From Elusimicrobiales bacterium (GTDB lineage Bacteria; Elusimicrobiota; Elusimicrobia; Elusimicrobiales; UBA9959): 43,775 nucleotides of DNA. The notes below the pieces were generated by a model. The model was given only the letters and a program-made list of their open reading frames with translations. It was not told the origin of the DNA and ran no database searches. This document shows, one piece after another, positions 1 through 43,775 of this stretch; within the stretch, counting starts at the first letter, position 1; each line of letters opens with the position of its first letter. A program made the position numbers and the translations under genes. The stretch covers positions 1 through 43,775 of the forward strand of contig JAMPXK010000017.1 of the NCBI GenBank assembly GCA_023701245.1. Reading direction: 5' to 3'.

Positions 1-33
1 TGACAGCCGGCCCTTTCGTTTCAGGCGTTAGCC

Positions 34-1302
34 TTATTTACCCTGGTACCACTTTATGAACTCGTCCCACTGGGCGTCTTTGGCCCAGGCGAGCGCATTG
101 TAGTCAGAGTTGAAGGAATAACCGGGCATATAGCCGGCTATGCCGTGGGTGTTGCCGTTGGCGTACTGCTCGTTCACACGGTTGTGCACGATCAGGGTGC
201 CGTCTATGTAGGCTTTCAGGGCCAGGGCCTTGGCCTTTACGTCCGCGTTCTTGGTGGTGGCGGCGTAGCGGTCGAAGAAGTGCCCCATGTCCTTGTTATC
301 GTACACGGCATAGCTCTGGGAGCCGGAAGCGGCGGTCTTGACCAGGTCCTTCTCTCCGGCCGCCATGGCGGCCTTCACGAAGTCGTTGATCAGGACGGCG
401 AACTGGTCCAGCGCGGAGCTCTTGAGCAGGCTCTGGGTGGAGCCCTCGCCTATCTGCTGGTAGTGGTTGCTGTAACCGTCTACCGCGGCTTTGCCCATTT
501 CGAAGGGGGTCATGGTGGGCTTGGCCACCACGGGGCCCAGCCACAGGTCGTAGGTGTAGCCGTCGCCGGGTTCGGTCTCTTCGGAACCCACTATGTATTC
601 GGTGTAGTTCTTTATTTCGTAGGTGACTTCGGGCATCTGCATCAGGCAGGCGTCCGAACCGTACACGCTCACGCCGCCGATCTCCTTGAGGGCCAGGCCC
701 AGCTGGGGAGTGGTGATGTGGTTGCCGGTCTCGTCATCGTAGGAAATGCCCTTGGTGAGGTTCATGGCGCGGGACTTGTCCCAGCCGGAACCGTGGTTCC
801 AGACTATGAGCACGTACTTTTTGGCCGGGTAGGTGGCCTTGGCCCACTTGCCGAAGGCTATCAGGCTCTTGTAGTCGCCCATGTCGGTCTTGCCCAGGTC
901 GGCCAGTACAGGGGAGGTTATCTTCGTGAAGTCATTATCTTTCTTTACGAGGTAGCGGCGGGTGGTCTTCCAGTCGCCGTCATTGGTGGCATAGCCGTTG
1001 ATGCGGCCCATCTCCACGACCACGTTGACCTTGTCGGTGGAGCCGATCTTCTCCATCTCGTTGACGTCAAGCAGGCCGTACTTCTCCAGGTTGTTCTTGG
1101 CGTTGATGAAGACCATGATGGTCCATTCTTTGTCGATCTTGGCTTTTTCCTCTGCCGGAGCGGCAACAGGCACGCTCAGTTCGAGAGCGGAGATCTCCTG
1201 CTGCAGGGTGGTCTTGTTGGGGGTGTCGAAGCTTATTTCGGCGGACACCAGGGTGGCGGTCACTGACAGTATCGCGAAAACTGCGGCTGCTTTCCTTAAC
1301 AT
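34..1302 (-). CDS. Secreted clostripain-family (C11) cysteine peptidase
   Basis: A 422-residue predicted exported protease. Residues 1-21 form a signal peptide (basic start, Ala/Val/Leu core, VSA cleavage). The C11 fold starts near residue 59 with EWTIMVFINAKNNL. Catalytic His170 lies in VLIVWNHGSGW and catalytic Cys219 in GSDACLMQMPEV, followed by GSEETEPGDG, as in clostripain, gingipain-like and PmC11 enzymes. The family cleaves after Arg or Lys and is often self-activated; specificity here is not deducible. The start is fixed by a strong SD (GGAGGAG, complement of 1304-1310) next to the ATG. A TTGACT-N18-TATAAT promoter lies upstream on the same strand (1369-1398). A second paralogue sits at 22057-23481. 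The family is near certain; the substrate is unknown. Confidence 0.93.
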   Translation of the reverse strand: MLRKAAAVFAILSVTATLVSAEISFDTPNKTTLQQEISALELSVPVAAPAEEKAKIDKEWTIMVFINAKNNLEKYGLLDVNEMEKIGSTDKVNVVVEMGRINGYATNDGDWKTTRRYLVKKDNDFTKITSPVLADLGKTDMGDYKSLIAFGKWAKATYPAKKYVLIVWNHGSGWDKSRAMNLTKGISYDDETGNHITTPQLGLALKEIGGVSVYGSDACLMQMPEVTYEIKNYTEYIVGSEETEPGDGYTYDLWLGPVVAKPTMTPFEMGKAAVDGYSNHYQQIGEGSTQSLLKSSALDQFAVLINDFVKAAMAAGEKDLVKTAASGSQSYAVYDNKDMGHFFDRYAATTKNADVKAKALALKAYIDGTLIVHNRVNEQYANGNTHGIAGYMPGYSFNSDYNALAWAKDAQWDEFIKWYQGK

Positions 1303-1368
1303 TACTCCTCCAGAACTGCGGTTTGGTCTTGCAACGCCAAGCTACACCTATAGTTTAGCTCTCCGTTG

Positions 1369-1398
1369 ATTATAATCAAGACCAAAGGGCCTAGTCAA
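1369..1398 (-). promoter_or_regulatory. Promoter of clostripain 1 with palindrome over the -10
   Basis: On the minus strand TTGACT (1398-1393) is followed after 18 bases by a perfect TATAAT (1374-1369). The predicted start is near 1362, giving a leader of about 60 nt with an SD. The -10 lies inside a perfect 14-bp palindrome, TTGATTATAATCAA (1366-1379), a plausible operator. The first unit of the GGGCCTA array falls in the spacer. Confidence 0.6.
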
Positions 1399-1449
1399 GT
1401 TTTGGGCTTTGGGCCTATTGCTTTTTGGGCCTAAAGGCCTATGGACCTG
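1386..1449. repeat. Octamer-phased TGGGCCTA array
   Basis: Cut into consecutive 8-base units from 1386, the sequence reads AGGGCCTA, GTCAAGTT, TTGGGCTT, TGGGCCTA, TTGCTTTT, TGGGCCTA, AAGGCCTA, TGGACCTG. Five or six of the eight units match or nearly match TGGGCCTA, all in one 8-bp register. The array overlaps and extends upstream of the clostripain 1 promoter, as expected for stacked regulator sites. Whether it is a binding array or a decayed tandem repeat cannot be told from sequence alone. Confidence 0.6.
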
Positions 1450-1683
1450 TCAACCCTTCATAGGAGAAAGGCCCGGGGCGGCCTCGTTTTCGCAAAGCCC
1501 CCGGCTTTTGCCGGCCGCCGCCACGCGGCCAAAGGACCCGGCAGGTAGGCCCTAAGGTCCTCCGGACAGGCCCAGGCCGGGAGGGCCATTTAACATCAAG
1601 AAAGGGGGCCCTTAGCCTCTCAAGCGCAAAGGCCGCTCTTTTGTATCCTAGGCTTAAGACGTTTGAAAGCCTAAGGAGAGAAC

Positions 1684-2448
1684 ATGAAAACCTTACTGAC
1701 GGTAATAGCGCTGGCGCTGGTGCCGAACCTGGCCGGAGCCTCCGGTTTCGCGGACCTGCAGGGCATGGACACTTCCGGCATTTCCAAGATCAACCCCTTT
1801 CCCAACCCGGGCAACCCCGACAGCTGCTACCTTACCGGCCTGAAAGACGGCCTGTGCAACTTCAAGTGCCGCAGCGGTGAAACCTTCCAGGTGAAGCCCG
1901 TCAACCCGCAAGCCTCCAGCGTCTACGAGAAATGCGGCGGCGGCGACTACCGCGGCGCCAAAGACGAACGCGCCTCCTCCCAGGACCAGGCGTCCGCCAG
2001 GGAGATCATCGCCATCGCCAAGCGCGCGGATTCACCCTTCGGCGGCATCGAGGACGGCAACCTGGGTCTTTCCGCCTACCGCCTCACCCCGGAAGCGGCC
2101 AATATGACGGTCAAACTGGTAAAGAAAGCCTTCCCCGGCATCGCCCTCGGCAACCGCAAGTACGCTGCCGCCGGCCCCCAGCTGGTGCTGGTGATCACCT
2201 CGGACGACGAAGCCTACGTGCACATGTACGACCAGGACCCCTCCACCGGCAAGCTGACCCGCATAGACGATTTCAACTCGGTCGACGCCGTTGAAGTTTT
2301 CTACGGCGACGCCCAGATGGCGGCCCTGGCGGCCGGCTACGAAGACTACGACTGGACCGGCGTCCTGCAGGGCCTGGCCGGCAAAGGCCGCGGCATCCCG
2401 CTGCCGCTCGGCAAAGGTTCCGCCCAGCCCTACTGGTGGAGCAATTAA
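1684..2448 (+). CDS. Secreted protein with four-cysteine module
   Basis: Unrecognised 254-residue exported protein. Residues 1-19 are a signal peptide ending AGA. After a short linker comes a four-Cys module, Cys48, Cys58, Cys62 and Cys84 (C-x9-C-x3-C-x21-C, with CNFKCRSG in the middle). The same module occurs in the next gene (twice) and in the gene at 5504. The rest (about 100-254) is a mixed alpha/beta region with no motif I know, ending in a Gly/Pro-rich tail. An AAGGAGAG SD immediately before the ATG supports the start. The next secreted gene begins 28 bases downstream, so the two are probably co-transcribed. The cysteines probably form disulfides in the periplasm or outside the cell; the function is unknown. 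Confidence 0.85.
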   Translation: MKTLLTVIALALVPNLAGASGFADLQGMDTSGISKINPFPNPGNPDSCYLTGLKDGLCNFKCRSGETFQVKPVNPQASSVYEKCGGGDYRGAKDERASSQDQASAREIIAIAKRADSPFGGIEDGNLGLSAYRLTPEAANMTVKLVKKAFPGIALGNRKYAAAGPQLVLVITSDDEAYVHMYDQDPSTGKLTRIDDFNSVDAVEVFYGDAQMAALAAGYEDYDWTGVLQGLAGKGRGIPLPLGKGSAQPYWWSN

Positions 2449-2476
2449 GACTTTGAACGTCCTTTAAGGAGAAACT

Positions 2477-3733
2477 ATGATAAAACTATCCGCTATAGCC
2501 CTGCTGCTCGGCCTCAATTCACCGCTGCTGGCCGCCTCCCCGGCCCCTCAGTTGCCCCCCATAGACGCGGGCACCATCTGGGCGCAGATAAACCAGCAGA
2601 ACCAGTTCCCGCAGCCGCCCCAGACCACGCTCGACACCTGCGTCTTCACCGACTTCAAGAACAACAAGTGCTACTTCAAGTGCCAGAGCGGCGCTATCCT
2701 GGTGGAGCCGGCCGTAAAACCCACCTTTATAGGCGACGAACCCGCCGGCGCCTGCGCCACCCACATCATCCGCCCCGTACAGGCCGCCACTCAGTTCAAG
2801 GCCGCCGCCACTGACGTGCAGACCTTCGAGAGCTACGGCAAGTACGCCACCTACCAGGAAGCCACCGCCGCCCTGAACTGGGCCGTCAGCGGGCTCAAGT
2901 CGGCCAAGGCCGAGGTGACCAATCAGACGCTGGTGGTAAAAGGCCTCTACGACTACGGCTTCCGCATAACCTTCCGCGCCAAAGAAACCCTTCGCATAGA
3001 GCCCTCCCCCAGCTTCCAGCACGACATCGACGCCTATGAACACATGTTCGACGCGGCCGGCGGCATAGAGAGCCGCGGCGGCCTGGTGGCCATCCAGGAA
3101 GTGCGCAAGGACGGCCCCGACTCCTACTCCTACGTCATCGGCTGGTTCGGCAGCGTCAACAAGGGCATCACCGTCAACATAGGCAAAGAGCAGACCTTCA
3201 GCAGCTACGGCACCTATAACCTGGAGAGCGACGCCCGCGCGCAGATGGACTTCGTGGTGAAGGGCCTCAACGGCCTGAAGGCCACCAAGGTGCTGGACTA
3301 CCGCGTGATCAAGAACTCCCTTATCAGCTATTCCTTCGAAGTGAAGTTCCGCTCACTCCAGACCCTGGGCGTGTATCGCCACGACGGCGTGTACCGCACC
3401 GACGAGGAAGCCGCCGAAGCCATGGTGGGCATGGCCGAAAGCCTGGCGAGGGAAAAGAAGAACGTGGTGGCCCTGGAAGTGACGCGCGAAGGCTTCAACA
3501 AGTATTCCTTCACGGTCGCCTACCTGAGCCTGGAGATCAACATCCCTCTCCCGGCGCTGAGCCCCGCCGCGCCCAAGGGCGCCAAAGCCTGCGTCTTCAA
3601 CAGCTTCGCGAACAATGCCTGCAATTACAAATGCAGCGACGGCTCCGCCTACACCCAGCCTTTCATGACCCCGGGCCCCTGGAACAACGATCCCGTGGTC
3701 CTCTGCCCCCAGATAGTTTTCCCGTTCAAGTAA
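2477..3733 (+). CDS. Secreted protein with two four-cysteine modules flanking a repeat domain
   Basis: Unrecognised 418-residue exported protein. It has a signal peptide at 1-20, then LPPIDAGTIWAQI, a short post-signal motif also seen in neighbours. A four-Cys module follows (Cys55, 65, 69, 93) and a second closes the chain (Cys372, 382, 386, 410). Between them are two long repeats starting FESYGKYATYQEA and FSSYGTYNLESDA, each alternating a helical Ala-rich segment with an aromatic strand of the type Y-x-F-x-V-x-(F/Y) (for example YSFTVAYLS near the end). The 4850 product contains the same strand pattern. The SD AAGGAGAA is well spaced. The architecture suggests a disulfide-capped extracellular repeat protein; no known family was recognised. 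Confidence 0.85.
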   Translation: MIKLSAIALLLGLNSPLLAASPAPQLPPIDAGTIWAQINQQNQFPQPPQTTLDTCVFTDFKNNKCYFKCQSGAILVEPAVKPTFIGDEPAGACATHIIRPVQAATQFKAAATDVQTFESYGKYATYQEATAALNWAVSGLKSAKAEVTNQTLVVKGLYDYGFRITFRAKETLRIEPSPSFQHDIDAYEHMFDAAGGIESRGGLVAIQEVRKDGPDSYSYVIGWFGSVNKGITVNIGKEQTFSSYGTYNLESDARAQMDFVVKGLNGLKATKVLDYRVIKNSLISYSFEVKFRSLQTLGVYRHDGVYRTDEEAAEAMVGMAESLAREKKNVVALEVTREGFNKYSFTVAYLSLEINIPLPALSPAAPKGAKACVFNSFANNACNYKCSDGSAYTQPFMTPGPWNNDPVVLCPQIVFPFK

Positions 3734-3764
3734 GCGGGGTCCTAAAAAACAGAACAGCCGGCCC

Positions 3765-4616
3765 CTAGAAGTTCCAGAGCCGCAGCACCCGCGACACCAC
3801 GAAGAACCCGGCGGACTTTTTCGTCTTTTTCGTGGTCGAAAAAGCGTAGGAAGCCTCCACGGTGGACTTCATCATCGGGAAATACCCGCGCATGGCGTCG
3901 GAGTCGGCGCGCACCATGCCGGTGACGGCGAACTCCATGGGGCTTTCCTTTTCCAGCCGGGCATGGTATTGCTTGAGCTTCGCCAGCACCTCGCGCGGCA
4001 TGGCCGGCCCGTCCGGGTATTCCACCAGCATGCCCGCCAGCTTCGACCGGTACGCGCCTTTCCCCTCGGCTTTTACCAGCCCTACCTTCAGGAAGTCCTT
4101 CAACACACGCTGCGCCACGGCCTTCTTCATGCCCGCCGCTTTGGCCATGCTCTCGGGCGTCCAGGAACCGGCATCGGTCTCTACCATGAAGAAGCACTTG
4201 TAGGCCTCGAAGCTGGTGATGGTGGCCAGGATCTGCTCCATGGTAATGTGGTACTTCTGGCCGGCAAGGGTGCGCCGCAGGGCCTCTTCCGCGGGCGAGG
4301 AGGCCGCGGCCTGGGCGCCATGGGCCAACAGCGGCTCCACCAGGTCCGTGAACGCCTCCTGGCCGGCCATGGTCTTGAGCCAGGCCAGCGTCAACTCGCG
4401 CGCCGCGGGCGTGGCCAACGGCATATGCAGGCCCACCAGGATCCTTTCCAGCCGGCCCAGCACGGGCAAATTCCGGCCCTGCTCCATCATCAGATAATTC
4501 CTGTAGGAGACCTTCAGCACCGGCGCGCCGCCATTGTCATGGAAAAAGCGGTAAGCCGTGGCGTAACCGGCCTCCTTGCGCAGCCGCGTCAGCGTTTCGG
4601 AAAAAATAGTGGCCAT
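3765..4616 (-). CDS. HTH transcriptional regulator, possibly TIGR02147/DUF4423-like
   Basis: A 283-residue cytoplasmic protein without a signal peptide. Residues about 5-65 look like a Cro/CI-type helix-turn-helix (FSETLTRLRKEAGYATA... YRNYLMMEQGRNLPVLGRLERI). The middle is helical and resembles a winged helix (WTPESMAKAAGMKKAVAQRVL followed by KVGLVKAEGKG). The C-terminal part is compatible with the TIGR02147/DUF4423 regulators common in Fibrobacteres and relatives, but I assign that only tentatively. The start has an SD (GGAGGAG) seven bases upstream. It lies inside the secretome island, reads against it, and diverges from the gene at 4850, so it may control these secreted proteins; that is inference. 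Confidence 0.75.
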   Translation of the reverse strand: MATIFSETLTRLRKEAGYATAYRFFHDNGGAPVLKVSYRNYLMMEQGRNLPVLGRLERILVGLHMPLATPAARELTLAWLKTMAGQEAFTDLVEPLLAHGAQAAASSPAEEALRRTLAGQKYHITMEQILATITSFEAYKCFFMVETDAGSWTPESMAKAAGMKKAVAQRVLKDFLKVGLVKAEGKGAYRSKLAGMLVEYPDGPAMPREVLAKLKQYHARLEKESPMEFAVTGMVRADSDAMRGYFPMMKSTVEASYAFSTTKKTKKSAGFFVVSRVLRLWNF

Positions 4617-4815
4617 AGCAACTCCTCCCTGAATGTTCCTCCGGCTATTCTAACAATTTTTCCGGCACTAGAGACTCGCCGCATCACTAAACCCCCGGGC
4701 TTCACATCCGCCGCTTCGTAAGCCGGGCGGGCAAAACAGGTGGGCAGGAATACGCGGGCCGGCCGGGCACTCCGCCTCATGTGCCGCTCCGCCCCAAAGC
4801 GTAGACTATATATAC

Positions 4816-4843
4816 AGCCCGGACTACCCGGGCTTTCAAGGAG
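4816..4843 (+). promoter_or_regulatory. Hairpin next to the ribosome binding site of the 4850 gene
   Basis: AGCCCGG (4816-4822) and CCGGGCT (4828-4834) form a 7-bp stem with a 5-base loop. It ends four bases before the SD AAGGAG (4838-4843). A TATATATA run precedes it and may contain the -10. The hairpin could mask or protect the SD. Confidence 0.4.
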
Positions 4844-4849
4844 ATAAAA

Positions 4850-5431
4850 ATGACCAAGACTTACACGCTGCCGCTGATCCTCGCCCTCGGCGCCCCCGCG
4901 GCGGCCGAGCTCAGCGCCCCGCAGCTGCCGCTCATAGACGCGGCCGCGGTACGCGCCGTGCCGTTCGCTCAGGAAGTCACGGTTCACAAAAGCGGCGGAT
5001 ACTCTTTCAGCGTGGCTTATCTGTCCGAGAGCAAGGGCAGAGAGATAAGCTCAGGGACGCCCGCCCCGGTTACCAGGACGTCCGAGGATATCTATTTTCG
5101 CAGCTCACTGCATTCCACCAGGGAGAAAGCAGCTGCCGCCCTCCAACGCATACTAAAGGACGCTGAAAGACAAAACATAATCATAAAAAATCACCCGGCA
5201 GTGGAATCTCAGGGCGGATATTATAATTTCAGGATCAATTTCGGGCCGGGGATGTACATCGACAAAGTTGAGTCGTATTCCATGACCCACAGCAAGGAGG
5301 CAATGATCATCTCCGGAGTGGAGCTGGGGGGCGGTATTCACCTTGAAACCAGATATGAGGCCGAACGGGGCATGAGTGTCTACTACGTCATGCCGGAAGG
5401 CAAGGAACCGCAGGAAATTGACGCCGATTAG
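4850..5431 (+). CDS. Secreted protein related to the repeat domain of the 2477 product
   Basis: A 193-residue exported protein. The signal peptide (MTKTYTLPLILALGAPAAA) is nearly identical to that of the 6620 gene although the mature parts are unrelated. The mature start, LSAPQLPLIDAAAVRAV, repeats the post-signal motif of the 2477 product. GGYSFSVAYLSE (about residue 47) matches the YSFTVAYLS strand of that protein. A helix with REKAAAALQRIL and a second strand, YYNFRINFG, complete one or two copies of the same repeat. There are no cysteines in the mature chain, unlike the neighbours. The SD is AAGGAG. Codon use in the second half (ATA, AAA, AAT) is noticeably less GC-rich than in neighbouring genes. 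Function unknown. Confidence 0.8.
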   Translation: MTKTYTLPLILALGAPAAAELSAPQLPLIDAAAVRAVPFAQEVTVHKSGGYSFSVAYLSESKGREISSGTPAPVTRTSEDIYFRSSLHSTREKAAAALQRILKDAERQNIIIKNHPAVESQGGYYNFRINFGPGMYIDKVESYSMTHSKEAMIISGVELGGGIHLETRYEAERGMSVYYVMPEGKEPQEIDAD

Positions 5432-5503
5432 CACCCCTGGCGGCATTGATACGACGGACAGCAACAACCAGACTACAGCGAAGAAAATAGAGGAGAGAAT
5501 AAA

Positions 5504-6553
5504 ATGAAAAAGTTAAACCTGATAGCCCTGATGACGGTGTTAGCGCTAATGACCACCGGCGCCTATGCCCGCGAGGCTTCTTTCGAAGAAATACTGGGAG
5601 GGGACTCCGGCAACATCATACGCGGCCTGAACGCCGCGGAATTAACCGCAACAGAGAAGATCAGCTTCCCCGTGCCGGCCGGCATGGAGAGCTGCAAATA
5701 CTCCTCGGTGCAGGGCGATGTCTGTTCCTTCACCTGCAAGAGCGGCGCTACCGTAACGCGGCCCCGCCTCAACTCCTCCGTGGCCCAGAACGGCGGCTGC
5801 CCCATCATGATAATGGTGCCCGCCGGCGCCCCCAAAGCCGCCCCGGCCGCGGCCATAGCTAACGGCAGATACGTCAACGACTCCGGCTGCCTGGTGGAGG
5901 CCGAGAACGGCGCCAACGGCACCGTGCTGTACGTGGAAGAGCGCGGCCGCCGGGCCATGCTCGGCGTCCTCAACAACTTCTCCGGCGGCGATATCGCCGC
6001 TTTCTGCCGGCCGGCGGCGGCTTCCTTCTCCGGAGGCGTACTGACGCTGGGCTGCCAGGAGCAGAACAACGGCGGATACTCGACCCGAGGGACCGCGGAA
6101 CTGGACCTGCGCGGCGGCCTGAGCGCGGTGCGCGTGCGCGGCGAAGTGAAGAAACCGCTCGGCTGGAAGACCGACACGAACATCTCCTGCGAAGGCCTGC
6201 GCCCGGTCTCCAAAGAGAAGCTCTCGGCTAAGCCCGGCATTTCCGGCACCTATGAGCTCAAGAACGGCTACGGCGAAGGCGCCGTGACCGTGCGGCAGTT
6301 CTCCGCCGACGGCGCCGAAAAGGCCGAATTCAGCCTCTCCACCGTGGCCGGCCCCAACGCCCACACCGCGGACATCAGCGGCGTGGCCGTGCAGACCCGG
6401 GAAGGCGACTTCGTGTTCTTCGGCGAGGACGGCTGCAAAATTTCCTTCACGGTCTCGCACCGCGTCCTTACCGTCAGCGGCGCCAACGCCACCTGCGGCG
6501 CCTACATGGGCCTGAACGCTATCGCCGACGGGGAGTACCTTAAAAAGAACTGA
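5504..6553 (+). CDS. Secreted protein with four-cysteine module and two beta-rich domains
   Basis: A 349-residue exported protein with a signal peptide at 1-22 (ending AYA). A four-Cys module follows (Cys64, 74, 78, 99; C-x9-C-x3-C-x20-C). The rest holds two similar beta-rich domains, beginning GRYVNDSGCLVEAENG and SGTYELKNGYGEGAVTV. The last ends with DGCKISFTVSHRVLTVSG...CGAYMGLNAIADGEYLKK. That ending resembles small Gram-negative exported domains found with lysozyme-inhibitor-like proteins (Cys-strand-Cys-G-x-N-x-x-x-x-G-x-Y), which I note only as a resemblance. The SD is AGAGGAGAG. A GC hairpin follows the stop. Confidence 0.83.
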   Translation: MKKLNLIALMTVLALMTTGAYAREASFEEILGGDSGNIIRGLNAAELTATEKISFPVPAGMESCKYSSVQGDVCSFTCKSGATVTRPRLNSSVAQNGGCPIMIMVPAGAPKAAPAAAIANGRYVNDSGCLVEAENGANGTVLYVEERGRRAMLGVLNNFSGGDIAAFCRPAAASFSGGVLTLGCQEQNNGGYSTRGTAELDLRGGLSAVRVRGEVKKPLGWKTDTNISCEGLRPVSKEKLSAKPGISGTYELKNGYGEGAVTVRQFSADGAEKAEFSLSTVAGPNAHTADISGVAVQTREGDFVFFGEDGCKISFTVSHRVLTVSGANATCGAYMGLNAIADGEYLKKN

Positions 6554-6559
6554 TCTACG

Positions 6560-6599
6560 GCCGGGCGGTTCCCTCCCTACCCCCCAAAAACCGCCCGGC
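6560..6599 (+). terminator. Intergenic GC hairpin after the 5504 gene
   Basis: An 11-bp perfect stem (6560-6570 with 6589-6599; core CCGGGCGG/CCGCCCGG) with an 18-base C-rich loop, followed by TCTATTTA rather than a clean U tract. It may be a weak terminator or an RNA-processing hairpin ahead of the gene at 6620. Confidence 0.45.
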
Positions 6600-6619
6600 T
6601 CTATTTACCGGAGACTATT

Positions 6620-7201
6620 ATGACCAAAACTTACGCGATGTTGCTGATACTGGCTCTCGGAGCCCCCGCCGCGGCCTGGGAAGCCTACGACACCAATAAC
6701 TTCCCCAACGGCAGCGTAATCTGGAGCCTGGGCGAATGCGCCCGGGCCTACCGGGATACGCCCTACCTCGGCTGCTACGCTTCGCCGGAACTCACCATAA
6801 CCCGCAAGGAGCACGATAAGCCGGCGGTGAAGCTGAAGGGGATCATCGTTTCCAAGATCCTGCCTAACGAGAACAACCATGACTCCGGCGGTTACGGCTA
6901 TTGCCTGGGCGACAAGCACCCCTACCGGATAGTGCATGAAGTGCGGGTGATGGAAAAAGGCCGGGCAGTGGCCTACCTGTACCCGGAATTCTACGGCAGC
7001 GCCTTCAAGCCGGGCACGGCGCAGAACCTGTATGAATGGGGCGGCGGCATGTGGGGCACCGCCAACTGCGACAAGACCGACAAAACCCTGGTCTTCACGG
7101 GCGGGAACTCCTACACGGTAGCCTCGCCCGCGGCCGCGCTGGATTTCGGGAATATAGTGTTTACGATAGGCGAGAAACAGCTGACGTTCACGAAACTTTA
7201 A
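6620..7201 (+). CDS. Secreted hypothetical protein
   Basis: Unrecognised 193-residue exported protein. Its signal peptide (MTKTYAMLLILALGAPAAA) is almost the same as that of the 4850 gene. The mature chain has cysteines in pairs compatible with disulfides (in SLGECARAY, YLGCYAS, GYGYCLGD and GTANCDK) and is rich in Tyr, Gly and beta-prone segments. The SD CGGAGAC precedes the ATG. The 3' end overlaps the convergent histone-deacetylase-like gene by 14 bases (7188-7201). It is the last gene of the secretome island. Confidence 0.78.
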   Translation: MTKTYAMLLILALGAPAAAWEAYDTNNFPNGSVIWSLGECARAYRDTPYLGCYASPELTITRKEHDKPAVKLKGIIVSKILPNENNHDSGGYGYCLGDKHPYRIVHEVRVMEKGRAVAYLYPEFYGSAFKPGTAQNLYEWGGGMWGTANCDKTDKTLVFTGGNSYTVASPAAALDFGNIVFTIGEKQLTFTKL

Positions 7202-8081
7202 GGGCTTCTTCTACGGTGTTGGCGTGGATGCGGACGGTGTCGGCGAAGTTTTTGGCGTAGCCGCCGCTCAGCGTGAGCGCCACGGGGATCTTTCGGCGGC
7301 GGCATTCGGCCAGGACGAAGGCGTCCCGTTCTTTTATCCCGCCCATGGTGAGTTTGAAGCCGCCCAGCAGGTCCCCGCGGTACACGTCGGCGCCGGCCAC
7401 GTAGACGGCGAAGTCGGGGCGGAAGCGGTCCAGCACCCGCGGCAGCTCGGCGCGCAGCACGGCCAGGTAGGTCCTGTCCCCGGTGCCGGGCTTCAGGCCG
7501 ATGTCCATGGAACTCTTCTCTTTCTTCTCCGGGTAGATCTCCTGGTTATGCACGGAGAAGGTAAAGACCCGCCGGTCGCCTTCTAGAATGGCGGCGGTGC
7601 CGTCGCCCTGGTGGGCGTCCAGGTCCACTACCAGCGCGCGCTTTACGCGGCGCTCCTTCAGCAGCTTCTTCACCGCCACCGCTATATCGTTGAGCAGGCA
7701 GAACCCGGCGCCGCGTTCGCGGCGGGCGTGATGCGAGCCGCCGCCGCAGTTTATCCCCACACCGTTCTTCAGCGCCAGCGCGGCCGCGGCCAGGGTGCCG
7801 CCCGCGTTCATAAGGTGCGCGCGCGCCACCGCCCTGGTTATCCTTATTTCAGCGGCCGCGGCGTCGGCGGGAGTGAACGAGAACTCCAGGTTCTTCTTAA
7901 CCCAGCCCGGGGTATGCGCCAGGAGCAGGTCCGCGCGGGAAGGCGCGCGCGGCGCCAGCACGTCCTTGCGCGAAACCGCGCCCTTTTTGATGAGCAGCCG
8001 CAGCGCGGCCTCGAACTTGTCCGCCCTGAAGACATGCCCCGGGGTCGGGGCCGTGTAGGCTTTGGAGAAGACTATTTTCAT
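7188..8081 (-). CDS. Histone deacetylase superfamily hydrolase
   Basis: A 297-residue class-IV-like HDAC/AcuC-type deacetylase. Family hallmarks are the His pair at 117-118 (GGGSHHARRERGAGFCLLND), the zinc-binding DLDAHQGDGT at 153-162 (Asp155, His157), and GADVYRGDLLGG with Asp232. Length is normal for the short bacterial members (about 300). The substrate cannot be read from sequence; relatives remove acetyl groups from proteins or small amines. The ATG is fixed by overlap with lnt: TGATG shares one base, so translation is probably coupled. The 3' end overlaps the convergent 6620 gene by 14 bases. Confidence 0.9.
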   Translation of the reverse strand: MKIVFSKAYTAPTPGHVFRADKFEAALRLLIKKGAVSRKDVLAPRAPSRADLLLAHTPGWVKKNLEFSFTPADAAAAEIRITRAVARAHLMNAGGTLAAAALALKNGVGINCGGGSHHARRERGAGFCLLNDIAVAVKKLLKERRVKRALVVDLDAHQGDGTAAILEGDRRVFTFSVHNQEIYPEKKEKSSMDIGLKPGTGDRTYLAVLRAELPRVLDRFRPDFAVYVAGADVYRGDLLGGFKLTMGGIKERDAFVLAECRRRKIPVALTLSGGYAKNFADTVRIHANTVEEALKVS

Positions 8082-9577
8082 CAGGCGAAGATAACGGCTA
8101 TCAGGAAAGCCGCCACCACCATGAGCGCCGCCATGGCGAACCAGTGGCCGTAAACTACGAAGAATGAATTGACGGGGTAGACCGGCGCCGCCGCCTCCAG
8201 CACCAGGCGTTCGTTCAGGGCCGTCCTGGCCAGCACCCGGCCCCACGGGTCTATCACGCCGGAAATACCGTTATTGGCCGCCCGCACTACCGACCGGCGG
8301 GTCTCCACGGCCCTGAAGATACTGGCGATGAAATGCTGCCGGGGAGCGGCCGTATCCAGGTACCAGCCGTCGTTGGTAAGGTTGACGAAAAGGTCCGCCC
8401 CGGCCGCGGCGTCGCGCGCGAAAAGCGTAGGAAAAATGGCTTCGTAACAGATGGACACGCCCAGTTTGAAACCGCGCAGCTGCAGCAGGCCCTGGCGGGC
8501 CGAACCCGGCAGGAATTCTCCCAGCTCCGCCACCGGCTTGATATACCGGCCCAGGAAAGAGCGCAGCGGCACGTACTCCCCGAAAGGCACCAGCTGGCGT
8601 TTGTCGTAGGAGGCGGTGATGGTGCCAGCGCCGTCGAGCAGGAAGGCCGACACATGGCTGCCGTCGCCCTTGGAGACCGAGCCCACCAGGCTGGCCCCGG
8701 CGCGCGGAGCCGCCGCGCCCCGCAGCCAGTCGTAGCAGGCCGCTTCGTCCAGCCAGCAGGGCAGGGCGTTCTCGGGCCACACGGCCAGTTCGGCCCCGGC
8801 GGACCGGGCGGCCAGGCCGGCCATGACCTGCTTGATCTCGCCTTCGCGCGTTGCGTCCCACTTGGCGTACTGGTCTATGGACGGCTGCAGCAGGGCCACG
8901 TCCAGGTGGCGCACCGGCGTCCCCGAACCGGCCAGTTCCGCCCGGCCAAAGATCCAGAGCCCGCCCAGGAGCAGCAGCGCCGGAGAGAACCGCAGGGCCT
9001 TTTTCCACGCCGGGCCCGGCAGGAAGAACAGCGACGCCCCCAGCGCGCAGCCGAACGCCATGGCCGCGCCCAGCCCGTAAACCCCGGTCACCGAAGCCGC
9101 CTGGATGAGCGGCAGGCACTGCCACTGCGTGTAGCCCAGCATGAACCAGGGGAACCAGACCGCCTTGAAGCTCAACCACACCTTGCCGTATTCCAGCAGG
9201 AACCAGCCCAGCGCGAACAGGTAAGGCCACACCTTGAACCCCGCCCGCCGCAGGAAATAGCCGTACACCGAGATCAGCGCGAATTCCAGCGCCAGCACCA
9301 GGCTCAGCAGCAGCAGCCCCAGCGCCGACACCCCCGCCCCCACGCCGCCCGCCCGCATGGTAGGATAGATCCAGTAAAGTATCCCGGCGTAGAACAGCCA
9401 GCCGCCCGCCAGGCCCCCCAGCGCCGCGGCCCGCGGGCTCTTAACGGCCAGCAGGTAATAGCACAGCGGCCCCAGCCCCGCCCAGCCCAGCCACCCCAGG
9501 TCGAACTTGGGATAAGCGAGCACAAGCAGCACGGAAGTCAGTACCGGCAGTATTATCAGAGGGATCTTTTTCAGCAT
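8081..9577 (-). CDS. lnt: Apolipoprotein N-acyltransferase
   Basis: A 498-residue inner-membrane enzyme that adds the third acyl chain to lipoproteins. The N-terminal half carries about six hydrophobic segments, then a nitrilase-type domain starts near residue 225. The catalytic triad is visible: Glu269 (WPENALP), Lys326 (YDKRQLVPFGEY) and Cys377 (SICYEAIFP). A last membrane segment closes the chain. I start at the ATG at 9577 (MLKKIPLIIL); an upstream in-frame TTG at 9619 would add 14 residues without a better SD. It lies downstream of secA on the same strand, separated by a cruciform repeat, and is coupled to the HDAC-like gene. Its presence shows a lipoprotein-bearing, diderm-type envelope. 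Confidence 0.95.
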   Translation of the reverse strand: MLKKIPLIILPVLTSVLLVLAYPKFDLGWLGWAGLGPLCYYLLAVKSPRAAALGGLAGGWLFYAGILYWIYPTMRAGGVGAGVSALGLLLLSLVLALEFALISVYGYFLRRAGFKVWPYLFALGWFLLEYGKVWLSFKAVWFPWFMLGYTQWQCLPLIQAASVTGVYGLGAAMAFGCALGASLFFLPGPAWKKALRFSPALLLLGGLWIFGRAELAGSGTPVRHLDVALLQPSIDQYAKWDATREGEIKQVMAGLAARSAGAELAVWPENALPCWLDEAACYDWLRGAAAPRAGASLVGSVSKGDGSHVSAFLLDGAGTITASYDKRQLVPFGEYVPLRSFLGRYIKPVAELGEFLPGSARQGLLQLRGFKLGVSICYEAIFPTLFARDAAAGADLFVNLTNDGWYLDTAAPRQHFIASIFRAVETRRSVVRAANNGISGVIDPWGRVLARTALNERLVLEAAAPVYPVNSFFVVYGHWFAMAALMVVAAFLIAVIFA

Positions 9578-9616
9578 TGGAAAGTTAAGCCCCGGGCGGA
9601 TAACAGCCGCGGCCGG

Positions 9617-9730
9617 CAAGGATATGCCTTCGCAGGGGCCTCGCGAGCCCCGAGCTTGCGCAGCGCGAGGGGTGAGTGACAGAGCCGGGCCACGGTGTAG
9701 CCCGGCGTACCCGGAGAAGGCATATCCTTG
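9617..9730. repeat. Cruciform repeat, copy A
   Basis: The ends are a perfect 15-bp inverted repeat (CAAGGATATGCCTTC at 9617-9631, its complement at 9716-9730). Inside are a GGGGC/GCCCC hairpin (9635-9651), the shared core GCTTGCGCAGCGC (9654-9666), and a hairpin GCCGGGC-CACGGTGTA-GCCCGGC (9684-9706). Copies B (15726-15857) and C (40483-40634) share the core and the CACGGTGT loop. It sits between secA and lnt, both on the minus strand. Confidence 0.75.
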
Positions 9731-9751
9731 GCGGACGCTGTCTCTCTGGAC

Positions 9752-12385
9752 CTAAGAGTTAACGCCGTGGCACTTCTTGTACTTCTTGCCCGAGCCGCAC
9801 GGGCACGGGTCGTTGCGCCCGATCTTGGCGTCCGCGAACTTGTTGACCGGCTTGGGCGCCGCCTGGGGCGCCTGCGGCCTCGCCTGCCCGCCGGCCGCGC
9901 CCGCCGCCACCGGCTGCAGCGCCGGCTGCGCCACCGGGCGCGGCGGCAGCTGGATGCGGAAAACGTATTCCACCATCTGGTCGCGCACGCGGCCCAGCAT
10001 GGCCTCGAACAGCGAGTAGGACTCCTTCTGGTACTCTATCAGCGGGTCCTTCTGGCCGTAGGCGCGCAGCCCCACGCCTTTCTTCAGGTGGTCCAGTTCG
10101 AACAGGTGGTTCTTCCAGATATGGTCCATGATCTGCAAGAGCAGCACCCGCTGCAGCTCCGCGAAATTCACGTTGCGCTCCTCGAAGTCCTTGAAGCGGC
10201 GCTCGTACGCCTCGTCCACCTTCTTCATCACCTCGTCCTCCAGCGCCGGGCGCGTCAGCACGTGCGCCTCGTCCGGAGTGTAGACCAGTTCGAAACCGGC
10301 CGTCTTCTTGAGATAGATGTTAAGCCCTTCCAGGTTCCAGAGCGAAGCCGCCTGGTCCTGGGGGGCGTGCAGGTCCAGCTGCTCCGTCACCGCCTCGTGG
10401 ATCATGGTCTTCACGCGCTCCGGCACCCCGACCCCGTCCAGGATGATATTGCGCAGCTCGTAGATGGCCAGGCGCTGCTTGTTCATCACGTTGTCGTAGT
10501 CCAGCAGCTGCTTGCGGGCGTCGAAGTTCATGCCTTCCACGCGCTTCTGCGCGCCTTCGATCTGCCGGCTGACGAGGGCGGACTCTATAACCTCGCCCTC
10601 CTCCATGCCCAGCTTCTCCATGATGGCCGAGATCCGGTCCGAACCGAACAGGCGCATCAGTTCGTCTTCCAGCGAAACGTAGAACACCGAGGACCCAGGG
10701 TCCCCCTGGCGCGCGCAGCGGCCGCGCAGCTGGTTGTCGATGCGGCGGCTTTCGTGGCGCTCGGTGCCTATCACGCGCAGCCCGCCCACGGAGCCCACGT
10801 AATCGTGCTCTTCCACCACCGGCGGGTTGCCGCCCAGGATGATGTCGGTACCGCGGCCGGCCATGTTGGTGGCGATGGTCACCTGGCCCTTGCGGCCGGC
10901 CTGGGCGATGATCTGCGCTTCCATCTCGTGGTATTTGGCGTTGAGCACCTGGTGCGGGATGCCCTTGGTGCGCAGCATGGTGGCCAGCTTCTCGGATTTT
11001 TCTATGGAGCGGGTACCCACCAGCATGGGCTGGCCCTTGCGCCAATGCTCGTCTATCTCCGCCACGATGGCGTTGTTCTTCTCGCGCTCGGTGCGGTAGA
11101 TGCGGTCCGGCGTGTCCAGGCGCACCAGCGGGCGGTTCGGCGGGATCTCCACCACGTCCAGCTTGTAGATCTCCCAGAATTCGTCGGACTCCGTCATGGC
11201 CGTACCGGTCATGCCAGAGAGCTTGTTGTAGAGCTTGAAATAGTTCTGGAAGGTGATGGTGGCCAGCGTCTGGTTCTCTTCCTTGATGCGCATGTTCTCT
11301 TTGGCTTCGATGGCCTGGTGCAGGCCGTCGGACCAGCGGCGGCCCGGCATCAGGCGGCCCGTGAACTCGTCCACTATCATGATCTCGCCCTCTTTCACCA
11401 CGTACTCCACGTCCTTGCGGAACAGGTGATGGGCGCGCAGGCCCTGCGTCAGGTGGTGGGCCCACTCGCTGGAAACATCGTCGTAAATGTTGCCCACGCC
11501 CAGGATCTTCTCCGCCTTCTTAACGCCTTCCTCGGTCAGGGTGGCGGTATGGCTCTTCTCGTCTATCACGGCGTCGTAGCCCTTGCCCAGGTCCACGCCG
11601 TCGCGCTTGGCCTCTATCTCCTCTTTCTCGGTGATAAAGCGCGGAGTCAGGAGCGGGATCACCCGGTTGACGATGTAATACTTGTCGGTGGATTCCTCGG
11701 CCGGGCCGGAGATGATGAGCGGCGTGCGGGCCTCGTCTATCAGGATGGAGTCCACTTCGTCCACGATGGCGTAATTGCGGTTGCGCATCACGCGGTCTTC
11801 CTTGTCCATCACCATGTTGTCGCGCAGGTAGTCGAAGCCCACCTCGTTGTTGGTGATGTAGGTGATGTCGCGGTTGTACATTTCGCGGCGCTCTTCGTTG
11901 CGCATGTCGTGCTGCACGGAGCCCACGGTAAGGCCCAGGAACTCGTGCACGGGGCCCATCCACTGGCTGTCGCGCTTGGCCAGGTAATCGTTGACGGTCA
12001 CCACGTGCACGCCCTTGCCGGTGAGGGCGTTGAGGTAGGCGGGCAGGGTGGAGACCAGCGTCTTGCCTTCGCCGGTGCGCATTTCGGCTATCTTGCCGCG
12101 GTGCAGGGTGATGCCGCCGATGAGCTGCACGTCGTAGTGGCGCATCTTCAGCACGCGCTTGGACGCCTCGCGCACGCAGGCGAAAGCCTCGGGCAGCAGG
12201 TCGTCGAGCGTTTCGCCCTTGGCCAGGCGTTCTTTGAATTCGGGCGTCTTGGCTTTAAGCTGGTCGTCGGAAAGCTTGGAGATCTCTTCTTCCAGGGAAT
12301 TTATGCGGTCCACCAGGGGCTGTATGGTCTTAAGGGACCGCGCGCTCTTGGAGCCAATGAGGGATTCAACGAGTTTTTTGAGCAT
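9752..12385 (-). CDS. secA: Preprotein translocase ATPase subunit SecA
   Basis: An 877-residue SecA, the cytoplasmic motor that drives unfolded proteins through SecYEG. It shows the N-terminal helix typical of SecA, Walker A in MRTGEGKT (GEGKT at 105-109), the DEVD box at 209-212 ([15 protein letters not shown]), the second nucleotide domain with [12 protein letters not shown], the [11 protein letters not shown] motif, and a C-terminal zinc-binding SEC-C tail ([14 protein letters not shown]). Full length, intact. The ATG has no clear SD; instead a promoter places the predicted transcript start two bases upstream (see 12394-12422). Given the many signal-peptide proteins nearby, it is the export engine for this region's products, though the adjacency itself need not be meaningful. 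Confidence 0.98.
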
Positions 12386-12393
12386 ATCCCAAC

Positions 12394-12422
12394 ATTAAAC
12401 AACTTTTAAACGCGTTTATAAA
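12394..12422 (-). promoter_or_regulatory. secA promoter with near-leaderless start
   Basis: On the minus strand TTTATA (12422-12417), a 17-base spacer, then TTTAAT (12399-12394). The predicted +1 is 12387, two bases before the secA ATG (12385), leaving no room for an SD. Confidence 0.5.
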
Positions 12423-12502
12423 GGAAGCCGCCGCCACCCCGGGCCATTGGGCCCATATCGCCACTTACCCGAAAGTACTACACTCAAAGAACGTCCATGC
12501 CG

Positions 12503-12508
12503 TATACT
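12503..12508 (+). promoter_or_regulatory. -10 box placing +1 on the ATG of the small membrane protein
   Basis: TATACT at 12503-12508. Counting seven bases on gives +1 at 12515, exactly the A of an ATG that opens the reading frame. No SD is visible. Confidence 0.4.
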
Positions 12509-12514
12509 ATGAAC

Positions 12515-12736
12515 ATGGCGAACCGGATCATCATCAACAAACTGCACATCCCGGAGCAGTTCCCTCCCTATCTCAGAAAACTGGTCCTTTTTGACCGGAT
12601 GATCTCAGCCATGCTCTGGTTCATAACCGCAGTACTGGCCGTTTTCCTGATATTTTTCGTCGCCGACAACGGTATCGGTCCGTGGTCATTCGCCGGCATG
12701 GCCCTTTTATCGTTGTGTATCGCCGCCAATATTTGA
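12515..12736 (+). CDS. Small two-helix membrane protein
   Basis: A 73-residue frame from the ATG at 12515 (MANRIIINKLHIPEQ); an in-frame ATG at 12497 would add six residues. Two hydrophobic segments (about MISAMLWFITAVLAVFLIFFV and WSFAGMALLSLCIAANI) suggest a hairpin in the inner membrane with a basic cytoplasmic start. Codon use favours G or C at third positions, like real genes here, but there is no SD. It lies between secA and the zinc-ribbon protein. No family recognised; it could be a spurious frame. Confidence 0.5.
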   Translation: MANRIIINKLHIPEQFPPYLRKLVLFDRMISAMLWFITAVLAVFLIFFVADNGIGPWSFAGMALLSLCIAANI

Positions 12737-12765
12737 CCCGCAAACAAGCTCGCCTGTAGCCACTC

Positions 12766-12774
12766 TGCTATAAT
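12766..12774 (+). promoter_or_regulatory. Extended -10 promoter, near-leaderless
   Basis: TGCTATAAT (extended -10) at 12766-12774. Predicted +1 is 12781, three bases before the ATG at 12784. No good -35 at 16-18 bases, as is common with extended -10 promoters, and no SD. Confidence 0.55.
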
Positions 12775-12783
12775 TTACCTGCG

Positions 12784-13479
12784 ATGGAAAACCCACCGGA
12801 ACTGCCGGATTCTGTGAAATGCCCCTATTGCGGGGCGGGCAACGGCCTGGAGAGCGAGTTCTGCGGGGCTTGCTACAAGAAACTCCACATCCCGGGCGAA
12901 GTGCGGGCGGAAGCCCGGGCGGAGCGCATCCTGGCCAAAGCCGCGCCGGCGGCCGGCCCGGACGCGCGTCCAGCCTCCCGCCTCTGGATACGGGTCGCCC
13001 TGATAGGCGGCCTTTTCCTCTTCTATACCCGTTGGCTGGGCGCCGGGAACTATTTTTCCCTGCTCGACTATGTGAACCTGGCCTTCCACGAAGCCGGCCA
13101 TATTTTCCTCGGGTTCTTCGGCCGGTTCATCACCGTCCTGGGCGGCTCCCTGTTCCAGCTGCTCATCCCGGCGCTCTGCCTGGTGCACCTGCTGCGGCGC
13201 GGCGCCAACCTGGGCTGGCAGCTGTGCCTGTTCTGGATAGGGCAGAACCTGCTGAACATCAGCATCTACGCCGGCGACGCCATCCGCCAGGAACTGCCGC
13301 TGGTAGGCGGCGGCGTGCACGACTGGACCTACCTGCTGACGGAGCTGGGCCTGATAGCGCATCCCGACGGCGTGCGGAAATTCATTTTCTTATGCGGCTC
13401 GGCCGTGATCTTCTGGAGCCTTTACCTGATAGCGCGGGACGCCAGGAACCGCGAACCGATAGAACTTGGACAACACTGA
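12784..13479 (+). CDS. Zinc-ribbon membrane protein with HEAGH metalloprotease-like motif
   Basis: A 231-residue protein. The N-terminus is a zinc ribbon: Cys13-x2-Cys16 and Cys27-x2-Cys30. A charged Ala/Arg linker follows, then several membrane segments. HEAGH at residues 102-106 (NLAFHEAGHIFLGFFGRF) is the zinc-binding signature of membrane metalloproteases of the M50/site-2-protease type. GGSLFQLLIPALCL and FWIGQNLLNISIYAGDA follow, the second possibly supplying a third ligand. Known M50 enzymes cut transmembrane substrates, but this protein is short and its fold is unproven. The next gene overlaps it by one base (TGATG), so the two are coupled. Confidence 0.8.
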   Translation: MENPPELPDSVKCPYCGAGNGLESEFCGACYKKLHIPGEVRAEARAERILAKAAPAAGPDARPASRLWIRVALIGGLFLFYTRWLGAGNYFSLLDYVNLAFHEAGHIFLGFFGRFITVLGGSLFQLLIPALCLVHLLRRGANLGWQLCLFWIGQNLLNISIYAGDAIRQELPLVGGGVHDWTYLLTELGLIAHPDGVRKFIFLCGSAVIFWSLYLIARDARNREPIELGQH

Positions 13480-14360
13480 TGAAAAAACTGCTGCTGCTGA
13501 CGCTGCTCCTTGCTCCCCTCCCCGCCGCCGCCCAAGGCGGCCGTCCGCCCGCGCCCGCGGCCGCTGTAACGGCCAATATGAACTATGCCTCTCCCGGCGG
13601 GCTTATAAGCCGGCGCGCCGGCCTGCTCGGCGAGGCCGAGCTGGGCGAACTGGCGGGCATGAAACTGCGCATGGCGGCCGAAGGAACCCACTTGCGCTCC
13701 ATGGGCCCCGACCATTTTCCGGAAGAGCTCTATAAAACCGACCTGCGCCTGAGCGCCGAGGACAAAAAGACGCGCCTGAGCCTGAACCTGGGCTCCAACT
13801 CGGACCGGCCCTTCCACTCCCCCGCCGAAACCGACCTGGGCGTGAACTTCGCGCGTACCTTCTCCGAAAAGGGACCGCATGCCTGGCTGTGGGGCCTGAA
13901 CTATTCCACCCGCCGCACCTTCCTGCGCGGCGTGCCCATGCCGTTCATCGGCTACCGCTACACCACCGCCACCCTCACCATAGTGGCGCCTTTCATGGCC
14001 CGCTGGCAGGCCTTTAAGACCGTCTCTTTCTCCGCCGCCTACCTGCCGGTGCGCAATTTCCGCCTGGCGGTGAACTGGCGCCCGCTGCCCTATTTCAGCG
14101 CCGAGCTGGAAGGCGGTTCGGTGCTGGAGCAGTTCCTGCTGGCCGGCCGCGCCGACAAAGGCGAGGCGTTCTTCTACGAGGCCCAGTACATAGCGCTGAA
14201 GCCTTCGCTCTTCTTGTCCCGCCGCTTGCAGGTGACGCCCTCCCTGGGCTGGCAGCTGCGCGGCCTCTACTACGAAGGCTCCAGCTACGACACCCACCAT
14301 GGCAAGAGGCGCCTTGGCGGCGGCCCAGCGCTGGGTCTGGGCGTCAAATACAATTTCTAG
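13479..14360 (+). CDS. Outer-membrane beta-barrel-like protein
   Basis: A 293-residue exported protein. The signal peptide MKKLLLLTLLLAPLPAAAQ is followed by a Pro/Ala linker and then a chain dominated by alternating polar and aromatic strands (TDLRLSAEDKKTRLSLNLGS, HAWLWGLNYSTRRTF, LRLAV-like segments). It ends in a terminal phenylalanine (LGVKYNF), the classic C-terminal signal of barrels inserted by the BAM machine. It may belong to the poorly characterised DUF6268-like barrels, a guess from length and pattern. The ATG overlaps the stop of the HEAGH protein by one base, so the two are produced together, suggesting a shared envelope role. Confidence 0.78.
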   Translation: MKKLLLLTLLLAPLPAAAQGGRPPAPAAAVTANMNYASPGGLISRRAGLLGEAELGELAGMKLRMAAEGTHLRSMGPDHFPEELYKTDLRLSAEDKKTRLSLNLGSNSDRPFHSPAETDLGVNFARTFSEKGPHAWLWGLNYSTRRTFLRGVPMPFIGYRYTTATLTIVAPFMARWQAFKTVSFSAAYLPVRNFRLAVNWRPLPYFSAELEGGSVLEQFLLAGRADKGEAFFYEAQYIALKPSLFLSRRLQVTPSLGWQLRGLYYEGSSYDTHHGKRRLGGGPALGLGVKYNF

Positions 14361-14448
14361 CCTGAACTTTCCCGCCCCTTCGCGCTACTATTCCCATAGG
14401 ACCTATTACTTTCAGGGCACATAGGCCCTGCCGCGGTGCGCGTGGCCC

Positions 14449-14457
14449 TGCCATAAT
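14449..14457 (+). promoter_or_regulatory. Extended -10 promoter placing +1 on an ATG
   Basis: TGCCATAAT at 14449-14457. Predicted +1 is 14464, the A of the in-frame ATG taken as the start. Upstream lie TAGGACCTA (14397-14405) and TAGGCCC (14422-14428), the same site family as in front of both clostripain genes. Confidence 0.45.
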
Positions 14458-14463
14458 ATGACT

Positions 14464-15213
14464 ATGCTTAAAAGCGCGTTGGTACTGCTGCTGGCCGCCG
14501 CCCCGGTCTTCGCCGAGGGCCTGCCCGATTTCAACCTCAACGCCATCCGCGCCAGGGACATCCTGGAGAAACGCGCCGTCAACCCCGACATGATCCAGGG
14601 CATAATGGAGTACGACCGCATCCCCGGTGCGCCCCAGCCCGTCTGCGTGCGGGCCGACGGGCGGCCCATGCCCAAATTCAAGCCCGCGGAGACCTACCGG
14701 CTCTTCGACCCGGCCAACCCGGTAATGATCTCGCGCAACGGCTACGTGCAGATAAATTCTTCCACCAAGATAAAGGTGAACAAAGAGAAAGGCGAGCTGG
14801 CGGTCTATTTCCCGGACGTGGAATTCGGCGGGGGCGCCATGTTCGAAGGCGGCTCGGACCTGTTCGTGCGCATTACCGGCACCGAAGAGGCCCCGGCCAT
14901 CTCCTGGGCCACGGTGATCTGCTCCAACGGCTCCTTCCTGGGCTACAAGGGCGCCACTTTCGATTTCCCGCAGCGCAGCGGCACCTTCTCCATCAGCGAG
15001 ACCTTCGCCATGGGCGCGCCCAAGACGCTGATAGCCCGCACGCACCGCTGGCTGGCCGGCGGCCTGGTTACCCTGGAAGACCTCTGCACCGCGGAGTTCA
15101 AAGAAAAGATGAAGGACGCCCGCGCAGAAACGCTGCCGGAAAAACTGGGCAAATACAATTTCGACTACAACCCCAGGAAGAACGCGCTGAAGGTGACCTG
15201 GGAAAATAAATAA
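14464..15213 (+). CDS. Secreted hypothetical protein sharing a post-signal motif with clostripain 2
   Basis: A 249-residue exported protein (an ATG at 14458 would add MT). The signal peptide is MLKSALVLLLAAAPVFA. The mature chain begins EGLPDFNLNAIRARDIL, close to QDFNLNSLSAADI at the same place in clostripain 2. The rest is beta-rich with two or three Cys and no recognised domain; the C-terminal 50 residues are charged. There is no SD; the promoter suggests a leaderless message. A strong terminator follows the stop. The shared N-terminal motif and shared promoter sites suggest it works with, or is processed by, the C11 proteases; that is inference. Confidence 0.8.
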   Translation: MLKSALVLLLAAAPVFAEGLPDFNLNAIRARDILEKRAVNPDMIQGIMEYDRIPGAPQPVCVRADGRPMPKFKPAETYRLFDPANPVMISRNGYVQINSSTKIKVNKEKGELAVYFPDVEFGGGAMFEGGSDLFVRITGTEEAPAISWATVICSNGSFLGYKGATFDFPQRSGTFSISETFAMGAPKTLIARTHRWLAGGLVTLEDLCTAEFKEKMKDARAETLPEKLGKYNFDYNPRKNALKVTWENK

Positions 15214-15232
15214 CTTTGGGGGAACGTAAGGG

Positions 15233-15263
15233 ATAGGGGCCGGCAACGGCCCCTATTCTTTTT
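15233..15263 (+). terminator. Rho-independent terminator
   Basis: A 10-bp perfect stem, ATAGGGGCCG (15233-15242) with CGGCCCCTAT (15247-15256), closed by a GCAA tetraloop and followed by TCTTTTTT. It ends the 14464 transcript. Its right arm and tail run into the 3' end of trmL (stop at 15253), which reads the other way. Confidence 0.9.
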
Positions 15264-15711
15264 TGCCGGTCTGGCGCAGGGCCTCGTAGAGGGCCACGCC
15301 GGCGGAAGTGGAAAGGTTGAGCGAGCGCACCCGGTCGGACCACATGGGAATGCGGTAGAGTCGGTCGGCGTATTTCTCGTAAACCTCGTCGGGGAAACCG
15401 GCGGTCTCGGCGCCGAAGACCAGGCAGGAATCTTCCCGGTACGGGGCCTCCCAGTAGGACTTGCCGCCGCGGGTGGAGAAGAAGATGAGCGACGGGTCGG
15501 GCGGCAGCGTGGCGAGGAAAGTGTCCCAGTCCTTGTGCACAGAGTACTTCAGGAACTGCCAGTAATCCAGCCCGGAGCGGCGTATTTCCTTGTCGCTCAG
15601 GTTGAACCCCATCTTGCCCACAAAAGCCAGCTCCGTGCCGGTGGCCACGCAGGACCGCCCTATGTTGCCGGCGTTCCAGGGGATATCGGGATTAAGCAGG
15701 ACTATTTTCAT
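15253..15711 (-). CDS. trmL: tRNA (cytidine/uridine-34-2'-O)-methyltransferase
   Basis: A 152-residue SPOUT methyltransferase that 2'-O-methylates the wobble base of certain leucine tRNAs. The knot motifs are all present: NPDIPWNAGNIGRSC (about 8-22), LVFGAETAGFP (about 98-108) and IPMWSDRVRSLNLSTSAGVA (about 121-140). Length is typical of TrmL/CspR. Its stop lies inside the terminator of the convergent neighbour. Cruciform repeat B separates its start from the 3' end of asnB upstream on the same strand. Confidence 0.93.
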   Translation of the reverse strand: MKIVLLNPDIPWNAGNIGRSCVATGTELAFVGKMGFNLSDKEIRRSGLDYWQFLKYSVHKDWDTFLATLPPDPSLIFFSTRGGKSYWEAPYREDSCLVFGAETAGFPDEVYEKYADRLYRIPMWSDRVRSLNLSTSAGVALYEALRQTGKKE

Positions 15712-15725
15712 GTTCTCGGATCTCC

Positions 15726-15857
15726 GCCGGCCGCCGCGCCTGCCGGATCAGCAAAACCCTCCGAAGGCCGAGGCTTGCGCAGCGCCAAGGCCTGAGGCGG
15801 AGCGAGGCCACGGTGTGGCCGAGCGCGTTTTGCGTTCCGGCAGGCGCGGCGGCCGGC
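15726..15857. repeat. Cruciform repeat, copy B
   Basis: The ends are a perfect 21-bp inverted repeat (15726-15746 with 15837-15857; arm core GCCGCGCCTGCCGG), continued inward by GCAAAAC / GTTTTGC. Inside are the shared core GCTTGCGCAGCGC (15773-15785) and the hairpin GGCCAC-GGT-GTGGCC (15806-15820). The arms differ completely from those of copies A and C although the core is shared. It lies between trmL and asnB. Confidence 0.75.
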
Positions 15858-15865
15858 AGGCAAAC

Positions 15866-17773
<1,908 letters not shown>

Positions 17774-17774
17774 A

Positions 17775-18929
17775 TCAGCCTTCCCCGTACATCGCCAGCA
17801 GTTCATCCGCCACGCGCGCCATGGAATACTTATCCACCACGGTCTTGCGGGCCTGCTCGCCCAGCTTGAGCGGCAGCGTTCTGTCCTCTATAAAACCGCG
17901 CACGCAGGCCTTCAGCTCCACCCGGTTGAGCGGGTCGAACAGGCAGCCGCTCACTCCGGGCGCTATGGCCTCCCTGGCGCCGCCTACGCGGCTGGCCATT
18001 ATGGCCACGCCGCAGGCCATGGCCTCCAGCATGGAATTAGAAAGCCCCTCGGAAATGGAGGGCAGGATGAAGACGTCGGCCGCGCGGTAGTAGGGCAGCA
18101 GGTCGTCCTTGGGACCGGTGAGTGTAACGGTGCCGGCCAGGTCCAGGTCGGCCACGGCCTTTCGCAGGGCGGCCTCTTCGGGCCCGCCGCCTACTATCAC
18201 CAGGCGGATATGGGGCCGCTCGCGCTCTTCGGCGAAGACCTCGGCCCAGGCCTCCACGAATTCCTTCACTCTTTTCTCGGGCGAGAGGCGCCCGACGAAC
18301 AGGAAGGTGGTGAGGTTCTCCAGCCCCACCGCCGCCTTGGCGGCTATTTTCTCGTGGTAGAGCGGCGGGGTATAGCGGCCGGTGTCCACGCCGTTGCGGA
18401 ACTGCCGCAGCTTAAGCCCGGCATAGCGCGGGGTTTCCTGCAGCCACTTGTAAACCTCGGCGTTCATTACCAGCAGCTCGGGCGCGGCCAGTTTAAAGAA
18501 AGCGAGCTTGAGGCGCCCCGCGAAAGTTTTTTCGGACAGGGAGATCTCGTCCACGCCCTTGCCGCCGCCGAGCTTTACCACCACGCGCCGGCCGGTAACC
18601 TTGCCGGCCAGCACCGCGGCCACGGCAGGCGAGGAGGCCAGGTGCACGTGCACGGCGTCGTAGGCCGCCTTATTGGCCAGCAGCCAGAAAAAACTTTTAA
18701 GCATGAACACCGCGGAATTGACCGCGCCCGAGCCCGGGCAGGCCAGGCGCTTTATCAGCACGCCGTCCACCGTCTCTTCGGCGGGCAGGCCGGGGCGCAG
18801 GCGCGTCAGGGCCGTAACTTTCACGCCGCGCTTGACTAGGGCCTTTGAAATCTCCAGAGCCTGTTTCTCCGCGCCGCCTATGACGGGGTGGAAGGTCTGG
18901 CTGAGCATCACCACGGAAGTTATCTTCAC
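17775..18929 (-). CDS. Glycosyltransferase family 4-type
   Basis: A 384-residue GT-B glycosyltransferase. The N-terminal Rossmann domain opens with MLSQTFHPVIGGAEKQALEI, with the Gly-Gly loop typical of GT4. The C-terminal domain has FLFVGRLSPEKRVKEFVEA and the sugar-nucleotide-binding PSISEGLSNSMLEAMACG (E-x7-E motif). Likely role: adding a sugar in cell-surface polysaccharide or lipid synthesis; donor and acceptor unknown. It starts with GTG at 18929, overlapping the stop of the flippase-like gene by GTGA and preceded by AAAGGA, so translation is coupled. asnB follows after one base. Confidence 0.92.
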   Translation of the reverse strand: MKITSVVMLSQTFHPVIGGAEKQALEISKALVKRGVKVTALTRLRPGLPAEETVDGVLIKRLACPGSGAVNSAVFMLKSFFWLLANKAAYDAVHVHLASSPAVAAVLAGKVTGRRVVVKLGGGKGVDEISLSEKTFAGRLKLAFFKLAAPELLVMNAEVYKWLQETPRYAGLKLRQFRNGVDTGRYTPPLYHEKIAAKAAVGLENLTTFLFVGRLSPEKRVKEFVEAWAEVFAEERERPHIRLVIVGGGPEEAALRKAVADLDLAGTVTLTGPKDDLLPYYRAADVFILPSISEGLSNSMLEAMACGVAIMASRVGGAREAIAPGVSGCLFDPLNRVELKACVRGFIEDRTLPLKLGEQARKTVVDKYSMARVADELLAMYGEG

Positions 18930-19918
18930 GCGGGGTCCTTTCCGCGGCCGGCGAAATCGCCCCAGACCTTGCCCAGCGAGTGGCCCATCTGGTAGACGAA
19001 CACCACGCCCAGTACGGTAATAAAGATGTAGGCGGCCACGTGCACATAGGACGCGTAGGCGAACCCCATGGCCTTGGGCACGCCCCAGGACTCCATGACG
19101 CGGCTGAGGGTGAATTCGAAATTGCCGAAGTAGCCCGGCATGCCCGGCACCGAGGCGGCGACGGCGCCGGTAAAGACCAGGGCCACGCAGCGCGAGAAGC
19201 TTAAGGTGGCCTCCAGGCCGAAGGCCAGGGCCATCCAGTAATAGTTCAGCGCCGAGGACAGCCACTGCAGCGCGGCGAAAGCGAAAATAGCCAGGCCGCT
19301 CTTCAGCGTGTGCAGCCCTTTCACGCCCATGGCCACCCGCTCGAAGGCGCCCCGCACCCGCGGGAACCGCGCGAAGAAACCGGAGAACCAGCGATGCGCC
19401 ACCAGTTCGTCGGCGAAGACCAGGGCGCCGACGCCGGCCAGCAGCCCGCCGAAGAGCAGCCAGAGCGCGCCGCCGTAATGCAGGAAGCCGCCGCTGATGC
19501 CGCCCAGCCAGGCCGCCGCGGCGAACAGCAACAGCAGCACCAGCACGTCCAGTACCCGCTCCACCAGGATGGTGGCGAAAACCGTGAGCATGGGGATCTT
19601 GAACAGCGTGGCCCCGAAAGTGCCCCTGGCGATCTCGCCCAGGCGCAGCGGCAGGATATTGCTCAGGGCCAGGCCCGCCGCCTGCAGCCTGAACGCGTCC
19701 CACAGGCGCACCGGGCCCGAAGGCTCCAGCAGCAGCCGCCAGCGCAGGGCGCGCATGAGCAGCTCTACCAGGGCGGTAACCGCGAAAGGCAGCAGGAAGA
19801 CGGGTCTTACGTGCGAGTAGATATCCAGCAGGGCGGCGAAGTCTATGCTCCGGAAAGCAAAATACAGCAGGACGGCGCCTACCAGGAACCCGGCCAATAT
19901 GGATAGTTTCGCTTTCAC
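18926..19918 (-). CDS. Flippase-like membrane protein (LPTM / UPF0104 family)
   Basis: A 330-residue integral membrane protein with about eight hydrophobic segments. The pattern ALRWRLLLEPSG... LPLRLGEIARG... ILVERVLDVLVLL matches the lysylphosphatidylglycerol synthase transmembrane family (AglD/UPF0104), whose members are often annotated as flippases beside glycosyltransferases. Probable role: moving or supporting transfer of a lipid-linked sugar made by the next gene. It starts with GTG at 19918 with SD AGAGG, nine bases after the M3 peptidase stop. Confidence 0.87.
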   Translation of the reverse strand: MKAKLSILAGFLVGAVLLYFAFRSIDFAALLDIYSHVRPVFLLPFAVTALVELLMRALRWRLLLEPSGPVRLWDAFRLQAAGLALSNILPLRLGEIARGTFGATLFKIPMLTVFATILVERVLDVLVLLLLFAAAAWLGGISGGFLHYGGALWLLFGGLLAGVGALVFADELVAHRWFSGFFARFPRVRGAFERVAMGVKGLHTLKSGLAIFAFAALQWLSSALNYYWMALAFGLEATLSFSRCVALVFTGAVAASVPGMPGYFGNFEFTLSRVMESWGVPKAMGFAYASYVHVAAYIFITVLGVVFVYQMGHSLGKVWGDFAGRGKDPA

Positions 19919-19927
19919 CGTGCCTCT

Positions 19928-21874
19928 TTAGACCGCGCCGATGCTTTTAAGGAACGCGTCCTCGCCTGCGGGCCGGCCCAGGAACTTGCGCACCTGGTCG
20001 CCCTCGTCGTAGCTGCGGCCGGGGGCCAGGATCAGTTCCCGGTATTTTTTGCCGGTCTCGGGGTTCATCACCCCCGCGGCCTCGAAAGCCCCGAACAGGT
20101 CCTGCGCTATGACCTCGCTCCAGAGATAGCTGTAGTAGCCGGCCTCGTAGCCGCCCATCAGGTGGCCGAAACTCGCCTGCGGGTGGGTGCCGGGGCTCAT
20201 GGGAATGAGAGAGATCTTCTTCATGAGCTTCTCGTACACCTTGGTGGTGTCCACTTTCCCTTTGGCGGTGTGGTACTTCATGTCCAGCACGCTGAAGAAG
20301 ATCTGGCGCAGGTAGCCCATGCCGGAGTCCATGTTCTTGGCGTCTATGAGCTTCTTGATGAGCTTTTCCGGCAGTTTTTCGGAGGGGTTCTTGTAATGGC
20401 CGGAAATGCGGCGCAGCACTTCGGGCGAGTAGGCCCAGTTCTCCAGCATCTTGGACGGCACTTCCACGAAGTCGCGCGACACCGAGGTGCCGGAGAACTT
20501 GCCGTATTTGGCGCGGGTGAAGATATTGTGGGTGACATGGCCGAACTCGTGGAACAGCGTCACCACCTCGTCGAACTTCAGGAGCGGCGGGATGTCGCCC
20601 GAAGGCGGCGAGAAGTTGGAGATGATGGCGGCGGCCGGCAGTTCGTAGGAGCCGTCGGCCAGCTCGCGGCCGTGGCGCACTCCGAAGCAGGCCGCGTGCT
20701 TGTACTTGCCCTCGCGCGGGAACAGGTCCAGGTAGAAGTAGGCGGCCACGGAGCCGTCGGCGTTCTTCACCTCGTAGGCGCGGGCGTCCTTATGCCAGAC
20801 CGGCAGCTGCGCCGGCACGAACGAGGCCGCGAACACTTCGCCGAACACTTCGAACATGCCTTTGAGCACGGTCTCGAGCGGGAAGTATTCCTTGATCTTC
20901 TCGTGGTCGATGGAATACTTGGTCTTCTTGAGCAGGTTATTGTAGTAGCCGGTCTCCCAGGCGTCCAGGGTCTTGCCGCCGTTGCCCTTGAGTTTCAGGC
21001 GCGCGCGCAGTTCCTTGCGGCCTTTGCGCTTGAGCTTGGCCTGGGTGCGGTCCATGAACTCGAAGACGGTCTCGCTGGTCTTGGCCATGCGGTCGGCCAG
21101 CACGTAGTCGGCGAAGGTGGGGTAGCCAAGCAGTTTGGCTATCTTGCGGCGCAGGGCTATGGCGTCTTCCATGAGCTTTATGTTGGCGCCGGCGCAGCGG
21201 TTATTGAACAGCAGCTCCAGCCGGCGGCGGGCGTCGGCGTTCTCGGCGTTCTGCATGAACGGCACATAGTCCGGGTAATTCAGGGTGACCAGGCGCCCGC
21301 CCTTGTCGGTCTTCTTCAGGCGCGCCGTAAAATCCTCGGGCAGGCCTTTCAGTTCGGCCTCGGTCACTTCCAGCGCGTCGTTGACTTCGCGCAGGTTCTT
21401 TGAGAACTGCAGCTCTATGCCTATGAGCTCCTTCATGAGCTTCTTTATCTTGTTCTTCTTGCGCGGCTCCAGGCCCAGGCCGTTGCGCTTGAAATCCAGC
21501 AGGGTCTTCTCCAGCAGGCGGCCTTCCACCTCGCCCAGCTTCTCTCCCTTGGCGGCGTATTCGTTGAGCGCGTTGAAGAGGTCCTCGCGGGTCATGAGGT
21601 CCACGGAGTACTGGCTGATCTTGAGCTCCAGTTCCTGGCCGGCCTTGCGCAGGTCGGCGTTGTCGGACACGTAGGCCAGCATGATGGGCACCTGCACGGC
21701 TTCGCCGAAATCGCTGGTGGCGGTTTCGAAAGCCAGCATGGTGTTCTTGAACGTGCGCTGGGCGGCCGGGATGGCCGCCACCTCTTTGAGCCTGGCTTCT
21801 AGGTCTTTGATGGCGGTTTCGGACAGGTTCTTTACCTGCTCGGGGGTATAGGAAAAATCGGGCGCTTTCGACAT
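19928..21874 (-). CDS. M3 family oligopeptidase (thimet oligopeptidase-like)
   Basis: A 648-residue zinc metallopeptidase that would cut short peptides in the cytoplasm. The zinc motif HEFGH is at about residue 442 (VTLFHEFGHVTHNIF), with a downstream acidic ligand region (SRDFVEVPSKMLENWAY). The C-terminal SFGHLMGGYEAGYYSYLWSE holds the substrate-binding Tyr/His cluster typical of M3A enzymes. No signal peptide. The start at 21874 (MSKAPDF) is chosen because GGAGGAACC precedes it directly. First gene of the run to flippase, glycosyltransferase and asnB; the functional link is unclear. Confidence 0.93.
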   Translation of the reverse strand: MSKAPDFSYTPEQVKNLSETAIKDLEARLKEVAAIPAAQRTFKNTMLAFETATSDFGEAVQVPIMLAYVSDNADLRKAGQELELKISQYSVDLMTREDLFNALNEYAAKGEKLGEVEGRLLEKTLLDFKRNGLGLEPRKKNKIKKLMKELIGIELQFSKNLREVNDALEVTEAELKGLPEDFTARLKKTDKGGRLVTLNYPDYVPFMQNAENADARRRLELLFNNRCAGANIKLMEDAIALRRKIAKLLGYPTFADYVLADRMAKTSETVFEFMDRTQAKLKRKGRKELRARLKLKGNGGKTLDAWETGYYNNLLKKTKYSIDHEKIKEYFPLETVLKGMFEVFGEVFAASFVPAQLPVWHKDARAYEVKNADGSVAAYFYLDLFPREGKYKHAACFGVRHGRELADGSYELPAAAIISNFSPPSGDIPPLLKFDEVVTLFHEFGHVTHNIFTRAKYGKFSGTSVSRDFVEVPSKMLENWAYSPEVLRRISGHYKNPSEKLPEKLIKKLIDAKNMDSGMGYLRQIFFSVLDMKYHTAKGKVDTTKVYEKLMKKISLIPMSPGTHPQASFGHLMGGYEAGYYSYLWSEVIAQDLFGAFEAAGVMNPETGKKYRELILAPGRSYDEGDQVRKFLGRPAGEDAFLKSIGAV

Positions 21875-21899
21875 GGTTCCTCCGTGCAACGATATCCAT

Positions 21900-21908
21900 A
21901 TTATAACA
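21900..21908 (-). promoter_or_regulatory. Extended -10 promoter of the M3 peptidase operon
   Basis: On the minus strand TGTTATAAT (21908-21900), an extended -10 with perfect hexamer. Predicted +1 is about 21893, giving a 19-base leader that contains the SD. Confidence 0.6.
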
Positions 21909-21968
21909 ATAACCGGGTAGGGCAGGCCTGCAGGTGCACGGGGCCTGTCGAGGTCCCTGCCGGACCAA

Positions 21969-22020
21969 GGGCCCAGTTGGGCCTAGGCCCTATAACATCC
22001 CCTCCTTGGGCCCTAGGCCT
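21969..22020. repeat. GGGCCTA/TAGGCCC cluster in the divergent M3-clostripain 2 promoter region
   Basis: Within 52 bases lie GGGCCC (21969-21974), TGGGCCTA (21978-21985) directly followed by GGCCCTA, and TTGGGCCCTAGGCCT (22006-22020). The same words precede clostripain 1 (1386-1449) and the secreted protein at 14464. They lie upstream of both divergent genes here. Confidence 0.5.
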
Positions 22021-22056
22021 CTATTGAAAGGAGGTATTAAACACTAAACTATTACT

Positions 22057-23481
22057 ATGAAAACCAATAACCTTAAGTTCCTTACCGCCGCACTCTCCCT
22101 GATGGCGTTCGGCTCGCAGGCCTTCGCCCAGGACTTCAACCTCAACTCCCTCAGCGCCGCCGACATCCGCGCCGCGCAGGCCGACAAGGGCATTTTCGAT
22201 TTCATCAAGCCCGACAAGCCCGAACCCATGGGCCAGAAAGAATGGACCATCATGGTGTTCATGAACGCCAAGAACGACCTCAGCGACAGCCAGCTGATGG
22301 GCCTGGTGGGCAAATGGGCCGAAAAAGATATTAAGGAAATGAAAGAGATCGGCACCACCGACAAGGTCAACATCGTGGTGGAACACGGCGCCAAGGGCAA
22401 AGGCTCCAAGCGCATGCTCATCACCAAGAAAGGCAGCGTGCTCTCCTCCGGCGAGAAGGTCTACGGGGAATATCCCGACGCCGACATGGGCGATTATAAG
22501 CGCGTTGTGGAATTCGCCAAGTGGGCCAAGACCACTTTCCCCGCCAAGAAGACCATGCTGGTGCTGTGGAACCACGGCCTGGGCTGGATAGACCCCAAGA
22601 TGGAGCAGGCGCCCGCCGGCACCGGCACCTCCGCCAAGGGCATCCTCTTCGACGACGAGACCAAGAACTATCTCCGCACCGCGCAGATGAAAGAAATGAT
22701 GCGCCAGATCGGCTACACCGACATCGTCATGCAGAACGCCTGCCTGCAGCAGATGGCCGAAGTGCTCTACGAGATGAAAGACTATGCCGGCCTGTTCGTG
22801 GGCTCGGAAGAGACCATGCTGGCGCAGGGCTTCGACTATACCGGCCTGCTGACCTTCATGAACGCCAACCCCGGCTTCACGCACGACCAGCTGGGCGACT
22901 ACCTGGTGTCCTGGTACAAGGCTTTCTACGCCGGCGGCATGAACATCGGCCCCATCTCGATGCCCCTGGACGACATGGGCGCCACGCTCTCCCTGGTGCG
23001 CCCGGCCTCCCTCAATGAACTGCCCGTGCACCTGGACGCCTTCGCCGGCGCCATGATGCGCAATAATGAAACCGTGGCCGCCAAGGCCGCCGTGGAAGGC
23101 GTGATCCGCTTTACCAGCCTGGACCCGGCCAACGACAAGAAGAAGCTGATCGCGGCCTACGCGGACCTTTACGACTTCGCCGACCTGGCGGCCCTGAACG
23201 CCAAGAGCGCCGAGACCAAGCGCGCCGCCGAGGCGCTGATGGGCTTCATCAAGAACCGCCTGGTGCTGCGCAGCGTAGGCATAAACGGCGACAAAGCCAA
23301 CGGTTACGATTACACCAAGGTGGGCGGCATAGCCATCAACACCACCATGAAGATAAAGAAAGTGCCCCCGCAGCTCGAAGAGATCTTCGAGACCAAGTAC
23401 AACGAGCTGTCGCTCTCCCGGGCTTCCCAGTGGGACGAGTTCGTGACCTGGACCGACAACGTCTGGCGCTCCGCCCGCTAA
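22057..23481 (+). CDS. Secreted clostripain-family (C11) cysteine peptidase, second copy
   Basis: A 474-residue exported protease paralogous to the gene at 34-1302. Signal peptide 1-24 (QAFA), then DFNLNSLSAADIRAA, a motif shared with the 14464 product. The catalytic domain begins QKEWTIMVFMNAKNDL (about 60). His173 is in VLWNHGLGWID and Cys229 in QNACLQQMAEVLYEM, followed by GSEETMLAQG. The chain ends with SQWDEFVTW, similar to AQWDEFIKW at the end of the first copy. A GGAGG lies 22 bases before the ATG, too far for an SD; a weak -10 (TAAACT, 22045-22050) would put +1 on the A of the ATG. A strong terminator follows. Confidence 0.93.
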   Translation: MKTNNLKFLTAALSLMAFGSQAFAQDFNLNSLSAADIRAAQADKGIFDFIKPDKPEPMGQKEWTIMVFMNAKNDLSDSQLMGLVGKWAEKDIKEMKEIGTTDKVNIVVEHGAKGKGSKRMLITKKGSVLSSGEKVYGEYPDADMGDYKRVVEFAKWAKTTFPAKKTMLVLWNHGLGWIDPKMEQAPAGTGTSAKGILFDDETKNYLRTAQMKEMMRQIGYTDIVMQNACLQQMAEVLYEMKDYAGLFVGSEETMLAQGFDYTGLLTFMNANPGFTHDQLGDYLVSWYKAFYAGGMNIGPISMPLDDMGATLSLVRPASLNELPVHLDAFAGAMMRNNETVAAKAAVEGVIRFTSLDPANDKKKLIAAYADLYDFADLAALNAKSAETKRAAEALMGFIKNRLVLRSVGINGDKANGYDYTKVGGIAINTTMKIKKVPPQLEEIFETKYNELSLSRASQWDEFVTWTDNVWRSAR

Positions 23482-23510
23482 ACTTCGGCAAAGACCGCCC
23501 GACAGCAAAG

Positions 23511-23539
23511 AACCCGGGGAAAGCCTCCCCGGGTTTTTT
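23511..23539 (+). terminator. Rho-independent terminator of clostripain 2
   Basis: A 10-bp stem, AACCCGGGGA (23511-23520) with TCCCCGGGTT (23526-23535), loop of five bases, and a run of six T (23534-23539). Confidence 0.92.
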
Positions 23540-23574
23540 GTCGGCCCACCCCCTCTTTACCCTGCGCGAGTTTT

Positions 23575-23583
23575 TGTTATAAT
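23575..23583 (+). promoter_or_regulatory. Extended -10 promoter of the tail-fibre-like gene
   Basis: TGTTATAAT at 23575-23583, a perfect extended -10. Predicted +1 is near 23590, 26 bases before the ATG at 23616. Confidence 0.6.
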
Positions 23584-23615
23584 CCCCTGAACGCGGATTT
23601 AGCGGGACCCTGGCT

Positions 23616-24146
23616 ATGGCCGAAGATAAGATAGTAACCATAAATTTGAACCTGTGCTTTACCAGGCGCACGGCGCTGCTCCTGCTGGCCCTGCTTTTCC
23701 TGGTCTGGCACCCCGCCTATATAGGTTCGGAATCCTTTACCCTGACCACTTATTACCCCGCTCCTTACGGCGGCTATGTCAGCATTATGACCACTGGCGT
23801 TACGATCCTGGCCAAGGACGGCGGCAATGTAGGCATAGGCACCGCGTCCCCCACCGCCAAGCTGGATGTGGCGGGCAGCTTCCGCCTTGCCGACGGCAAC
23901 CAGACCCTGGGGCATGTGCTGACCTCGGACGCCCTGGGCAACGCCACCTGGCAGCCCCCTACCGCCGGCACCGTTGGCCCCCATGTTTACCAATGCCCCT
24001 CCGGAACCGGCAGCCTGGGCGGCGGAGCCTGGGGTTATTATGGCTGCCAAGGGCAGATCACCACTCTTAGTTATTGTCAAACGATAGAATACCCCAGTTG
24101 GGCCAATTATAGCTGCACCTATATCGGCCGGTTGCTGCTGCAGTAA
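23616..24146 (+). CDS. Secreted or surface protein with YYPAPYGGY and tail-fibre-like segment
   Basis: A 176-residue protein. An N-terminal hydrophobic segment (about 18-33) after a charged start acts as a signal anchor or late signal peptide. The sequence then reads SFTLTTYYPAPYGGYVSIMTTG, followed by GGNVGIGTASPTAKLDVAGS and LTSDALGNATWQPP. These segments recall the repetitive stem regions of phage tail fibres and of surface proteins in Elusimicrobia-type and related genomes. The C-terminal part carries four Cys (two possible disulfides) and many Tyr and Gly. Its own promoter and the terminator upstream make it an independent unit. Role unknown; adhesion is a guess. Confidence 0.75.
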   Translation: MAEDKIVTINLNLCFTRRTALLLLALLFLVWHPAYIGSESFTLTTYYPAPYGGYVSIMTTGVTILAKDGGNVGIGTASPTAKLDVAGSFRLADGNQTLGHVLTSDALGNATWQPPTAGTVGPHVYQCPSGTGSLGGGAWGYYGCQGQITTLSYCQTIEYPSWANYSCTYIGRLLLQ

Positions 24147-24186
24147 TCTCCGGATCTTCAAGCATGAACAGAGCAGGCCTAAAGAA

Positions 24187-24567
24187 ATGAACAAGTGGCT
24201 TATCCTGGCGGTAGTCTGCCTGGCGGGCGCCCTGATCTATTTCCAGCTTACCCAGCAGGCCCCCGTACTGCCGGCGGAACCGGCCCGGCAAGCCCTGCCT
24301 GCGCCGCTGGGGGTCCCCCTGCCGGCCGACGCCACCAACCAGGTCACCCTGGACATCAGCACACCGGCCGAGCCGGCCGCTCCCGCCAAAAAACCGGCGG
24401 AAGAGCCCCAGGCCAAACCTAAAAATGCAAAAAAAGTTCCCGACCAGGCCGAGCTCCTGCGCCAGGAAAAACTTCTCAAGAAGAGCGAGCAGGACATGAA
24501 GGACCTTCTAAAGGGTTTTGAGGTCTACAGGAAGAGCCACGCTCCCAGGAAAACTCCGCAGGACTGA
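24187..24567 (+). CDS. Small membrane-anchored Pro/Ala-rich protein
   Basis: A 126-residue protein with one N-terminal membrane helix (WLILAVVCLAGALIYFQL). A Pro/Ala/Lys-rich stretch spans about 25-90, reminiscent of TonB-type periplasmic linkers, then a short charged helix (LLRQEKLLKKSEQDMKDLL). No catalytic motif. It follows the tail-fibre-like gene by 40 bases and ends at a bidirectional terminator. The SD is weak (a short purine run before the ATG). Function unknown. Confidence 0.65.
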   Translation: MNKWLILAVVCLAGALIYFQLTQQAPVLPAEPARQALPAPLGVPLPADATNQVTLDISTPAEPAAPAKKPAEEPQAKPKNAKKVPDQAELLRQEKLLKKSEQDMKDLLKGFEVYRKSHAPRKTPQD

Positions 24568-24603
24568 CCGGCGCCTGGCTTTAACCGACAACGGCCAAAA
24601 AGA

Positions 24604-24629
24604 AAACCCGGGGACGACTCCCCGGGTTT
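24604..24629. terminator. Bidirectional terminator between convergent genes
   Basis: An 11-bp stem, AAACCCGGGGA (24604-24614) with its complement (24619-24629), loop CGAC. T-rich sequence follows on the plus strand (CCTGTTTTT) and on the minus strand (TCTTTTTGG). It serves the genes ending at 24567 and 24652. Confidence 0.85.
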
Positions 24630-24651
24630 CCTGTTTTTAACGGCCGGCGGC

Positions 24652-25839
24652 CTAATCGCCGCAGGTAACCGGCACGGCCAGCAGGCAGCCGCCGGCCCCG
24701 GCACCGCAGGCCTGACCTACGCGCTGCGTGGTGCAGTGCGGCGGCTGGGGACTGAAACCGTAATACTCCAGCCGGTAGGAACCGCCCGCGCAGTTAAGAA
24801 CATTGCACTGGGGAACCGCCGGCGGCGGCGTGACGGCGGGCGGCCTGGGGGTGGTGCCGGGCCCCGTGCCGGGCGCGGGCACGGGTTCGCCGCGGTAATC
24901 GTGACACATGGGGCCCGGGTTCAGGTAATCTATACCCCCTTCCAGGGACAGGTAGTAGCAGTAAGGCGTGTCGTGGCCGGTCGGGCCGGAAGCCGGGTCG
25001 TGCGGGAACGAGTCCTGGTAATCCTTCAGCCCGTCGCAGGTATCAGGCGGGTTCATATTAGGGGAACTGGGAGAATGCGGCGGCCCCACTATGTCCTGGG
25101 GATTGGCCGGGATGGCGTGGAAATAATAGAAGGTGTCCGGGTCCGCCCGGGCCATCCACTTGACGCTCGGTTCCTGCGCCAGCATCTGGGCGTACTGGGC
25201 CTGGGACGCCACGATGTAATTCACCGAGTCGCCGGTAGATCCGCCGCCCAGGTGTATGGCATTGGCCGGATCGCAGGGGTTCTTGGACATAAAGACCGAC
25301 AGCCAGGCGCCGCCGTCGGTAGTGCCGGTCAGCCTCTTTCCCCTTACCGGGGAGCCGACAGGCGGGGTCTTTATCCGCACGATATGCATGACGCCCACTT
25401 CCACCTGGAAGCCCAGGCGCCCCGGGGCCTGGCCGGAGAAATAACTGCCGTCGCCTTTGGCGCTGCAGGTCCAGTCGCGGAACACTACCCGCCGGCCCAT
25501 GCAGGTGCCGGGCACCGCGCCCGAGACCGCCTGGGACTTGGGCGCCGGCGCGCTTTTGCCGGAGCCGGCGGCGCCTCCTCCGCCTCCGCCGCCCGTAACC
25601 GCAGTATTGAACGGTTTAAAATTCCCGGCGCCGGCACCGCCTTCGCCGGCGCCTTCCCTTACCCCTGCGCCTCCGGTGGAAGTAGCGGAACTGCCCTGGC
25701 CGCCGGAAGTACCGGAGGTTTCCCTGGTGTCGCTCTTTTTTATGACCAGCTTGGGCCTGGAAGCTGCTTCGGTCGACATAGCGCAGAAGCACAACAGCAT
25801 CAGCAGGCTGGCGAAAGTCTTTAGCTTAAGACAAGTCAT
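24652..25839 (-). CDS. Secreted low-complexity, Cys-containing hypothetical protein
   Basis: A 395-residue exported protein with start at ATG 25839 (MTCLKLKTFASLLMLL; a GGGGG tract lies upstream) and a signal peptide of about 25 residues. Residues about 30-110 are Gly/Ser/Ala-rich low complexity, including a run of seven Gly. The middle (about 120-290) looks folded, with WTCSAKGDGSYFSG and MHIVRIKTPPVGSP. A Pro/Gly/Thr linker leads to a Cys-rich C-terminal segment (CNVLNCAGGSYRLEYYGF, then three or four more Cys). No family recognised; a surface protein with a disulfide-stabilised end is likely. Confidence 0.75.
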   Translation of the reverse strand: MTCLKLKTFASLLMLLCFCAMSTEAASRPKLVIKKSDTRETSGTSGGQGSSATSTGGAGVREGAGEGGAGAGNFKPFNTAVTGGGGGGGAAGSGKSAPAPKSQAVSGAVPGTCMGRRVVFRDWTCSAKGDGSYFSGQAPGRLGFQVEVGVMHIVRIKTPPVGSPVRGKRLTGTTDGGAWLSVFMSKNPCDPANAIHLGGGSTGDSVNYIVASQAQYAQMLAQEPSVKWMARADPDTFYYFHAIPANPQDIVGPPHSPSSPNMNPPDTCDGLKDYQDSFPHDPASGPTGHDTPYCYYLSLEGGIDYLNPGPMCHDYRGEPVPAPGTGPGTTPRPPAVTPPPAVPQCNVLNCAGGSYRLEYYGFSPQPPHCTTQRVGQACGAGAGGCLLAVPVTCGD

Positions 25840-25920
25840 TACGTTTACCCCCGGCAAAGGCGCTAATTACCCACATAGTCTTGCAGACGCAGGCGCGGTT
25901 GTCAATACGCCCAAAATAAA

Positions 25921-25945
25921 GACCCGCGGGAACTCCCCGCGGGTC
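25921..25945 (-). terminator. Terminator of udk
   Basis: A 10-bp perfect stem, GACCCGCGGG (25921-25930) with CCCGCGGGTC (25936-25945), loop of five. On the minus strand it is followed by TTTATTTTGG, so it ends the udk transcript. Confidence 0.8.
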
Positions 25946-25964
25946 TCTCTGCGGCCGAAGCGGC

Positions 25965-26606
25965 CTACCGGAAATGGTCGCGCATCATGCGCACCAGGCC
26001 CTCGGTGGCCTTGCCGGGGATCTCTTCCCCTTCCCAGTTGATGGAGAAGTGGGCGTTCTTCTGGGTGGGCTTCACGTAGGTTTCGTACATGGGCAGCACG
26101 GTGGCCAGGATCTGGTGCTTGATGCCTTCTATGTCGCGGCCGCGCTCGCTGATGTCGCGCTGCACGCGGCGCAGCACGGCGGTCACCATGCCGGTGGACA
26201 CGAAGATCTTAAAATCGCACTGGTTGGCGAGCTTGGGGAAATACAGCGCGTAGAGCCCTTCCACCACTATCAGCTGGGTGGGCTTGCAGGGCACGTACTC
26301 CTTCTCGCGGGTGTGCTGTTTGAAGTCGTAGACCGGTTGCTGTATGGTCTTGCCGGAGCAGAGTTCGTTGAGCTGCCTGGAGGCCAGCGAGGCGTCTATG
26401 GCGTCGGGATGGTCGAAATTGTAGGTCTTTCTCTCTTCGAAAGTCAGGTGGTCCAGCGGCTGGTAGTAGTTGTCCAGCGAGAAGAGCTGGCCGGTGATGC
26501 CTATCTTCTCGCACTGGTGCACGAGCTTGGCGGCCAGGGTGGTCTTGCCGGAGCCGGAACCGCCCGCTATGCCTATTATGAACCTTGATTTTTTTGTGTT
26601 GTCCAT
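25965..26606 (-). CDS. udk: Uridine kinase
   Basis: A 213-residue P-loop kinase that phosphorylates uridine and cytidine to the monophosphates in pyrimidine salvage. Walker A GGSGSGKT is at 15-22. SLDNYYQPLDHLTFEER, YNFDHPDAID and PVYDFKQHTREKEY are characteristic of uridine kinases, as is IVVEGLYALY. Length matches the family. No strong SD is seen before the ATG. The L,D-transpeptidase gene lies 73 bases upstream on the same strand. Confidence 0.92.
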   Translation of the reverse strand: MDNTKKSRFIIGIAGGSGSGKTTLAAKLVHQCEKIGITGQLFSLDNYYQPLDHLTFEERKTYNFDHPDAIDASLASRQLNELCSGKTIQQPVYDFKQHTREKEYVPCKPTQLIVVEGLYALYFPKLANQCDFKIFVSTGMVTAVLRRVQRDISERGRDIEGIKHQILATVLPMYETYVKPTQKNAHFSINWEGEEIPGKATEGLVRMMRDHFR

Positions 26607-26678
26607 TTTATTCGCGGCCGCGTTCCGGCCCTACCTATGATACAAAAAAAGACAGGGGCCGGCACCGCCGCCCGACGT

Positions 26679-27653
26679 TCAATCAGGCGGGTTCGTGAGC
26701 CGTATTTCCAGCTGCACCCGGCGGCCCGCCTGTTCCTGCTCGGCGACGAAGGCGTTAAAAAGCTTCAGACAGCCGGGGCGCAGTTTCACGCAGCCGTCGG
26801 TGTCGCGCCAGCGGAAGTCGGCCGGCTCCGGGCGCCCGGCCGCGTCCGGAGACAGGAGGCGGGCGGGATCTTCCCACCTGTCGGTGTGCACGGCAAAGCC
26901 CGCGCGCCCGTAAGGACCGAAATAATACCTGGGATTATGCGAGAGCTGCCTGGCCTGCCTGGCCTTCGAGGCCTCGCTCGACGGCTCCGGCCGCCGTTCG
27001 AAGAAGGGGATCCCTTCGCCCTGCGTGCCGGCCTGCCAGCCTTCGGCCCACATCATATCCACCGCCAGCACGCCGGTCCCGGCCGGGAACCAGTCGCGGA
27101 AGGCCGCGGAGAAATATTTCTTCTTCGCCGCCGGATCGTAATCCCGGCCCAGGATCTCCGCGGCGGTCTCGGGGGTGACGCCGCGGCCCAGCAGTTCTAT
27201 CTCGTAAGTTTCAGGGGAGATATTGCGCAGGTCGTAAACTCCGGGCACGGTGGCGCCGTTGGTCTGGTCCTGCGGCAGATAATAGACCGTAGTCCCGCCT
27301 ATAACTCCGCCCAGCCAGCCCGCAGCGGGCGAGGTGGAGGTGACGCCGCGGCCCAGGGCTTCGCATTGGTAAACGCCGGCCTGTTTGCCGCGCTGCAGTT
27401 CAAAATTCATAACTCCCGGGCGGGTGCGGTCTTCGGGCAGCAGCAGCAGCGCACGCGAGATCGTGCCGGAAGAGGTCTTTAGCCCGTTGAGGCCCAGGGT
27501 CCTGACCCGGGACCGCAGTTCTGCCGTCAGCTCCGGCTGGGCCGGCCTGTTATAGGGGATCGCCGCGGGAACCAGGTCGGCGGCGGCGGGCTCGGCCGCC
27601 GGCAGCGGCGCCGGCGCGGCGGCCAGGATAAGTACAAGACAGATGTTTTTCAT
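26679..27653 (-). CDS. L,D-transpeptidase (YkuD)-like exported protein
   Basis: A 324-residue exported protein, signal peptide about 1-19. The C-terminal half carries the YkuD signature: His256 in AGFAVHTDRW and the catalytic Cys288 in DTDGCVKLRPG. Such enzymes cross-link peptidoglycan stem peptides or attach proteins to it. The N-terminal half (about 40-150) has no recognised domain. The HxT...DGC(V)K spacing fits, although the region around the His differs from canonical members, so catalytic competence is likely but unproven. The start has SD AAAGGA, and a TATAAT-like box lies about 35 bases further upstream. Confidence 0.83.
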   Translation of the reverse strand: MKNICLVLILAAAPAPLPAAEPAAADLVPAAIPYNRPAQPELTAELRSRVRTLGLNGLKTSSGTISRALLLLPEDRTRPGVMNFELQRGKQAGVYQCEALGRGVTSTSPAAGWLGGVIGGTTVYYLPQDQTNGATVPGVYDLRNISPETYEIELLGRGVTPETAAEILGRDYDPAAKKKYFSAAFRDWFPAGTGVLAVDMMWAEGWQAGTQGEGIPFFERRPEPSSEASKARQARQLSHNPRYYFGPYGRAGFAVHTDRWEDPARLLSPDAAGRPEPADFRWRDTDGCVKLRPGCLKLFNAFVAEQEQAGRRVQLEIRLTNPPD

Positions 27654-27762
27654 ATTGTCCTTTGCCGGAGGTAAGGTTATAATATAAAAATAGTCCGCGG
27701 CAGTTCCCGTTAACAGGCTAAAAGACCGGTTTTTAACCCGACACTACGTTGTCGGGTTGGTC

Positions 27763-27771
27763 TGCTATACT
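27763..27771 (+). promoter_or_regulatory. Extended -10 promoter, near-leaderless
   Basis: TGCTATACT at 27763-27771. Predicted +1 is 27778, one base before the ATG at 27779 (an ATG also starts at 27776). No SD. Confidence 0.5.
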
Positions 27772-27778
27772 TTTTATG

Positions 27779-29056
27779 ATGGACCTTCAGCAGAAATTAG
27801 AGATACTGGCGGATTCCGCCAAGTACGACGCCTCCTGCGCCTCCAGCGGCTCCAACCGCGGCGGGCGGGGCACGGGCGCCGCCCACCAGAGCGGCGTCTG
27901 CCACAGCTGGACGGCCGACGGCCGCTGCGTGTCGCTCCTGAAGATCCTGATGACCAACGAGTGCGTGTACGACTGCGCCTACTGCGTGAACCGCCGCTCC
28001 AACGACACCCCGCGCGCCGTCCTCGCCCCGGACGAAATAGCCGGCCTCACTTTCGAATTCTACAAGCGCAATTACATAGAGGGCCTGTTCCTAAGCTCGG
28101 GCATTACCGTTTCCCCGGACCGCACTATGGAGCTGATGCTGGAGGCCGTGCGCAAACTGCGCGAGACTTTCCATTTCAACGGCTACGTGCATATGAAGGT
28201 GATCCCCGGCGCCGACCAGGCGCTCATAGACCAGGCCGGGCTCTGGGCGGACCGCGTGAGCGTGAACATAGAACTGCCCAGCGACAAAAGCCTGCGCCTG
28301 CTGGCCCCCGGCAAGACCAAAGATACCGTACTGCGCCCCATGAACCGCCTGGCCCAGCGCATAGCCGCCCACAAGGACGAGGTGCGCACCATAAAAAGTT
28401 CCCCCGCCTACGCGCCGGCCGGGCAAAGCACCCAGCTTATAATCGGCGCCACTCCGGAAACAGACCGCGAGATAATAAAATTGAGCGAGGCGCTGTACGG
28501 CAAAATGGCCCTGAAGCGCGTCTACTATTCCGCCTTCGTCCCGGTCATGAAGGACAACCGCCTGCCGGTTCTGCGCGAGCCGCCGCTCCTGCGCGAGCAC
28601 CGCCTCTACCAGGCGGACTGGCTGCTGCGCTTCTACGGCTTCACCGCCGACGAACTGCTGGACGAAAAGCACCCGGGCCTGGACCTGAACTTCGACCCCA
28701 AGACGGTCTGGGCGCTGAACAATCTCGACAAGTTCCCGCTGGAGGTCAACAAGGCCTCCTACGAGGAGATCCTGCGCGTGCCCGGCATAGGCGTCACCTC
28801 GGCCAAGCGTATTGTGAGGGCGCGCCGGGCGGGGCCGCTAAAGCTGGACGACCTCAAGAAACTCGGCGTGGTGATGAAGCGGGCCATTTACTTTGTGACC
28901 GCCGGCGGCAAGTACGGCGGCATAAAGAAGGAAACCGAGGAGGCCATAAAGGTAAAGCTGCTGGAACACAAGAACCCCAACGGCCAGCTGGACCTGTTCG
29001 GGGAGAAAGAACTTGTAAAGGAGGGCCTGGAGGCCACCGTGACCGGCCAGTTGTAG
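27779..29056 (+). CDS. Radical SAM protein of the putative DNA modification/repair family (TIGR03916-like)
   Basis: A 425-residue protein. The Fe-S/SAM cluster site is Cys62-x3-Cys66-x2-Cys69 (ECVYDCAYCVNRRSND). SSGIT (about 106-110) and VNIELPSD continue the radical SAM barrel. The C-terminus has a helix-hairpin-helix DNA-binding element (about 321-350: LEVNKASYEEILRVPGIGVT, then SAKRIVRARR). This combination, and the partner gene 21 bases downstream, match the conserved pair named 'putative DNA modification/repair radical SAM protein' and 'DNA metabolism protein', whose reaction is, to my knowledge, not established. The start is set at the ATG after the extended -10. Confidence 0.9.
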   Translation: MDLQQKLEILADSAKYDASCASSGSNRGGRGTGAAHQSGVCHSWTADGRCVSLLKILMTNECVYDCAYCVNRRSNDTPRAVLAPDEIAGLTFEFYKRNYIEGLFLSSGITVSPDRTMELMLEAVRKLRETFHFNGYVHMKVIPGADQALIDQAGLWADRVSVNIELPSDKSLRLLAPGKTKDTVLRPMNRLAQRIAAHKDEVRTIKSSPAYAPAGQSTQLIIGATPETDREIIKLSEALYGKMALKRVYYSAFVPVMKDNRLPVLREPPLLREHRLYQADWLLRFYGFTADELLDEKHPGLDLNFDPKTVWALNNLDKFPLEVNKASYEEILRVPGIGVTSAKRIVRARRAGPLKLDDLKKLGVVMKRAIYFVTAGGKYGGIKKETEEAIKVKLLEHKNPNGQLDLFGEKELVKEGLEATVTGQL

Positions 29057-29077
29057 CCTGGCGCCGCGGCCAAAAGC

Positions 29078-29818
29078 ATGAGGACATACCTTTACGACGG
29101 TAATTTTGAAAGCTTCCTTACCGCGCTCTCGCTGGCGCTTGAGCACCAGGAGGATTGCGCCATCGCCCGGGCGGGAGGCGCGGGCGCTGAGGCCGGGCTT
29201 TTCTCGGAATTCGTGAATGCCGGGACGGACCCGGCGCGCGCCGCGGCCATGCGGGAATTTTTCGAGGAGCGGGGTTCCGCGGAAAGCTGGCATCACGCGC
29301 GCTTCGCCTTCCTGTCGGAAGCCGCCGGGGCCGAGGACGCGGTGCTGGCCTACGCGCGCCTCATAAAGGAAAAAGGCCGCGCCGCGGACGATATGCTGGC
29401 GGACCCGCGCGTTAAGAAAGTGCAGGACCTGTCCCGCTCGGTAGGCGGGGAGGCGCATATGTTCAAAGGCTTCGTGCGTTTCAAGGAACTCGCGGACAAA
29501 ACGCTTTACGCCCGGATAGAGCCGGACCACAATATACTGCCGCTGCTCACGGGGCATTTCCGGGACCGGCTGGGCGAGTTCAGCTGGATCATCCACGACG
29601 CGCGCCGCGGCCGGGCCGCGCTGTGCTCGGGCGGGCGGCTTATTTACGCGCCCATCACCCAGGAGAAGGCGCTGGAATTCGACGGCCGGGAGGCCGCGGT
29701 GCAGGCGCTGTGGCGGCACTTCTTCAAGACCGCCGCGATAAAAGAAAGGACCAACCCGCGGCTTCAGCGGCAGAACGTGCCGCTGAAGTACCGCAAGAAC
29801 CTCACCGAATTCGATTGA
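29078..29818 (+). CDS. DNA metabolism protein, TIGR03915/DUF4130 family
   Basis: A 246-residue partner of the radical SAM protein. It begins MRTYLYDGNFESFLTALSLA, the typical family start. It ends with the DUF4130 region: MFKGFVRFKELADKTLYARI, EPDHNILPLLTGHFRDR, WIIHDARRGRAALC and KYRKNLTEF. The family is predicted to act with the radical SAM enzyme on DNA, possibly as a glycosylase-like or damage-processing factor; that is an inference. The genes are 21 bases apart and co-oriented. The stop abuts the stop of the convergent permease (29818/29819). Confidence 0.88.
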   Translation: MRTYLYDGNFESFLTALSLALEHQEDCAIARAGGAGAEAGLFSEFVNAGTDPARAAAMREFFEERGSAESWHHARFAFLSEAAGAEDAVLAYARLIKEKGRAADDMLADPRVKKVQDLSRSVGGEAHMFKGFVRFKELADKTLYARIEPDHNILPLLTGHFRDRLGEFSWIIHDARRGRAALCSGGRLIYAPITQEKALEFDGREAAVQALWRHFFKTAAIKERTNPRLQRQNVPLKYRKNLTEFD

Positions 29819-31243
29819 TTACTTGGACGCCAGCACGAAGGACAGCAGGAAAGCCGCGCTGACCACGTACATCAGCGGGTGTATCTCCGCGAACTTGCGC
29901 CGCGCCAGTTTGATGGCCGTATAGGTGATGAAGCCGAAGCCTATGCCGTAGCTGATATTGTAGGTGAGCGGGATGCCTATCATGGTCAGAAAGGCCGGCA
30001 GGGCCTCGTCGAACCTATCCCAGTCTATCTCGCGCACCGTCTTCATGAGCAGCGAACCCACTATTATCAGCGCGCCGGCGGTGATGGGGTACACGAAATA
30101 GTCGCCGCAGCCGGGCGGGATCACGTCGGCCGGCGGCGTGAAGCCGCTGTTGACCAGCAGGCCGTAATGCTTGGAGTTCGGCAGGCGGTAGCCGCCGCCC
30201 ACCATCTGGATGACCGGAGAGAAGAAGGCGCAGAGCCCGAACAGGAGGCCCGTGACCACGGCGGAAAGGCCGGTGCGGCCGCCCTCGGCCACGCCCGCCG
30301 CCGACTCTATGTAGGTGGTAATGGAACTGGCGCCGAACAGGCCGCCGGCAGCGGCGGCGCCGGAGTCCACCAGCAGGATCTTCTTGATATCGCGCACTGT
30401 GCCGTCCTTATTGACGAAGCCGGCCTGCTCGCCCACGGCCACCACGGTCCCCATGGTGTCGAAAAAGTCCGTCAGCATGATGGCGAAGATGGTAAAGGCC
30501 AGGGCCGGCGTAAGCGCGTGGAACAGCGCCAGTTCCCCGTTCACCTGCTGGAAAGGCGCCCAGAAAGTGGAAAAGTCCGGCCGGGCGAAAGCGTTCTGCG
30601 GCACGGCCGTAACGCCCAGCAGCAGCGCGGCCGCGGTGGCGGCGAGTATCCCCCACAAAATATCGCCTTTTACCTTAGCGGCCATGAAGAAGGCCGCCAC
30701 GAAGAAACCAATAAGCGTCACCCAGACATAGGGCTGCGAAAAATCCCCGAGCGAGACCAGCGTGATGGGCGCCGGGCGGATGACGCCCCCCTCGTTGAGC
30801 CCGATGACGGTGATGAACAGGCCTATGCCCACGCCTATGGCGCGCTTGAGATTGAGCGGAATAGAATTCATCACCGCCTCGCGGAAGCCGGTGACCACCA
30901 GGGCGAGGATAAGCAGGCCTTCCACGAAGATCACCGACATGCCCACCTGCCACGGCACATTGGCCTGCTGGAAACCGATGACAGAGAAGGTAAGCACCGC
31001 GTTGATGCCCATGCCGCTGGCCAGCGCCAGCGGCCGGTTGGCGATCACGCCCATAAGCACGCTCATCAAGGCCGCGCCCAGGGCGGTGGCGGTGACGGCG
31101 CCCGCGAAAGGCACGCCGGCCGCCGAAAGGATGCCGGGGTTGACGAAGATGATATAGGCCATGGTCAGGAACGTAGCCGTTCCCGACAGAACCTCGGTCT
31201 TTACCGTGGTACCGCGTTCCGCGAGCTTAAATAAGCCGATCAT
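29819..31243 (-). CDS. NCS2-family purine (guanine/hypoxanthine) permease
   Basis: A 474-residue inner-membrane transporter of the AzgA/PbuG branch. The first segments read TEVLSGTATFLTMAYIIFVN and GMGINAVLTFSVI. The family motifs LTDFFDTMGTVVAVGEQAG and ASSITTYIESAAGVAEGGRT, the substrate-binding region, are intact. About 12-14 hydrophobic segments. Probable role: proton-driven uptake of purine bases for salvage. It is last in a minus-strand run coaD, CpaB-like protein, permease, with six bases between it and the preceding stop. Exact substrate not deducible. Confidence 0.93.
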   Translation of the reverse strand: MIGLFKLAERGTTVKTEVLSGTATFLTMAYIIFVNPGILSAAGVPFAGAVTATALGAALMSVLMGVIANRPLALASGMGINAVLTFSVIGFQQANVPWQVGMSVIFVEGLLILALVVTGFREAVMNSIPLNLKRAIGVGIGLFITVIGLNEGGVIRPAPITLVSLGDFSQPYVWVTLIGFFVAAFFMAAKVKGDILWGILAATAAALLLGVTAVPQNAFARPDFSTFWAPFQQVNGELALFHALTPALAFTIFAIMLTDFFDTMGTVVAVGEQAGFVNKDGTVRDIKKILLVDSGAAAAGGLFGASSITTYIESAAGVAEGGRTGLSAVVTGLLFGLCAFFSPVIQMVGGGYRLPNSKHYGLLVNSGFTPPADVIPPGCGDYFVYPITAGALIIVGSLLMKTVREIDWDRFDEALPAFLTMIGIPLTYNISYGIGFGFITYTAIKLARRKFAEIHPLMYVVSAAFLLSFVLASK

Positions 31244-31249
31244 CCGCGG

Positions 31250-32323
31250 TTACTTTATTATCTTCTTGAAACTGGCGGCTTCCAGCGCGCGGGACTCCGC
31301 GTCGCCGTCGCAGCGCGCGGCCAGGCGCAGGTCACGGCCCTGCACCGCGGCCAGCGCCGCGTACTGGGCCTGCACCGGGGTCAGGATGAGCCGCACCATG
31401 CCCTGCCCGGAGGCGTCGGCCTTGGAAACGTACATGACCGGGGCGGCCTGGATGATGGTGGCCGTTATCAGGTCTTTGGCGCCGCCTGCGCCGGCGTTCT
31501 CGTAAGTGACCATAAGGTCAACACGGTCGCCGCGCTTGAGGCCCTCCAGCTGCCAGGCCGGGAAGGCCATGGGCACCAGGCGGCTGCCGGCCTGCTGGCG
31601 CGGGGCCGCGAAATAGTCGGCGGAAAAAGCCCCGTTTTCCGGACGCCGTGCCGGAGCGTCGGCGAACAGCGCGGCCAGGGCCTCTTCCTGGTTGCGCAGC
31701 ACCGCAGCGGCTTTTTCGTAGAAGGTCACAGGGCTGCCCACGTCGTAAGTTTTTTCCAGCGCGTCAAGCTCGGCCAGCGCCTTGGCGAAGCTGGCGAAAA
31801 CCGCGTCTCCGCGCCCGCCGAAAGAACCGGCCAGCCGCTCGCGGCGCAGTGCCGCCAGCGCCTTATCCAGGCGCGTCAGGGCAGCGGTGCAGGCCGGGTA
31901 CAGGAATTTGTGGGGCAGGCCCAGGCCGCCGGTTTTGGCCGGGCGGGTTTTACGCACCAGCTCGGAGAACTCGTCCAGGGCCGCGAGCGGCTCCCGCCAC
32001 AGGCGGGCCTCGTTCCAGGTCTCTTTGTTAACCTGTACCTCGCGCGCGGTCATTGAGGAGACCTCCCCCGCCAGCCAGGCCGGGGCGGTCATGGTCTCCC
32101 TGCCTTTCGCGCAGCGGAACTTATACACGGCGGGAACACCGCCCTTAAGGTATTCGAAGAATAGCTCGCCTTTCTTGCTGTAGCAGTCTATCTCCTCCAG
32201 CAGGGCTTCGGTGCGGTTAAGGGCGGCCTTGGCCTCGGCTGCCTCTTCGTCGGCGGCTCGCAGCGGCGCGGTCAGCGGGGCCAGCAGCAGGAGCGCCAGA
32301 ACCAGAGAATATTTGTTCGTCAT
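31250..32323 (-). CDS. Secreted protein with CpaB/RcpC-like C-terminal domain
   Basis: A 357-residue exported protein; start at ATG 32323, overlapping the coaD stop by ATGA and preceded by GGGAGAG. Signal peptide about 1-23. The N-terminal two thirds are helical, Ala/Leu/Glu-rich, with Cys pairs (EIDCYSKKG, YKFRCAKG). The last 110 residues (LEGLKRGDRVDLMVTYENAG, ITATIIQAAPVMYVSKAD, VRLILTPVQAQYAALAAVQG, DLRLAARC) match the pattern of the C-terminal domain of Flp-pilus proteins CpaB/RcpC. The SAF domain that normally precedes it is not evident, and no other Flp-pilus gene is in the window. Role unknown. Confidence 0.75.
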   Translation of the reverse strand: MTNKYSLVLALLLLAPLTAPLRAADEEAAEAKAALNRTEALLEEIDCYSKKGELFFEYLKGGVPAVYKFRCAKGRETMTAPAWLAGEVSSMTAREVQVNKETWNEARLWREPLAALDEFSELVRKTRPAKTGGLGLPHKFLYPACTAALTRLDKALAALRRERLAGSFGGRGDAVFASFAKALAELDALEKTYDVGSPVTFYEKAAAVLRNQEEALAALFADAPARRPENGAFSADYFAAPRQQAGSRLVPMAFPAWQLEGLKRGDRVDLMVTYENAGAGGAKDLITATIIQAAPVMYVSKADASGQGMVRLILTPVQAQYAALAAVQGRDLRLAARCDGDAESRALEAASFKKIIK

Positions 32324-32805
32324 TTGTCTCTCCCGGCCTTTATGGCCTTTACCACGCAAGGCGGCACCAGTTTGGAAACGTCCCCCTTGAAATGCGCTAT
32401 GTCGCGCACCACGCTGGAGGAAAGATAGGAATAGCGCACCCGCGGCATGAAGAACACCGTTTCGATGTGCCGGTAAAGGGTGCGGTTGACCGCGGCGATC
32501 TGGAATTCGTACTCCAGGTCGGAAATGGCGCGCAGGCCCCTTATGACCACGTCCGTCTTTTTCTTTTTCACGTAGTCCACCAGCAGCCCCTCGAAGCAGT
32601 CCACGCTGACGTTCTTTCTGCCCTTGAGGGCCCGGCGCAGCATTTCGACGCGCTCCTCCACCGAGAACAGGTGTTTTTTGCCGCTGTGCACGAACACGGA
32701 AACTATGACGTGGTCGAAGATCTTGGCCGCCCGGCCTATGATATCGAGGTGCCCGAAGGTGACCGGGTCGAAACTCCCGGGGTAAACCGCGATTCTCTTT
32801 TTCAT
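32320..32805 (-). CDS. coaD: Phosphopantetheine adenylyltransferase
   Basis: A 161-residue enzyme for the fourth step of coenzyme A synthesis (4'-phosphopantetheine + ATP to dephospho-CoA). The nucleotidyltransferase motif is YPGSFDPVTFGHLDII (GxFDPxTxGH, residues 10-19). VVIRGLRAISDLEYEFQ and the C-terminal YSYLSSSVVRDIA (ISSS-type motif) are intact. Length normal. I start at the ATG at 32805 (MKKRIAVYPG); no SD, but a perfect TATAAT puts +1 three bases upstream. Confidence 0.96.
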   Translation of the reverse strand: MKKRIAVYPGSFDPVTFGHLDIIGRAAKIFDHVIVSVFVHSGKKHLFSVEERVEMLRRALKGRKNVSVDCFEGLLVDYVKKKKTDVVIRGLRAISDLEYEFQIAAVNRTLYRHIETVFFMPRVRYSYLSSSVVRDIAHFKGDVSKLVPPCVVKAIKAGRDK

Positions 32806-32814
32806 GGTAAGCCC

Positions 32815-32820
32815 ATTATA
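32815..32820 (-). promoter_or_regulatory. coaD -10 box, near-leaderless
   Basis: On the minus strand a perfect TATAAT (32820-32815). Predicted +1 is 32808, three bases before the ATG (32805). No convincing -35 at 16-18 bases. Confidence 0.5.
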
Positions 32821-32858
32821 CAAATTTCATTTCAAAGCGGATTTTGCCGGAAAAGTTG

Positions 32859-32864
32859 TATTAT
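32859..32864 (+). promoter_or_regulatory. -10 box of the WG-repeat gene
   Basis: TATTAT at 32859-32864. Predicted +1 is 32871, two bases before the ATG at 32873. A GGGGA tract sits between the two, so an SD-led start from a more upstream promoter is also possible. Divergent from the coaD -10, 39 bases away. Confidence 0.4.
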
Positions 32865-32872
32865 TGGGGAAT

Positions 32873-33832
32873 ATGATACTACGGTTATTACTGGCGGCGC
32901 TGCTGCTTCCGGCCGCGGCCGGAGCGCAGGAGCTGATCCCCTTTAACTCCGGCAAGAAGTGGGGCTACGCCGCGCCGGGCGGCAAGCTGCGCCTGCCGGC
33001 GCGCTACGACGCCGCCGAACCTTTCAGCGAAGGCCTGGCCCTGGTGCGCCAGGGAGCCTCCTACGGCTTCATCGACAAGACAGGCAAGACCGTTATCCCG
33101 GTAAAATACCAGTCCGCCGGGTCCTTCTCCGAAGGCTGCGCCCCGGTAAAGACGCGCGGCCTCTGGGGCTGCGTGAACCGCGAGAACAAACCGCAGGTCC
33201 CTTTCGAATACGAACTGCTGCTGCCCTTTAAAGAAGGCGCCGCGCCGGCCAGGAAGGACGGCCGCTGGGGCCTGCTGCTCAAGGATTCCCGCGAGTTCCG
33301 CGGCGGCATCTACGAGGAGATCTACCCGCCCAGCGAAGGCCTGGCCCGGGTGCGCGTAAACGGCAAATACGGCTACATAGACCTCTCCGGCCGGGAAGCC
33401 CTGCCGCCCGTCTACGCCGAGGCTTTCCCCTTCGCCGGCGGTTTCGCCACGGCCCGCCTGGGCGAAAAATACGGTTTTATCAGCCGCGCCACCCTGGCTT
33501 TCAAGGAAAAGCCCTACGTGGGCATAGGCCCTTACACCGGCAAGCTCGCGCACGCCCAGAGCCTGGCGGCCGAGGGACGCTGCGGCTACATAGACGCGGA
33601 AGGGCGCGAGGCCATAGCGTTCAATTTCGCCATGTGCGCCTCTTTTGAAGAGGGCCTGGCGCCGGTAATGCGGGATTTTAAAAGCGGGTGGGGCTACGCC
33701 GACCCGACCGGCCGGGTGGTCATCTATTTCAAGTACGACCAGGTGACGGGTTTCCGGGGAGGCCTGGCCAAGGTCACCCTCAAGAACAGGACCTTTTACA
33801 TAGACGCCAAAGGGTTCGAGTACAAAAAATAG
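32873..33832 (+). CDS. Secreted WG-repeat protein
   Basis: A 319-residue exported protein, signal peptide MILRLLLAALLLPAAAGAQ. The mature chain is built of six or seven WG repeats of about 45 residues, each with a (W/Y)G(Y/F/L/C) start and an FSEGLA-type turn. Examples are KKWGYAAPGGKLRLPARYD, ASYGFIDKTGKTVIPVKYQ, GLWGCVNRENKPQVPFEYE and GKYGYIDLSGREALPPVY. WG proteins are secreted or periplasmic beta-repeat proteins thought to mediate binding; no enzymatic motif is present. The ATG at 32873 is chosen because it opens the signal peptide. Confidence 0.9.
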   Translation: MILRLLLAALLLPAAAGAQELIPFNSGKKWGYAAPGGKLRLPARYDAAEPFSEGLALVRQGASYGFIDKTGKTVIPVKYQSAGSFSEGCAPVKTRGLWGCVNRENKPQVPFEYELLLPFKEGAAPARKDGRWGLLLKDSREFRGGIYEEIYPPSEGLARVRVNGKYGYIDLSGREALPPVYAEAFPFAGGFATARLGEKYGFISRATLAFKEKPYVGIGPYTGKLAHAQSLAAEGRCGYIDAEGREAIAFNFAMCASFEEGLAPVMRDFKSGWGYADPTGRVVIYFKYDQVTGFRGGLAKVTLKNRTFYIDAKGFEYKK

Positions 33833-33835
33833 GGC

Positions 33836-33882
33836 AAAAAGAAAGGGCCCGCGAGAAACCCACTAAGAGGGGCCGCGGGCCC
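33836..33882 (-). ncRNA. Predicted small RNA, copy 1
   Basis: Predicted minus-strand transcript of about 47 nt running 33882 to 33836. It begins on the first base of a 9-bp stem, GGGCCCGCG (complement of 33874-33882) pairing with CGCGGGCCC (complement of 33845-33853). The interior can form a second short CCC/GGG helix closing the loop UCUUAGU. It ends UUUCUUUUU, an intrinsic terminator tail. A complete promoter precedes it (33889-33916). A second copy is at 36221-36268 with an identical loop and a compensated stem. It lies between the convergent WG-repeat and TPR-like genes, so it could also be read merely as the terminator of the latter. Confidence 0.65.
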
Positions 33883-33888
33883 ATTCAT

Positions 33889-33916
33889 ATTATAGCAGAC
33901 GCTATTGACTTGTCAA
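33889..33916 (-). promoter_or_regulatory. Promoter of small RNA copy 1
   Basis: On the minus strand a perfect TTGACA (33916-33911), 16-base spacer, and TGCTATAAT, an extended, perfect -10 (hexamer 33894-33889). It is the best sigma-70 match seen in the window. Predicted +1 is 33882, the first stem base. Confidence 0.75.
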
Positions 33917-33950
33917 GGCCTGCGCAGGACCGGGCGGCCAAGGAACAGGC

Positions 33951-34796
33951 CTAGTCGCGCGCCATGTGCCGCCAGGTCTGCGTCTGCCACGCCGGGGTCC
34001 CGAACAGCCGCACCTGCTCCTGGGCCGCGGTCATGGCCCCCTGCGTTTCGGCCAGTTCCGGCGCCAATATGCTGGAGATCTCCACTACGGCGTTATCCGC
34101 GCTCAGCGACCCCCTGAAACGTATGGGGCTGCGGGTACCCACGCCCATGCCGGACATGCCCCCGGGGGAACTGCCCTCGAAACGGCGTCCGCGCACCTTG
34201 CCCGTGCCATAGATGGTCTTTGGGAAGTCCCAGCAGTGCATGCTGATGGTCAGATCGTCGCCGCGGATCTCGAACTCGTAGCGCCAGCAGTCCAGGCCGC
34301 TGCCCCAGCTGCCCCTGTAATCCGCCGTGCCGTGGCGTTTGGACGGCGCGGCCTCCTCGGCCGGTTTGCTTTTGCCGGCCGGCCGCCCGGCCATAAAAAA
34401 TCGCTTATCCTCGGCCGCCTCTTCGAAGCGCTTGGCCGATTCCAGGGCGTTGGCGCGGTTGTAGTAGCACTGCGTCCACCACGGGGCTATCTTTATGGCT
34501 TCCCAGTAAATGCGGGCCGCCTTGTCGAAATCCGCGTCGTTGACGGCGTCCAGGTGCACGGCCATGGCCTTGATAAAGAATTTTTTGGCTTCGGTGGGGA
34601 CCTTGGGCCTGGCCGTCATGCCGCTGGCGAACCGGATAAGCTCCAGGCGCAGCTCGGGGTTATCCGGGTCATCGTTCACGGAGGCCAGCAGGGTCAGGAA
34701 CCGCTCCTGTTCTTTTACATAAGCCGGGTCCAGCGCCCGGGCCGGGATGGCCAGCGGCGCCAGCAGCGCAAAGAACAGGAGCAGCCTGCTTATCAT
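33951..34796 (-). CDS. Secreted TPR-like protein
   Basis: A 281-residue exported protein. The ATG at 34796 opens the signal peptide MISRLLLFFALLAPLAIPARA; upstream in-frame codons would bury it. Residues about 25-140 are helical with a TPR-like pair (FDKAARIYWEAIKIAPWWTQ, CYYNRANALESAKRFEEAAED). A beta-rich C-terminal region follows (YRGSWGSGLDCWRYEFEIRG, DDLTISMHCWDFPKTIYGTG) with two Trp-associated Cys. No named family recognised for the latter. Small RNA copy 1 lies just beyond its stop. A TTGACA-containing promoter is upstream. Confidence 0.77.
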   Translation of the reverse strand: MISRLLLFFALLAPLAIPARALDPAYVKEQERFLTLLASVNDDPDNPELRLELIRFASGMTARPKVPTEAKKFFIKAMAVHLDAVNDADFDKAARIYWEAIKIAPWWTQCYYNRANALESAKRFEEAAEDKRFFMAGRPAGKSKPAEEAAPSKRHGTADYRGSWGSGLDCWRYEFEIRGDDLTISMHCWDFPKTIYGTGKVRGRRFEGSSPGGMSGMGVGTRSPIRFRGSLSADNAVVEISSILAPELAETQGAMTAAQEQVRLFGTPAWQTQTWRHMARD

Positions 34797-34878
34797 AGAC
34801 GAAAAGCCGCCTTCACACGGACGCGCCTGCCGCCCGGAAACCATGAGACCATAGATTGTAACTCCCCCTAACCTAGGG

Positions 34879-34906
34879 TTTATCATTTCAATTCCGCCGG
34901 TGTCAA
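34879..34906 (-). promoter_or_regulatory. Candidate promoter of the TPR-like gene
   Basis: On the minus strand TTGACA (34906-34901), 16 bases, then GATAAA (34884-34879, four of six matches to the -10). Predicted +1 is about 34872. The sequence around the -35 resembles that at the second small RNA promoter (GGTGTCAA plus GACC on the plus strand). Confidence 0.4.
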
Positions 34907-34918
34907 TAGACCTCCAAT

Positions 34919-34948
34919 TTGCCGGGGAGGCCCGGGTAAAGTTATAAT
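34919..34948 (+). promoter_or_regulatory. Promoter of the S1-domain gene
   Basis: TTGCCG (34919-34924), 18-base spacer, perfect TATAAT (34943-34948). Predicted +1 is about 34955, leaving a 38-base leader with AGAGG before the ATG at 34993. Confidence 0.6.
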
Positions 34949-34992
34949 GTATAGATTAGCAGCCGCAGCAACCCCTATCGCAAGAGGCACAC

Positions 34993-36192
34993 ATGCACAC
35001 CAACGACCAGCACGGCAACGAGCAAGAAGAAAATTTCGCGGAGATGTTCGAGGAGACCTATAAAGAACCTTCCAGGCTGGAGCCCGGCCACAAAGTAGAG
35101 GCGGCCATAGTAAAGCTGACCCCGGAGTGGGCGCTCATCGAAGTGGGCGGCAAAGGCGAAGGCTACGTGGACATCAACGAACTCAAGGACGCCGAGGGCA
35201 ACCTCATCGCCCGCGAGGGCGACAAGCTGCGCGCCTATTTCCTGCGCTCGGAAGAGGGCGAGATGCGCTTTACCACCCGCATAGGCTCCGGCCCCGCGGC
35301 CCGCGCGCAGATAGAGGACTCTTTCAAGAACCACCTGGCCGTGGAAGGCACCATAGCCCGGGAGGTCAAGGGCGGTTTCGAAGTGGCCATCGGCGGCGTG
35401 CGCGCGTTCTGCCCCTTCTCGCAGATGGGAACGCGCCGCGACGAGAACAAGGCCGAATACGTCGGCAAGGCCCTCTGGTTCGAGGTCATAGAATTCGGCG
35501 GGCGCAACATCGTGCTGTCGCGCCGCAGCATCGTGGACGCCGAGCGGCGCGAGCGCGCCGCGGTCCTGAAAGAAGCTCTAAAAGAGGGCGACCGGGTAAA
35601 AGGCGTGGTCACCTCGCTGCAGAAATTCGGCGCCTTCGTCGACATCGGCGGGATAGAAGGGCTGCTGCCGGTCTCGGAGCTGGCCTGGGGCCGCACCGAA
35701 AAAGTTTCAGACCTGCTTTCCGTGGGTCAGCCGGTAGAGGTGATGATAAAGCGCCTGGACTGGCAGAACGAAAAGATCTCGCTCAGCCTCAAAGACGTGC
35801 TGCCCAACCCCTGGGACACGGCGGCCGAAAACTGGCCTTCCGGCTCCTACCACACCGGCCGGGTATCGCGCCTGGCGCCCTTCGGCGCCTTCATCGCCCT
35901 GGGCGAAGGCGTAGACGGCCTCATCCATGTTTCCCGCCTTGGCGGCGGCGAACGCCGCATCGGGCACCCCGAAGAGGTGCTGAAGGTGGGCCAGGAAATA
36001 GAGGTAAAGGTGGAATCCGTGGACCCCGCGGCCAGGAAGATCTCCCTGGTGCCGGCCACCGTAAGCCGGGCCGAGGACGAGCACACCGAAACCATGGCCA
36101 AGTACCGCGGCAAAGCCGAAGCCGGCTCGCCCGCCATGGGCTCCATGGGAGAGACCCTGAAGAAGGCCCTGGAACAGAAGAACAGGATATAA
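34993..36192 (+). CDS. rpsA: S1 RNA-binding domain protein (ribosomal protein S1-like, four domains)
   Basis: A 399-residue cytoplasmic protein with four OB-fold S1 domains: about 20-90 (KVEAAIVKLTPEWALIEVGG), 110-180 (EGTIAREVKGGFEVAIGGVR), 195-270 (DRVKGVVTSLQKFGAFVDIG, then GIEGLLPVSEL) and 280-355 (YHTGRVSRLAPFGAFIALGE, then GVDGLIHVSRL). An acidic N-terminus and a flexible tail flank them. S1 proteins help mRNA bind the 30S subunit. E. coli S1 has six domains; four-domain forms are usual in many other phyla. The symbol assumes it is the S1 equivalent; another S1-domain regulator is possible. Confidence 0.88.
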   Translation: MHTNDQHGNEQEENFAEMFEETYKEPSRLEPGHKVEAAIVKLTPEWALIEVGGKGEGYVDINELKDAEGNLIAREGDKLRAYFLRSEEGEMRFTTRIGSGPAARAQIEDSFKNHLAVEGTIAREVKGGFEVAIGGVRAFCPFSQMGTRRDENKAEYVGKALWFEVIEFGGRNIVLSRRSIVDAERRERAAVLKEALKEGDRVKGVVTSLQKFGAFVDIGGIEGLLPVSELAWGRTEKVSDLLSVGQPVEVMIKRLDWQNEKISLSLKDVLPNPWDTAAENWPSGSYHTGRVSRLAPFGAFIALGEGVDGLIHVSRLGGGERRIGHPEEVLKVGQEIEVKVESVDPAARKISLVPATVSRAEDEHTETMAKYRGKAEAGSPAMGSMGETLKKALEQKNRI

Positions 36193-36195
36193 AAC

Positions 36196-36220
36196 ACCGG
36201 CCCCTGGAAAGGCGGCCGGT
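36196..36220. terminator. Hairpin after the S1-domain gene
   Basis: ACCGGCC (36196-36202) and GGCCGGT (36214-36220), a 7-bp perfect stem just after the S1 stop. It is followed by AAAAATG on the plus strand and by GTTTTATAT on the minus strand. Likely a weak terminator, more so for minus-strand transcription. Confidence 0.35.
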
Positions 36221-36268
36221 AAAAATGAAAGTGCCCGCGAGAAACCCACTAAGAGGGGCCGCGGGCAC
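36221..36268 (-). ncRNA. Predicted small RNA, copy 2
   Basis: Minus-strand counterpart of 33836-33882. It begins on the first base of the stem at 36268, GUGCCCGCG pairing with CGCGGGCAC. The loop is identical to copy 1 and the tail is UUUCAUUUUU. Relative to copy 1 one G-C stem pair has become U-A on both arms, so pairing is preserved. It lies between the S1-domain gene and the convergent methionine synthase genes. Conservation with copy 1 covers the hairpin, the tail and the promoter hexamers. Confidence 0.65.
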
Positions 36269-36274
36269 ATTCAT

Positions 36275-36302
36275 AGTATAGCAGGCCTATTTCAGGTGTC
36301 AA
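36275..36302 (-). promoter_or_regulatory. Promoter of small RNA copy 2
   Basis: On the minus strand a perfect TTGACA (36302-36297), 16-base spacer, and TGCTATACT, an extended -10 (hexamer 36280-36275). Predicted +1 is 36268, again the first stem base. Spacing is identical to copy 1 though the spacer sequence differs. Confidence 0.72.
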
Positions 36303-36324
36303 GACCCAATTTGGACCTACCTGG

Positions 36325-37113
36325 TCAGATGCCGAAATAGACCGCTTTCGGGTTGTGGAACACTATGGCGGACACGGAGGCCTCCGGGTCCATCATGAGA
36401 CCTTCGGTCAGTTTTATGCCCGCGTCGGCGTCGGGCCGCAGCAGGTCGAACAGCGGTTTCTGGTTGGCCAGGTCCGGGCACACGGGGTAGCCGAAGGAAT
36501 ATCTTTTGCCGCGGTATTTGCCTTTATGCAGCGGCCGGGCCGGGACGGGTTCGGCTATCCCCCACTCCTTCCTGATGCGGTAATGCAGCACTTCCGCGAA
36601 AGCCTCGGCCAGCATCAGCGCCAGCGCCTCCACAAGATAAGACCTCACATAATTGCCGGCCGCCCGCTCGCGCCGCGAGAAGGCCATTACGCCCTCGCCG
36701 CAGGTTACTGCCAGCAGGGCCGCGTAATCCCTGCGCCCGGCGCCGGCGGCCGCGGCGAAGTCGGCCAGGCAGAGCCGGTCGCCTGCGGCCTGGCGGGGAA
36801 AGGCGAAATTCGCCAGCGTCTCGCCGCCGGGCCCGTAAAAGAGCAGATTGTCGCCGTCGGCGTTGACCGGGAAAGTCCGGTAAACGCCGCGGGCCTTGAT
36901 GAGGCCTTTAGAGATGATCTCTTCCTTCAGCGCGGCCAGCAGGACGGCGGTCTCCCGGGCTTTTTCTTCCTGCCCTTTTTTGAGCTTAAGGAAGCGCAGA
37001 TTGAACAGCCCCTCGTCCATATTGTCGAACAGTTCCGGCAGCGGCTGCTCCACGTAATGCCGCTCCAGGTCCGCCGGGACCGGGATGTCGTCCGGGCGCA
37101 AAAGGTCCGACAT
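36325..37113 (-). CDS. Methionine synthase activation domain as a separate protein
   Basis: A 262-residue protein equal to the C-terminal reactivation domain of cobalamin-dependent MetH. Motifs seen are GKYRGKRYSFGYPVCPDLAN and GIKLTEGLMMDPEASVSAIV, then FHNPKAVYFGI at the end. The domain binds SAM and reductively remethylates inactive cob(II)alamin. Its ATG overlaps the stop of the main MetH gene by one base (TAATG), so the two chains are made in step. The domain is complete, so this is a genuine split rather than a frameshift; no remnant linker is visible. Confidence 0.9.
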   Translation of the reverse strand: MSDLLRPDDIPVPADLERHYVEQPLPELFDNMDEGLFNLRFLKLKKGQEEKARETAVLLAALKEEIISKGLIKARGVYRTFPVNADGDNLLFYGPGGETLANFAFPRQAAGDRLCLADFAAAAGAGRRDYAALLAVTCGEGVMAFSRRERAAGNYVRSYLVEALALMLAEAFAEVLHYRIRKEWGIAEPVPARPLHKGKYRGKRYSFGYPVCPDLANQKPLFDLLRPDADAGIKLTEGLMMDPEASVSAIVFHNPKAVYFGI

Positions 37114-39629
37114 TATTTCGCCGCCCCCAGCTTAAGCGCGTAATTCAGCCCTTCCATGGCGTCCTTGGCGTAGAACACCGTGCCGCCGTAAGCGGGGGCG
37201 ATGTTGGAGGCGGTGAACTTCTCCGTCAGGGCGGCGCCGCCCACCAGCAGGGTGGCTTTCACGCCGGCGCGGGCAAGTTCCCTGGCGGTTATGGTCATCT
37301 GCTCGCAGGAGCGCACCAGCAGCCCTGAAAGACCTATGAGGTCGGGTTTGGACCTGGCCGCGGCGGCGGCTATCTCTTCTGGCGGCACCTTTACGCCCAG
37401 GTCCTCCACCTCGAAACCGTTGCTCTCGAAAATGATGGAGACCAGGTTCTTGCCGATATCGTGCACGTCCCCCTTCACCGTAGCCAGCAGCAGCCGGCCC
37501 CGCTTGGGGGACTTGTTGGCTTTAAGCGCCGGCTCCAGCGCGGTCACCGCCGCCTTGGCGGCCTCGGCGCTCTGCAGCACCTCGGTCACTATCAGGTCGC
37601 CGCAGGCGAACTGCTTGCCCACTTCGGCCATGGCCCGCATCACGGGACCGTTGATGATGCTCAGCGGGTGCTCGGTTTTCAGCAGTTCCAGCACGCAGGC
37701 CTCTACGCCGGCGCGGGTGCCGTTGAGCACGCAGAGGCGCAGCCGCTCGCCGGGTGGCGCGTCCTGCGCGGCCGGCGCGGCGGGCCCTTTCTTGGCGTCG
37801 CGGTAGCGGGCCGCGAAGGCCTGCGCGGCGTCGGGCCGGCGCGCGAAGATCAGGTCCTCGGCCAGCGCCTTTTCCTCCGCCGGGATGGCGGTGTAGCGTT
37901 TGAGCTTTTCGATGTTGACTATGGCCAGGTCCAGGCCGGCCTTTACGGCGTGGTGCAGGAAGACGGAATTCAGCACTTCGCGCGACGCCGGCGGCAGCCC
38001 GAAAGAAACGTTGCTCACGCCCAGGATGGTCTTAACGCCGGGGAATTCCCGCTTGATGGTCTCTATGGCTTTTATGGTCTCATGGGCGGTCCTGGCGTGC
38101 TCGCCGCCCACGGCCACCGGGAAGACCAGCGTGTCGAAGATTATGTCCTCAGCCCTGAGGCCGCAATCCCGGGTAAGGAACGCGTAGGCGCGGCGCGCTA
38201 TGGCGGTTTTCCGCTCGGCGTCCAGGGGCAGGCCGTGCGCCTTATCCTCGTCTATGCAGCCGAAGACCAGCTTGGCGCCGTAGGTTTTCACCAGTTCGGC
38301 GGCGGCGCGCGGCTTGTCGGTCCCGAATTCGAAATTGACGGAGTTGAGCAGCGCTTTGCCGGGCGAGGTCTTGAGGACCTCTTCCATCACGGCCGTGTCG
38401 GTGGTGTCCGTCATGAGCGGCAGGCGCACGGCGCGGGCCAGGCGCGGGGCGAACAGTTTCACGTCGGCCAGCTCGTCGCGCTCCGGATTGGCCAGGCAGA
38501 GGTCCAGGACATGGGCCCCGGCGGCCGCCTGGGCCTTGCCCAGGGCCAGGGCGCCGTCCCAGTCGCCGGCGCCTACCATATCCCGGAATTTCTTGGAACC
38601 TATGGAATTGTTGCGTTCCCCCACCATCAGCGGCGGCTCTATCTCGTCGTAAAACAGCGCTTCCGTGCCGGCCACCACCCAGGGGGCCGCGGGGCGCGGG
38701 GCGCGGGGTTTTATGCCTTTGACGGCCTGCGCCAGGGCCTTGATGTGTTCGGGCCTGGTACCGCAGCAGCCGCCGGCGGCGTTCAGCAGGCCGGCCCGGG
38801 CGTAGCCGGCCATTACCGCGGAAAATTTTTCGGGCGTCTCCAGGTAGCGGCCCTTTTCGTCGGGCAGGCCCGCGTTGGGCATGGCGAAGACCGGGTACTG
38901 CGCCCTGGCGGCCAGGCGCTCCAGCCGCAGCCCCAGGCCTTCCGGCCCAGTGGAGCAGTTAAACCCTATGGCGGCCAGCGGGAAATGTTCCACCGCCGCG
39001 TAGAAAGCCTCCGCGTCGTGGCCGGAAAGCATCTTATTGCTGTCGTCCATGGTGGCCGAGACCACCACCGGGACCTCGCGGCCCGTTTTTTTGAAGCCGA
39101 AGCGGACGGCGGCCAGGGCCGCCTTCAGGTTAAGGGTGTCGTGGGCGGTCTCTATCAGCAGCAGGTCGGCGCCGCCTTCCAGCAGGGCGTCTATCTGCTC
39201 CAGGTAAATGCCGCGCAGGGCGTCGAAGGTAAGCCCGCCCGTCACGAAGAGAGCCTTGTTGGTGGGCCCCACGGAGCCGGCCACGTAGCGGCGGCGGCCG
39301 GCCTGGGAGAACTTGTCCGCGGCCGCGCGGGCGAGGCGGGCGGAAGCCAGGTTGAAGTCCCGCACTTTCCCGGCCAGGCCGTACTCCGCCAGCACCGCGG
39401 CGTTGGCGCCGAAGGTGTTGGTCTCTATAAAATCGGCGCCGGCGGCCAGGTAATCCTCGTGGATCCGGGCCACCACGTCGGCCCTGGAAACGGAGAGCAT
39501 CTCGTTAAGCCCCTCGTGGCCGGCATAATCCGCCTCCTTGAGGCCGAAGTCCTGAAGATAGGTGCCCATGGCGCCGTCAAAGACCGGAACGCCTTGCGCG
39601 AAAAGTTTCTTTATTTCCTCGTTGGTCAT
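37113..39629 (-). CDS. metH: Cobalamin-dependent methionine synthase, lacking the activation domain
   Basis: An 838-residue enzyme methylating homocysteine from methyltetrahydrofolate. Order: homocysteine-binding domain (FDGAMGTYLQ at about 18; zinc ligands in GFNCSTGPEG and GGCCGTRPEH, the latter near 289); pterin-binding domain (about 330-600, VGERNNSIGSKKFR); cobalamin cap and binding domain with DVHDIGKNLV (His about 723) and GLSGLLVRS. The usual fourth domain is encoded by the next gene. SD GAGGGACC. It follows tatD by 10 bases. Confidence 0.96.
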   Translation of the reverse strand: MTNEEIKKLFAQGVPVFDGAMGTYLQDFGLKEADYAGHEGLNEMLSVSRADVVARIHEDYLAAGADFIETNTFGANAAVLAEYGLAGKVRDFNLASARLARAAADKFSQAGRRRYVAGSVGPTNKALFVTGGLTFDALRGIYLEQIDALLEGGADLLLIETAHDTLNLKAALAAVRFGFKKTGREVPVVVSATMDDSNKMLSGHDAEAFYAAVEHFPLAAIGFNCSTGPEGLGLRLERLAARAQYPVFAMPNAGLPDEKGRYLETPEKFSAVMAGYARAGLLNAAGGCCGTRPEHIKALAQAVKGIKPRAPRPAAPWVVAGTEALFYDEIEPPLMVGERNNSIGSKKFRDMVGAGDWDGALALGKAQAAAGAHVLDLCLANPERDELADVKLFAPRLARAVRLPLMTDTTDTAVMEEVLKTSPGKALLNSVNFEFGTDKPRAAAELVKTYGAKLVFGCIDEDKAHGLPLDAERKTAIARRAYAFLTRDCGLRAEDIIFDTLVFPVAVGGEHARTAHETIKAIETIKREFPGVKTILGVSNVSFGLPPASREVLNSVFLHHAVKAGLDLAIVNIEKLKRYTAIPAEEKALAEDLIFARRPDAAQAFAARYRDAKKGPAAPAAQDAPPGERLRLCVLNGTRAGVEACVLELLKTEHPLSIINGPVMRAMAEVGKQFACGDLIVTEVLQSAEAAKAAVTALEPALKANKSPKRGRLLLATVKGDVHDIGKNLVSIIFESNGFEVEDLGVKVPPEEIAAAAARSKPDLIGLSGLLVRSCEQMTITARELARAGVKATLLVGGAALTEKFTASNIAPAYGGTVFYAKDAMEGLNYALKLGAAK

Positions 39630-39639
39630 GGTCCCTCTG

Positions 39640-40440
39640 TTAGAAAGTTCCGAACAGGTCGAAAGCGTTGGCGGTGGTCCTGTCGGCCACCTGGCCGTTG
39701 CTCAGGCCCAGGTGGCCGGCCACCATGGCGGCTATCTCCGGGATGAAGGCCGGGTCGTTGCGCTGGCCGCGCGCGCCCTGCGGCGGCAGGTAAGGACAAT
39801 CGGTCTCCAGGATTATCCTGTCCGGCCCGGCCTTCTTTATGGTCTCGCGCAGTTCCTCGTTCTTCTTGTAGGTGAAGGTGCCGTTCACGCCCAGCAGCAG
39901 CCCCATATCCAGGCCGGCCTTGGCGTCCTTCCACCCTCCGGAAAAGCAATGCAGCACCCCGCGGAATTTCCTGGCCGGGCTGTAATTCCACTCTTTCAGG
40001 GCGGTCAGCAGGTCGGCGTAGGCGTCCTGGGCCGGGGTTTTGCCGTTGCGGGCGTGGAACACGGCCGGCTTGCCGAACCTGGCGCAGAGCGGCAGCTGCG
40101 CGTCGAGCAGGGCCAGCTGCTCCTGCCTGCTGCCGATGTCCCACCAGTAATCTATCCCCACCTCGCCCAGCGCCGCGGCGCAGGGTTTGGCCATGAAGCT
40201 TTCCAGCCGCGCGAAGACGTCGGACGGCAGCGTCCGGGTGTATTCCGGGTGCGCCCCGAAAGCGCAGGCTATTTTGCCGGGGTACCTGGCGCAGAGCTCT
40301 TCTCCCTGCTGCCATTCTCCGGGCTGGCAGGCGATCTCCACCACCTTCTCCACCCCGGCCGCGAACACGCGCGCGAGCACGTCGGCACGGTCCGCGTCGA
40401 AAGCCTTGTCGTTGAGATGCGTGTGAGTGTCGATAAGCAT
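39640..40440 (-). CDS. tatD: TatD family metal-dependent deoxyribonuclease
   Basis: A 266-residue TIM-barrel hydrolase. Metal ligands are in MLIDTHTHLNDKAF (His6, His8), ALGEVGIDYWW (Glu), VFHARN (His), VLHCFSGG (His) and LETDCPYLPP (Asp). These are the six signature blocks of TatD/YcfH enzymes, which act as 3'-5' DNases in repair or DNA turnover. The C-terminus TTANAFDLFGTF is typical. Followed by metH after 10 bases. Cruciform repeat C lies upstream, between it and prfB. No strong SD (CAGGATTTAAATG). Confidence 0.94.
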   Translation of the reverse strand: MLIDTHTHLNDKAFDADRADVLARVFAAGVEKVVEIACQPGEWQQGEELCARYPGKIACAFGAHPEYTRTLPSDVFARLESFMAKPCAAALGEVGIDYWWDIGSRQEQLALLDAQLPLCARFGKPAVFHARNGKTPAQDAYADLLTALKEWNYSPARKFRGVLHCFSGGWKDAKAGLDMGLLLGVNGTFTYKKNEELRETIKKAGPDRIILETDCPYLPPQGARGQRNDPAFIPEIAAMVAGHLGLSNGQVADRTTANAFDLFGTF

Positions 40441-40482
40441 TTAAATCCTGTACAAGAAAGCCGGCTGGCGAACAAAGGGAGC

Positions 40483-40634
40483 GGGTGGCGAGGGTATGCC
40501 CTCCGCGGGCCTTCGCGCAGGCCCAAGCTTGCGTAGCGCGAGGGCCGGGTGGAGCGAAGCGACACTGCAGTGTGAGGAGCGGCGCGCACGGTGTGCGCGA
40601 CCGCGTGCCCGCGGAGGGCATATCCTTGCCACCC
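40483..40634. repeat. Cruciform repeat, copy C
   Basis: The ends are a 28-bp inverted repeat with two mismatches (40483-40510 with 40607-40634), sharing GGATATGCC with copy A. Inside are a GGGCC/GGCCC hairpin (40508-40525), the core GCTTGCGTAGCGC (40527-40539), an extra ACACTGCAGTGT palindrome (40562-40573), and the hairpin CGCGCAC-GGT-GTGCGCG (40583-40599). It lies between prfB and tatD, both minus strand. Confidence 0.75.
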
Positions 40635-40664
40635 GCCGCGAACTCGCAAGCCTGCCGGTCTCCT

Positions 40665-41789
40665 CTACTTCTTCTTGTTCTGGGCGAACCAGGTGAGGTA
40701 GGAGTGCATGAAAGGGTCCAGGTCTCCGTCCATCACCGAATCTATCTGCGAAGTCTCGTGTTCCGTGCGCAGGTCCTTCACCAGCTGGTACGGCATGAAA
40801 ACGTAGGAGCGGATCTGGTGCCCCCAGCCGATGTCGCCCTTCGCGTCGTAATGGCGTTCCATCTCCGAGCGCTTCTTGTCCATCTCTATCTCGTAAAGAC
40901 GGGCTTTCAGCATCTTCATGGCCGTCTCGCGGTTCTGGTGCTGGCTGCGCTCTATCTGGCAGGCCACCACCACCCCGGACGGGGCGTGGGTGATGCGGAC
41001 CGCCGTCTCCACCTTGTTCACGTTCTGGCCGCCGGCGCCGCCGGAGCGGAACGTGTCCACGCTCAGGTCCTTGTCCTCTATGACGATCTCTATCTCGTCG
41101 TCGATGTCGGCCAGCACGTCAATGGAAGCGAAAGAGGTGTGGCGCCGCTTGTTGGCGTCGAACGGCGAGATGCGCACCAGGCGGTGCACGCCTATCTCGC
41201 TCTTGAGATAACCGAAAGCGTAGCGGCCCCTCACGAAGGCCGTAACGCTGCGCACCCCGGCCTCTTCCCCGGCCAGCATATCGGTAATGGCGAAATTAAA
41301 ACCTTTTTTCTCCGCCCAGCGCGTGTACATGCGCAGCAGCATCTGCGCCCAGTCGCAGGCTTCGGTGCCGCCGGCGCCGGCGTGGATGCTTATGATGGCG
41401 TCCAGCTTGTCGTTGGGGTCCGCCAGTTTCAGTTCGAAATCCATGACGCTCAGGCGCTTCTCTATGGCGGCCAGGCCTTCCATGATCACAGGCAGCTCGC
41501 TCATGTCGCCGGCGTCCTTGGCCAGCTCGAAATGCACCTTGAAGTCCTCTATCTCGCGGCCCACGCCGTCGAGCAGGTCCACGCCCTTCTTCAGGTCGTT
41601 GAGTTCTTTCAGGTGGACCTGGGCCTTCTGGGCGTCGTTCCAGAAGTCCCCGGAGCCGGAAACCGCCTCTTTTTCCTTAAGCTGGGCCTTTTTCTTCTCC
41701 AGGTCGAAAAGCCTGGCCGCGTCGGTAAAAGCCGACTCCAGGTAATCCAGTTTATTGGCTACGTCTTTAAGTTCTAATGTTCCAGCCAT
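40665..41789 (-). CDS. prfB: Peptide chain release factor 2, without programmed frameshift
   Basis: A 374-residue RF2. The codon-recognition tripeptide SPF is at 208-210 (VRISPFDANKRRHTSF) and the catalytic GGQ at 253-255 (RSGGAGGQNVNKVE). It releases chains at UAA and UGA. Most bacteria make RF2 through a +1 frameshift at a CUUUGAC site near codon 25. Here the same place reads CTT TTC GAC (Leu27-Phe28-Asp29) in a continuous frame, so there is no in-frame stop and no autoregulation by frameshift. No clear SD. A 26-bp inverted repeat lies just upstream. Confidence 0.96.
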   Translation of the reverse strand: MAGTLELKDVANKLDYLESAFTDAARLFDLEKKKAQLKEKEAVSGSGDFWNDAQKAQVHLKELNDLKKGVDLLDGVGREIEDFKVHFELAKDAGDMSELPVIMEGLAAIEKRLSVMDFELKLADPNDKLDAIISIHAGAGGTEACDWAQMLLRMYTRWAEKKGFNFAITDMLAGEEAGVRSVTAFVRGRYAFGYLKSEIGVHRLVRISPFDANKRRHTSFASIDVLADIDDEIEIVIEDKDLSVDTFRSGGAGGQNVNKVETAVRITHAPSGVVVACQIERSQHQNRETAMKMLKARLYEIEMDKKRSEMERHYDAKGDIGWGHQIRSYVFMPYQLVKDLRTEHETSQIDSVMDGDLDPFMHSYLTWFAQNKKK

Positions 41790-41796
41790 ACTTTTA

Positions 41797-41872
41797 GGGG
41801 ACGCTGTTGACTATTTGACTATTTTCCAGGATGGCGAAGGTAGCGGATAGTCAAATAGTCAACAACGTCCCC
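41797..41872. repeat. 26-bp inverted repeat with internal TTGACTAT tandem octamers
   Basis: The left arm 41797-41822 and right arm 41847-41872 pair over 26 bases with one mismatch, spaced by 24. Each arm has GGGGACG at its outer end and two tandem copies of TTGACTAT. GGGGAC...GTCCCC ends recall REP/REP-associated-transposase hairpins. It lies between the divergent prfB and chorismate mutase genes. Confidence 0.7.
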
Positions 41873-41878
41873 ATTTAT

Positions 41879-41906
41879 TTTACAATTTTATTTCGGGCAG
41901 TATTTT
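41879..41906 (+). promoter_or_regulatory. Candidate promoter of the aromatic operon
   Basis: TTTACA (41879-41884), 16-base spacer, TATTTT (41901-41906). Predicted +1 is about 41913, seven bases before the ATG at 41920. No SD, so again a very short leader. Confidence 0.4.
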
Positions 41907-41919
41907 AATAGAATTCTAT

Positions 41920-42174
41920 ATGATGACCGATAAGCTGGCCGCCGCGCGCGCCAAGATAGACGCGCTGGACAGGAAGATCTCCGCGCTCCTTTCGCGGCGT
42001 TTCGCGCTGGCGCAGCCGCTGGCGGCGCTCAAGAGCCGCGTAAAGGACCCCGCGCGGGAAAAAGCCGTCCTGAAGAACGCCGAGAAGTCAGGGGAAAAAC
42101 GTTTTTCCCCCGCCACCCGCGGCGTCTTCGCGGAGATCATACGTCAGTCCACGCTGCTGCAGGGAAAAAAATGA
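41920..42174 (+). CDS. Chorismate mutase, AroQ type
   Basis: An 84-residue all-helical chorismate mutase converting chorismate to prephenate. The pattern ARAKIDALDRKISALLSRRF, LAQPLAALKSR, DPAREKAVLKN and FAEIIRQST gives the active-site Arg/Lys/Asp set of the AroQ fold. Stand-alone and short, as in many Gram-positive and deep-branching bacteria. Its stop overlaps the DAHP synthase ATG (ATGA), so the first committed enzyme and the branch enzyme are coupled. The start could be the second ATG at 41923. Confidence 0.87.
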   Translation: MMTDKLAAARAKIDALDRKISALLSRRFALAQPLAALKSRVKDPAREKAVLKNAEKSGEKRFSPATRGVFAEIIRQSTLLQGKK

Positions 42175-43160
42175 AGATCCACCTGAAGAAAGGCGCCGGC
42201 AAAGAGGCCGGCCGCGCGCTGCGGCGCTCGCTGGCCGCGGCCCTGCCCGGCTGCCGCTTCCTTGCGTTCCCCGGCGGCCTGGAAGTCCGGCCGCCCAGCC
42301 CGGAACGCGCCGCCGACTTCGCCCCCCGCGTGGAGAACATGCCGGGCGTGGCCCGCGTCTCTTTTTCCGACGAGGAGCTCTGCCCGCTGGCCTGCGCCCG
42401 CGGCGGCAAGCTCTTTTCCCGCCCCCTGGATTTTTCCGGGGGCCGCAAGGTCTTCATAGCCGGGCCCTGCGCCGTGGAGGACGAAAAACTTTACCTGGCG
42501 TCGGCCGTCGCCCTTAAGGCCGCCGGCGCCCACGCGCTGCGAGCCGCCCTCTTCAAGCCCCGTTCCTCGCCCTACGCCTTCCAGGGGATAGGCTGGCCCG
42601 GCCTGGGAATCATCGCCCGCGCGAAAAAGCTTACCGGCCTGCCGCTGGTCACCGAGGCCACCGATACCCGGCAGGTGCAGCGGCTGGCGGCGGTCTGCGA
42701 TGTTCTCCAGGTAGGCGCGCGCAACATGCGCAACTATGAACTCCTGAAGGAGACCGCCCGTTCCGGGCGGACCGTGCTGCTCAAGCGCGGCATGCGCGCC
42801 ACCCTGCGCGAATGGCTGCTCTCCGCGGAATACCTGCTGCGCCACGGCGCCAGGAAACTGATCCTCTGCGAGCGCGGCGACGCCCTGAACCTGCCCGGCG
42901 CCCCCCTGCTGGACCTGGCGCTTATGGCGGCCGCCCGCAAAGCCACCGGCCTGCCGGTCCTGGCCGACCCCAGCCACGCCTCCCGCGACCGGGAGATAGC
43001 GGCGGCCCTGGCGGCCAAGGCCCTGAAGGCCGGCGCTGACGGCCTGCTGATAGAGGCCAGCCTGGACCCGGCCCGCGCCCGGGTGGACGGCCGCCAGACC
43101 GTCACCGTAGAGACCTTCGGCGCCCTGGCTGGGAAATTCCGGTGCAAGCCCCGCGGGTAA
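42171..43160 (+). CDS. aroF: 3-deoxy-7-phosphoheptulonate (DAHP) synthase, type I-beta
   Basis: A 329-residue enzyme condensing PEP and erythrose-4-phosphate, the entry step to the shikimate pathway. A short N-terminal ferredoxin-like domain (about 1-80) precedes the barrel, as in Thermotoga-type I-beta enzymes, where it binds Phe/Tyr for feedback. Barrel motifs are IAGPCAVEDEK, RAALFKPRSSPYAFQGIG, VGARNMRNYELLKE, VLLKRGM and LADPSHASRDRE, which carry the PEP, phosphate and metal ligands. Coupled by ATGA to chorismate mutase; in related organisms the mutase can regulate the synthase. aroE starts within its last codons. Confidence 0.93.
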   Translation: MKIHLKKGAGKEAGRALRRSLAAALPGCRFLAFPGGLEVRPPSPERAADFAPRVENMPGVARVSFSDEELCPLACARGGKLFSRPLDFSGGRKVFIAGPCAVEDEKLYLASAVALKAAGAHALRAALFKPRSSPYAFQGIGWPGLGIIARAKKLTGLPLVTEATDTRQVQRLAAVCDVLQVGARNMRNYELLKETARSGRTVLLKRGMRATLREWLLSAEYLLRHGARKLILCERGDALNLPGAPLLDLALMAAARKATGLPVLADPSHASRDREIAAALAAKALKAGADGLLIEASLDPARARVDGRQTVTVETFGALAGKFRCKPRG

Positions 43161-43775
43161 AGGCCGGCCTCTTCGGCCGGCCCCTCTCCAGATCCCTCTC
43201 CCCAGAGATCTTCGGCATCTTCGCGCGCCTGACCGGCACGGAGATCGCCTACGAGCTGCGCGACGTGCCGCGGGAAGAATTGAAGCACGCGCTGGACGCG
43301 GCGCAGGCGGAAGGCTGGGCCGGCTTCAACGTCACCACCCCCTACAAGACGGAGGTCTGCAAACTGCTCACCCTCTCCGACCCGGCCGCCAAGGCCTCCG
43401 GCGCGGTCAACTCCGTGCGTTTCGGCAAGACCGGCCTGGAGGGGTTCAACACCGACGCGCGCGCCCTCCTGCAGGCTTTGGAGGAACTCGGTTTCGAAGC
43501 GGCCGGCAGGAGCGCCGCAATATTCGGAGCCGGCGGGGCCGCCGCCTCCGCCGGCTGGGCGCTGGGACGCTCCCGCGCGGCCGCGGTCACGTTCTGCGCC
43601 AGGAACGGCGCGGCGGCCAAAGCCCTGGCCGCCAGGCTGGGCAGCGCTTTCCCAGGCACCGTTTTTTCCTGCGCGCCCTTCGAGGCCCCTGCCGGAACGC
43701 CGGCCATCCTGGTGAACGCCACGCCGCTGGGCATGTACGCCCCCGGCCGCCCCCCCTGCGCGCCGGCGCGCGGCA
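43142..43775 (+). CDS. aroE: Shikimate dehydrogenase, 3' end beyond the window
   Basis: An open frame from a GTG at 43142 to the window edge (211 codons, no stop). Motifs are AGLFGRPLSRSLSPEIF (substrate serines), GFNVTTPYK (catalytic Lys), SGAVNSV, GFNTDARA (catalytic Asp), FGAGGAAASAG (NADP loop) and LVNATPLGM. It reduces 3-dehydroshikimate to shikimate. GTG is the best available start; it overlaps the DAHP synthase 3' end by 19 bases, with GGAAA upstream. About three quarters of the usual length (about 270) is present. Confidence 0.92.
   Translation, partial: MQAPRVKAGLFGRPLSRSLSPEIFGIFARLTGTEIAYELRDVPREELKHALDAAQAEGWAGFNVTTPYKTEVCKLLTLSDPAAKASGAVNSVRFGKTGLEGFNTDARALLQALEELGFEAAGRSAAIFGAGGAAASAGWALGRSRAAAVTFCARNGAAAKALAARLGSAFPGTVFSCAPFEAPAGTPAILVNATPLGMYAPGRPPCAPARG

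Follow-up and report, generated by a model that had tools for sequence, protein, structure and literature searches.

A probable family of short, promoter-bearing hairpin RNA genes in a genus of the Elusimicrobiota

The window analysed here, 43,775 nucleotides of contig JAMPXK010000017.1 from an Elusimicrobiales bacterium (assembly GCA_023701245.1), carries on its minus strand two copies of a short unit made of a promoter, a GC-rich hairpin and a U-rich tail. A preliminary description of one copy had proposed a self-contained small RNA gene, and a genus-wide family, a kept 16-base promoter spacer and a covarying stem now support that proposal, so that we regard an independent small RNA gene family, here called sRNA1, as highly probable. 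The fuller reading, in which this stand-alone family acts in trans through recognition of its shape, is put forward tentatively, at a little under an even chance. sRNA1 is an uncatalogued family, and since it is found throughout one genus, the RNA seems to matter to these cells. Occurring in genomes in which Hfq, CsrA and 6S RNA were not detected, it may serve as an entry point to RNA regulation in Elusimicrobiota and as a clean test of whether an RNA acts with little beyond a terminator hairpin, and the promoter-plus-terminator logic used here finds such genes without expression data.

The copy first described (copy 2, 33836-33916) is a real unit, and its promoter, GC stem and tail were all located in the sequence. 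Its sigma-70-type promoter (33889..33916, minus strand) has TTGACA at 33916-33911 and, after a spacer of 16 bases, TATAAT at 33894-33889; the spacer ends in TGC, which makes an extended -10 element, and six bases separate TATAAT from the stem. The preliminary description, which read 16 bases and TGCTATAAT after the -35 element, counted the TGC, the last three bases of the spacer, twice. The predicted 47-nt RNA (33836..33882, minus strand, both ends being estimates) begins with the 5' arm of the outer stem P1 (GGGCCCGCG, 33874..33882, minus strand), which pairs with the 3' arm (CGCGGGCCC, 33845..33853, minus strand), both arms being supported by covariation. It closes with an intrinsic-terminator U tail (TTTCTTTTT, 33836..33844, minus strand) that is read from the sequence and corresponds to T-rich columns in homologues. 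A palindrome, TTGACAAGTCAA (33905..33916, unstranded), lies across the -35 element and is a possible regulator site. The RNA folds into the 9-bp GC outer stem, inner helices of 3 bp and 2 bp, a CUU triloop, a bulged U and a 3' bulge UUUCU ahead of the U tail, with a free energy of -26.7 kcal/mol (z -4.17) that none of 200 shuffles equalled. The promoter had also been called the best sigma-70 promoter of the window. A search of the full window for TTGACA-N14..20-TATAAT gave this single occurrence, and 100 shuffles gave none; the site is also the sole one matching at 12 of 12 positions in scans of 1-20000 and 30000-43775, the stretch 20001-29999 being covered by the exact-pattern search only. 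The 10-letter loop string by itself is unremarkable, with two matches at no more than one mismatch, a result reached in 50 of 100 shuffles.

The loop had been said to be kept in a second copy, and it is indeed the same there, yet this understated the case, as the second copy is a complete unit with a promoter of its own. This copy 1 (36222-36306, minus strand) consists of promoter, hairpin and tail and is 87% identical to copy 2 over 85 nt. Its promoter (36275..36302, minus strand) has TTGACA, a 16-base spacer with TGC at its end, and TATACT, and its predicted RNA (36222..36268, minus strand) has the loop of copy 2, a U-rich tail and a stem in which one outer G-C pair of copy 2 is replaced by a compensating U-A pair; the spacer and flanks have diverged. 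The family model matches copy 2 at 33833-33884 with 80.1 bits and copy 1 at 36219-36270 with 72.4 bits. The two copies lie 2.4 kb apart with two genes in between, one encoding an S1 domain and the other having no Pfam match, and a BLAST search of the bacterium's own genome with a 105-base query (33826-33930) returned the query itself, copy 1 and two promoter-only matches. From these strong extended -10 promoters, RNA polymerase would be expected to begin at 33882 and 36268, give or take a base or two, and to stop in the U tail about 47 nt on; the terminator hairpin would then make up almost all of the transcript.

The same promoter-containing 105-base query gave matches in 31 of 61 genomes, the bacterium's own included, many of them to the promoter only. 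A covariance model of the RNA alone (R1) was built from 35 RNA segments without the promoter, aligned by MAFFT and not by structure, and run on 340 genomes of the phylum, 74 of which had a match at E <= 0.01 (32 of 32 in the genus, 14 of the 27 others in the family and 28 of the remaining 281). We inspected 84 of the 85 R1 matches of at least 30.1 bits together with their upstream DNA, leaving out G028:C51:313022 (30.5 bits). A promoter is present in all 78 matches scoring at least 36.4 bits, with a spacer of 16 bases in each. Scores overlap below this, where a rejected match (G024, 35.9 bits) exceeds an accepted one (G157, 34.6 bits) and the promoter decided. The 79 accepted matches set a lower bound for sRNA1, in that the promoter is also present at two members of lower score, G030:C93 at 24.0 bits and G033:C31 at 25.3 bits. 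Counting genomes in which the promoter was seen, sRNA1 is represented in all 32 genomes of the genus and in 10 of the 27 other family genomes (nine with accepted matches, plus G033). At the three matches inspected outside the family (G209, G123 and G160, from the 28 genomes with matches there), the promoter is absent.

Among the 79 accepted matches the -35 element is TTGACA in 77, TTGACG in one and TTGACT in one; the spacer is exactly 16 bases in all 79 (15-18 were tested), and all 79 have the extended TG. The stem begins 6-8 bases past the -10 element in 77; in the remaining two an additional hairpin intervenes, and the conserved stem begins 31 or 37 bases past the -10 element. The training sequences of R1 were drawn mostly from the query that included the promoter, and thus the independent evidence for the promoter is that of the 44 accepted matches outside the training set, which carry it too. 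The covariance-model search that the preliminary description had suggested as a check thus returned a conserved promoter spacing and covarying stem pairs across the genus, and homologues keeping hairpin and tail without the promoter, which it had named as evidence against a gene, were seen only in five inspected matches of 30.1 to 35.9 bits that resemble plain terminators. The unit might instead be read as the plain intrinsic terminator of the minus-strand gene upstream, preceded by a promoter that arose by chance. The hairpin and U tail would be plausible in that role, and the median distance from the end of the nearest upstream ORF to the RNA is 56 bases; the exact 16-base spacer in all of the 78 top-scoring matches and the promoter of copy 1 in the window nevertheless make this reading very improbable. 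An extra hairpin between promoter and conserved stem was also observed as a feature of two other genera of the family (G145, G157 and G033).

Accepted copies number one to three per genome in 41 genomes, and 28 of the 41 have more than one; tandem pairs occur in six genomes (G004, G005, G009, G015, G025 and G028). Having two or more related genes per genome, some of them in tandem, sRNA1 resembles known sibling sRNAs. Several copies per genome at several loci would also be expected of a dispersed repeat (of the REP or MITE kind) or a mobile element that happened to hold a promoter. We consider this scarcely credible, however, in that the copies are few, many sit at shared positions, and their spacers have diverged with the functional parts kept; furthermore, sRNA1 had no match in phage or plasmid records at the sensitivity used, and its exact degenerate pattern had none in viral contigs.

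The fold of the family was examined in two alignments. In that of the 35 segments, 98.2% of cells pair under the named structure, as against 32-56% under slid structures; 6 of 12 pairs are changed on both sides, and the covariation score was reached by none of 500 shuffles. In the other, of 29 rows picked from the 79 for complete pairing, standard loop sizes and distinctness, 8 of 14 pairs are changed on both sides, again with 0 of 500 shuffles. A parser applied to all 79 matches found an outer stem of 9 pairs in 72 and of 7-8 in 7, followed in order by a short joint, the 3-bp helix P2, the 2-bp helix P3, the triloop, a 3' bulge of 0-2 nt, the 3' strand of P2 and a 3' bulge of 3-5 nt before the outer stem closes. 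Both P3 pairs are present in 66 of 79; P3 is CU/AG in 27 copies and UU/AA in 38, its outer pair being C-G in 27 and U-A in 40, and these P3 counts are supportive and not decisive, as the parser maximises pairing and a helix of two pairs is weak. The same P3, triloop and bulge also come out of the free-energy fold computed for the window copy. The paired changes of letters thus show the outer stem to be under selection as a fold in these sequences, and the inner helix with its offset bulges appears to be so likewise, less firmly.

The surroundings of the copies were surveyed using ORFs called by a simple script, so that the counts are approximate. Of 78 copies, 73 share their orientation with the nearest upstream ORF, and 52 of 77 have a convergent ORF as their nearest downstream neighbour. 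Per Pfam and NCBIfam searches of the window proteins, the upstream ORF is metH in 26 copies, and in 15 it is an ABC-F-like ATPase, for which two ABC_tran stretches and ABC_tran_CTD were found in the one member checked, the label ABC-F being our own reading. In 31 copies a convergent WG-repeat gene is nearest on the downstream side. Both conserved neighbours are represented in the window, where an ORF for the C-terminal activation domain of metH (36325..37113, minus strand, PF02965) lies just upstream of copy 1 and a WG-repeat protein gene (32804..33832, plus strand, PF14903) is convergent with copy 2. In five genomes the metH locus has two sRNA1 copies about 120-170 bases apart. The sRNA1 hairpin may also terminate the upstream co-oriented gene. 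This intergenic placement, with its prevailing orientations as far as crude ORF calls give them, would suit an action in cis, in which a short, highly transcribed unit insulates its neighbours or affects supercoiling and the RNA is a by-product. For that purpose any terminator would be enough and paired changes that keep the stem sequence and inner fold would be unneeded, and the same RNA recurs at unrelated loci; we accordingly give the cis reading a low probability. We also observed that metH in the window (36325-39629) is split into two ORFs of 838 and 262 aa, with the activation domain apart; the split recurs in a number of genus genomes, and others have metH as one undivided ORF of roughly 1100-1170 aa. 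Separately, a GGAC(C/T)TTTTTTGGG(T/C)C-like element lies directly ahead of the -35 element in 16 of 79 copies, many of them behind metH, and is possibly a regulator or UP site.

Sequence conservation was profiled over 66 distinct genus sequences, ungapped and anchored on the -10 element. Information is near zero from -90 to about -45, reaches 2 bits in TTGAC with a milder GGG ahead of it, drops to 0.1-0.6 across most of the spacer, and rises to 1.5-2 bits over most of CTGCTA..T. The 5' arm and the greater part of the inner hairpin also have high values. Across the 3' half of the RNA, where indels blur the ungapped alignment, the values are lower, at 0.2-1.4; they climb once more in the U tail and disappear past it, from about +57. 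We take the RNA to be non-coding, because the triplet at the start of the stem varies (ATG in 26 of 79) and the 3' bulge has indels of 1-2 nt; a leaderless mini-ORF was rejected on the same grounds. With its own promoter at a fixed distance, terminator features in the sequence, a covarying structure and a non-coding sequence, sRNA1 has the features of a small RNA gene.

How such an RNA would act is a matter of lower confidence. Recognition of the folded shape is the reading we favour, somewhat short of an even chance, because the conserved letters are nearly all paired, because the loop letters differ between copies and genomes with the fold retained, and because apart from the U tail no free stretch exceeds 5 bases. 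The variable loop letters also weaken the argument of the preliminary description from the keeping of the loop. sRNA1 would then work in trans, with a protein recognising its folded hairpin as a ligand or a decoy, and the several gene copies would supply dosage or separate control. A search for mRNA leaders with the sRNA1 hairpin found none at E <= 0.1 in 32 genomes, using a tight model that could miss a diverged leader; the matches listed were, by position, copies of sRNA1 or of a second small RNA (sRNA2, below). This result weighs mildly against the protein-binding reading.

The main rival of shape recognition is an antisense action, independent of Hfq, in which the stand-alone RNA would pair with mRNAs through its apical loop or its 5' arm CCGCGGCCC. 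This arm keeps its letters as well as its pairing, ranks with the best-conserved stretches of the family where it runs from the stem into CCC, and could be used for base pairing, a point against the shape reading. Pairing with targets also has a precedent in sibling sRNAs. OmrA and OmrB of enterobacteria are tandem siblings of 82-88 nt, separately transcribed, Hfq-dependent and antisense to their targets; they were identified in part via orphan promoters and terminators, and an insertion element splits the pair in one E. coli strain (PMC4211561). sRNA1 is like this pair in having closely related genes in one genome, some in tandem, with the window pair being separated by genes; it is unlike them in being about 47 nt long, in lacking a long free seed and in occurring where Hfq was not detected. 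Given that the loop letters vary and that the conserved letters are nearly all paired, and with Hfq undetected in the 32 genus genomes (0/32, by a search that detected 5 of 14 controls), we judge antisense action unlikely, though well ahead of the other rivals, and retain shape recognition as the preferred reading.

Shape recognition by a protein would place sRNA1 near the CsrB/RsmZ-type sponges, which titrate a protein, and sRNA1 would act alike if its hairpin does so. In contrast to these sponges, it has a single hairpin, the window RNA contains no GGA motif, and CsrA was not detected in any of the 32 genus genomes (0/32, by a search that detected 3 of 14 controls). A further rival has sRNA1 standing in for 6S RNA: as a short RNA bound to RNA polymerase or the ribosome, it would regulate globally. 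Like 6S, sRNA1 is a single structured RNA, and it is present genus-wide and has a strong promoter; moreover, neither the window nor any of 41 genomes, of which 25 belong to the genus and 16 to the order, matched the 6S model (RF00013), though that model detected only 5 of 14 controls. Nevertheless, sRNA1 measures 47 nt as against 187 model positions for 6S, it matches no Rfam family at gathering score, and 47 nt is small for a mimic of an open promoter. We hold the 6S stand-in to be improbable, on a par with the cis action.

No Rfam family was found at gathering score in the window. Anti-hemB (RF02837) matched in each of three regions of 2.8 kb at 27.5, 21.7 and 21.1 bits, below its gathering score of 49.5; this weak likeness recurs where the sRNA1 hairpin and the next downstream hairpin are scanned together, and a number of further hairpin sRNA families give similarly weak matches in those regions. 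The small-region matches to potC, MEG3_2, ncr1175, STnc310, suhB, SorX and others were all under their gathering scores and were set aside, and a scan of 48.5 kb from 16 loci together, with stricter filters, gave nothing at E <= 0.1. Taken by these comparisons, sRNA1 does not have the features of an Hfq-dependent sRNA, a CsrA sponge, a 6S RNA, anti-hemB or a plain terminator. Among the papers listed by searches of the available literature under the name Elusimicrobia, none was relevant to small RNAs of the phylum.

The promoter of sRNA1 has features in common with other sites. Of the 79 copies, 11 have a palindrome, TTGACNNGTCAA, that overlaps the -35 element, and a further 4 have it immediately ahead of that element; the palindrome occurs 16 times in 752,731 bases of sRNA1 loci, 15 of these at sRNA1 promoters. 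It also overlaps or sits just upstream of the -35 element at promoters of sRNA2 and of c-di-GMP riboswitches, which suggests that one regulator may be common to the promoters bearing it. The extended promoter itself is present at eight sites in the bacterium's own genome: copy 1 and copy 2, two sites before c-di-GMP-I riboswitches, one before sRNA2, and three that, by eye, apparently precede genes.

sRNA2 is a hairpin RNA gene of about 100 nt on contig C6 of the same genome (2500 onward). Matches spanning its promoter and first hairpin were found in 30 of 32 genus genomes, G008 and G021 being the two without, and an invariant CACCUUAUCGACGGU is present in 29 aligned sequences of the 30. It is flanked by an MltA/3D-domain gene and a convergent SpoU methylase gene, the families being checked at one locus. 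sRNA2 has the extended -10 promoter in common with sRNA1, and its 37-nt hairpin aligns without gaps to sRNA1 copies having a 4-nt bulge, allows the same helix and loop sizes, and has 10 of 14 core letters in common with the nearest sRNA1 copy. Unlike sRNA1, it has another outer stem, a separate terminator and a length of about 100 nt. Kinship of the two was considered and is unconfirmed by an independent model: R3, built from sRNA1 only, misses sRNA2 at 30 loci with default filters and at 10 of those 30 with filters off, and a core likeness of 10/14 was reached by 1.2% or 8.5% of random cores with the same pairing under two random schemes. A joint model (R2) was built from both RNAs, and its matches therefore say nothing on kinship. 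We treat the resemblance as a lead only. Following that lead, the offset-bulge hairpin module of sRNA1 and sRNA2 might be the recognition element of an RNA-binding regulator, in a lineage-specific global system of RNA-protein control, among bacteria with no Hfq, CsrA or 6S detected; this is a speculative and rather doubtful extension of the shape reading, which, if true, would describe a global control system whose RNA can be a bare terminator hairpin. Behind sRNA2, at about 1625-1680 of the C6 locus, we also observed a dispersed repeat that accounts for most of the query matches listed there, with up to 27 per genome.
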